From Zanthoxylum bungeanum (taxonomy: Eukaryota; Streptophyta; Magnoliopsida; Sapindales; Rutaceae), in contig SKCR01007541.1 of the NCBI GenBank assembly GCA_019454045.1, positions 31,321-95,320 on the forward strand: a stretch of DNA of 64,000 bases, written 5' to 3'. The notes under the pieces were generated by a model. It was not told the origin of the DNA and searched no databases. It was given only the letters and a program-made list of their open reading frames with translations. Made by a program: the position numbers and the translations under genes. Every line of letters starts with the position of its first letter. The stretch's first letter is position 1. Below, in pieces: positions 1-64,000 of the stretch.

Positions 1-1300
1 TAATTGAAAGCCCATTGGACTTTAATTGAATAATATTGGATACTAATTGGGCCTTTGAGACCCAATCGGATTGGATTTGGAATCCAAGTCCTTAAAGGCA
101 CTATTGAAAGTGTAATTATTAAATTTGGAATTAAATATGAGTTAGTAATGGATACAATTTAAATTGGATTTAAAATTGTAGTTCGATATAATTCAAGAAT
201 ACGTACTTTGAGTATTTATTCTTAAACGAGTTGGACTCGCGCAAATCAAATCGTTGTTTGATCATTGGATGGTCATTAATCAAAGATTAATTAATTGGAT
301 TAGATTGATTGATAACATGCTTTGTGTGAATACTTGGATGTATGAATGAATAACGTATATCGGATGGATATTAGAAGAGTGAGGGCAATTTTGGAAATTA
401 TTGTAATAAATTTAGAATTTATTAAATTGGACCTACGTGTCCAGTCTATCACCTCTTTTCTCATTGTATTTCTCTTCTCACCTATTCCCCTCAATGTAAA
501 TGAGGTTTCTTTAGAAGTATTATGTAATTGGGTAGAAGTAAGAATAGTGCTACTGGGAGAGATGAAATGGAGAGATTTGTTCTAGGAACAAGTTTGTTGT
601 ATATCCATCTGCATATCATTATTAAATTTTATCGCGCCTTATTATGCTTTTAGAATGCATGCTTAAGGGTGTATGATGAGACCTAAGTGAAGATAATAAA
701 TTGGTTGCCAAATCGCGACAAAAACCCTCATTTCATATTAAGCGTTTTTCCTTCCATTGAGTGATTCTCTCTCAAGATCCAAGATTGGCATTGGTTTGTT
801 GGCCAAAGTCAAGACCTTTGTCCATCGCGGATGTGTTTGAATCATGAAAGCTTTGTTCCATATCGTACGCCTTGGGCAAGTTGTGATTTGTTGGCCAAAG
901 TCAATGTCACTTCTTGTTCATCGGCCTCGATTACGAAGCTTTCCCACTATCAATGGGTCACGTTTGACTGGTTTCATTAAGCTTGTTGAGCCAAAACCAA
1001 GGCTTAGTTGATTCAGAGGAAAAAGTTAGGGAATATATCAGATATATTGGTATATATTGGATATATGTTTCAGATTTGGAGGTCCACCTACTGGATCTAG
1101 GAATTGGATGGAATCCAATTGATTTTAGAGATCTACCTAGTTAAGTTTCATACAATTTGTTGGCCAAAGTCAAGGTTGTGTGTTATTTAACGGGATCCTA
1201 GCCCACTAGGAAACTAGGTTTTCCGAGTACTCCACAGAGGGTTAGAGGCTCGCCGAAAAATAGTGGGAGGAAAGTATTAAATTTGTAATTTTGTTTATAT
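1..1300 (+). other. Untranslated leader of copia A1
   Basis: No coding sequence is supported here. The stretch is alignable by eye with the minus-strand leaders at 46441-47887 and 25150-26653, for example the segments around 20-110 and 600-750. It contains three copies of the short motif TTTGTTGGCCAAAGTCAA (near 796, 887 and 1156). Short ORFs inside it are not conserved between copies, so I do not call them genes. Confidence 0.7.
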
Positions 1301-1919
1301 ACTTGCATTTACGCGCTCATTTCAATTTTCGTCATTAATTATTAACAAATATATTAGTATGACTAATATTCAATTGTTGTTTTAATTAAACAGTTGGACT
1401 GTATTCAAACTATTTCATTTGTAGTTTGTTACATAATTGGATTATAGTAATCAATACATTTGAATTTAACCGATCAAATTATAGTTAATTATATAGTTAT
1501 ACTATAATAATCATTACATTAGATTGTACCTGAAATCGTTGATTGGATAGTTGGACTATAGCAATCAAGATAACTGGAAAGATTAGCGTCAAAGAACATA
1601 ATCCTAGGTGAAAATGTCTTTAACGGTATAATTTTCTAGAATGGGAAACGAATCTCAGGATAGTCCTGGGAGTTGAGAAGTTACTTTATTTGATAGAGCG
1701 ACCTCTCGGGCCTAAGCCCGGAGTTGAGCGATTAATAGAACATGAGCTTTAGAAGACTCATTGTGATGATAACTTTAGTGCTCAATCTGTTATGTTTGTC
1801 GCAAAGACTCCTTAATTTCTTCGACAAAACTAAGGATTAGATCCTTATACCATGATGTTGAAATTAAAGGATCTTCATAGATCTATTCTTAGATCTTAGA
1901 AGTACTAATTGCAATAGAA

Positions 1920-2480
1920 AACTCTTGGAGAGTTAATGGTTATGCTCAAGGAGACAGAGCCAGAGTTTGCAAAAGGGCAAGAAGCGCAAGACGCATCTTA
2001 CTTCGACATCCCAGAAGGCCAAGGCTTGGTCGAAGGCTTATGGGGGTGTGAAGAAAAAGGCAAAGACAAAATCGTCACAGTCTTCTAGGAAGACAAAGGA
2101 CATATCCCAAGATGTCTGCCTAAGCTATGGCAAACGGGGTCACTGGAAGCGTGATTGCCGTATGGACAAGGTAGACATGAAGGAAGTGAAGACGGACAAG
2201 GCTCCGACTTCAGGTATGTTTGTTATAAACATGTCCAATGCTGGTTTTAAAATTGGATTTTAGATACTGGATGTGGTACATAAATATATGTACTGATGTG
2301 CGGGATCTACTGATTAGCAGAAGACTGGCTTCAGATGAGATCGAACTACGAGTCAGAAACGAAACGAGAGTCATTGTTTTGGCTGTAGGAACCTAAATTT
2401 TGGAAATGCCTTTGGGCATGTACTTAAATTAGGAGACTGTTATAATGTATCTAGTTTGACTAGGAACATTATCTCTATAT
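1920..2480 (+). pseudogene. copia A1 gag C-terminus (zinc knuckle) and protease relic
   Basis: The longest open piece (1967-2263) is lysine-rich and ends in a CCHC-type zinc knuckle, CLSYGKRGHWKRDC, which in Gag binds the element's RNA. The second cysteine is replaced by tyrosine, so the knuckle is damaged; families B and C in this window keep all four ligands. The frame stops at about 2263. The expected protease motif follows as a weak trace (LDTGCGT, a changed form of DSGA) near 2265. Further downstream the frame breaks repeatedly. Confidence 0.75.
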
Positions 2481-2639
2481 CTAGTTTAACTCGTTGCGGG
2501 TATACCTTTATATTCTAGAACACTAAATGTCTTGTTTATAAATATGATATTGAGATAAGCACATTAGATGTGAATAATAGTATTTATATTTAGAATATAA
2601 ATGAATCTCAAACATATAATATGACAAATAAAAGCTCAA

Positions 2640-3270
2640 ACTTTATAAATCTGTTGAGACTTAAAAGTGGTATTGTTGTCTGGGACACATTAACAAGACT
2701 CGTATATCCACACTTTCGAAGAGTGGATACTAGGACGGATTTGATTCTAATTCAAATGATGTCTACGAATCTAGTTTATTAGGCAAAGTACCTAAAACAC
2801 CTTTTACTTGGTAAAAGTACAAGTGCCACCGATCTGTTAGTCATCGTTCATAGTGACGTAAGTGGGCCCATGTCTAGCTAGGCTACAAGTGGATATGAAT
2901 ACTTCGTAACCTTTACGGATGTGACATCGCGTTACGGTTATGTGTATCTTATGAAACACAAGTCAGAAACTTTTGAGTAATTCAAAGAGTTTCGACACGA
3001 AGTAAGAAAACAGACCGGTAAAAGTATTAAAAACATTACGGTCGGACCATAGTGTAAAATACTTAAACATATAAGTTTCAAAATTACTTGAAAGAGTATG
3101 GTATTCTTTCACAGTGGACTCCTCCCGGGACACCTCAATTTGATGGTGTGTCCGAAAAGAGAGACCGAACTTTGTTGGACATGGTAAGGTTAATGATGAG
3201 TTGCTCTGAGCTACCAATTTCCTTCTGAGGATACGCATTGAACAGTGCAATACTTATTTTGAATAAGGTT
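2640..3270 (+). pseudogene. copia A1 GAG-pre-integrase and integrase relic
   Basis: Broken frames give LGHINKTRISTLSKSG near 2690, typical of the GAG-pre-integrase domain. YEYFVTFTDVTSRYGYVYL near 2900-2950 is the start of the copia integrase core, with the first catalytic aspartate region. The following 200 bases hold further integrase-like fragments in changing frames. Several stops interrupt the region, so no active integrase can be made. Confidence 0.75.
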
Positions 3271-3639
3271 CCATGTAAATCTGTTAGACAGACTTCATAT
3301 TAGATATGAACAGGAAAGAAACCAGGTTTCTCATTCCTAAAGATTTGGGGATGCTGGGCACTTTAAATGTTTGGATGATGCCAAACTAAGACCCAAATCG
3401 GATAATTGCCTATTTGTAGGTTGTCCTAGGGAAACCAAAGTATAGTATTTATACAACTCACAAGAGAACAATGTAATTGTTGCTCTCCATGCGGTTTTCC
3501 TAAGAGGAATTCCTATATGCAGTGGTAAGTGGGAGGAAAGTAAAACTCGATGAAAATCAGAGTAATACTGTTCCAGGCAACGAGTCCTCACGGAACACCA
3601 ACAGTTCATCAGGGATGAAATTGTACCAATAATCTTCGA

Positions 3640-5100
3640 ATACACAAGAACCGCGTAGGTCGGAGAGAGTCAGAAAACAACCTGGGAGGTATGGGTTTCT
3701 GACCTCACCTCATGTAGATATCAATCTTATTGAGGAAGACGAACCAGCTACGTATGAGGAAGTGATACAAGGTATCGACTCATTTTATGGAAAAGTGGCA
3801 TGAAGTCCAAAATGGATTCAATGTATACAACTAAGTTTGGACACTGGTTGATGTATCATAAGACATTGTGCCTATTGGTATTATATGAGTCTTCAAGGAA
3901 GAAATACATGGATGGCAACATATAAATGTACTCAGCTAGGCTTGTACAGAAAGGGTATCGTCAACGACATAGTGTCGACTACGACGAAACTTTTTCACTT
4001 GTTGTCATGATTAAATCCATTTGGATTATGCTTGCTAATATTGCATATTTCATTTATGAAATATGGCACCTGGACGTCAAAACCGCTTTCCTTAATGGGA
4101 ACCTTTTGGAGGATGTTTATCAACATCCTGACGGTTTTATCGTACCAAAACAAGCAAACAAGGTTTGCAAGTTAAATCGATCCATTTATGGATTGAAGCA
4201 AGCATTGCGTTCTTGGAACTAGCATTTTGATGGAATCATAATGGTATATGATTTAATTCAAAACGAATATGATTCTTGTGTATATAAGAAGGTTAGTGGG
4301 AGCGCACTGACAATAAATATCATATAAGTTGATGATGTATTGCTTCTTAGCAATAAAATTCTCATAATATAATCGGTGAAAGCTTGGATTTCATTAAAAT
4401 TCTCCATGGAATACCTGGGAGAAGCCGGCTTTATTCTAGGAATAAATATCTACTGGGATAGATCAAGAAAACTGCTGACAACCCTCTCAGAGTTCGTACA
4501 TTTTTGAAATGTATGTGACCTGATGTCTCATATACTTTGAGCATATCTAGACGCTATAAGGCCAATCCAGGTGATGGTCACCGGATTGATGTAAAGAACA
4601 TCATTGAGTATCTTGGACGAACTAAGGATGCTTTCTTAAATTATGGAGGAGGAGAACTTGAAGTGACTAGGATCACCACTGCATCCAAACCAACTAAGAC
4701 GATATTAAGTCGCAATAAGGGTACATATTTAGTTTGAATAACGGAACAGTGAGCTAAAAATCTTCCAAGCAAGATACTATTGCCGAATAAATAACAAAAG
4801 CGGAACATTGCTGCAGCTGAGGCAGCAAAAGAAGCATTTTGGATCTATATGATCCTAATTGGATTAGGTATAGTTCTGTTAGCAGCTGAGCTAGGCTACA
4901 ACACAGGCTAAAGAATTACGGTCTCATCAATGATCCAAGTATGCACTTCAACTTATTCATCTGATTCGTTCGATCATACATCGTGGTGATGTGATGATCG
5001 AATAAATCGCATCAGATGATAACATTATAAATCCACTGACGAAAGTTGTTTCTCAGCAGAAGTTTGAGCGACCCGTACATAGTTCAGGTGTATGACACTT
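3640..5100 (+). pseudogene. copia A1 reverse transcriptase / RNase H relic
   Basis: The best piece (3926-4222) contains the copia RT landmarks WHLDVKTAFLNGNL and NRSIYGLKQALRSWN. The catalytic YVDD motif is seen near 4330 as a stop followed by VDD. The RNase H end appears near 4740-4860 as SKQDTIAE and AEAAKEAFWI-like fragments in shifting frames. In a working element these domains copy RNA into DNA and remove the RNA strand. Here stops occur about every 100-300 bases. The strand and position just before the polypurine tract confirm the identity. Confidence 0.82.
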
Positions 5101-5120
5101 GAGTGATTGGCTATAGGCCA

Positions 5121-5130
5121 AGTGGGAGAT
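5121..5130 (+). other. Polypurine tract of copia A1
   Basis: AGTGGGAGAT directly precedes the TGTTGG start of the 3' LTR. The same AAGTGGGAG-type tract precedes the LTRs of families B (near 58704) and C (near 44542). It primes plus-strand DNA synthesis in copia elements. Confidence 0.85.
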
Positions 5131-7103
5131 TGTTGGATAATTATGACCCATAGCTTCACTATTTGTACATAACATGGTGTTGTTGTACAAATTAACTATG
5201 TGACATAGGAAATTGCTCTTTTATCATTTGTAATTGGATTACCGGGATATATAAATGATAAAAGTCCATATGATTAGTACCAGATTAATAAGATATGAGA
5301 CAATATTAATCCACTAAGGTTTAATCATTAAATATCCATAGTCGTAGTATTATAGAGACTTGACATCGATAATGCGAAATAGACTAGTATTACACTTGTG
5401 CGCGTTATGGAAGCGTAACGACATAGTTCTTGTATATTTGGATATTGGATACTCATGCAAGTGTAATAGGAGGTTCTGTTTACCGATGGTATGAAAACAG
5501 CTTCGTTCTGGATAGACCCCTCGGAATCCCATTGGTAGTATGACTATGTGTCTATGGGAGTCCGAATCAGGGTATGTGTATTTGGTCTTAACCTGAGACT
5601 TGCATCGCTAATACTTGCGACAATTAGTATACTTTGGTTTTGGTTATCTAGGGCTTTAACAGGTTCTGTGTACGCCTATTCTATGTATACTGAGAATCGT
5701 AGTGTATTGGGTGTGATGTCAAGATGGAAGTATCACTTCAGTCATATGGAGATGATGATCACGCAGGATACAGAACTGGTACTCTTGTATGCTGCAGCTA
5801 TCGGGATAATATGACAAGGTCATGATTATCCGATTATAGAGACTAGTTACCAGAGATCCGATTTATGCATCGTATAGGGCAGACACAATTCCAGCCCCAG
5901 GCCTAGCATGTGACATTCGATACTGGATCGTAATATGCAATACTACGTATGCTACGCCTGAAAAATATTACATATTCCTTTAAAGAATATTTCTGGAGAA
6001 TTGGGTAGGCACGATATTTTGCTAGAAGCCAACCATGTCTTTTAAATCGGGGAGAACGTGGTACCGGGTACGCACGTATTCGGATAGTCCGATTACCATA
6101 TTTACTGCTAACATATCCAGGGATCTCTTGGGTCGCTTCCCGAAGATTCACCGTTGAGATTTGACTCAAAGAGAAAATTAATCTGGGATTAATTATGAGA
6201 GAGAAAATTAATTTGGGATTAATAACGACAATAATTAATCTTGGAATTAATTATCAAAATAGAGAATTAATATGTGATTAATTGCGTCGAGAATTTATCT
6301 ATGATTAAATTTGTCGAGAAGAGAGAACGCGATTAATTTAGAATTAATCGGTAAAGTAAATTTAATAGTTAAATTAGATTTTACTATTTAATTTATTTTA
6401 TTGGGCTAAAATAATATATTGGATATATTAATTGAAATTAGATTTCAACGCGGAATTAAAATTGGATTTTAATTCAAGCGAGTGAATTAATTTAGAATTA
6501 ATTCGTAAGCGAGTTTCGTAATAATTTTACGAGGCATTATTATTTAAATTAAATTGGATTTAATTACGTTGCAACAGAAAATTCGTTTAATCGGATTAAA
6601 CGAACTCGAGCCCGAAGTGTGTTGAGCAAGCCCACTTGAATTTTGAATTTAAAGTGGGGCCCACCAACTTATATCAAATGTCTTCACAAGATTGATGGTG
6701 GTGGTTGAAAGCCTTTAATGAATCTACACAACACACTTTTGACTTTTGCTTTTTGAAAAAGTATATACACTTTTTTGGAAAAAGAAATTGGTAAATGTTT
6801 TTGGAAAACAAAAACACAAAAACTCTTCTCTCTCTTTTCTCTACCATGGCCGACCACTTTCCTTCCTTGGAGGGCAAATTTTTCTTTCAATTTTTGTTCT
6901 TGCTAGCACATAAGGAGTGAATCAAGGTGATAGGGAAACTCACCCAAGGGTTTAGAACTCTACTCAATGCTTGGAACTTCATCTTCAACAAAGAAAAGTT
7001 TTGAATCTCATCCGATCAAAGTAAGTTTTTCCGCAACTTTCGTTTGCTTATTCACACACAAATCACTCTTAGACGATCTTGGCATGTTCTAGGAACACTA
7101 ACA
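5131..7103 (+). repeat. 3' LTR of copia family A (about 1.97 kb)
   Basis: It begins TGTTGGATAATTATGACCC after the polypurine tract and ends ...GGAACACTAACA. Both ends were set by comparison with the minus-strand LTRs at 26668-28617 and 47901-49635, which begin TGTTGGACA and end ACA next to a TGGTATCA-type primer site. Many runs of AATTAATC-like sequence (6180-6560) are shared by all three copies. Short ORFs inside it are not genes. Confidence 0.85.
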
Positions 7104-8585
7104 CATATACAGTCTATACATATCATGAGTTCTATCAAACATATATATACACTCAAACATGTTCACTATCATCATACAAGCAACCACGAAACACGCATAG
7201 CAGTCGACACATCAAAGTTCACATCATCCACCTATACATATATTTGGCTGGTTTACACGCACAATGTTCGTACGAGAGTCATTACCTATTTTAGAATAGG
7301 TATGAGATGAATTCCGTTTGAACGGATTCCTAACTAGCTCAACTACTATACCTCGAAAACATCAACCAATTAAACCTACATTCATGCATACATATCACGA
7401 CATACCAAGCTCATCGCACGACTTCTCATACACAAGCACATCCATAACAAATAGTCTAAAACATCATTCAAACACTCACATACATACACATGTTTGAAAT
7501 ATATGAATATACGTATTACTTCGAATTCAAATACCATAGCCTTTATCAATCTTCATGTCTTAACATCATGTGCATATATGAATACATGTTTATATACTTA
7601 TACCTCTCCACATTCATTTATATACATGCGTTCATATCGATATAGGTTCATACCATTGCATCCAAACATATATACACATAGCATTACGAGTCCATGTAGT
7701 TACATACATCAATATATATATGTAGCCATTTAACTTATCAATCTTAACAAAATACATGTTATAACATTATCCTTGAACATTCTACTTTAAGACACATCAA
7801 TATGTATATACTGACATTATGGTCATCAACTACTCACTTCATATCACAGCAATAACGAAAACCCATACCTGTGATGGCCGATTACTTAAACATACATAAT
7901 CTCGCACTTCTTTCTCAATACCATCTCTAATTTATTTTCGTCTTAACCTAAACACTTCAATCATATATATATATATATATATATATATAAACATAAATCA
8001 ACTTTCAAGTATTCATCACATGGGTTACTTACCTGGCTTCACGAGCACTCCAGGTTCTAGTCAAGTCTGCCAAAACAAATGGAGAAACATCGTCAAAAAT
8101 ACGACTTACGGAGTTCTCGATTAAACTACGATAAAATCACGGAAGTTTCCGGAACAACCAAATCAAACTCGTTTTCAATGTTTTCAGTTCCATTACTCTT
8201 AAAATATCATTATAAACTAACTCAAATGGTCGGTTAACTTAAATTCTCGGTTTATGTATTTTTGGAAAATCTTCGAAAAAATTTCCGCAAAAGCTACGGA
8301 AGGTCCCGAACCCTCCGAACTTACCCGGATTTATCCAAACATGTTTGTAATATCATAAATAACTTGTAACTATCATCAAAACCAAAACACATCTTTATAC
8401 GCAAAACCCACTTTTACCGAAAACTTACATATTCTATCGGATCGATCAAACTCATTTTATTTTCACTTGGATCTTACCGAATGCTCATATTCAATATACT
8501 AACACTCAAACAATTCAATTTATATCAATACCATACTCTACGAATCTACTGGATTCATCCGAACATTTAACTATAAACTTGAAAT
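7104..8585. other. Unassigned AT-rich flanking sequence
   Basis: No gene is supported. The stretch is rich in CATATA/CACATA-like words (7100-7800), has a TA dinucleotide run, and contains no coding domain I recognise in six frames. It may be a decayed LTR or an old host intergenic region. Confidence 0.4.
7963..7989. repeat. (AT)n microsatellite
   Basis: Uninterrupted alternating A and T over 27 bases. Confidence 0.97.
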
Positions 8586-9060
8586 TTGCAGATTTTTACC
8601 GAGAGGTCTTATCGAGATTTCGAGGGCATATACGGACTCAAAACGATCCCATGAACGCGCTGGAATAGACGGAATTCTGATTGGAGCGACTGTTCACCAT
8701 GGGTTACTATTCATCCAAATCTTCCTCTCTCGTTTCGCGTGCAACCGAGCATAGATCGGAAAAATCGAAAGTGCCATCTTGTAGTACTCTCCAAGAGCTT
8801 CAATTTCGCAGGTGGCTTGGGCCGTGAAACGGAGCGATGAATCGGGATCGAGAGACCCATGTGCGTGCGTAAATCACCTTGGTTTCGCCGCATTCCGGCG
8901 TCCATTGGCCGGCCGCCGGCAGCTGGAGGGTGGGGGTGAGCCGGCGGTCCTTTCTGTTACGGTGCGCCGGTCGACGGTGGCCGGCGCAAGGAGAGGACGA
9001 TGGCTTCCATTTTTTTGGGGGTGGGGGTCATATTTGAGGATTTAGGGAAATTATAAGTAT
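8586..9060. other. GC-rich island, probably part of a decayed LTR
   Basis: A local jump in GC content (notably 8870-9000, with GGCCGGCCGCCGG) sits within AT-rich sequence. It is open on the plus strand from 8812 to 9045, and a short minus-strand frame covers 8711-8905. Neither shows a known domain. GC-rich blocks of this kind occur within LTRs of plant gypsy elements, so I infer a retroelement remnant rather than a gene. Confidence 0.35.
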
Positions 9061-10003
9061 TTTGCGATTTCTAGAAACTTCTAGGTTTATATAGAAAAGT
9101 TTCGAAAATTACCACTAAGCCCCCACGAATTTGCACTTTTATCCTTCTTCATGGATTATTTCGGAAATTCTCAAAATTGAGGCCCTTCATGTGAGCATTT
9201 CGAAAAGTGTTCAACATGAAAGTTGTTCCTCTCAGAAAAACGAGTCCAATGGTTCAAGAATCAGCTCAATCGGAGTTCTTTTGAAATTTTTATAGCCGAA
9301 AGAAGAACCTTTTACGCGTAGAATGATAAAATCAGAAATCGTGTAACTGATTCTCGAAACCACACGTTTTCCAATGTGACTAAGCTTCAATTTAAAATAA
9401 TCCGAACTATTTCCCAACACATAAACTCCGGTTTTCGATTATCATTCCGTTCCAAATCCTTATCTTTAATTCAGAAACATTCCAACAATGTTATGAGAAA
9501 CTCGGGATATTATAATAAGGCATATAATAAATACTACACACATTATTGGACTACAAAGTGAGATTTAGAGCTTGTATCCCAACTTATATATATATGTGTG
9601 TGTTTCGTTATTTGCCTTATAAGTTGGGCCAAGTGCCCAAGTTCAAATCACTTGCGAGAAATCGGTGGCTGAAAATCAATTTGAGTTTAGCGGCCTAAAA
9701 TATATATGTTTATCATCATCCCAATATTCAATTAAATAAATAAATTAACTTTAAATAACTTAACTCTTAACGGGGTATCAAATGTATCATGTAGAGGTCA
9801 CGTCATAGCCTAACAATGCAAGCATTTTTCCACTTGTTGTTAGTCTAAACCTCAGCGAGGACTGTATGAAATTTACCCACAAGTAATATTTGATACAAAT
9901 ATATATAAATTTCAGAATGAAAGTTCAATGGATATCATCTTTTTAATTAAAAGATGCTTAAATTCAAAATATAATTACATATAATTATTATGATTCAAAT
10001 TGT
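9061..10003. other. Intergenic sequence downstream of the glycosyltransferase gene
   Basis: AT-rich with no coding domain seen on either strand. The last few hundred bases must contain the 3' untranslated region of the minus-strand gene ending at 10004. I could not pick a single convincing polyadenylation signal. Confidence 0.4.
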
Positions 10004-13000
10004 TTAGAAATTGGAGAAAATGCTTAACAAGTTTTCGAGAGCATTGGGGTGGAATTTTCTTGCAAATAAATAACATGGGCGTCTGATTCCATTCCACAGG
10101 CAAGGTACACTTTGCCTTTCCTTCTGTAACAACAATAAAACCCAATGAGAAATTCAGGGGGAAAAAATCCCTTTGATGATAAATTCTTAAAACATAAACA
10201 ATAATTTTTTTTTATTTTACGAATAATTGTTATTTTATTACCTGTTTAGCACTTGTTACGTGCTCAAATATATCAATGGACTGCATGCAAGTAGACATAA
10301 AAAGATTGGATTAATTGGAGAAGATGATATATGGGATTATTTCTCTTATAGTTCGTAGCGTCGTTAAACATTAATTCTCAGTTCATCCTCGTATATTAAA
10401 AAATAATACTTTCATTAATGTTTAAAGTTATTTAGCTTAATGCTAAATTCAAATCTCATTTTTTAAGGACACAAATTTGCTTTATGATGAGGAGCAATAA
10501 AAATTTATCTACAATACGAGGACCAATTTAGAGAATTAATGTCTTTAACTCTAGAGACTACAAAATAAATAAATAAATAAAAATGAATATATATATATAT
10601 ATTCATTTGTAAATGTATACCGTAATATTCTTTATAAGCTCAGAAGTAACATCAGAAGCCTCATATTTTTTGGGATGAAATTTCTTTTCAGACCAATCAA
10701 CACGAGTTACTGTCCAGTTAGAAAATCCACCAGGATCAACCATCTAATTGTATAATAAAAAATGACAATAATTAGAAGAAGAAGCAAAAAGGAAAATATC
10801 AGATTTGAGAAAATATATATACTCACATTGAAAAAGGTTTGCAAGTAATGTTCATCAGCAACGCAATATTTGCCCTCAGAATTTAGCTGCATTGTCTGCA
10901 AAAGTTAAAAAAAAAAAAAAAAAAGACCACATCATATTATAATGTAATTGATGCTCCAAGTAAAATATATATGTGTGTTTTTTATTCTCTTGCTCGTGTT
11001 TTCATCAGTTGCGAAACAGGCCGATATTGATATCTTCGTAACTCAAGATCATTTTTATATTTTGAAATCATAATAAAATATTATGATTAACAAAATTTTA
11101 GGATCTTAACCATTACTTATTTGGATATTATAAGATCTTGAATATTAAACATCAGAAAAATGATGAAGGGGAAATTAACCGTGCAAAAATGTCGGAATTT
11201 TGAGTAGTAAAGATGGTCAGCTACAGTTATCACTGCATGTTGTCGTTTCAATGCGAACCACTGCCACAAAATTAAGAAAAAATGACAAATTTATATGGGG
11301 CTAAATTATAAAAATACTAAGATTGAACGTTGAAAGTGAGCCCAAAAAAAACTATATATATATATATATATATAAAGGGGTTAGTGTCCTATTTTGTCCT
11401 AGGACCCTCCACTATTGATCGTACCCACATATAAATAACATTTAATATAATGTAATTATATAATTTTATATCATAAGACAATATTAATTTTACATACATA
11501 CCTGTGATCCCTTTCTAAAATTTTTCTTCTCAATTTCAGGTAACAAGCGTGGTGAATACCTACCGACTCCATACTTACCTCTATCATTAAAGCTTTCAAA
11601 TAAAAATAAGAAAGAAAATAGTTAATTAGTAGAAGTAATTAAACTTAATCTTATTATAAATAAAAAAAATAAAAAATAAAATCCTCAATCTTATAGTGCT
11701 TTATATACACACACACACTATAAAACACAGATCACTTACATTTCCATGAAACTAAGATTTGCATATATCAAGAAATTGTACACATAATCGAAATTATGCA
11801 ATGGTACACAACTGCGTGAAATCCCAGAAAATGATTTAGAAATTGATAATAGCAGAACTGTAATTAAAGTAATTACTTAAGTTGATAGTTTTAATTACCT
11901 TTCAGAAACTAACACAAAAATTTGATTTTCGGGATCTTCAAGAGCATTTGCCAATAATCGTCTTTCGGCATCAACCATCGAAATTTTTCCCCACTTCACC
12001 TGCAAATAGAATTAATTAAACACTGGCTCGTATTAATTTATAATTGAAAAAAAAAAAAAAAAGTACGTGTCATAGTTTTATTATAAGAAGACAGCTTTAT
12101 AACTAAACCTCTGCACTGCCTATGTCTCGATTAACAAAATAAGGGCTGACATGCACCGGTTTTCCCTTTGACACATAGACGTAAACAGAAAATTTTCCCT
12201 CGTGTCCCTGCTTATGAAGAAAATAAAATTTTAATAATTTCTCACCACAATGAAATGAAGCATGATTAAAATAAAACAAAAATAAAAAATAAAAAATAAA
12301 AAAGTTCTGAATTTTACTAAATGATTTAAAATTGTTACATCCTTGTACACTTTCCTATTTTTGTCCTACCATCAATTACAATGATACTAAATTAGATTAT
12401 TTTTTGAATCTATTATATATTTATATATATAGAAATAATTTTAATTAGTATACATATGTAGATTATGGACACACGTTTTGAGATTTTTAACGTAAAATAG
12501 AAGATTTTTATTATTATTTTAATTCAATTCACTCCCTATCTCCTTATTGAATTGATATATTATTATTCTGAGAAGATTTTATTTTTATCATACAGATGGT
12601 TATCAATCAAGCATGATGATCTCCCTTTTTTCTTGAGCAGACTTGGTATTATGTTTTTCTTGTTTTAAATCTTGGATCTCTCGTGATTAAATTTTAAAAA
12701 TCTATCTTTCTTATGATTTTTGATGATGTAATTTCCTAAGGCTCACTTTTGGTAAATCTTTATTTTTAATAAAAACTTTACCTCATCTTAATTTATATAA
12801 AGACAAAAAAAAAAATAGAGAAATTAAAAATTAAAGTTAGATAAGGTAAAGTTTTTATGATTATTATTATTACTCAAATTTGGGTGACTGGTGGGGATGG
12901 TAAGGGGTCGAATATAGTATGAGAACGTCAATACGTATCTGTCTTATTTAATCAACAAGTATAAAAATGATATTTTTACTTGCCCCTAATATATATATTA

Positions 13001-13607
13001 GTCTCTCGTTCAAATCGCTCACACGAGGATTTTATCTATATTTAAACGGTTATGCCAATATCTTTCTAACCAACAGATATAGAAAATTATTTCATCACTC
13101 ATCTCTAACATACCGACCCCGCAGATCCCATTTTCACGGGAAATTTTATCATCCCTGATGACTGCAGAAGAAAAGTGTATTCACGGCTAGTTGAGGGGCA
13201 CGCAGGAGCAATTTTTATGAAGTTTATTAATATTGAAACACAAATTGAATAAACTAGAAAGAATAGAAAATTAGGCTTCTCAAAAAACTAAAAGAAAATA
13301 GAAAATTACTTGCATTGAAAAATTTATCCCAGAGCTTTTCGAAAGGCAAGGAACCTCGAGTCAAGAACATGAAGGCAATTTTTGGGTTCTTGGATTGAAC
13401 AGGATTTAAAATCTCCTTAATCACAACCCGAGAAGCAATTTCTTCATATTTTCCAACAGTTACAGAATCAGTTGCTTCAGAAAAAGCACTTCTGTAATTT
13501 TGAGTAATAGAAAAAAGTAGAAGCAAGCAAGCCAAAGAAAGTGAAGCAATAATCCATTTTGGCCTAAAGCTATGGCGAGGCCGAGAAAGAATTTGCATGG
13601 CAGCCAT
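10004..13607 (-). CDS. Glycosyltransferase family 14 (core-2/I-branching, BC10/DUF266-like) protein, 10 exons
   Basis: Spliced by eye on the minus strand: exons 13607-13314, 12207-12109, 11999-11899, 11811-11740, 11592-11502, 11260-11180, 10895-10827, 10743-10621, 10280-10242 and 10123-10004. Together they total 1089 bases (362 codons plus stop) in one open frame. Residues about 18-36 form one hydrophobic segment, giving a type II membrane protein as expected for a Golgi enzyme. The catalytic region starts near residue 76 (PKIAFMFLTRG). It continues through GHEGKFSVYVY, AERRLLANAL, ESCVPLHNFDYVYNFL, ADEHYLQTFFN, PGGFSNWTVTRVDWSE and ends PCLWNGIRRPCYLFARKF. These are hallmarks of the plant GT14/DUF266 family, whose BC10 member affects cell-wall and arabinogalactan glycosylation. 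The sugar donor cannot be read from sequence. All splice sites are GT-AG except intron 1, which needs a GC donor to keep frame. The protein is slightly short for the family (usually near 380-400). No disabling change is seen. Confidence 0.92.
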
Positions 13608-13671
13608 ATATTACTTTTTTCAGAAGCTCAGAATAAGTGCTTTGGATGAAAAGCACTTTCCACCTGCACCT

Positions 13672-13681
13672 CTATATATAC
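13672..13681 (-). promoter_or_regulatory. Candidate TATA box of the glycosyltransferase gene
   Basis: On the minus strand TGTATATATAGAGG lies about 65-75 bases before the ATG at 13607. This would put transcription start near 13640 with a short leader. It is a sequence match only. Confidence 0.5.
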
Positions 13682-14259
13682 AAGTGCATACATACATATA
13701 TAGATAGATCGACTGTTTTTTTGTGAATTCATTATCTGAAATTGGTAAAATATCCAATTTCATGATCACCGAATCTAATAGGACTAGTCAATGGACTAAA
13801 GTAACCAAATAAAGGTTTTATAAATTATTATAATTAGCACGGGATCCGCATTTTGTGCGAGTTATCATATCTTTAACTATAATTTCATATCATAAAAGAA
13901 ACAAAATGTTATTTTAGGTATTCATATTGTAAATGTTTAGGATCTCATCAATTTTATAATCTAAATTAGACAATTTGATTTATTTACAATTTTACATTTA
14001 CTATATATATCTTGTTCGTTTGTCTCCCAATTATCAAATAATATTTCTTATTCACATTAGAGTTTATGTATCATCTTTATCTCTCATTTGAAATCATATC
14101 TCTAGTTATAAATAACTTTTAAAATGCTTATTTTTCTTTGAATGAATTCCAATAAAATTTAATGTAATTTTTCAATTTAAATTTAAATTTTCGTATCTAA
14201 CTTCAAATCTTGATCAATCCAGATTCACTTTGCAATAAATAATAGCCAGAGCCTGCTGA
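13682..14259. other. Upstream intergenic region of the glycosyltransferase gene
   Basis: AT-rich with no coding domain. It presumably holds the promoter-distal part of the minus-strand gene. I could not identify specific regulatory sites. Confidence 0.4.
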
Positions 14260-14260
14260 A

Positions 14261-14302
<42 letters not shown>

Positions 14303-14309
14303 AATAAAT
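14260..14309. repeat. (AAT)n and (AAAT)n microsatellite
   Basis: About twelve AAT units followed by four AAAT units. Confidence 0.97.
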
Positions 14310-14559
14310 GATAATTAGGTATAGTGAATACAGAAAAGGAAGGTACGTATGTTTATGAAAATAATATATGTAAATATATAATAGTAATAAATAAATTATT
14401 AAGTAATACCTAACAATATAGATGTATATTTGGATGAATTAATAGTTAGAGTCTGTATTATGAAGCACAATAAATAATAAAAAATATCATGAAAAATTAT
14501 TTAAAGTAAAATAACAAACAACAATCAATAATAGACCCGAAATCCAAAAAATAGATAGG

Positions 14560-15310
14560 TTTTGTGAACAATTGTTATTTAATTTCTTTTTTTAATAAGA
14601 AATTATATTTTATATTGTAATAGGTCTCTTATTTTACTAATTATTATTTTAATTTTATAATTTAATAATAAAAAAATTAAGTATAGATTAGGTGTCACAT
14701 ACGTTTTTGTTTTTAATTTTAATGTGAGATTATAATATATTTTGTTATTATAATAGGTTTTTTGTTTTAATAGTTTATCATTTTAATTTTATAATTTAAA
14801 AATACTAAATTATAATAATAAAATTAATTAAATTAATAATTTTCTTATTTTAAGAGAAGATTATATTTTATATTGTAATGGATTTTTTATTTTTATTTTA
14901 TAATTTAATATAAAAATTATTTTTAAAGATATTTTAATTTTATAATTTAATATCAATATGAGATTCTATTTTTATATTATAATATGTTTCTTATTTTAAC
15001 AATTTAGTATTTAATTTTTTATAAATTAATAAAAAAATAAATTATAGAGAAGGTGTCACGTTTATTTTTATTTTAATGAGAGATTATAATTAATTTCTTT
15101 AGTATAATAGGTTTCTTATTTTAATAGTTTATTATTTTAATTTAAAAAATAATAAATTACAATATTAATTAATTAAGTAATGAGTTTCTTATATTGTAAT
15201 ATATTTCTTATTTTAATAATTTATTATTTTAATTTTAATTAGTAATAAAAATAATTTTATAGATATTTTAATTTTATAATTTAATTAAAAATAATAATTG
15301 TAGAGAGATG
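14560..15310. repeat. Degenerate tandem-like AT repeat
   Basis: A pattern of GAGATTATA, then TAATAGGTTTCTTATTTTAA, then TTATTTTAATTTTATAATTTAA recurs at irregular spacing of roughly 100-250 bases. Starts lie near 14605, 14727, 14862, 14960, 15090 and 15195. The phrase GGTGTCAC occurs near 14690 and 15051. Extreme AT content and partial unit copies suggest an old amplified repeat. No coding potential. Confidence 0.6.
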
Positions 15311-15527
15311 AAGACGTGAAACAGACAGAATTTTCCCTACAAAACAGACTAATCCTATAAAGACAAAAGTACAATCAAATGAGAAAAAAATATCTCCATA
15401 TAAATACGATCTTCATTATCCAACTCAAAATACTCATCCATAATAAAATGAAAATACTTCATGTATCAAAAGTAGACTCAGTGCCTATAACCAAATAACA
15501 ATCCATTCAAGAAAGACATATCTAAAC

Positions 15528-15663
15528 CATAATCCCAATATATAACAAAGATACTCTACTATTGGCACAACCTTTCTCTACTAGTAGGAAATGATGATGA
15601 ACAACAGATGAAAAAGGAATGATCTACTAATCAGCTTATCCTGTAAAATTTAAAGAAAGGGGT
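15528..15663 (+). repeat. Left arm of a 135-bp inverted repeat
   Basis: It reads as the reverse complement of 16881-17016, with only about 7-8 differences by eye, including ACTCTACT, TTGGCACAACCTTTCTCTAC and ACAGATGAAAAA. The arms enclose about 1.2 kb. Confidence 0.9.
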
Positions 15664-16880
15664 AAGCTCATGCTTAGTGCAATGGATCACAGCTTAGTAT
15701 CGTGGATAAATAAGTAACAAGGCATATCAAATAAGTCTTTCATAATATAAATAAATACATAAAGTTGTAAACATGTATATCAAATATTTACTTGAAATCA
15801 TAAATCTCATTTCTCATAAATCTCATTCTGTACAATAATATTTTGTAAAATAAGTCTGTTCAATCATCTATATGCACACTCGTGACAATACGGCAAAGCT
15901 GGCAACATGGGGCATCCCCACGATAATAACTGACAACATAAGACCTCGTCTCACGACAAATAATCTAGCAAGTGTAAACGGAGTGCATCTCAGTATAAAA
16001 ATCATTTCTAAAATCCATGCTCATGTATCTCAAAATCATGCAAATTTCTCATATATCACAAACTCATGATTTCAACGTAATCAATATTTGATCTATTCTT
16101 TTATAGCAAAATACAAACTTTCTAAAAACTAAATCATTTTATGCATTATCTTGAAAATTCATTTAAGAAAACATACATACTATATACTTTGGAAAACATC
16201 AATGTTACAAGCTTATCCACGCACCTGTGAGCTGACAACAGAGAAAAGAAACTATGCAGCAGAACTGTCCCTGCCAACGATATCACGATCACCTAAAGAG
16301 ACAAAGAATTTACGATAAGGAACATAATCCTAACTAGAATAGATGAAAGAATATGCAAGAAATATGACTCGGTCGTTCTCGTAATCCTAACGAAATTTTG
16401 GCAAAGTTCTGTCTATAATACGGACTTTCATTATACAATCCATAATCAACAAACTTATATTCATATTCGATTCACAAAATACACATCCATAATTTAATCC
16501 AACACCACTAGCCCAAATCTCGGACTCACAATAATTTACCGCATACAATCTTACTCGACCATATTCTCCAATGAAATATATCATTCACTTCCAACCGCAA
16601 GTTCATCATTTATATAGTCGAAGCAAGTTGATTAATCATACTTTAAAGCAAATTCCGTTCCAAAATACTTAACATGCATGAACCAAATATAACGATAAAT
16701 TATATGAAAATCAAGATTCGGAAGTCCGTTACTAATCGGAATGTTCGGGATAGTATGGAGGGAGACTAGGGACGTCAGATGGAACTTACTGTCTGGTGCA
16801 TATGAGCCAAGTGCCTCTCTTCATGGCCGCACGTGGGCCTCACGCGTCACTGCGCAAGGGGCGTGTGAGTGCCACGTGCC
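15664..16880. other. Sequence between the two inverted-repeat arms
   Basis: No coding domain is seen on either strand. The right end (16790-16880) is GC-richer (CACGTGGGCCTCACGCGTCA) while the rest is AT-rich. It could be the inside of a foldback or terminal-inverted-repeat DNA element without genes, or a host segment flanked by a duplicated repeat. Confidence 0.4.
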
Positions 16881-17014
16881 ACCCCTTTCTTTAAATTTTA
16901 CAGGATAAGCTAATTAGTAGATCATTCATTTTTCATCTGTTGTTCATCATCATTTCCTGCTAGTAGAGAAAGGTTGTGCCAACAGTAGAGTATCTTTGTT
17001 ATGTCTTGGGATTA
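16881..17014 (-). repeat. Right arm of the 135-bp inverted repeat
   Basis: Inverted copy of 15528-15663. It stops where the LTR of the gypsy element begins (17015), which suggests the gypsy element inserted at or inside this arm. Confidence 0.9.
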
Positions 17015-17926
17015 TGACTGGCGTAAACATACACGTATAACGCAAGCGTACGTATCGTTCAAGTAGTATAAAAAGTATCGATCTCACGAGGACTTAAAAC
17101 CTAATCTATTAATTTTATGAGGTCAAATGATTACTAGTATCTAACAGGTTGATTGATTGATTTGAAATGATGATGATTCTAAATTTAAAACAAGTAAATA
17201 AAATTACACAAAAGTAGGTTTAAAAAAATTCAATATTAAAAACTATCTAGGGTTGTGAATCTTTCTAATATCTTTTAAAATATGAAGTGGTTATTTCATG
17301 GTTGTGTAATAAATCGATTTACTAACCTGGAACACTAAATTATGCAAAAGTCTATGTCCATGGTCAGACACAAATACCCAGTTTAACCCAATTGAACCAT
17401 ATGTCTATGTCAACCAAATTATCTGGATTCATCAAGTTTAAGTTCCAATTATGGCTACCCCCGCCCGACAGGTATATGTCTATCCTGTAAGGAAATCTAT
17501 TAAAGGGTTATCTATCCTCAAGGAATATCGTGGGCTATTAAGTCTAAGGCTGAAACCTAAAATTCCTTTGTCAAGTTTATTTTAGATTTACCACATTAAT
17601 CTTATTAGTGATCAGACACAAGAAGCATTAAGCTTAAGATTAATAAGTAAACCTTTAAATTACCCAAACTATAAAATAACCCTTATAAACCAGTGATATT
17701 AGAATTCCATCACAACCCAGATAATTGGCTTAGTTACGACACATATTTACGGGTAGTAAAAACTTAAATAAAATAAAAGACATAAAGTAAAATACTGAAA
17801 AGTAAATTGCTGAAAATTAAATAAAGTAAAATTACAATAAAAGAAAATGATGAGGTAAAAGGATCCGCTTTTATTACTTCTATTTTAGATATCTGTCTTA
17901 ATATAATATATTAACTTTGCATGATA

Positions 17927-18080
17927 ATTACCAACCAGCCATATAGGCGGTATCCAGATTAAGTCAAATTAATAATTAATTACCAACAGACCAATCAGGC
18001 GGTATCCAATTTAGTCAGGTTAAAACCAATTTAAATAATTACCAACCGACCAATATGGCGGTATCCTCGTTGAGTCAGAT
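17927..18080. repeat. Three-copy tandem repeat inside the gypsy LTR
   Basis: Units of about 50-65 bases, each carrying ATTACCAAC...GACCAAT...GGCGGTATCC followed by a GAGTCAGAT or AGTCAGGT tail. Three units are seen. Confidence 0.85.
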
Positions 18081-18429
18081 TTTAACTAGTTTATATATTA
18101 TAATTAAGGGAGATTAATCTAAATATTAGAAATAAAAGTTTTATCTTTTACCCCAGCAAAAGGGAGTTACCTCCTCATTACTGAAAAGTAAAAACTGAAA
18201 ATTAAAGAAAGAAAAGTATTGTGCGTAAAAGTAAATACAGAAAGTAAAAACTGAAAAGTAAAGAAAAGAAAGTGCGAAAGAGGAAATTAATTACTAAAAG
18301 CTGTAAATAAACAAACAAGATACAATCTTCTTAGTATTCTTAAGGAATTCCTTAGAAGAAAGTATGAATTTACAAATGAAATGGCTTGATATTTATAGGC
18401 AAAATTTTACCTCCATCAAATCATCCACC

Positions 18430-18510
18430 AAATCCATTATTAATTGCTCCACTAATTGCTCCATTAATTGCTTCACCAATTCCGTTATTAATTGCTCCAC
18501 TAATTGCTTA
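18430..18510. repeat. Short tandem repeat of ATTAATTGCTCCACTA-like units
   Basis: The words TTAATTGCTCCA and TAATTGCTTCACCA recur five to six times within 80 bases inside the LTR. Confidence 0.85.
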
Positions 18511-19010
18511 TCATTTTTGGTGGTGATTTGATAATTTTTATTATTTATTTTTTGCTTGGAAAATGATTGAAAATGACTTTAATAATTACACACAACACAC
18601 TTCTGGATGGTTCATCAATTTCAGGCATGAAATCTTCTGAATTCGAAATTATTTTGTCATTCAAAGTTGTATATCTTTAAGTCTTCTTTAATCTGAAACT
18701 TGAATTAGCTCAATCCGATATTGGAGTAAAACGTTATGCCCAAAATACGACAGATGTGCAAAACTGAAATTTTCAAAACTGCACTTCGTTAAAACGCCTT
18801 TTCAAGTTTCCAATCTCCAAAATTAATATGTCAAGTCCAATTTTTGCCCTAATTTGACCCACATTTAGTCCTAAATGATTTCATTGTGTCCCAATATTAT
18901 TTTATCTGCAAAATAAACTAAAACACATCAAAACGTTCATCAAACACGAGAAACTAAACAAAATATTAAGTAAAAGGGGCGGTAATTATTGATATATTTT
19001 CCGCTCATCA

Positions 19011-19026
19011 CACCCCCAAACCAAAC
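19011..19026 (-). other. Polypurine tract of the gypsy element
   Basis: GTTTGGTTTGGGGGTG on the minus strand ends exactly at the TGATGAGCGG LTR start. The preceding TTTTGCTCGAGGACTAGCAAA is typical of this element type just before the LTR. Confidence 0.88.
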
Positions 19027-19581
19027 ATTTTGCTAGTCCTCGAGCAAAAAAAAAATAAAATAAAATACAAGAAACAATTAAAATTAAACTAAGCCACTTT
19101 CGTAGGGATCACGGTTGCATTTAGCATATGCAACAAGCTTTTAAACCCTTAGGTGTCCCTAGTGGACGAGTTATAGTCTCGTGAGGGCTTACAGCAACGA
19201 TACCCACAAACGTTTTACAAAAGTAAAAAGATAATAAAACTAATGCACCAAAAGAAAAAAGACAAGAGAAAAGAGAATAAAGAAATTAGTGACTAATGAG
19301 GTGAAACTTCTACTACAAGTTACTAGTTGTTTTATTTCTTTCTATATTACTGAATAAGTAAATTCTCCGATTATATTTACTATTCTCCTTATGCACAGCC
19401 GACAAAATATTAATCAACTCATTTTTGCCCACAACAGTCACAAGTACAGTTGATAAGAGAGTAATATTTTTGTCCTAAAGTTTTATCAGAATTCACACAT
19501 TTTTGCAGCAATGGAATAATTTTTCTGATTTTTCTGATTTTTTTTCTTTGATTTTTGATTTTTTTTTTATTTATATACAAT

Positions 19582-19815
19582 ATCTTCCATCTATGTAGCG
19601 AGTGTTGGGTCGGTGACTCCCAAACCAGTTGGCTTTAGGGCACCAGGTGTTAAGACACCCCTACGGACTTAATTACTCAGACTTAGATATATATATTTTG
19701 CAGCATCTTTGATCCATGTAGCGAGCTTTGGGTCAGTGACTCCCAAACCAGTTGGCTTTAGGGCACTAGGTGTTAAAACACCTTACAGACTTAATAACTC
19801 GGATCTCAGATATTT
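19582..19815. repeat. Two-copy direct tandem duplication (about 120-bp unit)
   Basis: Copies at about 19582-19700 and 19703-19815 share CATGTAGCGAG, TCGGTGACTCCCAAACCAGT-like and GGCTTTAGGGCAC segments. They lie in the non-coding stretch between the LOG-like gene and the 3' LTR. Confidence 0.9.
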
Positions 19816-20230
19816 TTTTTTACTCCATCACTTTTTGAGATGCTTCCTCCAATTAAACTAGAGCACTGAATATTACAAACTTTTCAATTTTAGCTCATGT
19901 CCGTATGTTACAATGCATGTTGATAATATCTGCTAACTGAGCATATGAAGATCCATTTTAGTCAGTTTTATGGAGAATTTACAAATTAAATAATTTAAAA
20001 TGAAATAACAAAAACTAACTTGTTTCAAAATGGTTTGAGATACGTCTCAGGAGTGAAAATTCCTTACACAACTATCTCTTACCAATTTCACCTTTTTAGT
20101 CAAAATAAAAACACAAAAACAAAAAATATTTTTGTAATTTTTGAAAATTTTTCAATTTTTTTTTTCGAAAAAATTTGGACTAAAAAAAAACACAACTAAA
20201 CAAACTAAACTAACAAAAAAAAAAAAAATT

Positions 20231-20274
20231 CCCTCCCTCCCCAAACCTAAATGAGACATTTTCCCCAATGTCTT
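20231..20274 (-). other. Second, internal polypurine-like motif of the gypsy element
   Basis: On the minus strand GACATTGGGGAAAATGTC is followed by ATTTAGGTTTGGGGAGGGA. The first part is a near-perfect inverted repeat (GACATT...AATGTC) and the second is purine-rich. It sits just after the LOG-like gene and about 1.2 kb before the LTR. It could be an internal plus-strand priming site. Confidence 0.6.
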
Positions 20275-20330
20275 AAACAGTAGAAGAGAGTTTAGAAGAT
20301 ATACCTGGTTAGCTGAAATTCTACAGGAAA

Positions 20331-20982
20331 TTAAAGGTTAAGATCCAGATTAATCCGACGCCTCTTACCACGATCGTCCTCGGACCAATTTATCATTGAA
20401 AGGATAGGGTCAACTTGTGGTTCATAGGCTAAGAGTTGGTCTATTAGATCTGGAGCAGTTCTGGCAGTATCGAGGAGTTCTTTCATAGGTTTTGACACGA
20501 ACCCATTTCTCTGAGCATCATCAAGAAACACACAAAGAAAATCATAAAATCCTTCAACGTTGTACAGTCCAAGCGATTTCTGGTGTATGTTCAGGTTCGC
20601 CCAAGATAACACTATAAAAATTTCCTCCAATGTGCCCAAGCCACCTGACAAAGCAATAAAAGCATCAGCACGGTTAATCATTTCTACCAATCATTCAGAC
20701 ATACCTGGCACGATTAGTTCCTCTCCGTTTGATGGTCCAATAAGATTTGCCTCCGCCAAGGGTTTTGGGATAATTCCCAAAACGTGACTGCCTCATTCAT
20801 GTACGGCCTTTGAATGATCCCATAAGTCCAAGATTGCCACCGCCATATACTAAGTGCATATTCCTTATAGCTAAGACTCGACCCAATTCCAGTGCTGCTT
20901 CTATGTATTGTAGCTTAACACCAACACTAGTACCGCAAAACACACAGATGTTTTCAACTCGTCTTCTTGAAGTGGCTTCCAT
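20331..20982 (-). pseudogene. LOG-like cytokinin riboside 5'-monophosphate phosphoribohydrolase, intronless, broken, inside gypsy element
   Basis: LOG enzymes release active cytokinin bases from their nucleotide forms in the cytosol. From the ATG at 20982 the product reads ENICVFCGTSVG and HLVYGGGNLGLMG, typical LOG N-terminal motifs. After a one-base frameshift near 20815 it continues HVLGIIPKPLAE, then INRADAFIALSGGLGTLEE and LGLYNVEGFYDFL to a stop at 20331. The whole family fold, about 217 codons, is covered without introns, whereas plant LOG genes are normally split by several. The signature PGGxGTxxE is altered to SGGLGTLEE. Two TGA codons (near 20805 and 20693) and the frameshift disable it. 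It lies in the same direction as pol, between integrase and the polypurine tract, and ends just before a purine-rich motif. I infer a processed host transcript captured by the retroelement. An independent retrocopy inserted there later is the alternative. Confidence 0.88.
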
Positions 20983-21388
20983 GTTTTACTCTGGATGTCT
21001 TTAAAAGTGCAATAATGAGTTGAATTTATAACACCTGAAAAGGGTTAGTAAAATAATAGCACTAGTACATGCCAAATGACAATTATTAGTTAATAGTAAA
21101 ATAAATCGTGATAGTCAAAAAGGTATGGATCCTATCGGATAAAATAAAAGAAAACAACAAAATAAATTATAATTATTAGGAAAAGACAAAGAGATATAAT
21201 ATTTACAAGAAAAGTAGCGGCTTGATTGACGTCTATGCGTCAGGGACAAGCTTCTCATCCAATTTTCTTATAAATTGGCAAACAGGGTCTTTTTGAGTCA
21301 GATTCCCGAGACTTAACTATTGTCTTTCCTTTTGAAATTGTGCATATAATTTGCGAATGGCTATATGAACATATCCACTTTGATGCAT

Positions 21389-21721
21389 CTAAAGAGTCAA
21401 AGATATATTATCTACAGACTCTTTACTCAAGCCATCCCTAATGAATTTAATTTTATCTTCGCGATTATCAGACACCATTCCTAAAGAAAGACAACGAGTA
21501 TTGCAATTCCAGCGTGCACATTTGTAACAAACACCCATTTTCTTAGCTCTACATTTCTTTGCATAGGTGCTTCTTCCAAATCCAGGCAAATAAGAATTAC
21601 AAGAATCAGAATACTCACCTACTAATCGGACCCGTGCTCCAATTACCCAACGAATGTCATTAGGAACACCATGGATCGTTAGTAGTTTCATCTGTTCCAA
21701 GCGAGCTTTGTAGACTTTCAT
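21389..21721 (-). CDS. Cysteine-rich ORF of unknown function in the gypsy element
   Basis: An open frame of 110 codons with a start at 21721, in the same direction as pol and the LOG-like gene, sitting between them. The centre has closely spaced cysteines in CRAKKMGVCYKCARWNCNTRC, a C-x6-C-x2-C-x4-C-x3-C spacing that could bind metal. I do not recognise the family. It begins about 150 bases after the last traces of pol. It may be a second captured host fragment, the upstream part of a captured transcript, or an element-specific accessory ORF. Expression is unknown. I keep it as a CDS because no disabling change is visible. Confidence 0.4.
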   Translation of the reverse strand: MKVYKARLEQMKLLTIHGVPNDIRWVIGARVRLVGEYSDSCNSYLPGFGRSTYAKKCRAKKMGVCYKCARWNCNTRCLSLGMVSDNREDKIKFIRDGLSKESVDNISLTL

Positions 21722-21879
21722 CAGAGAGTGTTGAGGGAGAGAAGGAAATTGCTTGTGAAGATTTATGAAAGCTTATTCCATCTTGAAATGACTTAATCTG
21801 CAAAAACTAACACACCAAATTAAATCACACCAAATCACAATATATACACAAATTGCATGGGTTGCCTCCCTGCGAGCGC

Positions 21880-24800
21880 TAAGTTTAACGTCGACAGCTA
21901 GACGTGACTTCTCGAATGTTAGGCTGGATCTGAAAGTGTGACACTTCTTTTTGTCGCTCAAACGATTCTCCCCAGTAGTGCTAGACACGCTGACTATTAA
22001 CCTTGAATTTTTCGTTGGTGTTGGGATCCAGTAACTTAACAGCTCCATATGGTAAAACCTGAGTGATCACAAATGGACCTGACCAACTTGATTTCAACTT
22101 TCCAGGGAAAAGTTTCACCGTGAATTATACAACAACACTTGCTGCTTTGGTTCCAACTGTATGTGCACTATTTTTTGATCATGTCATTTCTTGATCTTTT
22201 CTTTGAACAATCTGGCTTTCTCATAAGCTTGTAAGCGAAATTCCTCCAATTCGTTGAGTTGGTGAAGTCGTTTCTCTCATGCAGCTTGTGAATCAAGATT
22301 CAACTTCTTTAATGCCCAGTACGCCTTGTGTTCAAGCTCAACGGGCAGATGGCACGCTTTTCCAACACCAATTGATATGGGGACATACCAATGGGTGTCT
22401 TGTAAGCTGTTCAGTAGACCCATAATGCATCATCTAGTTTTGTAGACCAATTTTTCCTTGTTGATCCAACTGTTCTCTCTAAGATTCATTTGAACTCTCT
22501 ATTTGAAACCTCAACTTGTCCATTTGACTGTGGATGGTAAGCAGTGGCAACTTTGTGAGTAACTTCGTATTTGGTTAGGAGTGCATGGAAGTATCTGTTG
22601 CAGAAATATGTGCCACCATCGCTGATGATTGCACGAGGTGTTCCGAACCGAGTGAAAATATTCTTTTTCAGGAATTTGATCACCATTTTTGAATCATTGG
22701 ATGGCAGTGCAATTACTTCGACCCATTTGGAGACGTAGTCTACAGCAACCAAGATGTACAGGTTTCCGAATGATGGAACAAAGGGTCCCATGAAATCTAT
22801 TCCCCACACATAGAATATCTCCACTTCTAGAATGTTTTACATGGTCCTTCATTTCTCTTTGAAATATTCCTCATTCTCTGGCACCTGTCACATTGAAGAG
22901 TAAAAAGATAAGTATCTTTAAAAAGAGTGGGCCATAACAAACCTGATTGTAGGACTTTGGCTGCAATTTTGTTTCCGCTGAAGTGTCCGGCATATGGTGA
23001 TGAATGACAGTGCTGCAAAACACTGTTGATCTCCTCTTGTGGAACACACCGTCTCAATAATTGATCAGCACACCGTTTGAACAGGTACGGCTCATCCCAG
23101 ACATAGTGCTTGACTTCTTTGAAGAATTTCTTCCGTTGCTGAGTTTTCCATTCCAACAGCCATTTTTCTGACACAATGTAGTTGACATAGTCAGCATACC
23201 AAGGGGCATCTTGCTGTTTCATGGCAAACAGCTGTTCATCTAGAAAATTTTCTTTGAATAAAAGATCTTTGTCAGCTGTTTCTCCATTCTCGAGCCTTGA
23301 TAGATGATCTGCCACTTGGTTTTCTGTCCATTTCATGTCTTTGATCTCCACGTCAAATTCTTACATAAGAAGTATCCAACGAATCAATCTGGGTTTAGCA
23401 TCTTTCTTCGTGATCAGATAATTGATTGCTGAATAATCTGTGTAGACCACCACTTTGGGACCCAGCAGATAGGAGCGGAATTTGTCAAAAGCGTACACAA
23501 TTGCGAGCAACTCCTTTTCAGTGGTTGTGTAGTTAAGTTAAGCTTCATTCAAAGTTCTGCTGGAGTAGTAAATGGTGTGAAAAATCTTTGCTTTGCGTTG
23601 TCCCAAAACTGCACCTACAGTAAAATCACTAGCATCACACATTACTTCAAATGGAAGGGTCCAGTCTGGTGCTACAATGATGGGGGCAGAAATCAGCTTT
23701 TGTTTTAAGATCTCAAAAGCTTCCTGACATTCTTTGGTGAAGTTGAAAGGCTCATCCTTCTCCAGAAGATTGCAAAGAGGTTTAGCAATCTTGGAAAAGT
23801 CTTTGATAAATCTCCTGTAAAAACCTCCATGTTCGAGAAATCTCTGAATCCATTTGACAGATGTCAGCGGAGGTAGTGTTTCAATTATTTCAATCTTTGC
23901 TTTGTCTACCTCGATTCCTTTTTGTGAGATCAGGTGTCCAAGAACAATACCCTCATATACCATGAAATGGCATTTCTCCCAATTGAGCACCAGGTTTGTA
24001 TCGTCGCACTTTTGTAACACATGTTCCAAATTTTGCAAGCAGTAGTCAAAAGAATCTCCAAACACAAAAAAGTCATCCATAAAAACCTCCATACTCTGCT
24101 CCAGCATGTCTGAGAAGATGGCCATCATGCAACACTGAAATATAGTAGGGGCATTACATAATCCAAATGGCATTCTACGGAAAGCAAAAGTACCATAGGG
24201 ACATGTAAAGGTAGTTTTCTCCTGGTCTTCCGGTGCGATGGCAATCTGATTGTACCCTCAATATCCTTCCAGAAAACAATAGATCTCATGTCCTTCCAGT
24301 CTTTCTAACATCTGGTCAATGAATGGTAGCGGAAAATGGTCCTTTCGTGTTGCTTTGTTCAGCTTTCGGTAGTCCATGCATACTCTCCATCGATTCACCG
24401 TTCTAGTTGGGATTAGCTCATTCTTTTCATTGGTAACCACAATGATTACTTCTTTCTTCGGCACACACTGCATAGGACTCACCTAAGTACTATCTGAGAT
24501 GGGGTAAATGATGCCAGCATCCAACCATTTGATGATTTCTTTCTTTACGACCTCCTTCATGATTGGATTGAGTCTCCGTTGATGTTCCACTGTGGGTTTG
24601 TACTAATCATTCATCAGAATCTTGTGCATGCAAAATGATGGACTAATGCCTCGAATGTCTACTATAGTCCAGCCAATAGCTCTTTTGTGCTCTCGTAATA
24701 CTCTCAGTAACTTTTTCTTCCTGCTCCAATGTTAGTGAAAAATAAATAATAACAGGTAATTCAGAAGAGTTTCCAAGAAATGCATACCTGAGATGGCTCG

Positions 24801-25150
24801 GAATTTTCTTCAGCTCTAGCTGTGGTGGTTCTTCAATCGAAGGCTTGATTCGATCTTTCTTTGGCAGTTCCAGGCTTTCCACTTGTGGTGTTGATTTGAA
24901 TTAGAATGGTTTGTCAAGGTAGTTGATACATTCCAGGATTTTAGCATCTAGCTCACTCTCAGTCATGTTGGTAATGCAAGCTTCAAGTGTATCCATGGGA
25001 TTTAGCTCAGTATTCTGAATGACACTATCAACAACATCAACTCTGAAGCATTCTTCTTCCTTTTCATCGCTCGAGAATTTCATGGCTTTGAAAACATTGA
25101 AAGTAACTTCTTGGTCTTGAAGTTTCATGGTTAGTTCTCCTTTTTGTACA
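21880..25150 (-). pseudogene. gypsy pol, copy B (protease-RT linker to integrase C-terminus), broken
   Basis: Read downward from 25128: the linker between protease and RT (KFSSDEKEEECFRVDVVDSV); RT fragments at 24482-24258 and 24173-23538 with the catalytic FMDDF at about 24075; RNase H to about 23340; the integrase zinc finger (HCHSSPYAGHF ... LQCDRCQR, near 23020-22860); and the integrase core at 22824-22486 with [17 protein letters not shown] and [15 protein letters not shown], so the D, D and E regions are all visible. After 22486 the C-terminal part is read only with frameshifts to about 21880. At least five stops or frameshifts interrupt it. It lacks gag and protease: its upstream end abuts copia leader at 25150. 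It parallels copy A from 31690 down to about 28620. Confidence 0.9.
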
Positions 25151-26651
25151 ACAAATCACGACTTGGACAAGACACCGATATGGAACAAAACTCTCATGAT
25201 TCAAACACATCTGCAATTGACAAAGGTCTTGACTTTGGCCAACAAACCAATGCCAACTTTGGATCTTGAGTAAGAATCACTCAACGGAATGAAATAACGC
25301 TTAATATTTTTTGAGGGTTTTTCGCGTAAATTGGCAACCAATTTATTATCTTTGTTAAGGTCTCATCATTCACCCTTAAGCATGCATTTCTAAAAGCATA
25401 ATAAGGCGCGGAAAGTAAATTAATAACGATATGCGGATGGATATTTCAACAGATTGTTCCTAGAACAAATCGCTCCATTTCCTCTCCCCGGCTAGCACTA
25501 TTCTACTTCTACCCAATTACATAATACAATAATATAAACCTCATTGACATTGAGGGGAATTAGGTGAGAAGAGAATACAAAGAGATAATAAGAGATAAGG
25601 CTGGACACGCAGGTCCAATTTATAAATTCCAAATTTACAATAATTTCCAAAATTACCCTTTCCCTTCTAATATCCATCCGATATACGCTATTCATTCAAC
25701 ACATCCATATATTCATTCATAGCATGCATTACAACCAATCTAATCCAATTAATTAGTCTTTAATTATGTGACCATCCAATGTTCAAACAACGATTTGATT
25801 TTGCGCGAGTCCAACTCGTTTGAGAATAAGCATTCAAAGTACGAATTCTTGAATTATATCGAACTACTCGTTAAATCTAATTTAAGTCGTATTCAATACT
25901 AATTCTATTATTTAATTCCAAATTAAATATTTACACTTTTTAATACGCTTTAACGACTTAGATTCCAAATCTAATCTTATCAGGTCTCAAAGCCCAACTA
26001 ACATCCAATGTTCGTTTAATTAAAGTCTGATGGGCTTTCAATTAATTTAATAAGGCATGGGCTTTGGTCAATGTGGGTCAAACCCAATTACCAAGCCCAA
26101 GTAAGGAATCACCATCATTTGCCATAAAACCAATATCAAACCCATAAGGCCCAATTAAACTTTAAAGCCCATTAACCAAATTTTAAGAATTCCAAATTTT
26201 ATAACTTAGTAATAAAAGTGTAATACATCAATTAATTAACTAAATCAATATTTCCAAAGTACAATTTAACCAATTAATTATGTATCTAATTGTCCAACAA
26301 TTTTTGAATCAAAAATCAAGTCCAATACATGCCATCAAGTTCTCGGCCAAGGTAAGGAATTTAGTCCAATTTCATTTTTCAATCCAATCGAATTACAAAT
26401 CGACTTTTCCATTCGTTTCAACTCATCCAATGATCATCAAAATAAAAAATACCAAGAACCTAGGGTTACATACACATTCGGCCAAGCCTTATGGTGGGGC
26501 ACAATTTTGATCCAATCATAATTTGTTGAAATTGATACAATCATACCTCATTTCATCAACATACAAGCATACTCAACCATTCAATTTAATAAAATCATGC
26601 TCACATGGATTTTCCCCAAATTTTACCCTAATACATTTCATGCTCATTTTA

Positions 26652-26666
26652 GGCTCAATGATACCA
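26652..26666 (-). other. Primer-binding site of copia A2
   Basis: TGGTATCATTGAGCC on the minus strand lies directly after the LTR. It resembles the TGGTATCAGAGC site that pairs with initiator methionine tRNA, with changes after the eighth base. Confidence 0.8.
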
Positions 26667-26667
26667 T

Positions 26668-28617
26668 TGTTGGTTTCTATGATTAGTCCCAAGAACATAA
26701 TGAAAAAAGAAATGTGAATGAATAACGAAGAAGAGTAGCGGAAACAAACTTACATCGATCGGTTTAAGGATGCGTTGATCAACAAAAATTTGCTCCAAGA
26801 TGCTCAAGAATTCGGCCAAGAACAAGAAGAAGCTCAAAGCTTTGATTTGATTTTTCCAAGCCCTTGGATAGGTTTCCCTATCACCTCTTGATGATCCTTG
26901 AAGAGTGCTAGTCCTTAGTGAATTTTTGCAACAAAGATTCACACATTTCCTTCACACTTTTGGCTAAGAAAATGAAGAAAATGGAGAGCAAAAACTGGTT
27001 CACAGTTTCGGCTTTTGGGAGAGAGAATAGAAGATTTTGTTTTTCAATTCTATTTTGGCTTCCAAAATCGTATATGAGAAATTGGAAAAACAATTACCAA
27101 ATTTTTGGTAAAATGGTTTACAAAAAGTCAAAGCCATTTTGGCTCCAATTTTGCATTAATTGCCCACACCAAACTCCATCATAAATAGTGACAAAATGTC
27201 ACTCACAAAAAGACTTTGACATCTATCACAATGAATGACAAGTGATGTGACTCGCGATGTGACTTGTGGGCCCCACTCGAATTCAAAATGCGAATGGGCC
27301 CGCAAACACTTCCGGGCTCGGTTTCGCTAATTCTGAATTAACGAACTTCCGTCGTGATGTAATTAAATAATCATGCCTAGCGAAATTACTATTCACGTCG
27401 CTAACGAATTAATTCTAAATTAACTCGGTTGCCCGAATTAAAATCCAATTTTAATTCTGCGTCGAAATCCAATTTCGTTTAATATATCGAATATATTAAT
27501 TTGTCGATTGATTCCAAATTAATCTTTCTCTCTCTTCAAATAGTACTTTATCCAAGATACAGTGTCTCCGCAATTAATCCCAGATTAATTATGCTCGGAT
27601 CATACTTCATCGGTGAATCTTCAGGAAGCGACCCAAGAGATCCCTGGATATGTTGGTAGTAAATACGGTCGTCGGACTATCCGAACACGTACGTACCTCG
27701 TACTACGTTTTTACCGATTTACGAGACAATGTTGGCTTCTAGCAAAGCGACATGCCTACCCAATTCTCCAGAAATATTCTTACTAGAATATACGATCTTT
27801 ATCAGGTGTAGTATACCGTAGTATTGCGTATTGCGATCCAGTATCAGATGTCACATGCAAGGCTTGGGGCTGGAATAGTGTCTGCCCCATACGAAGCACA
27901 TATCAGATATCAAGCAACTAGTCTCTTTGAATCGGATAATCATGACCTTGTAATATTATCCCGATGGTTGCAACACAATAGAGAACCAGTTCTGAATCCC
28001 TGTGTGATCATCATCTCCATATGTCTGAAGTGATACTTTCGTCTTGACATCACATCCAATACACTACGAGGCGTACACAGAACCTGTTAAAGCCCTGGAC
28101 GACCAAAACCAAAATTTTCCGATTGTCGCAAGTACTAGCGATGCAAGTATCAGGTTAAGACCAAATACACCTACCCTGAAGCGGACTCCCATAGACACAT
28201 ATATATACTACCAATGGGATTCTGCGGGGTCAATCCAGAGCGAACCTGTTTTCCGTACCATCGGTAAAACACAACCTCCTATCGCACTTGCATAAGTATT
28301 CTATACTTAAATATATGAGAACTATGTCGTTATGCCCTCACAACGCGCACAAGTGCAATACTAGTCTATTCCGCATTATCGATGTCCAATCTCGATAATA
28401 CTACGACTAGGGATATTTAATGATTAAACCTTTATGGATCGATACTGTCTCATATCATCTCAATCCGGAACTAATCATATGGACTTTTACCATTTATATA
28501 TCAAAGTAAATAAATTACAAAACGGTAAAAGGTAATTTAATTACAACATAGTCAATTTTGTACAAAAACACAATGTCTTTTACAAACAGTGACGCTATGG
28601 GTCATAACTGTCCAACA
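26668..28617 (-). repeat. LTR of copia A2 (about 1.95 kb)
   Basis: It starts TGTTGGACAGTTATGACCC at 28617 and ends ...ATAGAAACCAACA at 26668, next to the primer site. It is collinear with 5131-7103 in reverse orientation. Confidence 0.88.
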
Positions 28618-31600
28618 ATGTGAGATTCAATAGACGTCTCGAGATGACTACTTTGATTTTAGTTTTCCAGGGAAAAGTTTTAACCGTGAATCGTATAACA
28701 ACACCTGCTGCCCTGGCTCCAGTTGTCTGCGTACTATTTTTTTTCATGCCATTTCTTTGTCTTTTCTTTGTACATTTTCGCATTCTCATAAGCATGTAGG
28801 CGAAATTCCTCAAATTCGTTGAGTTGGTGGTGTCTTTTCTCTCCTGCAGCTTGTAGATCAAGATTTAACTTCTTCAGTACCCAGTACGCCTTGTGCTCAA
28901 ACTCCACTTTCAAATGGCACACTTTCCAAACACCATTTGATATGGGGACATACCAATAGGTGTTTTGTAAGCTGTCCGATAGGCCCATAATGCGTCATCC
29001 AGTTTTTCAGAACAGTCCTTTCTTGTTGATCCAATGGTTCTCTCAAAGATTCTTTTGATCTCCCTGTTTGAAACTTAAACCTATCCATTTGACTGTTGAT
29101 GTAAGCAGTGACAAATTTATGAGTAACTCTGTATTTCTATAGGAGTGCATCGAAATATCCATTGCAGAAATGCTATCACTGATAATCGCCTGAGGTGTTC
29201 CGAAGCGAGTGAAAATATTCTTTTAAAGGAATTTAATCACCACTTTTGAATCATTTGATGGTAGTGCAATTGTTTCAATCCATTTGGAGCCGTAGTCTAC
29301 TGTAACTAGTATGTACAAGTTTCCGAGTGATGGAACAAAGGGTCCCATAAAATCAATCCCCCATACATCAAATATCTCCAATTCTAGAATATTTTGTAGA
29401 GGTCCTTCATTTCTCCTGGAAATATTTCCCGTTCTCTGGCACCTGTCACATTGAAGAGAAAATAAATAAGCATCTTTAAAAATAGTGGGCCAGAACAAAC
29501 CTAATTGTAAGACTTTGGCTGCAGTTTTATTTCTGTTGAAGTGCCCACCATATGATGATGAATGACAATGTTGCAAGACACTATTGACCTTCTCATGTGG
29601 AACACATCGTCTCAGTAATTGATCAGCACAATGTTTGAAGAGGTACGGCTCATCCCAGACATAATGCTTGACTTCTTTGAAGAACTTCTTTCGTTGCTGA
29701 TGAGTCTATTCCAACGGCCATTTTCCCGATACTATGTAATTGACATAGTCAGCATACCAAGGGATATCATGCTGTTTCATGGCAAACAGATATTCATCTG
29801 GAAAAGTTTCTTTGATTTTCACTTATTTGCCAGCTGTTTCTCCATTTTCGAGCCTCGATAAGTGATCTGCCACTTTGTTTTCTTTCCATTTCCTATCTCG
29901 AATCTCCATGTCAAATTCTTGCAGTAGAAATATCCAACAAATCAATCTGGGTTTGGCATCTTTCTTCACGATCAGGTATTTGATTGTTGAATAATCTGTG
30001 TAGACCACCACTTTGAGACCCAATAGATAAGAGTGAAATTTATCAAAAGTGAACACAACTACAAGCAACTCATTTTAAATAGTTGTGTAGTTGAGTTGAG
30101 CTTCATTCAGAGTTTTGCTTGAGTAGTAAATGGTATGGAAAATTTTTACTTTGGGTTGTCCCAAAACTGCACCTACAGAAAAATCACTAGCATAGCACAT
30201 CACCTCAAATGGAAGGTTCCAGTCTGGTGCTACAATGATGGGAGCAGAGACGAGCTTATGTTTTAAGATCTGAAAAGCTTTGTGGCATTCTTTGGTGAAG
30301 TTGAAAGGCACATAAATCTCAAGAGGATTGCACAGAGGTTTAGCAATCTTTGAGAAGTCTTTGATAAATCTCCTGTAAAAGCCAGCATGTTCGAGAAAAC
30401 TCTGAATCCTTTTGACAAATATTGGTGGAGGTAGTTTTTCAATTGTATCGATCTTTGTTTTTTCTACCTCGATTCCCTTTTGTGAGATTCGATGTCAAAG
30501 GACGATGCCTTCCTGCACCATGAAGTGGCATTTCTCCCAGTTAAGTACCAGGTTAGTATCTTCACATCTTTGTAACACTTGTTCCAGGTTTTGCAGGCAG
30601 TGGTCGAAAGAGTCTCCAAACACAGAGAAATCATCCATAAAAACCTCCATACTTTTTTCCAGCGTGTTTGAGAATATGGCCATCATGCAACGTTGAAATG
30701 TAACAAGAGCATTGCATAATCCAAATGGTATCCTGCGGAAAGCAAAAGTACCATACGGACATATAAAAATATTTTTCTCCTGATCTTCTAGGGCGATGGA
30801 AATCTGATTATGCCCCGAATATCCATTCAGAAAGTAATAGAATTCATGTCCCGCCAGTCTGTCTAGCATCTGGTCAATGAATGGTAACTGGAAATGATAT
30901 TTCCTTGTTACTTTTTTCGGCTTCTTGTTGTCCATGCATACTCTCTATCTAGTTACTGTTCTTGTTGGAATCAGCTCATTATTTTCATTTGTGACTACAG
31001 TTATTCCTCATTTCTTTGGCACACATTGTATAGGACTCACCCAAGTGCTGTCAGAGATGGGTAGATAATTTGATGATTTATTTCTTCACAACCTCTTTCA
31101 TGATTGGATTTAATCTCCGTTGATGCCCCACTATAGGTTTGTACTTGTTATTCATCAGAATCTTGTGTATACAAAATGATGGACTAATGCCTCGAATGTC
31201 AGTTATAGTCCATCCAATGTCTTTCTTGTGTTCTCGTAACACTCCCAGTAGCTTTTCTTCCTGCTCCAATGTTAGCGACGAAGAAATAATCACAATTAAT
31301 TCAGAAGAGTTTCATAAGAATGCATACCTGAGATGGCTCAGAAGTAGCTTTAGCTCCAGCTGCGGTGGTTCATCAATCGAAGGCTTTATTCGCTCTTTCT
31401 TCGGTAGTTCCAGAATTTCCACTCGTGGTGTTGATTTGAAGCGAAATGGTCTGTCAAGATAGTTGATGCATTCCGAAATTTCAGCATCTAGCTCACTGTC
31501 AGTCATGTTGGTGATGCAAGCTTCAAGTTTATCCGTGGGAAGTGGTATTGCATCAATATCCTGGATTACACTATCTATAACATCAATTCTGAAACATTCT

Positions 31601-31700
31601 TCCTCATTTTTATCACTCAGGAATTTCATGGCTTTGAAAACATTGAAGGTAAATTATTGGACCTGCACTTTCATGGTTAGTTCTCCTTTTTGTACATCAA
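28618..31700 (-). pseudogene. gypsy pol, copy A (protease-RT linker to integrase), broken
   Basis: Open pieces on the minus strand: 31629-31312 (linker); 31293-31078 (RT start, EHKKDIGWTITDIRGISPS); 30935-30495 (RT core with FMDDFSVFGDSFDHCLQNLE); 30311-30075 and 30068-29823 (RNase H, with VMCYASDFSVGAVLG and [16 protein letters not shown]); and 29576-29223 (integrase zinc finger CDRCQR and core [15 protein letters not shown]). The integrase tail, read with frameshifts, runs to 28618, where copia A2 starts. Stops and frameshifts separate all pieces. It is clearly the same family as copy B but not identical, so the two are separate insertions or an old duplication. Confidence 0.9.
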
Positions 31701-31824
31701 TAACAGTTCGACCTGTAGCCAAAAATGGTCTCTCAAGGATGATAGGTACATCTTTATCTTCTTTCATGTCAAGGATAATGAAATCTGCTGGAAGAATGAG
31801 TTTTCGACTTTGACCAGCCTATCG

Positions 31825-33640
31825 TCAACTACACCTCTCGGAAGCGAGTGTTCTATCACCAAGTTGTAAAGAGACTGAGGTGGGCATTGCTTCTCCAATC
31901 TGCAGTATCCTGTAAATCGAAAAAGACATTAAGTTAACACTAGCACCTAAATCACTTAAAGTTTTACCGATATAATATTCTCCAATGGTGCATGAGATAG
32001 TGAAACTCCCAAGATCTTTCAACTTTGGGGGAAGTTTCCTCTGAATAATGGCGCTGCATTCTTCTATCAATGCTACTGTCTCGTAATCTCCCAATCTCCG
32101 CTTTTGTGAAAGAATGTTTTTCATGAATTTGACATAGTTGGGCATCTCTTCCAACACTTCTGCAAATGGAATGTTGATATGTAGCTTTTTGAATACCTCC
32201 AGCAATCGAGCAAACTGTTTGTCCAATTTTTTTTTTCTGGAGACGCTGTAGAAAAGGTGGAGGTGGAGTGATTCTTTCTTTTTCCTTTGATTCTCTTCCC
32301 TCCATCTGTGTAACTGCATCTTTTGGAACTTCTTCAATGGATGTCTTGATTCCAATATCTTTGTCGATTTCAGTACCTCTTTTCAAAGTTATGGCTTGAC
32401 ATTGCTCATTCCCTCTGTTCCTTGGTTTTAGTTTTGTGTTGCTAGGAAGGTTACTTGGCGGTCTGTAACTTTGAGCATTAGCCAGTTGTCCCATTTGATT
32501 CTCCAGTGCATTAATAGAAGTTGAATGGCTTTGATTTAATGCTATTTGATTTTGAACCATAGCTGCTAAAGCATCGTATTTTGCTTCTTACTTTTTGAAC
32601 ATCTCTGCAAACCATTCTTTCAATTCTGGTTCTTTCTTGTACTCCTAGCCTTTGTTTTGTTGTTGGAATCCATGTGGTGGATTATTCTTTTGCCCTGAAT
32701 TGTTGTTCCATGCAAAATTGGGATGATTCCTCCACCATGGGTTGTAGGTGTTGGAATATGGAATGTTCACATGTCTGTTGAAATTGTTGACATAATTCAT
32801 CGTCTCATTTTGTTGGTTTGTCTCCGATTCTGGTGCTCCTCCATATGGTGAACTTGTAGATCTAGCATTAACCTTCATGTTAAGAGTTTCTAGATTCTTG
32901 CAAATTAAATCTAGCTTGGCATTCACTGCTGTGTTGGCTCCAACTTCATAAATTCTTGCGATTCTTTGGATCATGCTCCTTTCTATTGGCCACAATGAAT
33001 TGTTGTTGGCCATTTCTTCAATTAAATCCCAGGCCTGATCTTCTCATTTTTCTATTAAAGCTCCTCCAGCAGAGACATCAATTGGGTTCTTATTATTCCA
33101 GAAATTCCATTATATAAGGTTTGAACTTGTAGCCACTTTGCAATCTCATGGTGAGGACATTTTCTAAACAAATCTTTGTACCTTTCCCAAGCTTCGCAGA
33201 GAGATTCTGAGTCATGTTGCACAAATGATGTAATGTCATTCTTCGGCTTTGCAGTTCTGGATGGTTGAAAGTACTTTACAAGTAATTTGGTGGCTAGAGT
33301 GTTCCAAGTTGTGATGGAACCTGCTGGTAGTGATTGTAGCCAAGCTTTAGCTCTGTCTTTCCAGGAATATGGAAAAACACGCAATCTCATTGCTTCTTTA
33401 GCTGCTCGGTTGTAGTTGAAAGTGCCACAAACTTCCAGGAAGTTGCTAATATGGGCATTAGGATCTTCTGTTGCATTCCCCCTAAACTAAATTGACTGCT
33501 GTAACATCTGAATGCACGTTTTGATGTCACACGCATTTGCTGGTAAGAGATGAAGTACAATACGGGAAATGAAGCTGTCAACCAACAGAATGGTTCTATC
33601 TCGAATGGAAATTGGTGGTGCAACTTCCAAAGGTTCAGGT
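31825..33640 (-). pseudogene. gypsy gag and protease, broken
   Basis: Gag starts in a damaged frame near 33620 and is best seen at 33390-33055: RLRVFPYSWKDRAKAWLQSL, SITTWNTLATKLLVKYFQPS and FRKCPHHEIAKW. It continues at 33013-32645 with the NPWWRNHPNFAWNNN signature of Athila/Tat Gag. The protease part (32355-31825) holds TLSDLGASVNLMSFSIYR, whose DLGAS is the active-site form of this lineage. Gag packages the element's RNA and the protease cuts the polyprotein. Stops after 33055 and 32645 and a frameshift near 32300 disable it. Confidence 0.9.
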
Positions 33641-33860
33641 TCCATGTTGATCAGTGTTTCTTGGCATTCTCGCCTTCCCTTCTCAATTGTCTAATGGTTC
33701 TTTCAATTTCTGGGTCAAGCGGTCGGATTTCAAAGCTTCTAGTTCGTCTTATGTAGTGTCTGAGAACCTGAAACATAAGAAAACAGAAATAATAAGTAAA
33801 AATAAATTAGATACAAGTAAAGGTATCTAACCTCAAAATTAATAGTGAAAGATAAATAAG

Positions 33861-33878
33861 TTCCCGGCAACGGCGCCA
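33861..33878 (-). other. Primer-binding site of the Athila/Tat-type gypsy element
   Basis: TGGCGCCGTTGCCGGGAA on the minus strand, six bases after the LTR end at 33885. This is the usual primer site of Athila-type elements; the tRNA is commonly given as tRNA-Asp, from family knowledge. Confidence 0.88.
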
Positions 33879-33884
33879 AAAACT

Positions 33885-34038
33885 TGAACGGTGTAATCAC
33901 ACGCGTATAACGCAAGCAAATGTATCGTTCAAATAGTATAAAATGTATCGATCCCAGAAGGACTTAATACCTAAGTTATTAATTTATGAAGCCAAATTTT
34001 TACAAGTATCTAATGGATTGGTTATTTGTTTGGATAGT
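33885..34038 (-). repeat. Remnant 5' LTR of the gypsy element
   Basis: Only the last 154 bases of the LTR remain, matching 17015-17168. The rest is cut off by the Ogre-like element beginning at 34039. Confidence 0.88.
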
Positions 34039-34544
34039 TGTAGACATTACATTTTTGCATAAGCCCGATGATGAGTCTCGTCTGGAGGCACTACCTGAAA
34101 ATTTACGGAAGTTGCGGGAAACGAATGTCGGAAGGAAAGACTCCAAAATTAGCACCACATCGGATTCGAACTTGCTAGCCCGTCTCGGATTCGCTCAGTC
34201 AGTTTCTATTTCAAACCTTAGCCTCGGCCCAAAACCCCTACAACCCATGAAATCCAATCCATACAGCACACGCCCAAGGCCCACACAAAGCCCATGCATG
34301 CCCAAGCCTTCCCAAATAAAAGAAATATCATGCAAAAAAACATGTCAAAAATCCTTCAAATCACCTTCCAATTTAACAAGATATGAAATGCCATCCTCAC
34401 CAAAATTCATGAGATTCTTTCCCAAAATATATCCCCCAAATTTATTTGATTTATTTCTTTGCTTGGGAGATCCCTTGTAACTATAATTGTAGACCAAGTC
34501 ACCAAGAGAAACCCTAGAGACATACGACAAACATAAACTTTTGA

Positions 34545-34640
34545 GACACACACACACGACATCAACAATGAAACAAAGACACACACACGGCATCAACAAA
34601 GAAACAAAGACACACACACATAGCATCAACAAAGAAACAC
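34545..34640 (+). repeat. Three-copy CA-rich tandem repeat in the Ogre-like LTR
   Basis: Units of about 32-34 bases, each containing ACACACACACGG or ACATAGC followed by CATCAACAAAGAAACAAAG. Confidence 0.85.
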
Positions 34641-35351
34641 ATACGACAGCCACACACTCAACAGCACACGCACACTCATCACCGAACACACACACACAAT
34701 CAACCGACATAAAAATAGCAAATCAGCCAAAGCACCGACACCGCCAGCCAACAAATCAGCCCTCAACCGACCAAGCCACAACGAACAACAAACAACCCTA
34801 AACCGACCAAAAAATAGTCCCAAAACAACCCCTAAATTACAACAAAACAGTCCCAAAAACCCCAAAAACAGCAGCCCAAAAATAGCAAAAATAGCGAGCA
34901 GAAACAGCAAAACAGCGAGCAGAAATAGTGAACCAGCAAACAAGAAAAACAACAAGCTTTAATCCTTCCGACGACGGCCTAACACCCTTCCAAGAAAGCA
35001 ACTTAAAAGGTAAGACTTGAGGGCACACTATTATTTTCATAGTTCCGAACACGGCACGCCTGGCTAGACGTGAAATACGTCCAGCTGGGTATGTAAAGTC
35101 TTACATTAAAGATGGTCAAATTCTTTGGTCACATTTTATTTCTTCGGTATTTTGTTATATTTATTTTTATCTATTTAATGTTATTTGTCATTTTATTTAT
35201 TTATTCACCGTTATTTATTATTCCGTATTTATTTTTGCTATTATGTTTTTTTTATTTACTTTTATTATTATTTCCCCTTTATTTACCTTTATTTATTTTT
35301 GTTATTTTATTATTTTATTGCATTAATGGACTATGTGTTATTATCCCTTGT

Positions 35352-35449
35352 GGTATATCGGATGGAAACTGAGACATAAATTCCATAGCCGAATCTGCAT
35401 GGACGGTAGTGCGGTATGTACTTGGGATACAACTCCACGTACCACTCGG
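35352..35449 (+). repeat. 98-bp conserved block, copy 1 (in Ogre-like LTR)
   Basis: It runs from GGTATATCGGATGGAAAC through GACATAAATT and ATGGACGGTAGT to TCCACGTACCA. It is about 80% identical by eye to 53800-53897 and similarly related to the reverse complement of 61381-61478. Confidence 0.88.
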
Positions 35450-36140
35450 GAAATACCCATATATGTGTGTTTATGTCATTATTAGTGCTATTTTTATAAG
35501 AACGTTCAAACGCGTTTTCGAACACAACTCGAACGCAAGCATTTTGCCTTACTCCGTTTGAATGCGTTTTCAAACGCTATATGAACGTGAACTCTCTGGA
35601 ACACTTCGTTCGAACGTGTTTATGAATGCTACAAGAACGCACATACACTGGACAATCTCTTCCTTTATATTTTATGCATTTCTATCTCTTTAGTTATTTT
35701 ACATTATGTATTTGAGATTAATTATTTGCATTTATTTATTTTCTTTTTTGCTTTTGATTATTATTCTTGTTATCGTACCTTGTGTTTCTTAATTTAATTT
35801 TCTTTTATTTATATTCATGTTTATGGGTGTGCAAATTTGTGTGTTTATTTGAATTGTCTTGCATGAACTACATAAGACTTGGTTATAACATTGTATGAAC
35901 CCGTCCATTATACTGGCATAAGTAAGAGACCATTTCGAACCCAACGATTTTAGGTCTTTCCTTGTGAGGGGTGAGTGCGGCCTTAAATCTTTTCCCAGTT
36001 CATACTGGGTGGCGACTCCTTTATTCTCCGATTTAGTTCCCCGCGGGCTACTCTGTACTCTCTACGGGTTATGAGCCCAACAGTGTTGTGGTCATCGAAT
36101 ATCATAGGCATATCGTTAAACCCCGCTTCGCTCCTACAGA

Positions 36141-36158
36141 TGGCGACTCCACTGGGGA
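36141..36158 (+). other. Primer-binding site of the Ogre/Tat-like element
   Basis: TGGCGACTCCACTGGGGA, the form found in Ogre-type elements and usually assigned to tRNA-Arg. Confidence 0.88.
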
Positions 36159-37321
36159 TGGAGAATCAGCCCGGAAATAATACCTTGTAGTGTCCGTGGC
36201 TTTGGCTTTGGTTACCCAAGTCTCATATATTTTGCATACTCTTTTTACCATGATGGCGTCATGTATCGTGAAGTCCCTTTCACTCAAGACGGCGAATCGT
36301 TATGTGATGACCATTACTCACTGGCACGTACCCGAGGATATAAAAAAAATGTGCTCACTTGGTCGCTCGAACCTTTGAGTGGGAAGACCTAGTTGTGAGC
36401 AACCCTTCACCGGCGGGAGCCTTTATCCATACCCTTATAAGCCCACATATGAACCATAGTTATATGTCCTCTAGAAGCTACCCATATGCTTGTGTTTGTG
36501 ACTATTATCATTTGGATCCATTTAGGCCTCTTGTCATAGGATACGAACTTATTGGGACACTTAAACTCGAACGAGTTTGTATCTTATGATGGTTGGGCCA
36601 AAATTTTTCAAAATAATAATGGGCCACCTTGTGTTTGGGCCCCATATCATTTGAAGTTGTTTAGCCATCCTATCGTAAAAGTGTAAACCTGTTGGGCATT
36701 TTCAACTGGGAAAAATTTGCACCTTGCGATAATCTGATTGAACGCTTTAAAATGATAACGTGCCAACTTGTATGAAAACCTTAATGGGCTTAGAAGGTCC
36801 AAACATGATCCGAATATGCCAAATGCATGCGTCTGATATCCGCACTGGCTTTCATCCAGGAAGGGTACGCCTTGTTATGACATATTTGTATACTTTTGGA
36901 TATCTCCAAGTCCATCCCCGCCACAATCATGATTATCGAGGGCCCAATTCATCATTTTTAGACAATGGAACGATCCCCATAATAGGCTCAGTCAATATTG
37001 TAAATGGGTGATCTTTGTTTTTTACCAATGGAAAAGGACTGAGGTAGCCAAGGTTCACCCTTGTAGCGTAGGAGAGAATGATTTTGCGTACCCTACATTG
37101 GTGCATAAAATAAGCCCTACCTAGGACAGAAATAGACTTACCACGAGTGTGGTAGGAATAAGGTCGGAATGATATATGTTGTTTTGATAACCACATGCAT
37201 CTCATGCATCTCATGCATCGCATGCATACACGCATCATGATGACCCTTTGTCTTCACAGCCATCGTAGATATCTATTGGGTTAGAGAAGAAGGAAGACTT
37301 GTCAAGAAGAGGTTAGCAAGC
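36159..37321 (+). other. Untranslated leader of the Ogre/Tat-like element
   Basis: No domain is found. Short ORFs occur on both strands but none resembles a known protein. A small tandem of CTCATGCAT lies near 37195-37225. Confidence 0.55.
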
Positions 37322-38788
37322 ATGAATGCATCAGACAGTGAAGGTTCCCGCATGGATCAGGTGGAGTCTAATATCACCAAAATTACCGAGCAATTACAAC
37401 ATTTGATCAATGATGTGGCCACTTTGACAGTACCCCGCACAGTGGAAATAGAAAACAATGAGAATGCTGCGTGAGGAGCCCCCGATTAGGGTGAGCGAAG
37501 AAATCCATGTTTTTGATGATGACATGGCAAAACATGTCACGGAAAGGATAGCAGGGTCTCAGCCAGAATTACAAAAACTCAGAGAACAAGTAGAGTCAGT
37601 CACCCGCAAGTTGAAGGGAAATCATGAAGATCTATTAGACTATGATGCGATGACTTTCGAAGAACAGCTGCCTCCACAGTTCAAAATGCCTGAGTTGGCC
37701 AAGTTCAACAGAAACGGAGATCCTAGGGTCCATCTCCGACAATATGTTTCAGTAATGAGTTCAGTGGGTTTGTCAAAGCGCCAAGTGCAGAAGAGGGGCG
37801 CCCATAGTATGGTATCATGGCCTGGAGAAAAAGGTCAGGGATGACTAGAGGGCATTAGTAGAGGCCTTTTTGAACCAGTATGTCACAGACTTGGAGATAT
37901 ACTTGTCACTCCGTGACCTAGAAAACACCAAATAGAAGCCAGAAGAGACCTTCAAAGATTATGGGGATTGTTGGAGAAGCCAGTTCTTGAAAATACAGAC
38001 ACGACCCTCGGAGAAGGACCAGATTAAGATGATCATTAAGGGCACCAAGCCCTCCATTTATAACAAGCTGAGGAGGATGACCTCCATGATTAGCGACTTT
38101 CGACAGCTAAGAGAAACTGTTATGGATATTGAGGAAGATGAAGCCGAGAAGAGAAAGTTTTATGGCCAGAATAGAAGGACCATTGTAGGGCCTTCAGAGA
38201 CCATGCCTGCCACTGCTGCAGTCGCTGCCATTAGAAACAGGCGATTCTCCAATCTTGGTAGACCTTTTTCAAAGGTATTTGAAAAGCTGAAGAGGATGAC
38301 TCCTAAAACATTTAGAACCAAGACCATCTCCAAATCATGTGCTACCTCACCTCAACCTAAACCTATACTGTCCCTTCCATCAGGAAAATGGCCATGAAAC
38401 TGACATCTACGCCCGTCTTAGGCATGAGATCCAAAACCTTATTGACACCAATAAGATACCCAACCCAAAAAGAGAACAACCCGACACACACAGAAACCCA
38501 CTACCCAACTACCACTCTGTTCCACCACCCACCTACATGATCAACTCCGGCATGCCCGAAAGTCTTGTCTTCCAAACTCTCAACCACCAAGCTTCTTGCA
38601 TGGGGACATGGGACAACATTAGTGAAGATGAAACAAATCAGGGGATAGATTCCCGGGAAAACTTCTCGAGCAGTGACAAAGAGGAGGTTGTAAAAGAGGA
38701 AAATAAATGGGATGAAGAACTACTACAGTTGGAGATTCTGACGCTCGAAGAAAGAAAGAAGACGGAAGAAGACGAAACTGCAAAATAG
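37322..38788 (+). pseudogene. Ogre/Tat-type gag, frameshifted
   Basis: The ATG at 37322 opens a short frame. The main Gag frames are 37458-37844 (QFKMPELAKFNRNGDPRVHL, the Retrotrans_gag start), 37987-38397 (RPSEKDQIKMIIKGTKPSIY; FSNLGRPFSKVFEKLKRM) and 38339-38788 (LYCPFHQENGHETD..RLRHEIQNLID; GTWDN). These phrases are typical of Ogre/Tat Gag. The zinc-binding C-x2-H-x4-H-x4-C motif has lost its last cysteine (DIYARL). Stops near 37844 and 37925 and a frame change near 38390 disable it. Confidence 0.85.
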
Positions 38789-39559
38789 GAAGATGTTTAT
38801 TTTCCAGATTTATTTAATTGTAATCCTGCATTTATTAATCATAAAGAAATTGATTTTTCTTACTTGTTCGAGTCTTTTCCTGTTAGTCCTTAATAGTTAA
38901 GCATAAGTCCAATGCCAAAATTGTTTGCTTTAGGGTGAAATCTTAGAAACGATAAGTTTTTGATGAACTCTTATCCAATACTTTGAGTATTTGATCTATG
39001 TTAGACTCGTAAGCACTTAATTATAGGTTTATAGCAGTAAAAACCTGAGTAGTTGGCAAAGTGATTAGTTGAAGAAATTGTGGGTCGTTGAATAACCGGT
39101 TTCTCAGATGTCTATCCTGATTTGCTTGTGTTATGATGTGTGGTATGGTTGAAAATAAAATAAAAGTCTCAAAAACAATTTAAACCACATATAACCGATA
39201 AGCGTGAAGCTACCCATGGGCGAGTATTAGGACCACCATGAGGAGAAATGCTACCTTAAAGGGTAGGTGTGTTGGGAAAAAAAAAGACAAAAGAAAAAGA
39301 AAAAAAAAACATACCATATTGAGCACAGAAAAAGCAATTACAGAGCATAATTGAGATATCTAGGCTAGTTTGACCCATCGATCCCAATTTTTTGAAACGA
39401 AATCATTGAGTTGGCTTACCTGGGAACCAAGCTGTAAATGAACCTTTGCGCACACACATTGTGAGTCTAGCTTAGATGATTTATTCAAAGACTTGGATTT
39501 GAGTTGCATTGAGTGTTTTGAAGGTTCTCCGGTTTCATTATTGGGCACTCTTTGAGGAA
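38789..39559 (+). other. Non-coding interior of the Ogre-like element
   Basis: No protease, RT or RNase H trace is seen where these domains would be expected. A purine run lies at 39275-39310. This is consistent with a large internal deletion. Confidence 0.5.
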
Positions 39560-39700
39560 AATAATATGTGTGACTATTGGGACTATTTCATGGCCCGTAA
39601 TATAGTATGTCGATGCGAAATGCCACATCACATAGTGACAGACAATGGAGTCTAATTTCATGGAGAATGCATATGTTTAAATCTATAGATCGGAAGACAT
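39560..39700 (+). pseudogene. Integrase remnant of the Ogre/Tat-like element
   Basis: The plus-strand reading around 39590-39660 gives CRCEMPHHIVTDNGV followed by a stop and FHGE. This matches the integrase core around the second catalytic aspartate (typically PHHIVTDNG). Only about 30 codons are recognisable. Confidence 0.75.
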
Positions 39701-40109
39701 GATTTTCAGTATCCCAAAAGGATAAGGCCGCTTTCACAAAGGCGTAATCCACATTGACCCAGTGCAGGTAACGAAGAACAGAAAGCTAAGCCAGGTCTGG
39801 GGGCTACCAGTCTACCACCCGGCGAATAAGGGACACAATGAGACATTGATCCATAAAACCAAAGAGAATTAAGCAATCACCAAATGAGAATTGATAGAAG
39901 GAAACTATAAGCAGGCCAGAGGGCGACCAAAGACTTTTATAGGCAAAGGGCACCAAAGAGCTCAAGGAAGGCCTAACCAAGGATAACATCAAGCCAAAAG
40001 GACAAAGAAAACCCATCGGAATAGGAAATGCATTCGTGCATACATGCATACATGTCGCATATATACAATTTTTTGTTTTGTGTTTGTAGGCTTTGAAGAA
40101 AAAGAAAAG

Positions 40110-40250
40110 GCCGCAAGGACAAGAAACCCCAAGAATGGAAAAACAACTCCGAGAATAGAAAAGAACTCCGCGAATGGAGAACAACCTCGGGAATGAGGAC
40201 GAACAACTCCGGAAATGGAGAATAAGCCTCGAGAATGAGGACGGATCAGG
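40110..40250 (+). repeat. Short tandem units GAATGGAGAACAACTCC-like
   Basis: Repeated CCxCGxGAATGGAGAA and CGGGAATGAGGACGAA words occur seven to eight times in 140 bases, leading into the longer minisatellite. Confidence 0.8.
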
Positions 40251-40326
40251 GGGCGAAGTGTCTCACCACCATTAGTTCGATAGTTCAAGAAGGAATCCTA
40301 GGGTCGAGGCCCACACTATCAGCAGT

Positions 40327-41000
40327 TTGGGAATGAATCCCAGAGGTCTAAGCACCTCATCATCACAGGAAAAACTCCCCAGAAGGATCAAAAAGTCATA
40401 CAGGTTGACCAAAACACCATCACTCAACCCAGCACAGTTGGGAATAAAGCCCAGAGATGGTTCAGGAATAAAGCCCACAGATCGAAGCACTTCACCATCA
40501 ACTCAGCACAGTTCGGGAATAAAACCCAGAGATGGTTCGAGAATAAAGCCCAGAGGTCGAAGTACCTCGCCATCAACTCAGCACAGTTCGGGAATAAAGC
40601 CCAGGGGTCGAAGCACCTCACCATCAAATCAGCATAGTTTGGGAATAAAGCCCAGGGATGGTTCTGGAATAAAGCTCAGTGGTTGAAGCACCTCGCCATC
40701 AAATCAGCACAGTTCGGGAATAAAGCCTATGGGGTCGAAGCACCTCACCATCAACTCAGCACAGTTCGGGAATAAAACCCAGGGATGGTTCAGGAATAAA
40801 GCCTGTGGGTCAAAGCACATCGTCATCAACTCAGCACAGTTTGGGAATAAAGCCCAAGGATGGTTCGGGAATAAAGCCCAAAGGTCGAAGCACCTCGCGA
40901 CCTCACCATCAACTCAACTCAGTTCGGGAACAAAGCCCAGAGATCGAAGCATCTCACACTCGATGGTTCGGGAACAAAGACAAAGGGTCGAAGCACCTCG
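40327..41000 (+). repeat. Minisatellite array in the 3' part of the Ogre-like element
   Basis: Repeats of GTTCGGGAATAAAGCCCAG, AGGTCGAAGCACCTC and CCATCAACTCAGCACA in varying combinations give higher-order units of roughly 50-80 bases, about ten copies. Units can be read through in more than one frame, giving repetitive ORFs (40327-40686, 40729-41013) that I treat as by-products. Confidence 0.93.
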
Positions 41001-41127
41001 GAAAATATCATGATATTTTTTTTTGTTTCATTTAAAGCTTTGTCAACTTATTTAATTGAATCATTACAACTTTAATAAGTTGACAAAGCTTTAAATGAAA
41101 CAAAAAAAAAATATCATGATATTTTTC
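41001..41127. repeat. Near-perfect hairpin (53-bp arms, 20-base loop)
   Basis: Left arm 41001-41053 and right arm 41074-41127 are reverse complements, apart from length differences in the A/T runs. Both contain ATATCATGATAT and GCTTTGTCAACTTATT. It lies exactly at the junction between the Ogre-like element and the family-C LTR. Confidence 0.95.
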
Positions 41128-42095
41128 TATATACCATTTTCGACCAAGGCTAAATTGGAGCATGTATATAATGTTTTGTTTCTTATAGGGTTTCATAAGT
41201 TCATAACACAAAAGAGAGTTGAGAGCAAAAAGTTGAAGAAAATGAAAAAGGCTTGGAAAAGCTTGTTTTTGTAAGCATTTCTTCTTAACCTTCAACCTTC
41301 AACATGAAATTTGTTTCTTACATGCTTAGCTTAATTTTGTGATGCTTTGATGTTCTTTCTACTCTTATAGTTTGTGTTTATTTGTTTGAGAACTTGGATG
41401 AAAGATTCATGTATGTAAGTAGCCTTGAAATGGTTTCAAATGCTTACTTTTGATTCTTTGAAAATCAAATTTGCCATTCTAGAGTTAGTAAGCCACTCCT
41501 TGGTGATATAGAATTGTTCTAGAGTTATTTCAAAGTGGTGAGGCTTTTTTGGTGAAGTATTGAATGGATTAAAGTGTTGGATTTTGTTAATTTGGTAAAA
41601 TTGAAAAATTAGGGTTCATAACCCACTCAAAATTTGAGGCTTTTCATATATGTGATTTATTATGGTATGAATATGATGCATGTAAATTTTTGGGTTGATT
41701 GGATTTGATCTTGGCATGTTTTGAACAAAAATGGACCAAAATGTAATTACTTGAAAATTTGGGGATGTCACGGAAATTTGAGAAAATTTGGGGATTTGTG
41801 TGAAATCTGATTTTGATGCATTAGATGTGTTGAAAAAAATTTTAGAAATGATTTAGAATCATCCAAAATTATATTTGATAATTTTTGGGCTAAAATAATC
41901 AATTTACAAAGTTTTGGGGCAATTCGGTAATTACCAAGAAATTGATCTCTTGTGTAATTTTTCAGAATTTGATAATTGGATAATTAAATAAATAAGTTTA
42001 TTTGATTAATCCGAGAAAAATTTTTGAAATCGGAATATTTTGATTTTCCACTATTCCGCTGCGTTACCAGATTTCCACCATAAAACCCCCTTTCA
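41074..42095 (+). repeat. 5' LTR of copia C1, left-truncated
   Basis: It matches the last kilobase of the complete solo LTR (reverse of 50887 to about 51910), including the AACCCACTCAAAATTTGAGGC region and the end CGCTGCGTTACC...CCCTTTCA. The first half of the LTR is missing. Confidence 0.85.
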
Positions 42096-42098
42096 AAA

Positions 42099-42110
42099 TG
42101 GTATCAGAGC
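42099..42110 (+). other. Primer-binding site of copia C1
   Basis: TGGTATCAGAGC, the standard copia site complementary to initiator methionine tRNA, three bases after the LTR end. Confidence 0.93.
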
Positions 42111-42853
42111 GAGTCTGATTTTGGACACCCTAATATGATTATGCCTTTAAATTCAATGTTTAATTTATTCTTTACTTGTTACATGCATGTATTTTTTTAA
42201 TTTGATTAAATAAATTAAAAATAATCTTTTGCATAAAATCCCTAAATAATAAGGTTTTATGTAATTTATGTATTTGATGCATATTACATGGCCCGTCTTG
42301 TTAATACGGTTTATGAATATTTCTCTGTGACTATATCTGAGATCGTGCCTCTATTATGAGGGTGTAGCCGATAGAGATTTATTTATACCAGATGTATGTC
42401 AGATACTAGATAAATTCAAGCGAAAGCGCTATCCTAAACGTGCCCTAGCTGTCAGGGTTACGCAAGTAGCTTGAGTTTATCATTGACGAGTTTAACATTG
42501 GTACGTCTCCTTTAGGCCTGCCTTAGCAGTCACAACGAGAAACGACCAGGACTGGAACCCAGGAGTCACTACTGAGTGATTAACAAATGAGTTGTCTACC
42601 TGATGAATATACGTAGGCGAGACCGTGCCTCTACTGTGAGCTGAAATATATTCATGGGATCCACTTTTCACTATTTTTATTTAATTTAATTATTAAATCT
42701 TTATATTCTGTTTGGGGATTACAGTATTGCATGATTTAGTGGGAGGTGCATTTTTAGATTAAAAATCCATGATCTAGTTTATGCTTCTGATATTGCATGA
42801 AACTGCTTAAATTTCTGCTAACCATTTTTTGTGATCTATACGATAGATTTACG
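42111..42853 (+). other. Untranslated leader of copia C1
   Basis: AT-rich, no domain. The ATG at 42797 is in frame with gag, but the ATG at 42854 gives the more usual Gag start (MAAPSANQF). Confidence 0.6.
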
Positions 42854-44388
42854 ATGGCGGCACCATCTGCTAATCAGTTTGTGCGTATGCTTGATGCGAA
42901 CAAACTTAAATGCGCTGATAACTTCGCCGATTGGGATTTGGATTTGAGGATTGTTCTCGATTCCGAGAAGTTGAGATATGTTCTTGAGGGTCCACTTCCA
43001 ATTGTTGTGGCAGAGGATGCTACACCGGAAGAACGCGAAGTCTTCCAAGCTTGGAAGGATGATGATTTAAAAGTTAAATCATACATCTTAAGTTCGCTTT
43101 CACCGGGACTCAAGAAACAATATTATGGCATGTCAGATGTTTATACTATGATGACACGATTAAGACAATCGTTTGAGAACCAATAATAAGTTGTTGTTCA
43201 TAAGGTCGCAATGGAACTGTTCCATGCGCGATTGGATGAGGGCCAAGCTGTTAGCCCGCATGTTCTTCAGAAGATCGATTTGATTGATCAATTGAGGCAA
43301 CATAAACTCATTCTGAATGACATTCTCGGTAGGAGTGTCATTATTGGTTCTCTCACAGCTTCTTATCGCCAGTTCGTGATGTACTTCAACATGAACGAGA
43401 TTATCTATACCTACCAAGAGCTGCATCGGATGTTGCTCATGGCGGAAGAGGACCTCAAGAATGGAGTACCAACTCACCCTCCGAGACCTACTTCTCTTTT
43501 TGGTTCTTCCCATACTTGGTCAAAGGGAAAGAATAAGAAAGGGAAGAAGAAGAAGGGTTTTGGTCCTCAACCACAGGAAAAGATAGCTAAGCCCAAGAGG
43601 GCTTCTGACGACAAGTGCCATCACTGCAGCAAAGTCGGGCACTGGAAAAGGAAATGTCCTGACTACATTGCCCAGTTGAGGAGGGAGAGAACATCTACAT
43701 CATGTATATTTATTTTTCCAGTTATTGATATATCTTTAGCTTGTAAAGCCGTTACATCCACCTGGATTTTAGATTCTGCTTGTCCTATTCACATTTGCAA
43801 TTTGTTGCATGTGCTGAAGGAAAGTAGGAGACTAAAGCCTGGAGAGATGCGGTTGCGATTCGGGAATGGAGACTCACTGGATGCAGTTACAGTGGGAGTA
43901 TGCGAGATCTCATTACCGAATGGGACACTTTTGTTATATGACTGTCATTTTGTACTTGGATGTGTAGCTAATATTATATCTCTTTTTGTATTAGATAAAG
44001 AAGGTTATCGTATTAATATTAACTGTTCTTTGTATTTATATGATAAATGTAATATTCAGATCCTTTGTTGTCCAAACCAGCATGGTCATTATACATTGTA
44101 AACTTCAAAAGATATTTTAAATACTGGAGTTAATAAACGTAGTTTACCTATTATTAATAATATTGAACTTTGGCATATGCGACTAGGTTATGTAGGCATT
44201 AAACGCTTTACCCAATTAGTTAAGAATGGTTTGATACCAGATCTCACCATTGAATCCTATCCAACTTGTGAATCGTGTATTCAGGGTAAGATGACCAAAG
44301 CCTCATTTTCTGGTGTTGGACACCGCACCACTAACTTACTGGAACTCGTACATTATGATGTATATGGTCTACTAAGTACTGCATCATT
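42854..44388 (+). pseudogene. copia C1 gag-pol (gag, protease, GAG-pre-integrase, integrase start)
   Basis: One reading frame runs through the whole stretch, interrupted by a double stop (TAATAA at about 43184) and one more stop (about 44099). Gag shows FADWDLDLRIVLDSEKLRYV and an intact zinc knuckle CHHCSKVGHWKRKC (about 43617-43660). The protease motif appears as WILDSACPIHIC, with DSAC in place of the usual DSGA. GAG-pre-integrase gives LWHMRLGYVGIKRF and CESCIQGKMTKASF; integrase is cut short after LVHYDVYGLLS. The single frame with so few lesions suggests fairly recent activity, perhaps supplied in trans. Confidence 0.9.
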
Positions 44389-44538
44389 CGAGAGATTATG
44401 TCGCAAGGGGATATTGTCGTGTGCAAGGTACCGAGTGAAGATAATGTGGCATACCCGCTGACGAAGGCCATACCTTTAAAGTTGTTTGATAAACACATGG
44501 AGTCGATGGGTATTAGATACAATCGTTATTGGCACTAG
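44389..44538 (+). pseudogene. copia C1 RNase H C-terminal tail
   Basis: After the deletion junction, a different frame reads EIMSQGDIVVCKVPSEDN, then PLTKAIPLKLFDKHMESMG and stops at 44538. This is the usual end of copia pol just before the polypurine tract. The frame change at the junction shows the deletion did not keep the frame. Confidence 0.88.
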
Positions 44539-44550
44539 AGCAAGTGGGAG
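44539..44550 (+). other. Polypurine tract of copia C1
   Basis: AGCAAGTGGGAG lies directly after the end of pol and before the 3' LTR. Confidence 0.85.
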
Positions 44551-44554
44551 TTTT

Positions 44555-45208
44555 CGTTGGGGTTGGTGCTCAGAGCGCCAATTCCTGGTTGTATTTCTTT
44601 GAGAATACTTCTGTAAAATGTTATTATTATGAATAATATATGCAGTTTCTATAATATATATATATATATATCTTTTAATATGGTAAAGACGTAATGACCT
44701 TAGAATGACTAGTCATGATGTTGTTGCAAAAGCGTCGCAACTGACATTGAGTTGTATCATGACGTTGTCATTCTCAGACAGTTCTTGGTCAAGGTTTACA
44801 CTACTTGGTCAGTTAAGTAAACTCGTTGAGACTGGTACATGTCATATACTAGAATATATGATTCCAATGGTTTCTCAATGAACCATTAGTCTTAGAGACT
44901 CATATAGACGTGTAGGTGTTTATAGCGGATAAACACTGAACGACTCACCGAAGATTCTTAATGCATGGTACACCAACGTCAATAAGAATATTTTCGGGTT
45001 GAGTAGCAATTGTGATTCTTAGACTTGAGATGCCACTGTGGGCACATGAGACATCTTCTACACTTAGATGGCAGTCACGTCACCGATCTATTAAGATTAG
45101 ACCTCCGCCTGTTCGTTGGGTGTAGATAGATCCTCATGGTGTCCTATGTGTATCGAGATAGGATCCGTCAGTTCTGTGTACAGAGTATAGGTAGTCCATA
45201 TAACCTTT
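44555..45208 (+). repeat. 3' LTR of copia C1, right-truncated
   Basis: It begins CGTTGGGGTTGGTGCTCAGAGCGCC, matching the TGTTGGGG start of the complete family-C LTR (53289, minus strand) apart from the first base. It breaks off after GTAGTCCATATA at about 45205, where an inverted copy begins. Confidence 0.88.
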
Positions 45209-46440
45209 TAACAAGTCAACAAAAGCAACTAAAGTAATTTAATAAAATATCTAAACTTAAGATATTTATATATTTAATTAATTTAATTATTTAATAATTT
45301 AATAATTATTTAATAATTTAATAATTATTTAAATATAAAATATTAAATATATGTATTATATTTACATTAAATATCAAAAACATATATATATTTATGATAT
45401 TAGTCAAATATCTCAATTGACAATTAATTAATGTGTATTTGATAAAATCTATCATTAAATGTAAATACACAAAAATTAAGAAATGACCCTTTAAACGAAT
45501 TTATAAATAATCAGTATTATTTATAAATGTTGCCCTAGTGCTCTACGAGTATATTTCATTAGTCAGAGTCTCTAGATTCAGGCATATCCGTCACGAAATC
45601 CAATTTCGTGTCCATAATTTACCCACCAGTAAATTATGATGACCATGAATAAACTCGCTGAATCATACAGGTCGAGGTCATGACATATGTATAATTCCTC
45701 CATCACAGTATCCGGATATATCCCAGAGATATAGATGTAAACGTCAAATATCTATAGGGACTATCCCGTCGACGTCTCTATTAGCAATCTCAAAAGAACA
45801 TTTAGAACTGACTTCTAAAATGTACCACGGGCCCATGATTTTTATCTGATTGCTAATCATATATGGACTACCTATGCTCTGTATACATAACTAATAGATC
45901 ATATCTCGATACACACAGGACACCCTAAGGATCTATCTACACCCAACGAACAGACGGAGGTCTGATCTTAATAGATCGGTGACGTGACTGCCATCTAAGT
46001 GTAGAAGATGTCTCATGTGCCCACAGTTGCATCTCAAGTCTAAGAATCACAAATGCTACTCAACCCGAAAAGATTCTAATTGGCGTTGGTGTATCATCCA
46101 TTAAGAATCTTCGGTGAGTCATTCAGTGTTTATCCGCTATAAACACCTACAGGTCTATACAAGTCTCCAAGACTAATGGTTCATTAAGAAACCATTGGAA
46201 TCATATATTCCAGTATAGACGACATGTACCGGTCTCAACAGGTTTACTTAACTGACCAAGTAGTGTAAACCTTGACCAGGAACTATCTGAGAATGACAAC
46301 GTCATGATACAACTCAATGTCAGTTGCGATGCTTTTGCAACAACATCATGACTAGTCATTCTAAGGTCATTACGTCTTTACCATATTAAAAGATATATAT
46401 ATTATAGAAACTGCATATATTATTCATAACAATAACGTTT
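45209..46440 (-). repeat. Inverted family-C LTR fragment
   Basis: Minus-strand LTR sequence missing about 70 bases at its 5' end and about 1 kb at its 3' end. The part 45862-46440 is the reverse complement of 44625-45208, almost identical near the outer end (about one mismatch in 125 bases by eye, excluding the TA run) and roughly 92% elsewhere. It abuts family-A leader at 46441. Confidence 0.9.
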
Positions 46441-47886
46441 TACGTTTAATATTAAAGTGAGGGTTTTTTGTAAATTGGCAACCAAATTATTATCTTTGAT
46501 TAGGTCTCATCATACACCTTAAACATGCATTCTAAAAGCAAAATAAGGCGTGATTAAATTTAATAATGATATACGGATAGATATATAATACAATTTGTTC
46601 CTAGAATAAATCACTCTCTCTTTCCTCTCTCTCGCTAGCAGTTTACATTCTTCTACCCAATTTCATAATATATAAAGAAACCCCATTTACATTAAGGGGA
46701 ATTGGTGAGAAGATAAATACAAAGAGAATATGAGGTGAAAGGCTGGACACGCATATTTAGAACAATTTCCAAAATTGCCCACACCCAACTAATATCCATC
46801 TGATACACATTATTTATACAAATACATCCAAGTATTGACTCAAAGCATGTTGTTCAATCAATCTAATCCAATTAATTAATCTTCAATTAATGACCATCCA
46901 ATATTCATACAATGATTTGATTTGCGCGAGTTCAACCCGTTTAAGAATAAATACTCAAAGTATATATTCTTGAATTATATCGAACTATAATTTTAAATCC
47001 AATTTAAATTGTATCCAATACTAATTCGTGTTTAATATCAAATTAAATAATTGCACTTATTTTAGTGTCTTTTAGACTTGGATTCCAAATCCAATCTAAA
47101 TGGGTCTCAAATGCTCAATTAGCATCCAATGTCAATTCAATTAAAGTCCAATGGGCTTTCAATTAATTATTTAGGCATGGACTTTGGCCATTATGGATCA
47201 AACCCAAAAATGCCAAGGCCCAATTAGGAATCACCCTATGCCAAAAATCAATTTAGGCCCAATTAAATTATTAAAGGCCCAAAAGTCATATTTGGACTTT
47301 ATGGAAATGGTTTTAGGCCCAATTGGATCCAACCCAATTGTCCAAAACTATATTTGGCCTAACCAAGCCCATTAGCCCAAATACAACAATTAAATTAGCA
47401 TAATATTCAAATATCATATTAATCCATTTAAAGTGTAATTAACACAATAAATCAATTAATCTAATATTTTCAAAATATAATTAATCTAATTAATCATGCT
47501 TAATTTTCCAATTCATGTCCATATAAATTGAAGCAAAATCAATTCTACAACAACATGCTTCAACTCACGGCAAAGGAAAGGAAATAATCATGCAATTTGA
47601 TTTCAATCCAATTAAATCAAAATTTAACATACATTTCATGCCAATTAACAAATCCAATTGTCAAATTTTCAAAAAATCACCATGAGCTTTCTAGGGTCAA
47701 GTTTCGGCCAAGGTAAGATAATTAGGGAAATTTTGATCCAATCAATTTTTTACAAATCCAATTTGCATAACTCTAAGTTATCATTATCCAACCATAACCA
47801 AACAATCAATTTTGAAAAATATATGCTCCAAGCAAATCCCAAAATTAAAGTCCATAAACCCTAGAAATCTAATCAAGTTTAGATAG

Positions 47887-47899
47887 GCTCTTGATACCA
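47887..47899 (-). other. Primer-binding site of copia A3
   Basis: TGGTATCAAGAGC on the minus strand, one base after the LTR end. It is close to the initiator methionine tRNA site. Confidence 0.88.
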
Positions 47900-47900
47900 T

Positions 47901-49635
47901 TGTTAGTGTGTCCTACACATCCCAAGGATCTCTAAACAAGATTAAAGTGTGAATTAAACAAGTAAGTTGCAGAAATACTTACATTGAACGGATGAAAATT
48001 TAAAAATTCCTTGAATGTAGAAACACCAAGCTTGAAATTGAGTTCCAAACACTTGGGTGAGTTTTCGTATCACCTTGTTCAACTCCTAAAGTGCTAGCTT
48101 TAATGGAAAAATTGAAACAAAAGTTTTCCTTAGAGAGTGAGAAGCAATCGGCCACAATGAGAAGAAGAGAGAAAAGGTTAATAGTAAAGTGTTTTGGTGG
48201 TTGTGTATAATAAATAATCCAATTACTTTTTGCCAACTACTTACATCACAAATAGTGACAAGTTGATGTAAGTTATGGGTCCCACCCAATTTCAATTCCA
48301 AATCTAAGTTGGCTTACACAACACACTTTGGGCCCAGGTTCGTTTAATCCGATTAAATGAATTTTCCGTCGCGACGTAATTAAATCCAATTTAATTAAAT
48401 AATAATGCCTAGCAAAATTATTACGAAAGTTGCTTACGAATTAATTCTAAATTAATTCGTTTGCTCGAATTAAAATCTAATTTTAATTCCGCATTGAAAT
48501 CCGATTTCAATTAATATATCCAATATATTATTTAATCGATTTTCTAAATTAATCGTGTTCTCTCTTCTAGACGAATTAATTCTTGCCGCAATTAATCCCA
48601 TATTAATTTTTCTCTCATATTAATCCCAGATTAATTCTGTTAGAGTCAAATGTCATTGGTGAATCTTTGGGAAGCGACCCAAGAGATCCCTGGATATGTA
48701 GGCAGTAAATATGCTCATCGGATATCCGAACACGTGCGTACCATGTACCATGTTCGCACCGATTTACAAGACATGGTTGGCTTCTAGTAAAGCACTGTGC
48801 CTACCCAATTCTCCAGAAATATTCAACGAAGAATATATAATCTGTATTAGGCATAGAATATAAAGTATTGTGTAATACAATCCAGTATCAGATGTAACAT
48901 GCTAGGCCTAGGGTTGGAATTGTGTCTGCCCCGTACGAAGCATATATCGGATCCCGCGTAACTAGTCTCTGTAATCGGATAATCATGACCTAGTCATACT
49001 ATCCCAATAGCTACAGCATTCAAGAGTACTAGTACCGTATCTTGTGTGATCATCATCTCCATATGACTGAAGTGATACTCCCATCTTGACATCACACCCA
49101 ATACACTACGATTCTCAGTAAACCCAACAGAGGCGTACACAGAACCTGTTAAAGCTCCGGACGACCAAAACCAAAGTATACTGATTGTTGCAAGTATTAG
49201 CGATGCAAGTCTCAAGTTAAAGACCACATACACCTACCCTGATTCGGATTCCCAAAGACACATAGTCATACTACCAATGGGATTCCGAGGGGTCTATCCA
49301 GAGCGAAGCTATTCCCGGTCCAACGGCTAACAGAACCTCTTATCACACTTGCATAAGTATCCAATACTTAAATGTATGAGAACTATGCCGTTAAGCTTCC
49401 ATAACTAGTCTATTTCGCATTATCGATGTCCAGTCTCGATAATACTATGACTATGGATATTTAATGATTAAATCATTCGTTGATTAATACTGTCTCATAT
49501 CTTATTAATCTGATTTAACCATATGGACTTTTATCATTTATATATCCAAGTAATCCAATTACAAAATGATAAAGTAGCAATTTCTTTTATCACATAGTTA
49601 ATTTGTATAATGTTATGGGTCATAATTGTCCAACA
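47901..49635 (-). repeat. LTR of copia A3 (about 1.74 kb)
   Basis: It starts TGTTGGACAATTATGACCC and ends GTAGGACACACTAACA beside the primer site. It is collinear with 5131-7103 and 26668-28617. Confidence 0.88.
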
Positions 49636-50886
49636 AAATGTTAACCGTAGAAGTGAGAGAAATGGTAGAGATTATATTATCTTACACAAGCCAACTAATC
49701 TTGTTACTAAGCATCTAATGCTTTCTTGCAATGGCCAACACAAAAATGTGAATGTCATACCAAATCATAAGAAATGATAAGCTAAAGACAAGGACTTTGT
49801 CATTAACCATCCAATGCTTTCTTTCAATGGCAAACACATAAATGTGTAGGCCATACCAAAGCATAAAAATGGATTAGCTAATGACAAAACTATTAGGTGT
49901 ATACATGCCACCTAACAGACATAATAAATTGGAGAGCATGGCAAGCCATATGGTTTTGTCTCCAAGGTAAATAAAAATCGCTATCTTAATAATGATTAAA
50001 TTACCTTCAATTATGTTACAGTAATTATCTAATAATTATTACTAACTTGATTATCTCATAATCAAGACATGATTATCTCATAATCAACAATTCTAGAAAA
50101 CATTAAGTTAAACTAATTTAACATAGTTTTCATTTGTGACAATAAATATTATAATCTCATTAGACAATCTAATTATATTAGGTTTGCTACAGTTAATTGA
50201 GCTAGCACGGGGACCAAATGGACCTACGGTTCCGAGCTCCAATAATTCTGAAATATTAATTAAACTCTTTAATCAAATATTACGAATTATTAACTCCGCG
50301 TTATTCCACTAAAAACTCGAAGTTGAACTCTCGTTACCATAGAAGGATAAAATAAACCGAACATCTTCGGTGTCAATCGATATAGTCATTACATATAGAT
50401 ATAGCCCTTAACGAATATCTCATAAATAAAGTCGGGTCAAAAGTCCGTTAAACCCCTCTAAATATTTTGTCTCTTAACCACCATTGATTCTATAATGATC
50501 AATTAATTCATAACAATTATGAATATAAAACTTCTATTCATAATAGAAAAGTCGAACGCTCAAAGTGTTCAAGTCCCGAATCAACTCTTAAAATATATAT
50601 TCTTCTGCTTCTCAAAAGAATGAGTGAGTTTCATATCTATGTAAAATGTTCCCTAGCTACACACCAAACTATATCCCCAAAATATGTAGTTATTGGTCGG
50701 GAATACAACACCAACCTCACCCTAGTAAATCAAACGACATAGTCTGTCATGTAGGAGTTCGTAGTACACTCAAGATTAAGATCAAATCCATATGACCATC
50801 TATTAGATAAAATGAATTTCTTTGGTTAACAGATATTAAAAGAAATGAATTTTTAGTTCCAGTCCTATATGATCTCATCATACAAT
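49636..50886 (-). repeat. copia family-B LTR, second piece (minus strand)
   Basis: It continues the LTR that starts at 53628, after the solo family-C LTR inserted within it. It matches 59060 to about 60070 of the plus-strand family-B LTR (for example the CATGCTCTCCAATAATTTATG region) and is cut at 49636 by copia A3. Confidence 0.85.
50882..50886. repeat. Target-site duplication, right copy (minus-strand reading ATTGT)
   Basis: The five bases flanking the 3' end of the solo LTR. They are identical to those at 53290-53294, and the uninterrupted family-B LTR has a single ATTGT at the matching place (near 59045). Confidence 0.88.
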
Positions 50887-53289
50887 TGAAGGGGTTATTT
50901 AGGGGGTGAATCCGGTAACGCAGCGGAAGCGGTGAAAATCCGATTTTCAGATTTCAAAAATTTTTCTTGGATTAATTAAATAAACATATTTATTTAATTA
51001 CCCAATAATCAAATTATGAAACAAAATTTCAAATGAATCATATTCAAGTGAAATTACCAAATTACCCTTATATGGTATTTTGTCCATTTTAGTCCGAAAT
51101 TGATCCAATCAATTTTGAATGATTCTAAATCATTTCTAAGATGAACTTAGCATGTTCAAAACATCAAAACACCAAAGCAACCAAAATCCCCAATTTTTGA
51201 TGCCAAAGCCGAATGCACCATTTGGTGCCCAAATTGACCATTTGGTCATTTCATGCTTCAAAACTCATCCAAATGAAATCCAATCAACATGAAACTTTGC
51301 ATGCATCATATACACACCACAAAATGCTCACATATATGAAAAGCCCCAAATTTGGAATTAGTTAAGAACCCTAATTTTTCAATTTCCACAAAATGGACAA
51401 ATTAGGCCATTTACATTAAATCAATTACTTCAATCATCATTCTTCCATCCAATTCAAGTCTCAACACAATGAATAACTCAAGATAAATCTAGGTAATTAA
51501 GAGTGGGTCAACAACTCTAGATAGCAACATGGTTTCATAAACCTTAAAAGAATGTTTACAACTACACTAGTTACAAACTTCCATCATCTTACATGTTTTA
51601 ACACCTTCACCAAAACTTCCATCAACAAAAACCACAAAGAACAAAGAAGGAAATAACCTAAGGATATCATATATTGAAGCCTAGATCCTAAGGAACAATT
51701 TCCTTACTAATAGTAAGTTGAAAAAACTTACTAAAATCAAGCTTTCCTTTGATCTTTCTTTCTTTCTCAAGCTTCCTTTAGGTTTCTTCAATGGTGTTTG
51801 TTTTGATAAAGTGTATTAGGTTAACATTAAATGAAATGAAAACAATATATACTTGTAACATTTCCACCTTGGCCGAAATTCAAAGCCAAATACAAGAAAT
51901 TGTAATTTCAATTTCATTTCAATTATCATTATATCAACTTGCACAAATATCTTATAAACTACTTTATTAGATATTTATTTTGGTCAACAAATGCAACTAA
52001 TGTCATTTAATTTAAATATCCTAATGTAAGATATTTATATTTTAATTAATTTAATCATTTAACAATTAAATAATTAATTAATTAATCAAATACAAATATA
52101 TTAAATATATGTATAATATTTACATTAAATATTAAAAACATATATTCATTTAGGAAATAAGTCAAATAACTCATTTTACTATTAATTAATGTGTATTTAA
52201 ATTAATCAAGTATTAAATGTAAAACACAATAATTAGGAAATGACTATCTAGTCTCTTTAGCATGTATCTTGCGTTTAACCATTAAACGACTTTATAAATA
52301 ATCAATATTATTTATTTATGTTGCTCTAGTGCTCAACGAGTATGTTTCATTATTGAGACTCTCTAGGTTCAGGTATATCCGTCACAAAATCTAATTTCGT
52401 GTCCATAATCTATCCACCCGTAGATTATGACGATCACGGATAATCTCGCTGAACCATACAGGTCGAGGTCATCGCAAATGTATAATTCCTCCGTCACAGG
52501 TATCCGGATAAATCCCAGAGATATAGATATAAACTTCAAATCTCTATCGAGATTATCCAGTCGACTATTCTATTAGCAATCTCGAAAGAATGTTTAGAAC
52601 TAGCTTCTAAACTTTACCACGGGCCCATGGTTTTATCTGATTGCTAATCATATGGACTACTATGCTCTGGTACACAGAACTGACGGATCATATCTTGATA
52701 CACATAGGACACCCTGAGGATCTATCTACACACCCAACGAACAGGCAGAGGTCTGATCTAAATAGATCGGTGACGTGACTGCCGTCTAAGTGTAGAAGAT
52801 GTCTCATGTGCCCACAATGGCATCTCAAGTCTAAGAATCACAAGTGCTACTCAACCCAAGAAGATTCTTATTGACGCTGGTGTACCATCCATTAAGAATC
52901 TTCGGTGAGTCATTCAGTGTTTATATCCGCTATAAACACCTACACGTCTATACTAGTCTCCAAGACTTATGGTTCATTGAGAAACCATTGGAATCATATA
53001 TTCCAGTATACGACATGTACCGGTCTCAACGGGTTTACTATACTGACCAAGTAGTGTAAACCTTGACCAGGAACTGTCTGAGAATGACAACGTCATGATA
53101 CATCTCAATGTCCGTTGCGACGCTTTTGCAACTGTATCATGACTAATCATTCTAGGGTCATTACGTCTTTCCATATATAAGAATAGATTATATTAAGAAA
53201 CTGCATATATTATTCATAATAATAATGTTTTACAGAAGTTTTAACAGAAATACAACCGTGAATTGGCGCTATGAGCACCAACCCCAACA
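50887..53289 (-). repeat. Solo LTR of copia family C (2403 bp), complete
   Basis: It begins TGTTGGGGTTGGTGCTCATAGC at 53289 and ends ACCCCTTCA at 50887, with the 5-base duplication ATTGT on both sides. No internal sequence remains, so the element was reduced to one LTR by recombination between its LTRs. It is the reference copy for setting family-C LTR ends here. Confidence 0.93.
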
Positions 53290-53628
53290 ACAATGTGCCT
53301 TCATTCCCATGTCACTACATGAATTATCCCGAATCAAGGTCGTCATACATGTATAGAATGGACCGCAGCTATAGATAAACCACAAACAAAGTACTCTCTT
53401 TGTTTGCTCTCTACGGACTATTTAGATTGCTAATTCCAGACTTAAATCCTCTTATGCATCAAACATACACTAAGTCTGAAGGTACAAGAGTAATCAAGGT
53501 AAACAAGACAATTGGACAATATGCGATATAAATCAAACAACTTTGATAAAATGAATAATACATTTATTATTATTACAGTAATCATTTTCGTTTACAATAC
53601 ATGAAGCTTTAGGACATAAATCCCAACA
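53290..53628 (-). repeat. copia family-B LTR, first piece (minus strand)
   Basis: It begins TGTTGGGATTTATGTCCTAAAGC at 53628, matching 58714 onward on the plus strand. It is interrupted at 53290 by the solo LTR. Confidence 0.88.
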
Positions 53629-54778
53629 ATAACATGTTAACATGCATGATATTCTACTCATAAAATATGATTTTATGTAATTTAAAAAGTTAAATTAGAA
53701 TATGAGATGCATGCAAATGGATTAATAGGTTTAAAAGGTTTAAAAATTACGAATTCAAGTTTTAATACAAATGGACCTTATGAGTACATTATTTTCCTTG
53801 GTATACCGGATGGAAACCCGGACATAAATTACATAGCCAATTTTGAATGGACGGTAATATGGTCTGCATTTGGAATACAATACCACGTACCTTTGGAATA
53901 AATAATGTGTTTTTATCAATTAAATGGTTTAATAACATTTGGTCTGTTCGTTGAATTCTATATTTTAAAACCTATTAGTGGACTAATGATTTAATAGTAA
54001 ATGATTATATCACTATAAGCAACTCTATTGAATTAGTTTAATTAAGTAAATGGTTAGTAGAGACTAATCAGGATTAGTGAATAAAATTTTAAGAGTTAAA
54101 ATTAATTAGATCACTAATAATCCACTAGTATTAATAAGGTTATGTTTTTAGCTGAGCGTAATCTTAATACATTAAGAAACTAGTGTGATAGAAACCTTAC
54201 ACTTTCTAATAGTGAGTGAGAGAGGGGTATACCATAATATATCTCACGATCTCCATTGTTATCCAGAAACATGAGATTCAAAAGGCGCCTTGAGACGGCT
54301 TTGCTCCCGTCCCCCTACGGATGGTGTCTATTTTGGGTCAATATCATGTTTGGATTCCGAGAGGATAGGGACTTTAGATGTATCTAGTGATTTGACCTAC
54401 CTTACGGCGGCGCTTCACTAGTTAAGTCCAAAGGTTCCGAAATAATGGGTCACACTTATAAAGGAATGATTAAGTTGTTAATCAAAGCTTTCTTGATCAA
54501 AATGACGGTAGTTGATTGATATAGGAATAAGAATTCTTTCATATATATATATATATATATTAATCAATTGAGAAAGTCTCAATCTATCATGCTAATACTT
54601 TACCTACCCTACGGCGCCACTTATTTGTGGGATGATAGATAACCGAGGCATAGTAATTCTTTTAGGTTTCTAATTCATTATACATTAATCATACATCATG
54701 TTTAATTGTATGCATAAATGTTTGACAATTTTAATATGCGATGAATGAATGTTGAATGCGTGTTTATTATTTTTCAGC
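53629..54778 (+). other. Leader of copia B1
   Basis: No gene. It contains copy 2 of the 98-bp block (53800-53897), a TA run near 54540-54560, and a repeated CCTACCxTACGGCG motif near 54400 and 54605. Confidence 0.6.
53800..53897 (+). repeat. 98-bp conserved block, copy 2 (in copia B1 leader)
   Basis: GGTATACCGGATGGAAAC through GACATAAATT and ATGGACGGTAATA to ACCACGTACCT. It can be read as an open frame here (GIPDGNPDINYIANFEWTV), but copy 1 has a stop in that frame. Confidence 0.88.
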
Positions 54779-55590
54779 CATGGCATATGCAATTATCTCA
54801 ATTCTCAAATAAAAAAATTGATTGGGGAAAATTATGTTAAATGGAAAAGTGAATTGAATGCTATTTTGATCTGCGAAGACCTTAAATTTATCCTAATGGA
54901 GGAATAACCTCCTGAGCTAGCACCTAATGCTTGCAGAGCTGCACGCAATGCCTGTAATAACTGGATTAAGGCCGATGAGAAAGCTCATAGTTAATTGATA
55001 GCTTCCATGTCTGAGGTTCTTACTGCACAACATCAGCCTATGGCGACAGCATTATTGATTATGCAGTCTTTACAAAACATGTTTGGGCAGCCTTCAAAGT
55101 GGGCACAACATGAGGCTATTGCCTCTATATTGACCGTTAGGATGAAGGAAGGTACATCAATCTGAGACCATATTTTGAGGATGATGTCTCATCTAAATAT
55201 GGATGAAACCCATGGTGCACGTATCAATGTGCAAAGCCAGGTGACCATGATCATGGAAACACTTCCTAAGAGTTTCATGCAGTTTAAAAGCTACTGTTCT
55301 ATGAATAAGTTGACTTTTATGTTGACTGAACTGCTAAATGAGCTCATCAATTATGAGTCCATGATGATGGGTTCTCGTAGGTCCAATGCTGAAGCAAATG
55401 TTGCCGAATCTTCTAAATCTGCAAAGAAAAATAAGAAAGGCAATTGGAAGGCAAAGGCAAAGCCAATGAAGAAGAAAAACAACAAAGGCTCTAAAGGTGT
55501 CATTGCCAAAGGAAAATGTTTCCATTGTGAACAACAAGGGCATTGGAAAAAGAATTGTCCAAAATACCTAGCTGAGCTTAAGGAGAAAAA
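54779..55590 (+). pseudogene. copia B1 gag
   Basis: Starts near the ATG at 54779 with one early frame change, then reads KLIGENYVKWKSELNAILIC, the usual opening of copia Gag (UBN2-type). Stops occur near 54905, 54993 and 55163. The last part is open (55175-55690), with MSHLNMDETHGARINVQSQV, a lysine-rich stretch, and an intact zinc knuckle CFHCEQQGHWKKNC at about 55519-55560. In a working element this packages genomic RNA. Confidence 0.85.
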
Positions 55591-58500
55591 TAATACAGGT
55601 AAATATGATTTACTTGTTATTGAGTCTCTTTTAATGGAGGATGATAAATCTGCTTGGATTGTTGATTCTGGTGCCACTAACCATGTTTGATGTTCTTTGC
55701 AGCTACTTGATTCATGAAAGGACCTTGCTGAATGTAGCTTTACCATGAGAGTTGGGGCAGATGATGCTGTTTCAGCTAGAGCAATGGAAGTTTCCAAATT
55801 AAACTTTAATAACAATTATTTGTGTTTGAATGATGTGCTTTATATTCTCGGTTTTCACAAGAATTTAATTTATGTAACAAAACTTATGGAATGTGATTTT
55901 TCTATTTCATTTAATAATAAGTCAATTATTATTAGTAGAAATGGATTAAATATATGAACATGAAACTCCAAAAATAATTTATATGTGTTAAGGCCGTTAA
56001 CACATGAATCACTGTTTAATACTGAAATGTTTAAGATTGAAAGATCTAAAACTAAATGGCAAAAGATTTCTCAAGATGGTACTTATCTATGGCACTTTAG
56101 ACTTGGTCACATTAACCTTGACCGGATAGATAGATTAATTAAGAATGGAGTTTTAAACCAGTTAAAACTTGGTACTTTACATGTCTGCAAATCTTGTTTA
56201 GAATGTAAAATGACTAAGAGACCTTTTACTGAAAAAGGGATAAGAGCCCAAGAAACATTTGAGCTAATACATTCGGATGTTTGTGGACCGATTAATGTAA
56301 AAGCCTGAGGAGGTTATTAATACTTCGTCACTTTCATTGACGATTATTCTAGATATGGGTATGTTTACCTAATGTAGCACAAGTCAGATATATTTGAAAA
56401 GTTCAAAGAATATCGTGCTGAGGTTGAGAACCAATTAGGTAAAAGCATCAAAATTCTACGATCTGATCTTGGAGGAGAATAACTTGATAGAGACTTCGAG
56501 GAATTCTTAGTTGAGCATGGAATTATTTCACAGCTCACATTACCTAAAACACCACAACAAAATGGTGTTGCATAAAAGAGAAATCGGACCCTACTATACA
56601 TGATAAGATCAATGTTTAGTTATAACACTCTACCTAGTTATTCTAGGGGTATGCATTGGAAATAGCGATGTATATCCTGAATGTAGTTCCTTCTAAGTCT
56701 GTTCCTATGACTTCCTTAGAGTTTTGGAATGGTCGTAAAGCTAGTTTGTGACATTTTCGCATATGGGGGTGTCCAACACATGTGCTAAAGAACAAGACTC
56801 CTAAGTTGGAACCATGTTCACAGGTGTGCTTATTTGTAGGTTATCCTAAGGAAACTAGAGGTGGATTCTTTTACAGTCCATATCATAATAAAGTATTTGT
56901 GTAGACAAATGCTACATTTCTTAAGAATGATTATATGACAGAGAGTTCAAACATCGAAGTAAAGTTTTACTTGAGGACTTACTTGCTGGTACGACCAGTA
57001 AACCATTATCAAATATTGACAAAGACATAACACCTTCTACATCTGAAAGTCAGATGCAAGTTTATAAGGATACCATACCACCTAGATGTAGAGGGAGGGT
57101 TGTACGACAACCTGAACGCTATCTAGGAAATTGAGAGGTGCAAGTTTGTTGCATCTTGTGATGGTATAGATGATCTATTGACCTATTGTAGTGCAATAGA
57201 AGATATTGATAAAGAGGAATGGCTTAAAGCCATGAACCTCGAGATGGATTCTATGTACTCTAACTCAGTCTGGAAACTTGTAGACCAACCTGATAGAGTA
57301 AAACTCATAAGTTACAAGTGGATCTACAAGAGAAAAAGAGGAATAGATGGGAAAGTACAGACTTTTAAGGCTATGCTAGTGGCAAAGGGGTTATACCCAG
57401 AAAGAGAGAGTGGATTATATAGAGACTTTCTCGCCAGTAGCCATGCTTAAATCCATCAGGATTCTTCTTTCCATTGCCGCATATTATGACTTTGAGATTT
57501 GGAAAATGGACTTCAAGACTGCATTCTTGAATGGAAATCTTGATGAAAGTATCTATATGGTACAACCAGAGGGGTTCATAACTCAAGGTCAGGAGCAAAA
57601 AGTTTGCAAGTTGCAAGGGTCCATTTACGGGCTTAAGTAAGCATCTAGATCTTGGAACATAAGGTTTGATACTACGATCAAGTCTTATAACTTTGAGCAG
57701 AACATCGATGAGCCTTCTGTCTACAAGCGTATCAATGATGGTAAGGTGGTTTTCCTTGTATTATACGTCGATAATATTTTACTCATTGGAATGATGTAAA
57801 GATATTATCGAACATGAAAATCTGGCTAGCTAACCAATTCCAAATGAAAGATTTTGGAGAGGCAAGTTATATACTTGGGATCCAGATCATTTGGGATCGC
57901 AAGAAACGACTGTTAGCAATGTCTCAAGCAACTTATATCGACAAGATTCTTGTGTGATTTGGTATGCAGAATTCCAAGAAAGTTAATTTATCTTTCAAGC
58001 ATGAAATTCATTTGTCTAAGGAACAGTCTTCGAAGACACCTCAATGAGTTGGGGAGATGAGACATATTTCATATGCTTCAGTTGTTGGAAGTCTTATGTA
58101 TGTTATGTTATGCACAAGATCGGACATCTGCTTTGCAGTGGGGTGAAACATATTCTCAAGTATCTTAGGAGAATGAGAAATTATATCTTGTATATTCAAG
58201 TCAGAATATGATCCTGAAATGATATAATGACTCTGATTTTCAGACGGATGTCGATTCTAGGAAATCAACATCTGGATCAGTGTTCACCCTAGGTGGTGGG
58301 GCTATAATATGGAAGAGCATAAAGCAATCTTGTATTGTTGACCCCACCATGGAGGCTGAATATGTTGCAGCTTGTGAAGCAGCTAAGGAAGCAGTCTGGA
58401 TCCATAAGTTCTTGGCAGATCTGGAAGTTATTCCAGATATGGATAAACCATTCACACTTTATTACAATAATAGTGGTGCAGTGACAAATTCCAAAGAACC

Positions 58501-58699
58501 AAGAAGACACAAGAGGGGTAAGCATATTGAGCGAAAATTTCACCTCATCAGGGAGATAGTGCAGAGAGGAGAAGTCGTTGTCACACAGATTGTATCCGCA
58601 AACAACTTGGCTGATCCGTTTGCAAAGACCTTATCGGCTAAAGTTTTTGAAGGTCGCCTAAAGGGTTTAGGATTACATGACATGTCCCATTTTCTCTAG
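55591..58699 (+). pseudogene. copia B1 pol (protease, integrase, RT, RNase H)
   Basis: Protease: AWIVDSGATNHV with the catalytic DSGA, then a stop. GAG-pre-integrase: LWHFRLGHINLDRIDRLIKN (about 56090) and CKSCLECKMTKRPF. Integrase core: FVTFIDDYSRYGYVYL (about 56330), ILRSDLGGE (about 56460) and TPQQNGVA (about 56550). RT: WIYKRKRGIDGKVQTFKAML (57310), KTAFLNGNLDESIYMVQPEG (57515), and a catalytic box changed from YVDD to YVDN (about 57765). RNase H: DPTMEAEYVAACEAAKEAVW (about 58340), with an end DMSHFL at 58699. One frame holds to about 56600 with at least eight stops; frames shift near 56640, 57160 and 57420. All main domains are recognisable but none can be made whole. Confidence 0.9.
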
Positions 58700-58700
58700 T

Positions 58701-58713
58701 TCAAGTGGGAGAT
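58701..58713 (+). other. Polypurine tract of copia B1
   Basis: TCAAGTGGGAGAT, directly after the pol end and before the LTR start. Confidence 0.85.
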
Positions 58714-60533
58714 TGTTTGGATATATGCCCTAGAGCTTCATGTATTGTAAACGGAATTGATTATTGTAATAATAATAAATGCATTATTCATTTATCAAAT
58801 TTTTTTATTTATATCACATATTGTCCAATTGTCTTGTTTACCTTGATTACTTTTGTACCTTTAGACTCTGTGTATGTTTGATACACAAGAGGATTTAAGT
58901 CTGAAGTTAGTAATCTAAATAGTCTATAGAGAGTAAGCAAAGAAAGTACTTTGTTTATGGTATATCTATAGTTGCAATTCATTATAAACTTGTATGACGA
59001 CCTTGATTCGGGATCGTCATGTAGTGACATGAAAGTGGAGACACATTGTATGATGAGATCATATAGGACTGGACTCGGAGAAATACGAATTTATTTTAAT
59101 ATCTGTTAACCGAAGAAATTCATTTTATCTAATAGATGGTCATATATGGATTCGATCTTAATCCTGAGTGTATTACGAACTTCTGCAAGACAGGCTATGT
59201 CCTTTGATTTACTATGGTGAGGTTGGTGTTGCAATCCCGGCCAATAACTATGTATTTTGGGGATATAGTTTGGTGTGTAGCTGAGAACGTTTTACACATA
59301 TAGAATCAATAGTGCTTAAGAGATAAAATATTTAGACGGATTTAAAGGACTTTTGACTCGGCTCCATTTATGAGATATTCATGAAGGGCTATATTCATAT
59401 GTAATGACTACATCGATGGACGCCAAAGTTGTTCGGCTTTTATTTTCCATCTACGGTAACGAGAGTTTAATTTCGAGTTTTTAGTGGAATAATACGGAGT
59501 TAATCATTCGTAATATTTAATTAAAGAGTTTAATTAATATTTCGGGATTATTGGAGCTCGGAACCGTAGGTCCATTTGGTCCTTGTGCTAGCTCGATTAA
59601 CTGTAGCAAACCTAATATATTTAGATTGTCTAATAATATGCTCACATTATATTTATATATTAATAGTGAGATTAATAATATATTTTTTTGTCACAAATGA
59701 AAACTATGTTAAATTAGTTTCACTTAATATTTTCTAGAATTCTTTAATTATGAGATAATCAAATATTGATTATGAGATAATCAAGTTAGTAATAATTATG
59801 AGATAATTATTACATCACAACTAAGCTTATGACCATTATTAAGATAATGTTTTTTAAATTGTCTTGGAGACAAAACCCAATGACTTGTCATGCTCTCCAA
59901 TAATTTATGTCATCTTACATATGACCTAATTGCCTTTATTTGTCTATTTCACATTTCTTTGGATGGCACTTCATTCCTTTGTGTTGGCCATTACCATTCA
60001 ATGACATTTGAAGGATTCGTGATAAGAATAATTATTTTTGGAAGAGAATATTATCTCTACCATCTCCACTCTTTCATTATTATGAATCAATACACAATAG
60101 TTGTGTGAAAGTTAGAGATAAATAATTATTTTCTCAAGTGTTGAGAAGAAAAAGAAAGAAAAGTGAATTAGATACTTAATCTTCTTCATCATATATTTCT
60201 AAAAGCCAAAATAAATCTTGTAACAACTTCATTCTCTAAATTGTTTAGAGTTTGATTTTATACTTTACTAAAAGTTTAGAGTTTATCTTTGTGAGTGAAG
60301 CCCACACTTCGATTTGTTGGTTTCGAGTCATAGTTCGGAAGATCGGGTGGTTGATCCAAGTATTGGACATCAAAAAAAAACCATCTACATCAAATGAGCA
60401 AAATTTGCTCTTCAAGTGTTGGAGTATTTCAACTACAACAAAGGGAGAAGGCAAAGAAAATTTTAAAGGTCCATACCGGAGCCGGTGCCCACATTAGCAA
60501 CTTCTGTTGCACTAAGGAAAGTCGTTTCCTACA
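58714..60533 (+). repeat. 3' LTR of copia B1 (about 1.8 kb)
   Basis: It begins TGTTTGGATATATGCCCTAGAGC, homologous to TGTTGGGATTTATGTCC at 53628 on the minus strand. The 3' end is set at a CCTACA near 60533 and is uncertain, because no second complete copy exists to confirm it. Confidence 0.75.
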
Positions 60534-61590
60534 ATACAATGACATGAAGCGAACACAAGCACATAATGGGTTAAAAAAATAAGTCCAAAATGACTCAAAA
60601 CATCACTTCAAGTAATTATAATGATACCTAGTCAGTATTCAGCAGTTTATTACATGAAATATTATGCATCACTTTAGATTTTGCTAAATATTACACACAT
60701 GCATATGACATAAACACCAAATCATCATGGCTTAAGACTTTATTTTATGAGCGGCAAATAGCCAAAGAAATCTCACCCATTTACACACCAAGACACAAAA
60801 TAATTGTTCAAACCCAGCACCACTAGGACGTGAAAATAAGCAGCACTGATTGCATGCTATAATATTCTCCCAATAAATATGATAAGATCATAAATAAACA
60901 CTCTTTCGAGTGAATGATTTTTGCCCTTATCTTTTAAATTTGGTCAATTTTTCTCTTTTCCTCTTGAGGCTCATGTAAAATGAATTTTTTTTAAAAAAAA
61001 AACACATTTATGTTACAAGGGGATAGCATAAGGTCATCTAGTCAAATGTCACACTATTCAGTGAGCAAAATATGATAGAGATTAGATTGCCTGTCCAAAA
61101 ACTCATACATGCAACCAAGCCTCGATAATAATATAAACGTGTATGTGAGAGACAAACACAAGATATTCCAAGGGTTTTTATCACACATACTCATGCATAT
61201 AGAACATCAAGGAAAAATAAAAGCATATTACAAAGACATAAACATATATCCTACATACCAGGATCATATGCAAATTCTTTTCATGCTTTAACAAGCCACA
61301 AAATATTTTTAATCTTTTTATTATATATTTTTTTATTTTTAACACAAAAATACGAAAAGACACCACATGGCCGGTCAAAATCCAATGGTACGTGGAATTG
61401 TATCCCGAGTGCATATCATACTAACGTCCATTCGAAATCGACTATGAAATTTATGTACGGGTTTATGTCATATATACCAATGGACATATAACAAAGAACA
61501 ACACACACATACACCCATATGCAATGAAAATTAAAAATAATCATGCAAAAACATAAAACACAAGCGCGCGCACATGCAATAAGAAAATAA
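60534..61590. other. Unassigned sequence with copy 3 of the 98-bp block
   Basis: No gene is supported. A/T runs lie near 60985-61005 and 61310-61345. The 98-bp block is described separately. CACACA-rich text near 61500-61575 resembles part of an LTR. Confidence 0.4.
61381..61478 (-). repeat. 98-bp conserved block, copy 3
   Basis: On the minus strand it reads GGTATATATGACATAAACCC through ACATAAATT and ATGGACGTTAGTATG to TCCACGTACCA, colinear with copies 1 and 2. It lies downstream (minus strand) of a decayed copia gag. Confidence 0.85.
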
Positions 61591-62440
61591 ATGCAGCTTC
61601 TAAGAAGAGTTACACCGAAGTGCACTCTCATCGTGCCTTTTAGGATCAAGGTATTCAGAAGTAGATGGGAAATCATCTTGCTTCCTCACCCAAACTTTCA
61701 TAGAAGTTTTCTTCACTTGAGAACTCTTTGTCAACAATGCAAGTTTCTCACTAATAATTTACGTTTGTTAGCTAGTGCAGAAACTTGAGAAACTAGATTT
61801 GAGGAATCAAATCTAGGTGACACTTTTAGGCCCTTATTTTTGTTTGTGCAGCATGAAACACTTAGGCCTAATATTTCTTGCCTTGCTATAGTGATGGAAA
61901 ACAGGCACAAACCTCAGATGAGAGCGAGGTTTACCCACTACACCTCTAGATTGAGGTTAGGACACAAGATGAGGAACATACTAGGGAATCACATGACTAT
62001 ACTCAATAGGTTTCTTAACCCAAGTCACGTTTAATAGGGCTAGCTACAGCTCTAGATGATGACGCCTTATCAAAATTGGGCTCAACATTAATCCCTAACA
62101 TGCGGTCTAGTTTCTGAATCCCACTAGAAAATGCACACAACTGTATTCTAGCATCTTCAAGTTCAGCTTCTAAAGATTGGACTCTATCAACTAGCATTTA
62201 TTCTTCTCCTTAAGGTCATCAATCATTAAAAGGCTTTGCTCAAACTTATTTTGAGCTTCATTCTTGTCCAGCTCTACCTCTTTCAGCCTCTTATTGACCT
62301 CAATATTCGTCTTTTTGATAGTTAAACTCTCATTACAGTTCAGTATAGGCTACTTGAAGACTATCATCATCTACAGACTCATTGTAACACTCCGTCAGAG
62401 GCAGGATGCTACCAGTAAGAGACAGGATTAACCCATCTCC
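61591..62440 (-). pseudogene. Decayed copia gag with coiled coil and zinc-knuckle remnant
   Basis: On the minus strand a charged, coiled-coil-like stretch (KKTNIEVNKRLKEVELDKNE; LVDRVQSLEAELEDARIQL) is followed by GIQKLDRMLGI, a phrase common in one group of plant copia Gags. RFVPVFHHYSKARNIRPKCF comes next, a zinc knuckle that has lost its first two cysteines. After it come KVWVRKQDDFP and a stop at about 61591. Several stops separate the pieces. It belongs to a different copia lineage from A, B and C. Confidence 0.62.
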
Positions 62441-62478
62441 ATAAGCCTCCAAATTTACAGAAAATCATACATGATGTA

Positions 62479-64000
62479 TGTTGGGGTTTTGGGCAAAATA
62501 TCCGGGTTACGCAGCGGAATGCGGGAAAATCAAATTTTCTCATTTCTTTAATTTTCTTGGGTAATTAAAATAAACTGATTTATTTGAACACTCAATACTC
62601 AAAAACAGAAATTTTTAACCCAGAAATCATAATTTCAATAAATTACCATAAGACCCCAAAACTTTCCATTTTCATCATTTTAGTCCTAGATTGTTCAAAA
62701 CAAGCTTAGGTGATTTCCAATCACAATCAAAATGATTTGTACATCAAATATACATGAAAAATAGAATTCTGAAAAAATTTCCAATTTTTTAAGTAATTAC
62801 GGAAATGCCCCAAAACTTTACATTTTGATCATTTTAGTCCTAATTTGTTAAATACATAATTAGGTGATTCCCAATCACTATCAAAATGATTTATACATGT
62901 CAAAATACAAATTAAAATTCAAGAAATCAATAATATTTTTCAAGAATTGCACTTTAGTCCTAATTGGTTCAAAAACATTCAAGATCAAGTTCAATCAATA
63001 CCAAAATTAATATGCATCATATATACATAATTAATTAACACATATATGAAAAGCCCCAAATTTGGAGTGGGTTATGAACCCTAATTTTATAATCTCACAA
63101 ATTAAGAAATTAACACCAAATTAATTAAATTCAACACTTTAATTTAATCTTTACCACACCAAACAAGTCTCACCATCATGAAAAACTCAAGAACAATTCT
63201 AGGTCATTTATGAGTGGCTAAGCAACTCTAGAATGACTACTAAGTTATCAAATAACTAAAAGTATGCTTAATAACACTTAGTAAGCTTCCTTTACAAAAT
63301 ACACATGCTAACACCTTTATTTCATACTTCAAACAAATTTATTACAAACCCAAGAGAATAGAGAAAACATGGCAACATCATATGTTGAAGTCTAAAGGCA
63401 TAGAAATAATTTTCAAGCAAAGAAAAGTAAGAAATTACCTTGATTTTTTAAAGTTTCTTCACTTGATACCTTTTGCACTTAGGTTTTTCTCTCAACTCTT
63501 TTTTTTTTGTGTAATCTATTTGTGAAGCCAAAAGTGAAGCAAAAAGAAAAAATCCAAGCTTAAAACAATAGGGCAAGACCCACTCTAAAGGGCAAAAATG
63601 AAATTTTGATTTTTACAAATTTAATCAAAATAAAATATGCCAAAATCAAGTTGACATCCATTTTAATTAATATATGCACAAATGTACCAATTACATTTTT
63701 CCATATTAAAGTTCAAAAGATATGTATATTCAATTAATCTAATTATTTAACAATTAAATAATTGGATAATTAAAAATTTAAATATCCAAATATATGTATA
63801 ATATTTACATTAAATATTTCATAATACATATATTTGTGACAAGTGTCAAATACTTTATTTGACAATTAATTAATGTGAATTTAATAAAATCAAGTATTTT
63901 AATCAAATACACACTAATTAGGAAATAGCAGGAAAAACCCTTAAAGCTTGAATTTATCGTTTAACCGTTAAACGATTTATTTAGTGAGACTCTAGGTTCA
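62479..64000 (-). repeat. Family-C-like copia LTR, partial (runs off the window)
   Basis: Its minus-strand 3' end is at 62479 (...CCAAAACCCCAACA). It is homologous to 50887 to about 52370 of the solo LTR: both share CGCTGCGTTACC-like, GGGTTCATAACCCACTC-like and TAATTAATTGTCAAAT-like segments, and the window ends inside GAGACTCTAGGTTCA. No primer site follows it on the minus strand, so it may also be a solo LTR or a truncated element. Confidence 0.8.

Follow-up and report, generated by a model that had tools for sequence, protein, structure and literature searches.

A LOG-like gene and a virus-type cysteine-rich ORF as a probable 3' module of an abundant Athila-like gypsy family in Zanthoxylum bungeanum

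Introduction

Additional ORFs are found in most OTA elements of a survey of plant LTR retrotransposons, which set a lower limit of 250 codons for the ORFs it counted and, in the part of the paper available, asked whether such ORFs function at all (PMC6317226). With this threshold both genes considered here, of 182 and 217 codons, would be passed over. The closest described case is the YgdH domain, a LOG domain, reported in Gypsy consensuses of Citrus sinensis and C. clementina and, when no filter was applied, also in Populus trichocarpa (PMC9289625, which cites an earlier report by Steinbauerova et al., 2011). The element described here likewise has a LOG-type domain in a plant Gypsy LTR retrotransposon, so that as regards LOG it adds one more member to something already reported. 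As far as the accessible text of PMC9289625 goes, YgdH figures there as a survey domain hit, without partner ORF, tail, selection test, phylogeny or mechanism, and its main text mentions neither carlaviruses nor nucleic acid binding. The present family differs in its host, in its many copies and in its EAR-like tail, and what it adds to that report is this tail together with the pairing with a virus-type ORF, a pol-less carrier and selection tests. YgdH and retrotransposons were found together only in PMC9289625 within the literature searched, which lacks most subscription papers; the accessible portion of a review of additional ORFs (PMC7264820) names neither YgdH, LONELY GUY, cytokinin nor carlavirus. 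Similarly, titles and abstract beginnings of the papers listed, with most subscription papers outside their scope, yielded no paper on a carlavirus- or NABP-type ORF in a retrotransposon. A different betaflexivirus-like insertion, near retrotransposon-like sequence, appears in the available part of PMC3136472.

Four further systems invite comparison. Gypsy elements of orchids encode an AlkB-like RNA demethylase, also a host-type enzyme as extra ORF, for which the accessible text argues a role in countering host control (PMC9289625); those elements, however, measure 25 kb, come from Phalaenopsis and carry an RNA enzyme, whereas here a hormone enzyme is combined with a virus-type gene, with relatives in several plant families. 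The cysteine-rich proteins of carla-, allexi- and mandariviruses (PF05515, PF01623) share with the element ORF a C4 zinc finger after a basic KKRRAK stretch, but the element ORF resides in an LTR retrotransposon, has 182 aa and ends in a conserved C-terminus of its own, ...KDPVCQFIRKLDGKPILDP. Type-I plant LOG (LONELY GUY) has the same fold, PGGxGTxxE motif and catalytic Arg and Glu as the element LOG, which in contrast is intronless, has mostly lost the Lys following the Arg, bears a basic and LxLxL tail and forms a separate clade. Finally, in the accessible part of its description the EAR effector HaRxL21 is a protein of a plant parasite that shares the C-terminal LxLxL with the protein of this genetic parasite of plants; unlike HaRxL21, the element LOG is no secreted pathogen effector, and its binding to TOPLESS is a prediction by analogy (PMC7446885).

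Results

The window, i.e., the whole stretch of 64,000 nucleotides of Zanthoxylum bungeanum DNA that was analysed, contains the following features (with the grounds for each in brackets).

17015..19010, minus strand: 3' LTR of the LOG-bearing element, 1996 bp, TGATGAGCGG...ACGCCAGTCA (end of similarity among copies, start motif, purine tract)
19011..19022, minus strand: polypurine tract GGTTTGGGGGTG adjoining the LTR (sequence and copy comparison)
20331..20982, minus strand: LOG-like gene, decayed copy (translation, Pfam and structure-database matches)
20334..20369, minus strand: C-terminal tail GKRRRINLDLNL, a basic patch followed by an LxLxL EAR-like motif (translation and conservation)
20691..20693, minus strand: TGA at conserved Arg codon 98 (same stop in 5 of 31 indel-free copies)
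21236..21781, minus strand: carlavirus-type cysteine-rich nucleic-acid-binding ORF, 182 codons, three in-frame stops (Pfam; 85% to relative P0121 over residues 1-182)
22080..25154, minus strand: pol fragment of the same element with integrase, RNase H and reverse transcriptase (Pfam H2C2, RVT_1, RT_RNaseH)
28645..33486, minus strand: second, related gypsy element with pol and gag, 3' part missing (83% to the first over pol)
33863..33880, minus strand: primer binding site of the second element, TTTGGCGCCGTTGCCGGG (sequence and copy comparison)

The original prediction, made from the letters of the window, placed an intronless LOG-like sequence in a gypsy element, in sense orientation and flanked by integrase and the 3' LTR, and the minus-strand reading, with pol on one side and the LTR on the other, bears this out: because gypsy pol is on the minus strand too, LOG is in sense in an element that runs from right to left. 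The reading extends from ATG at 20982-20980 to TAA at 20333-20331. Its translation recovers the predicted motifs HLVYGGGNLGLMG, HVLGIIPKP and SGGLGTLEE, and also the predicted damage, namely a single frameshift, near codons 55-58, and two in-frame TGA codons, at codon 64 (20793-20795) and at the conserved Arg position, codon 98 (20691-20693). When the gene was searched piecewise, a 153-aa part matched Pfam PF03641 (Lysine_decarbox) at 9.8e-28 and the Arabidopsis structure 2a33 at 4.8e-31, and the 61-aa N-terminal piece gave no Pfam match. These two scores, with the fold match given below, rule out a chance resemblance to LOG. Since PGG is present in 73 of 74 full-length relatives, the SGG of the window copy is decay private to it.

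The 3' LTR runs TGATGAGCGG...GTCA and is directly preceded by the purine tract GGTTTGGGGGTG; LTR ends of the same kind, there with a target site duplication, delimit a complete element on contig C19904. The primer binding site of the second element, at 33863..33880, we take to be of the tRNA-Asp type. Between Pfam H2C2, from 23045, and an RNase H end at about 23350 there are some 300 bp, a figure from Pfam coordinates alone in which 23350 is an extrapolation, the RNase H match itself stopping with its ORF at 23541. Tat elements are marked by a second, archaeal-type RNase H in the available part of PMC6317226. For the LOG-bearing element, Athila is tentatively favoured over Tat.

Several repeats surround these genes. 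A 118-bp direct duplication (19582-19821) separates LOG from the purine tract, and as it recurs in 8 of 8 other copies examined it is an old feature of the element. A different repeat occupies 25143-28619, between the two gypsy pol fragments, and its ends match window positions 1-899 and 5129-6194 (inverted) as well as 46442-49604. Inverted repeat arms of 136 nt, 96% complementary, lie at 15528-15663 and 16881-17016; the second arm ends at 17016, adjacent to the LTR boundary (17015), and probably another element inserted there. Short, overlapping direct repeats of about 100-370 bp are present at 40412-40957.

The genome searched for further LOG copies comprises 3.96 Gb. DNA search with the window LOG gave 7016 candidates and protein search with plant LOG protein P0120 gave 59,210, both of them first-look figures rather than copy counts. 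All 40 scored DNA matches, window included, are full or nearly full length, the 39 non-window copies at 94-95%. All 150 scored protein matches are contiguous over about residues 4-201 at 51-54%, and 145 of them have no stop, so that copies with an open reading frame do exist elsewhere in the genome. Besides recurring in the 39 further scored copies, LOG was located at the same place, a point raised in the original prediction, in 8 of 8 copies examined: beyond LOG their match to the window continues, interrupted by gaps, across the spacer and into the LTR. Similarity to the window ends at 17011-17021 in seven of these eight and at 17088 in the eighth, and four of the eight have the exact LTR start string.

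The C19904 copy was read at both ends. Its LTRs, of 2130 and 2186 bp, enclose LOG, a primer binding site directly follows the first LTR, and a 5-bp target duplication, GGGAT, stands outside both. Because these LTRs and GGGAT enclose LOG, the gene belongs to the mobile element and is no later insertion. A plain retrogene inserted into a gypsy element with a duplication of its own, which had been named as the outcome that would speak against the prediction, is ruled out by this duplication outside the LTRs and by the match that continues into the LTR in all eight copies examined. The element family carries LOG as a regular component. The two C19904 LTRs differ by K2P 0.036, which at a substitution rate of 1.3e-8 gives an insertion age of about 1.4 My; the LOG of this copy is not fully open, its longest open stretch having 185 codons.

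Flanks were surveyed in 60 copies, i.e., 39 chosen by DNA, 20 chosen by protein match and the window. Upstream of LOG there is integrase sequence in 39, a gag-type ORF instead in 16, and neither in 5. The gag-type ORF is so named for its zinc knuckle CDICNGNHPRDHC and because it weakly resembles the gag tail of the window (24.5%, E 5e-6); no Pfam gag domain was detected in it. In C19904 it is open within about 135 bp of the 5' LTR and LOG comes next, so this form contains neither pol nor the cysteine-rich gene. The second architecture is a pol-less derivative that retains LOG.

The second extra ORF of the window, at 21236-21781, was absent from the original prediction. Its open part (21389-21772) matches Viral_NABP PF05515 at 1.9e-4 and Carla_C4 PF01623 at 5e-4, both just below the Pfam cut-offs (21.9 of 23 bits and 20.4 of 20.9 bits). 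Among eight better-preserved relatives tested, five are at or over the PF05515 cut-off and six reach at least one of the two models, P0191 and P0231 staying below both. Residues C85, C88, C93, C97, R77 and R78 are each kept at 90% or more across 37 rows, which outlines a C4 zinc finger after a basic stretch. The ORF precedes LOG on the same strand in 42 of the 60 surveyed copies, with a median gap of 255 nt, and is absent upstream in 18. Its predicted structure is poor (pTM 0.29). The one match on viral contigs, L092, is presumably a phage recombination-type protein, and this match was taken as chance.

Protein searches gave the best 120 of 3708 matches for LOG, the best 120 of 188 for the cysteine-rich protein and, by profile, the best 120 of 524. 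Among the matches listed, element-type LOG occurs in, among others, Populus, Xanthoceras, Acer, Diplodiscus, Reevesia, Orobanche and Citrus, and the cysteine-rich protein in Populus, Xanthoceras, Acer, Rhamnella and Orobanche. The element context was seen directly in the present genome only, and relatives from other plants are called element-type by the tree, by the published report and by two gene models that fuse the cysteine-rich protein with LOG, P0214 from Orobanche minor and P0231 from Citrus. In P0201, also from O. minor, the cysteine-rich part is joined to another stretch, which by its motif we take to be a retroviral-type protease.

Element relative P0002 scores 173.7 bits with TIGR00730 (cut-off 96.35). 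For the NCBIfam equivalog CtkRMPhLog, with a cut-off of 300, it reaches 114.4 bits, and the plant LOG P0120 is also under this cut-off with 131.5. The predicted structure of P0002 (pTM 0.84) is of low confidence only at residues 1-5 and in the tail, 203-217, and its best fold match is 2a33, with TM 0.96 by target length and 0.77 by query length. Among 74 full-length element-side relatives, PGGxGTxxE is kept and so are Glu120 (72) and Arg97 (65), which we take to be the catalytic residues of LOG, the window copy having a stop at the Arg codon; the Lys beside the catalytic Arg is retained in only 10.

Exactly C-terminal LxLxL is found in 52 of the 74 proteins and in none of 19 host LOGs, and elsewhere in the 74 bodies it occurs at 3 of 14,761 positions. 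Proteins with this ending have K or R at -10 in 48 of 52 cases and at -11 in 48 of 52. Among the other 22 of the 74 are close variants of the motif (LDFNL, DIDLNR) and truncated rows; they also include a Sapindaceae-type group, whose proteins end directly after the basic patch. To judge from this distribution, the tail seems to have been gained and is EAR-like. LxLxL is one of two EAR forms (PMC6479872), and the C-terminal LxLxL of HaRxL21 recruits TOPLESS, the motif by itself being insufficient for TOPLESS binding (PMC7446885, both statements from the accessible portions of these papers).

One might ask whether the LOG fold is a mere scaffold, with selection acting on the nuclear LxLxL tail or on a dimer surface, so that the protein would act non-enzymatically as a co-repressor recruiter or packaging factor. 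The terminal LxLxL in 52 of 74 proteins although the residues between its leucines vary, the loss of the neighbouring Lys in 64 of 74, and the tail 203-217, which is disordered in the P0002 model as short binding motifs are, would all suit such a use, yet Glu120, Arg97 and PGGxGTxxE are kept and the Sapindaceae relatives, which lack LxLxL, still keep the active site including the Lys. We regard a purely non-enzymatic role as unlikely.

Twenty-four open, indel-free LOG copies give a pN/pS of 0.227 (0.150-0.310 in a codon bootstrap of 100), with out-of-frame controls at 0.609 and 1.879, although protein similarity, a criterion biased towards low pN/pS, was used to choose 19 of these copies. Copy pairs taken inside one architecture or across the two have ratios of 0.23, 0.19 and 0.21, the 0.19 being that of the pol-less derivative paired with itself (9 copies). 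The five open DNA-chosen copies alone give 0.71, at small divergence. For the cysteine-rich ORF, 9 copies give 0.505 (0.376-0.647), against 0.776 and 0.839 out of frame, and this ORF is less constrained than LOG.

A fairer set consists of the 31 indel-free copies among the 40 chosen by DNA only, of which 7 are open and 24 have stops. Singletons in this set, mostly post-insertion changes, have nonsynonymous and synonymous counts of 136:42, and variants shared by two or more copies have 61:41 (Fisher p 0.0043). By codon position, singletons number 69/53/56 (p 0.3) and shared variants 35/22/45 (p 0.02). The protein-chosen set goes in the same direction, with 47:52 against 21:59 (p 0.0051). Our conclusions rest on the DNA-chosen 31, because a first test on all 40 copies had low controls (shared ratio 1.86 in the true frame and 1.67 in the +1 frame) and a badly aligned upstream ORF. 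These data point to purifying selection on the element LOG in the active lineage, modest in the DNA-chosen set, with inserted copies decaying.

The broken state of most DNA-chosen copies, 9 of 40 having LOG indels and 24 of the remaining 31 stops, is also what would be expected if a LOG captured by chance were a functionless passenger hitch-hiking with a successful element. This reading could equally draw on the pN/pS of 0.71 and on stops common to several copies: within the 31, TGA is shared at codon 64 by nine copies and at codon 98 by five. Some lineages may therefore spread without LOG, unless methylation-type hits recur, and the shared TGA codons are either inherited or the product of repeated methylation-type decay. 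A passenger, however, would hardly show the depletion of amino-acid changes in shared variants relative to singletons or a ratio of 0.227 in open copies, nor active-site and tail residues kept in relatives of several plant families, and we consider it quite improbable that LOG is one. A role at the RNA level, with host LOG genes altered by abundant transcripts of the element LOG or by its small RNAs and with the open frame as a mere side effect, would be in keeping with the very many LOG copies. It leaves the codon-position bias unexplained, and since the resemblance of element copies to a host-type LOG protein is only 51-54%, small-RNA cross-talk with host LOG genes is unlikely; the RNA route as a whole is hardly credible.

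With a 51-aa LOG piece, 150 scored matches in the genome fall into 127 contiguous ones (query 1-51, 55-61% identity) and 23 exon-sized ones (query 11/16-50, 71-94% identity, with TAG listed inside two). Four exon-sized matches were inspected at their borders: all have an AG no more than 9 nt from the 5' border, and three have a GT at the 3' border. The host thus possesses ordinary, intron-interrupted LOG genes. As the element LOG lacks those introns, it fits capture through mRNA. The proposed capture of a reverse-transcribed host mRNA therefore stands in so far as the element LOG is contiguous and host exons stop at intron-like borders, but a recent capture is not required.

A quickly built tree with 94 rows unites 19 host-type LOGs in one clade. 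In a rooted tree, 24 element-type LOG rows form one clade (100/95), in which the Sapindaceae-type group branches first, and 16 plant LOG rows are its sister (100/99). Plant and element LOGs together are separated at 99/95 from a bacterial outgroup of 25 rows (25 of 80 loci were used). The plant rows include proteins named LOG1, LOG7 and LOGL10 as well as At2g37210 and At5g11950, presumably LOG3 and LOG8. A bacterial origin was weighed because element LOGs share PGGLGTLEE-F with some bacterial LOGs, and the tree does not support it. The tree groups the element LOGs with plant LOGs but places them outside all 16 plant LOGs sampled, so that either the capture is old or the branch fast. A single capture from the plant LOG line would be the simplest reading of the tree, and the depth of the element branch could be exaggerated by fast evolution.

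Discussion

We think it probable that a very abundant Athila-like gypsy family, represented in the window by a dead copy, has a two-gene accessory module in its 3' region, in which a virus-type cysteine-rich nucleic-acid-binding protein is followed by a LOG of plant origin that is under selection, and that the element makes use of this LOG. How it might do so can be proposed in steps of falling confidence, from benefit through cytokinin and TOPLESS to silencing. The element LOG protein would be made and would benefit the element. Where the element is expressed, LOG may still free active cytokinin from its nucleotide, and cytokinin could push cells to division or to a meristem state, by which new copies would reach the germ line. 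The LOG tail may recruit TOPLESS-type co-repressors in the nucleus. Lastly, the neighbouring cysteine-rich protein might suppress silencing as its viral relatives do. In the accessible part of PMC12172455, silencing suppression is reported for viral members of the NABP/CRP family, one of which is also a transcription factor that induces hyperplasia.

Taken to its full extent, this would mean that the lineage carries an effector set, a LOG raising cytokinin and with its nuclear LxLxL tail pulling TOPLESS, beside a virus-type silencing suppressor, that has steered host division and defences in a virus-like manner over much of eudicot evolution. We put forward this wider proposal tentatively and regard it as doubtful.

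The family offers a clear test case for the function of extra ORFs, as it combines an enzyme whose chemistry is known, a gained tail whose type of binding partner is known and a virus-type companion, and the many open copies (145 of 150 scored) and the derivative that keeps LOG without pol strengthen its value for this purpose. It would link hormone control, silencing and transposon success. For annotation it implies a warning, since some plant gene models named 'LOG' or 'hypothetical', for example the fused P0214 and P0231, are probably pieces of such elements. With 566 and 315 sequences from ena data, P0243 and P0252, two clusters of the cysteine-rich protein, suggest that certain other plants contain very many copies or transcripts of it.
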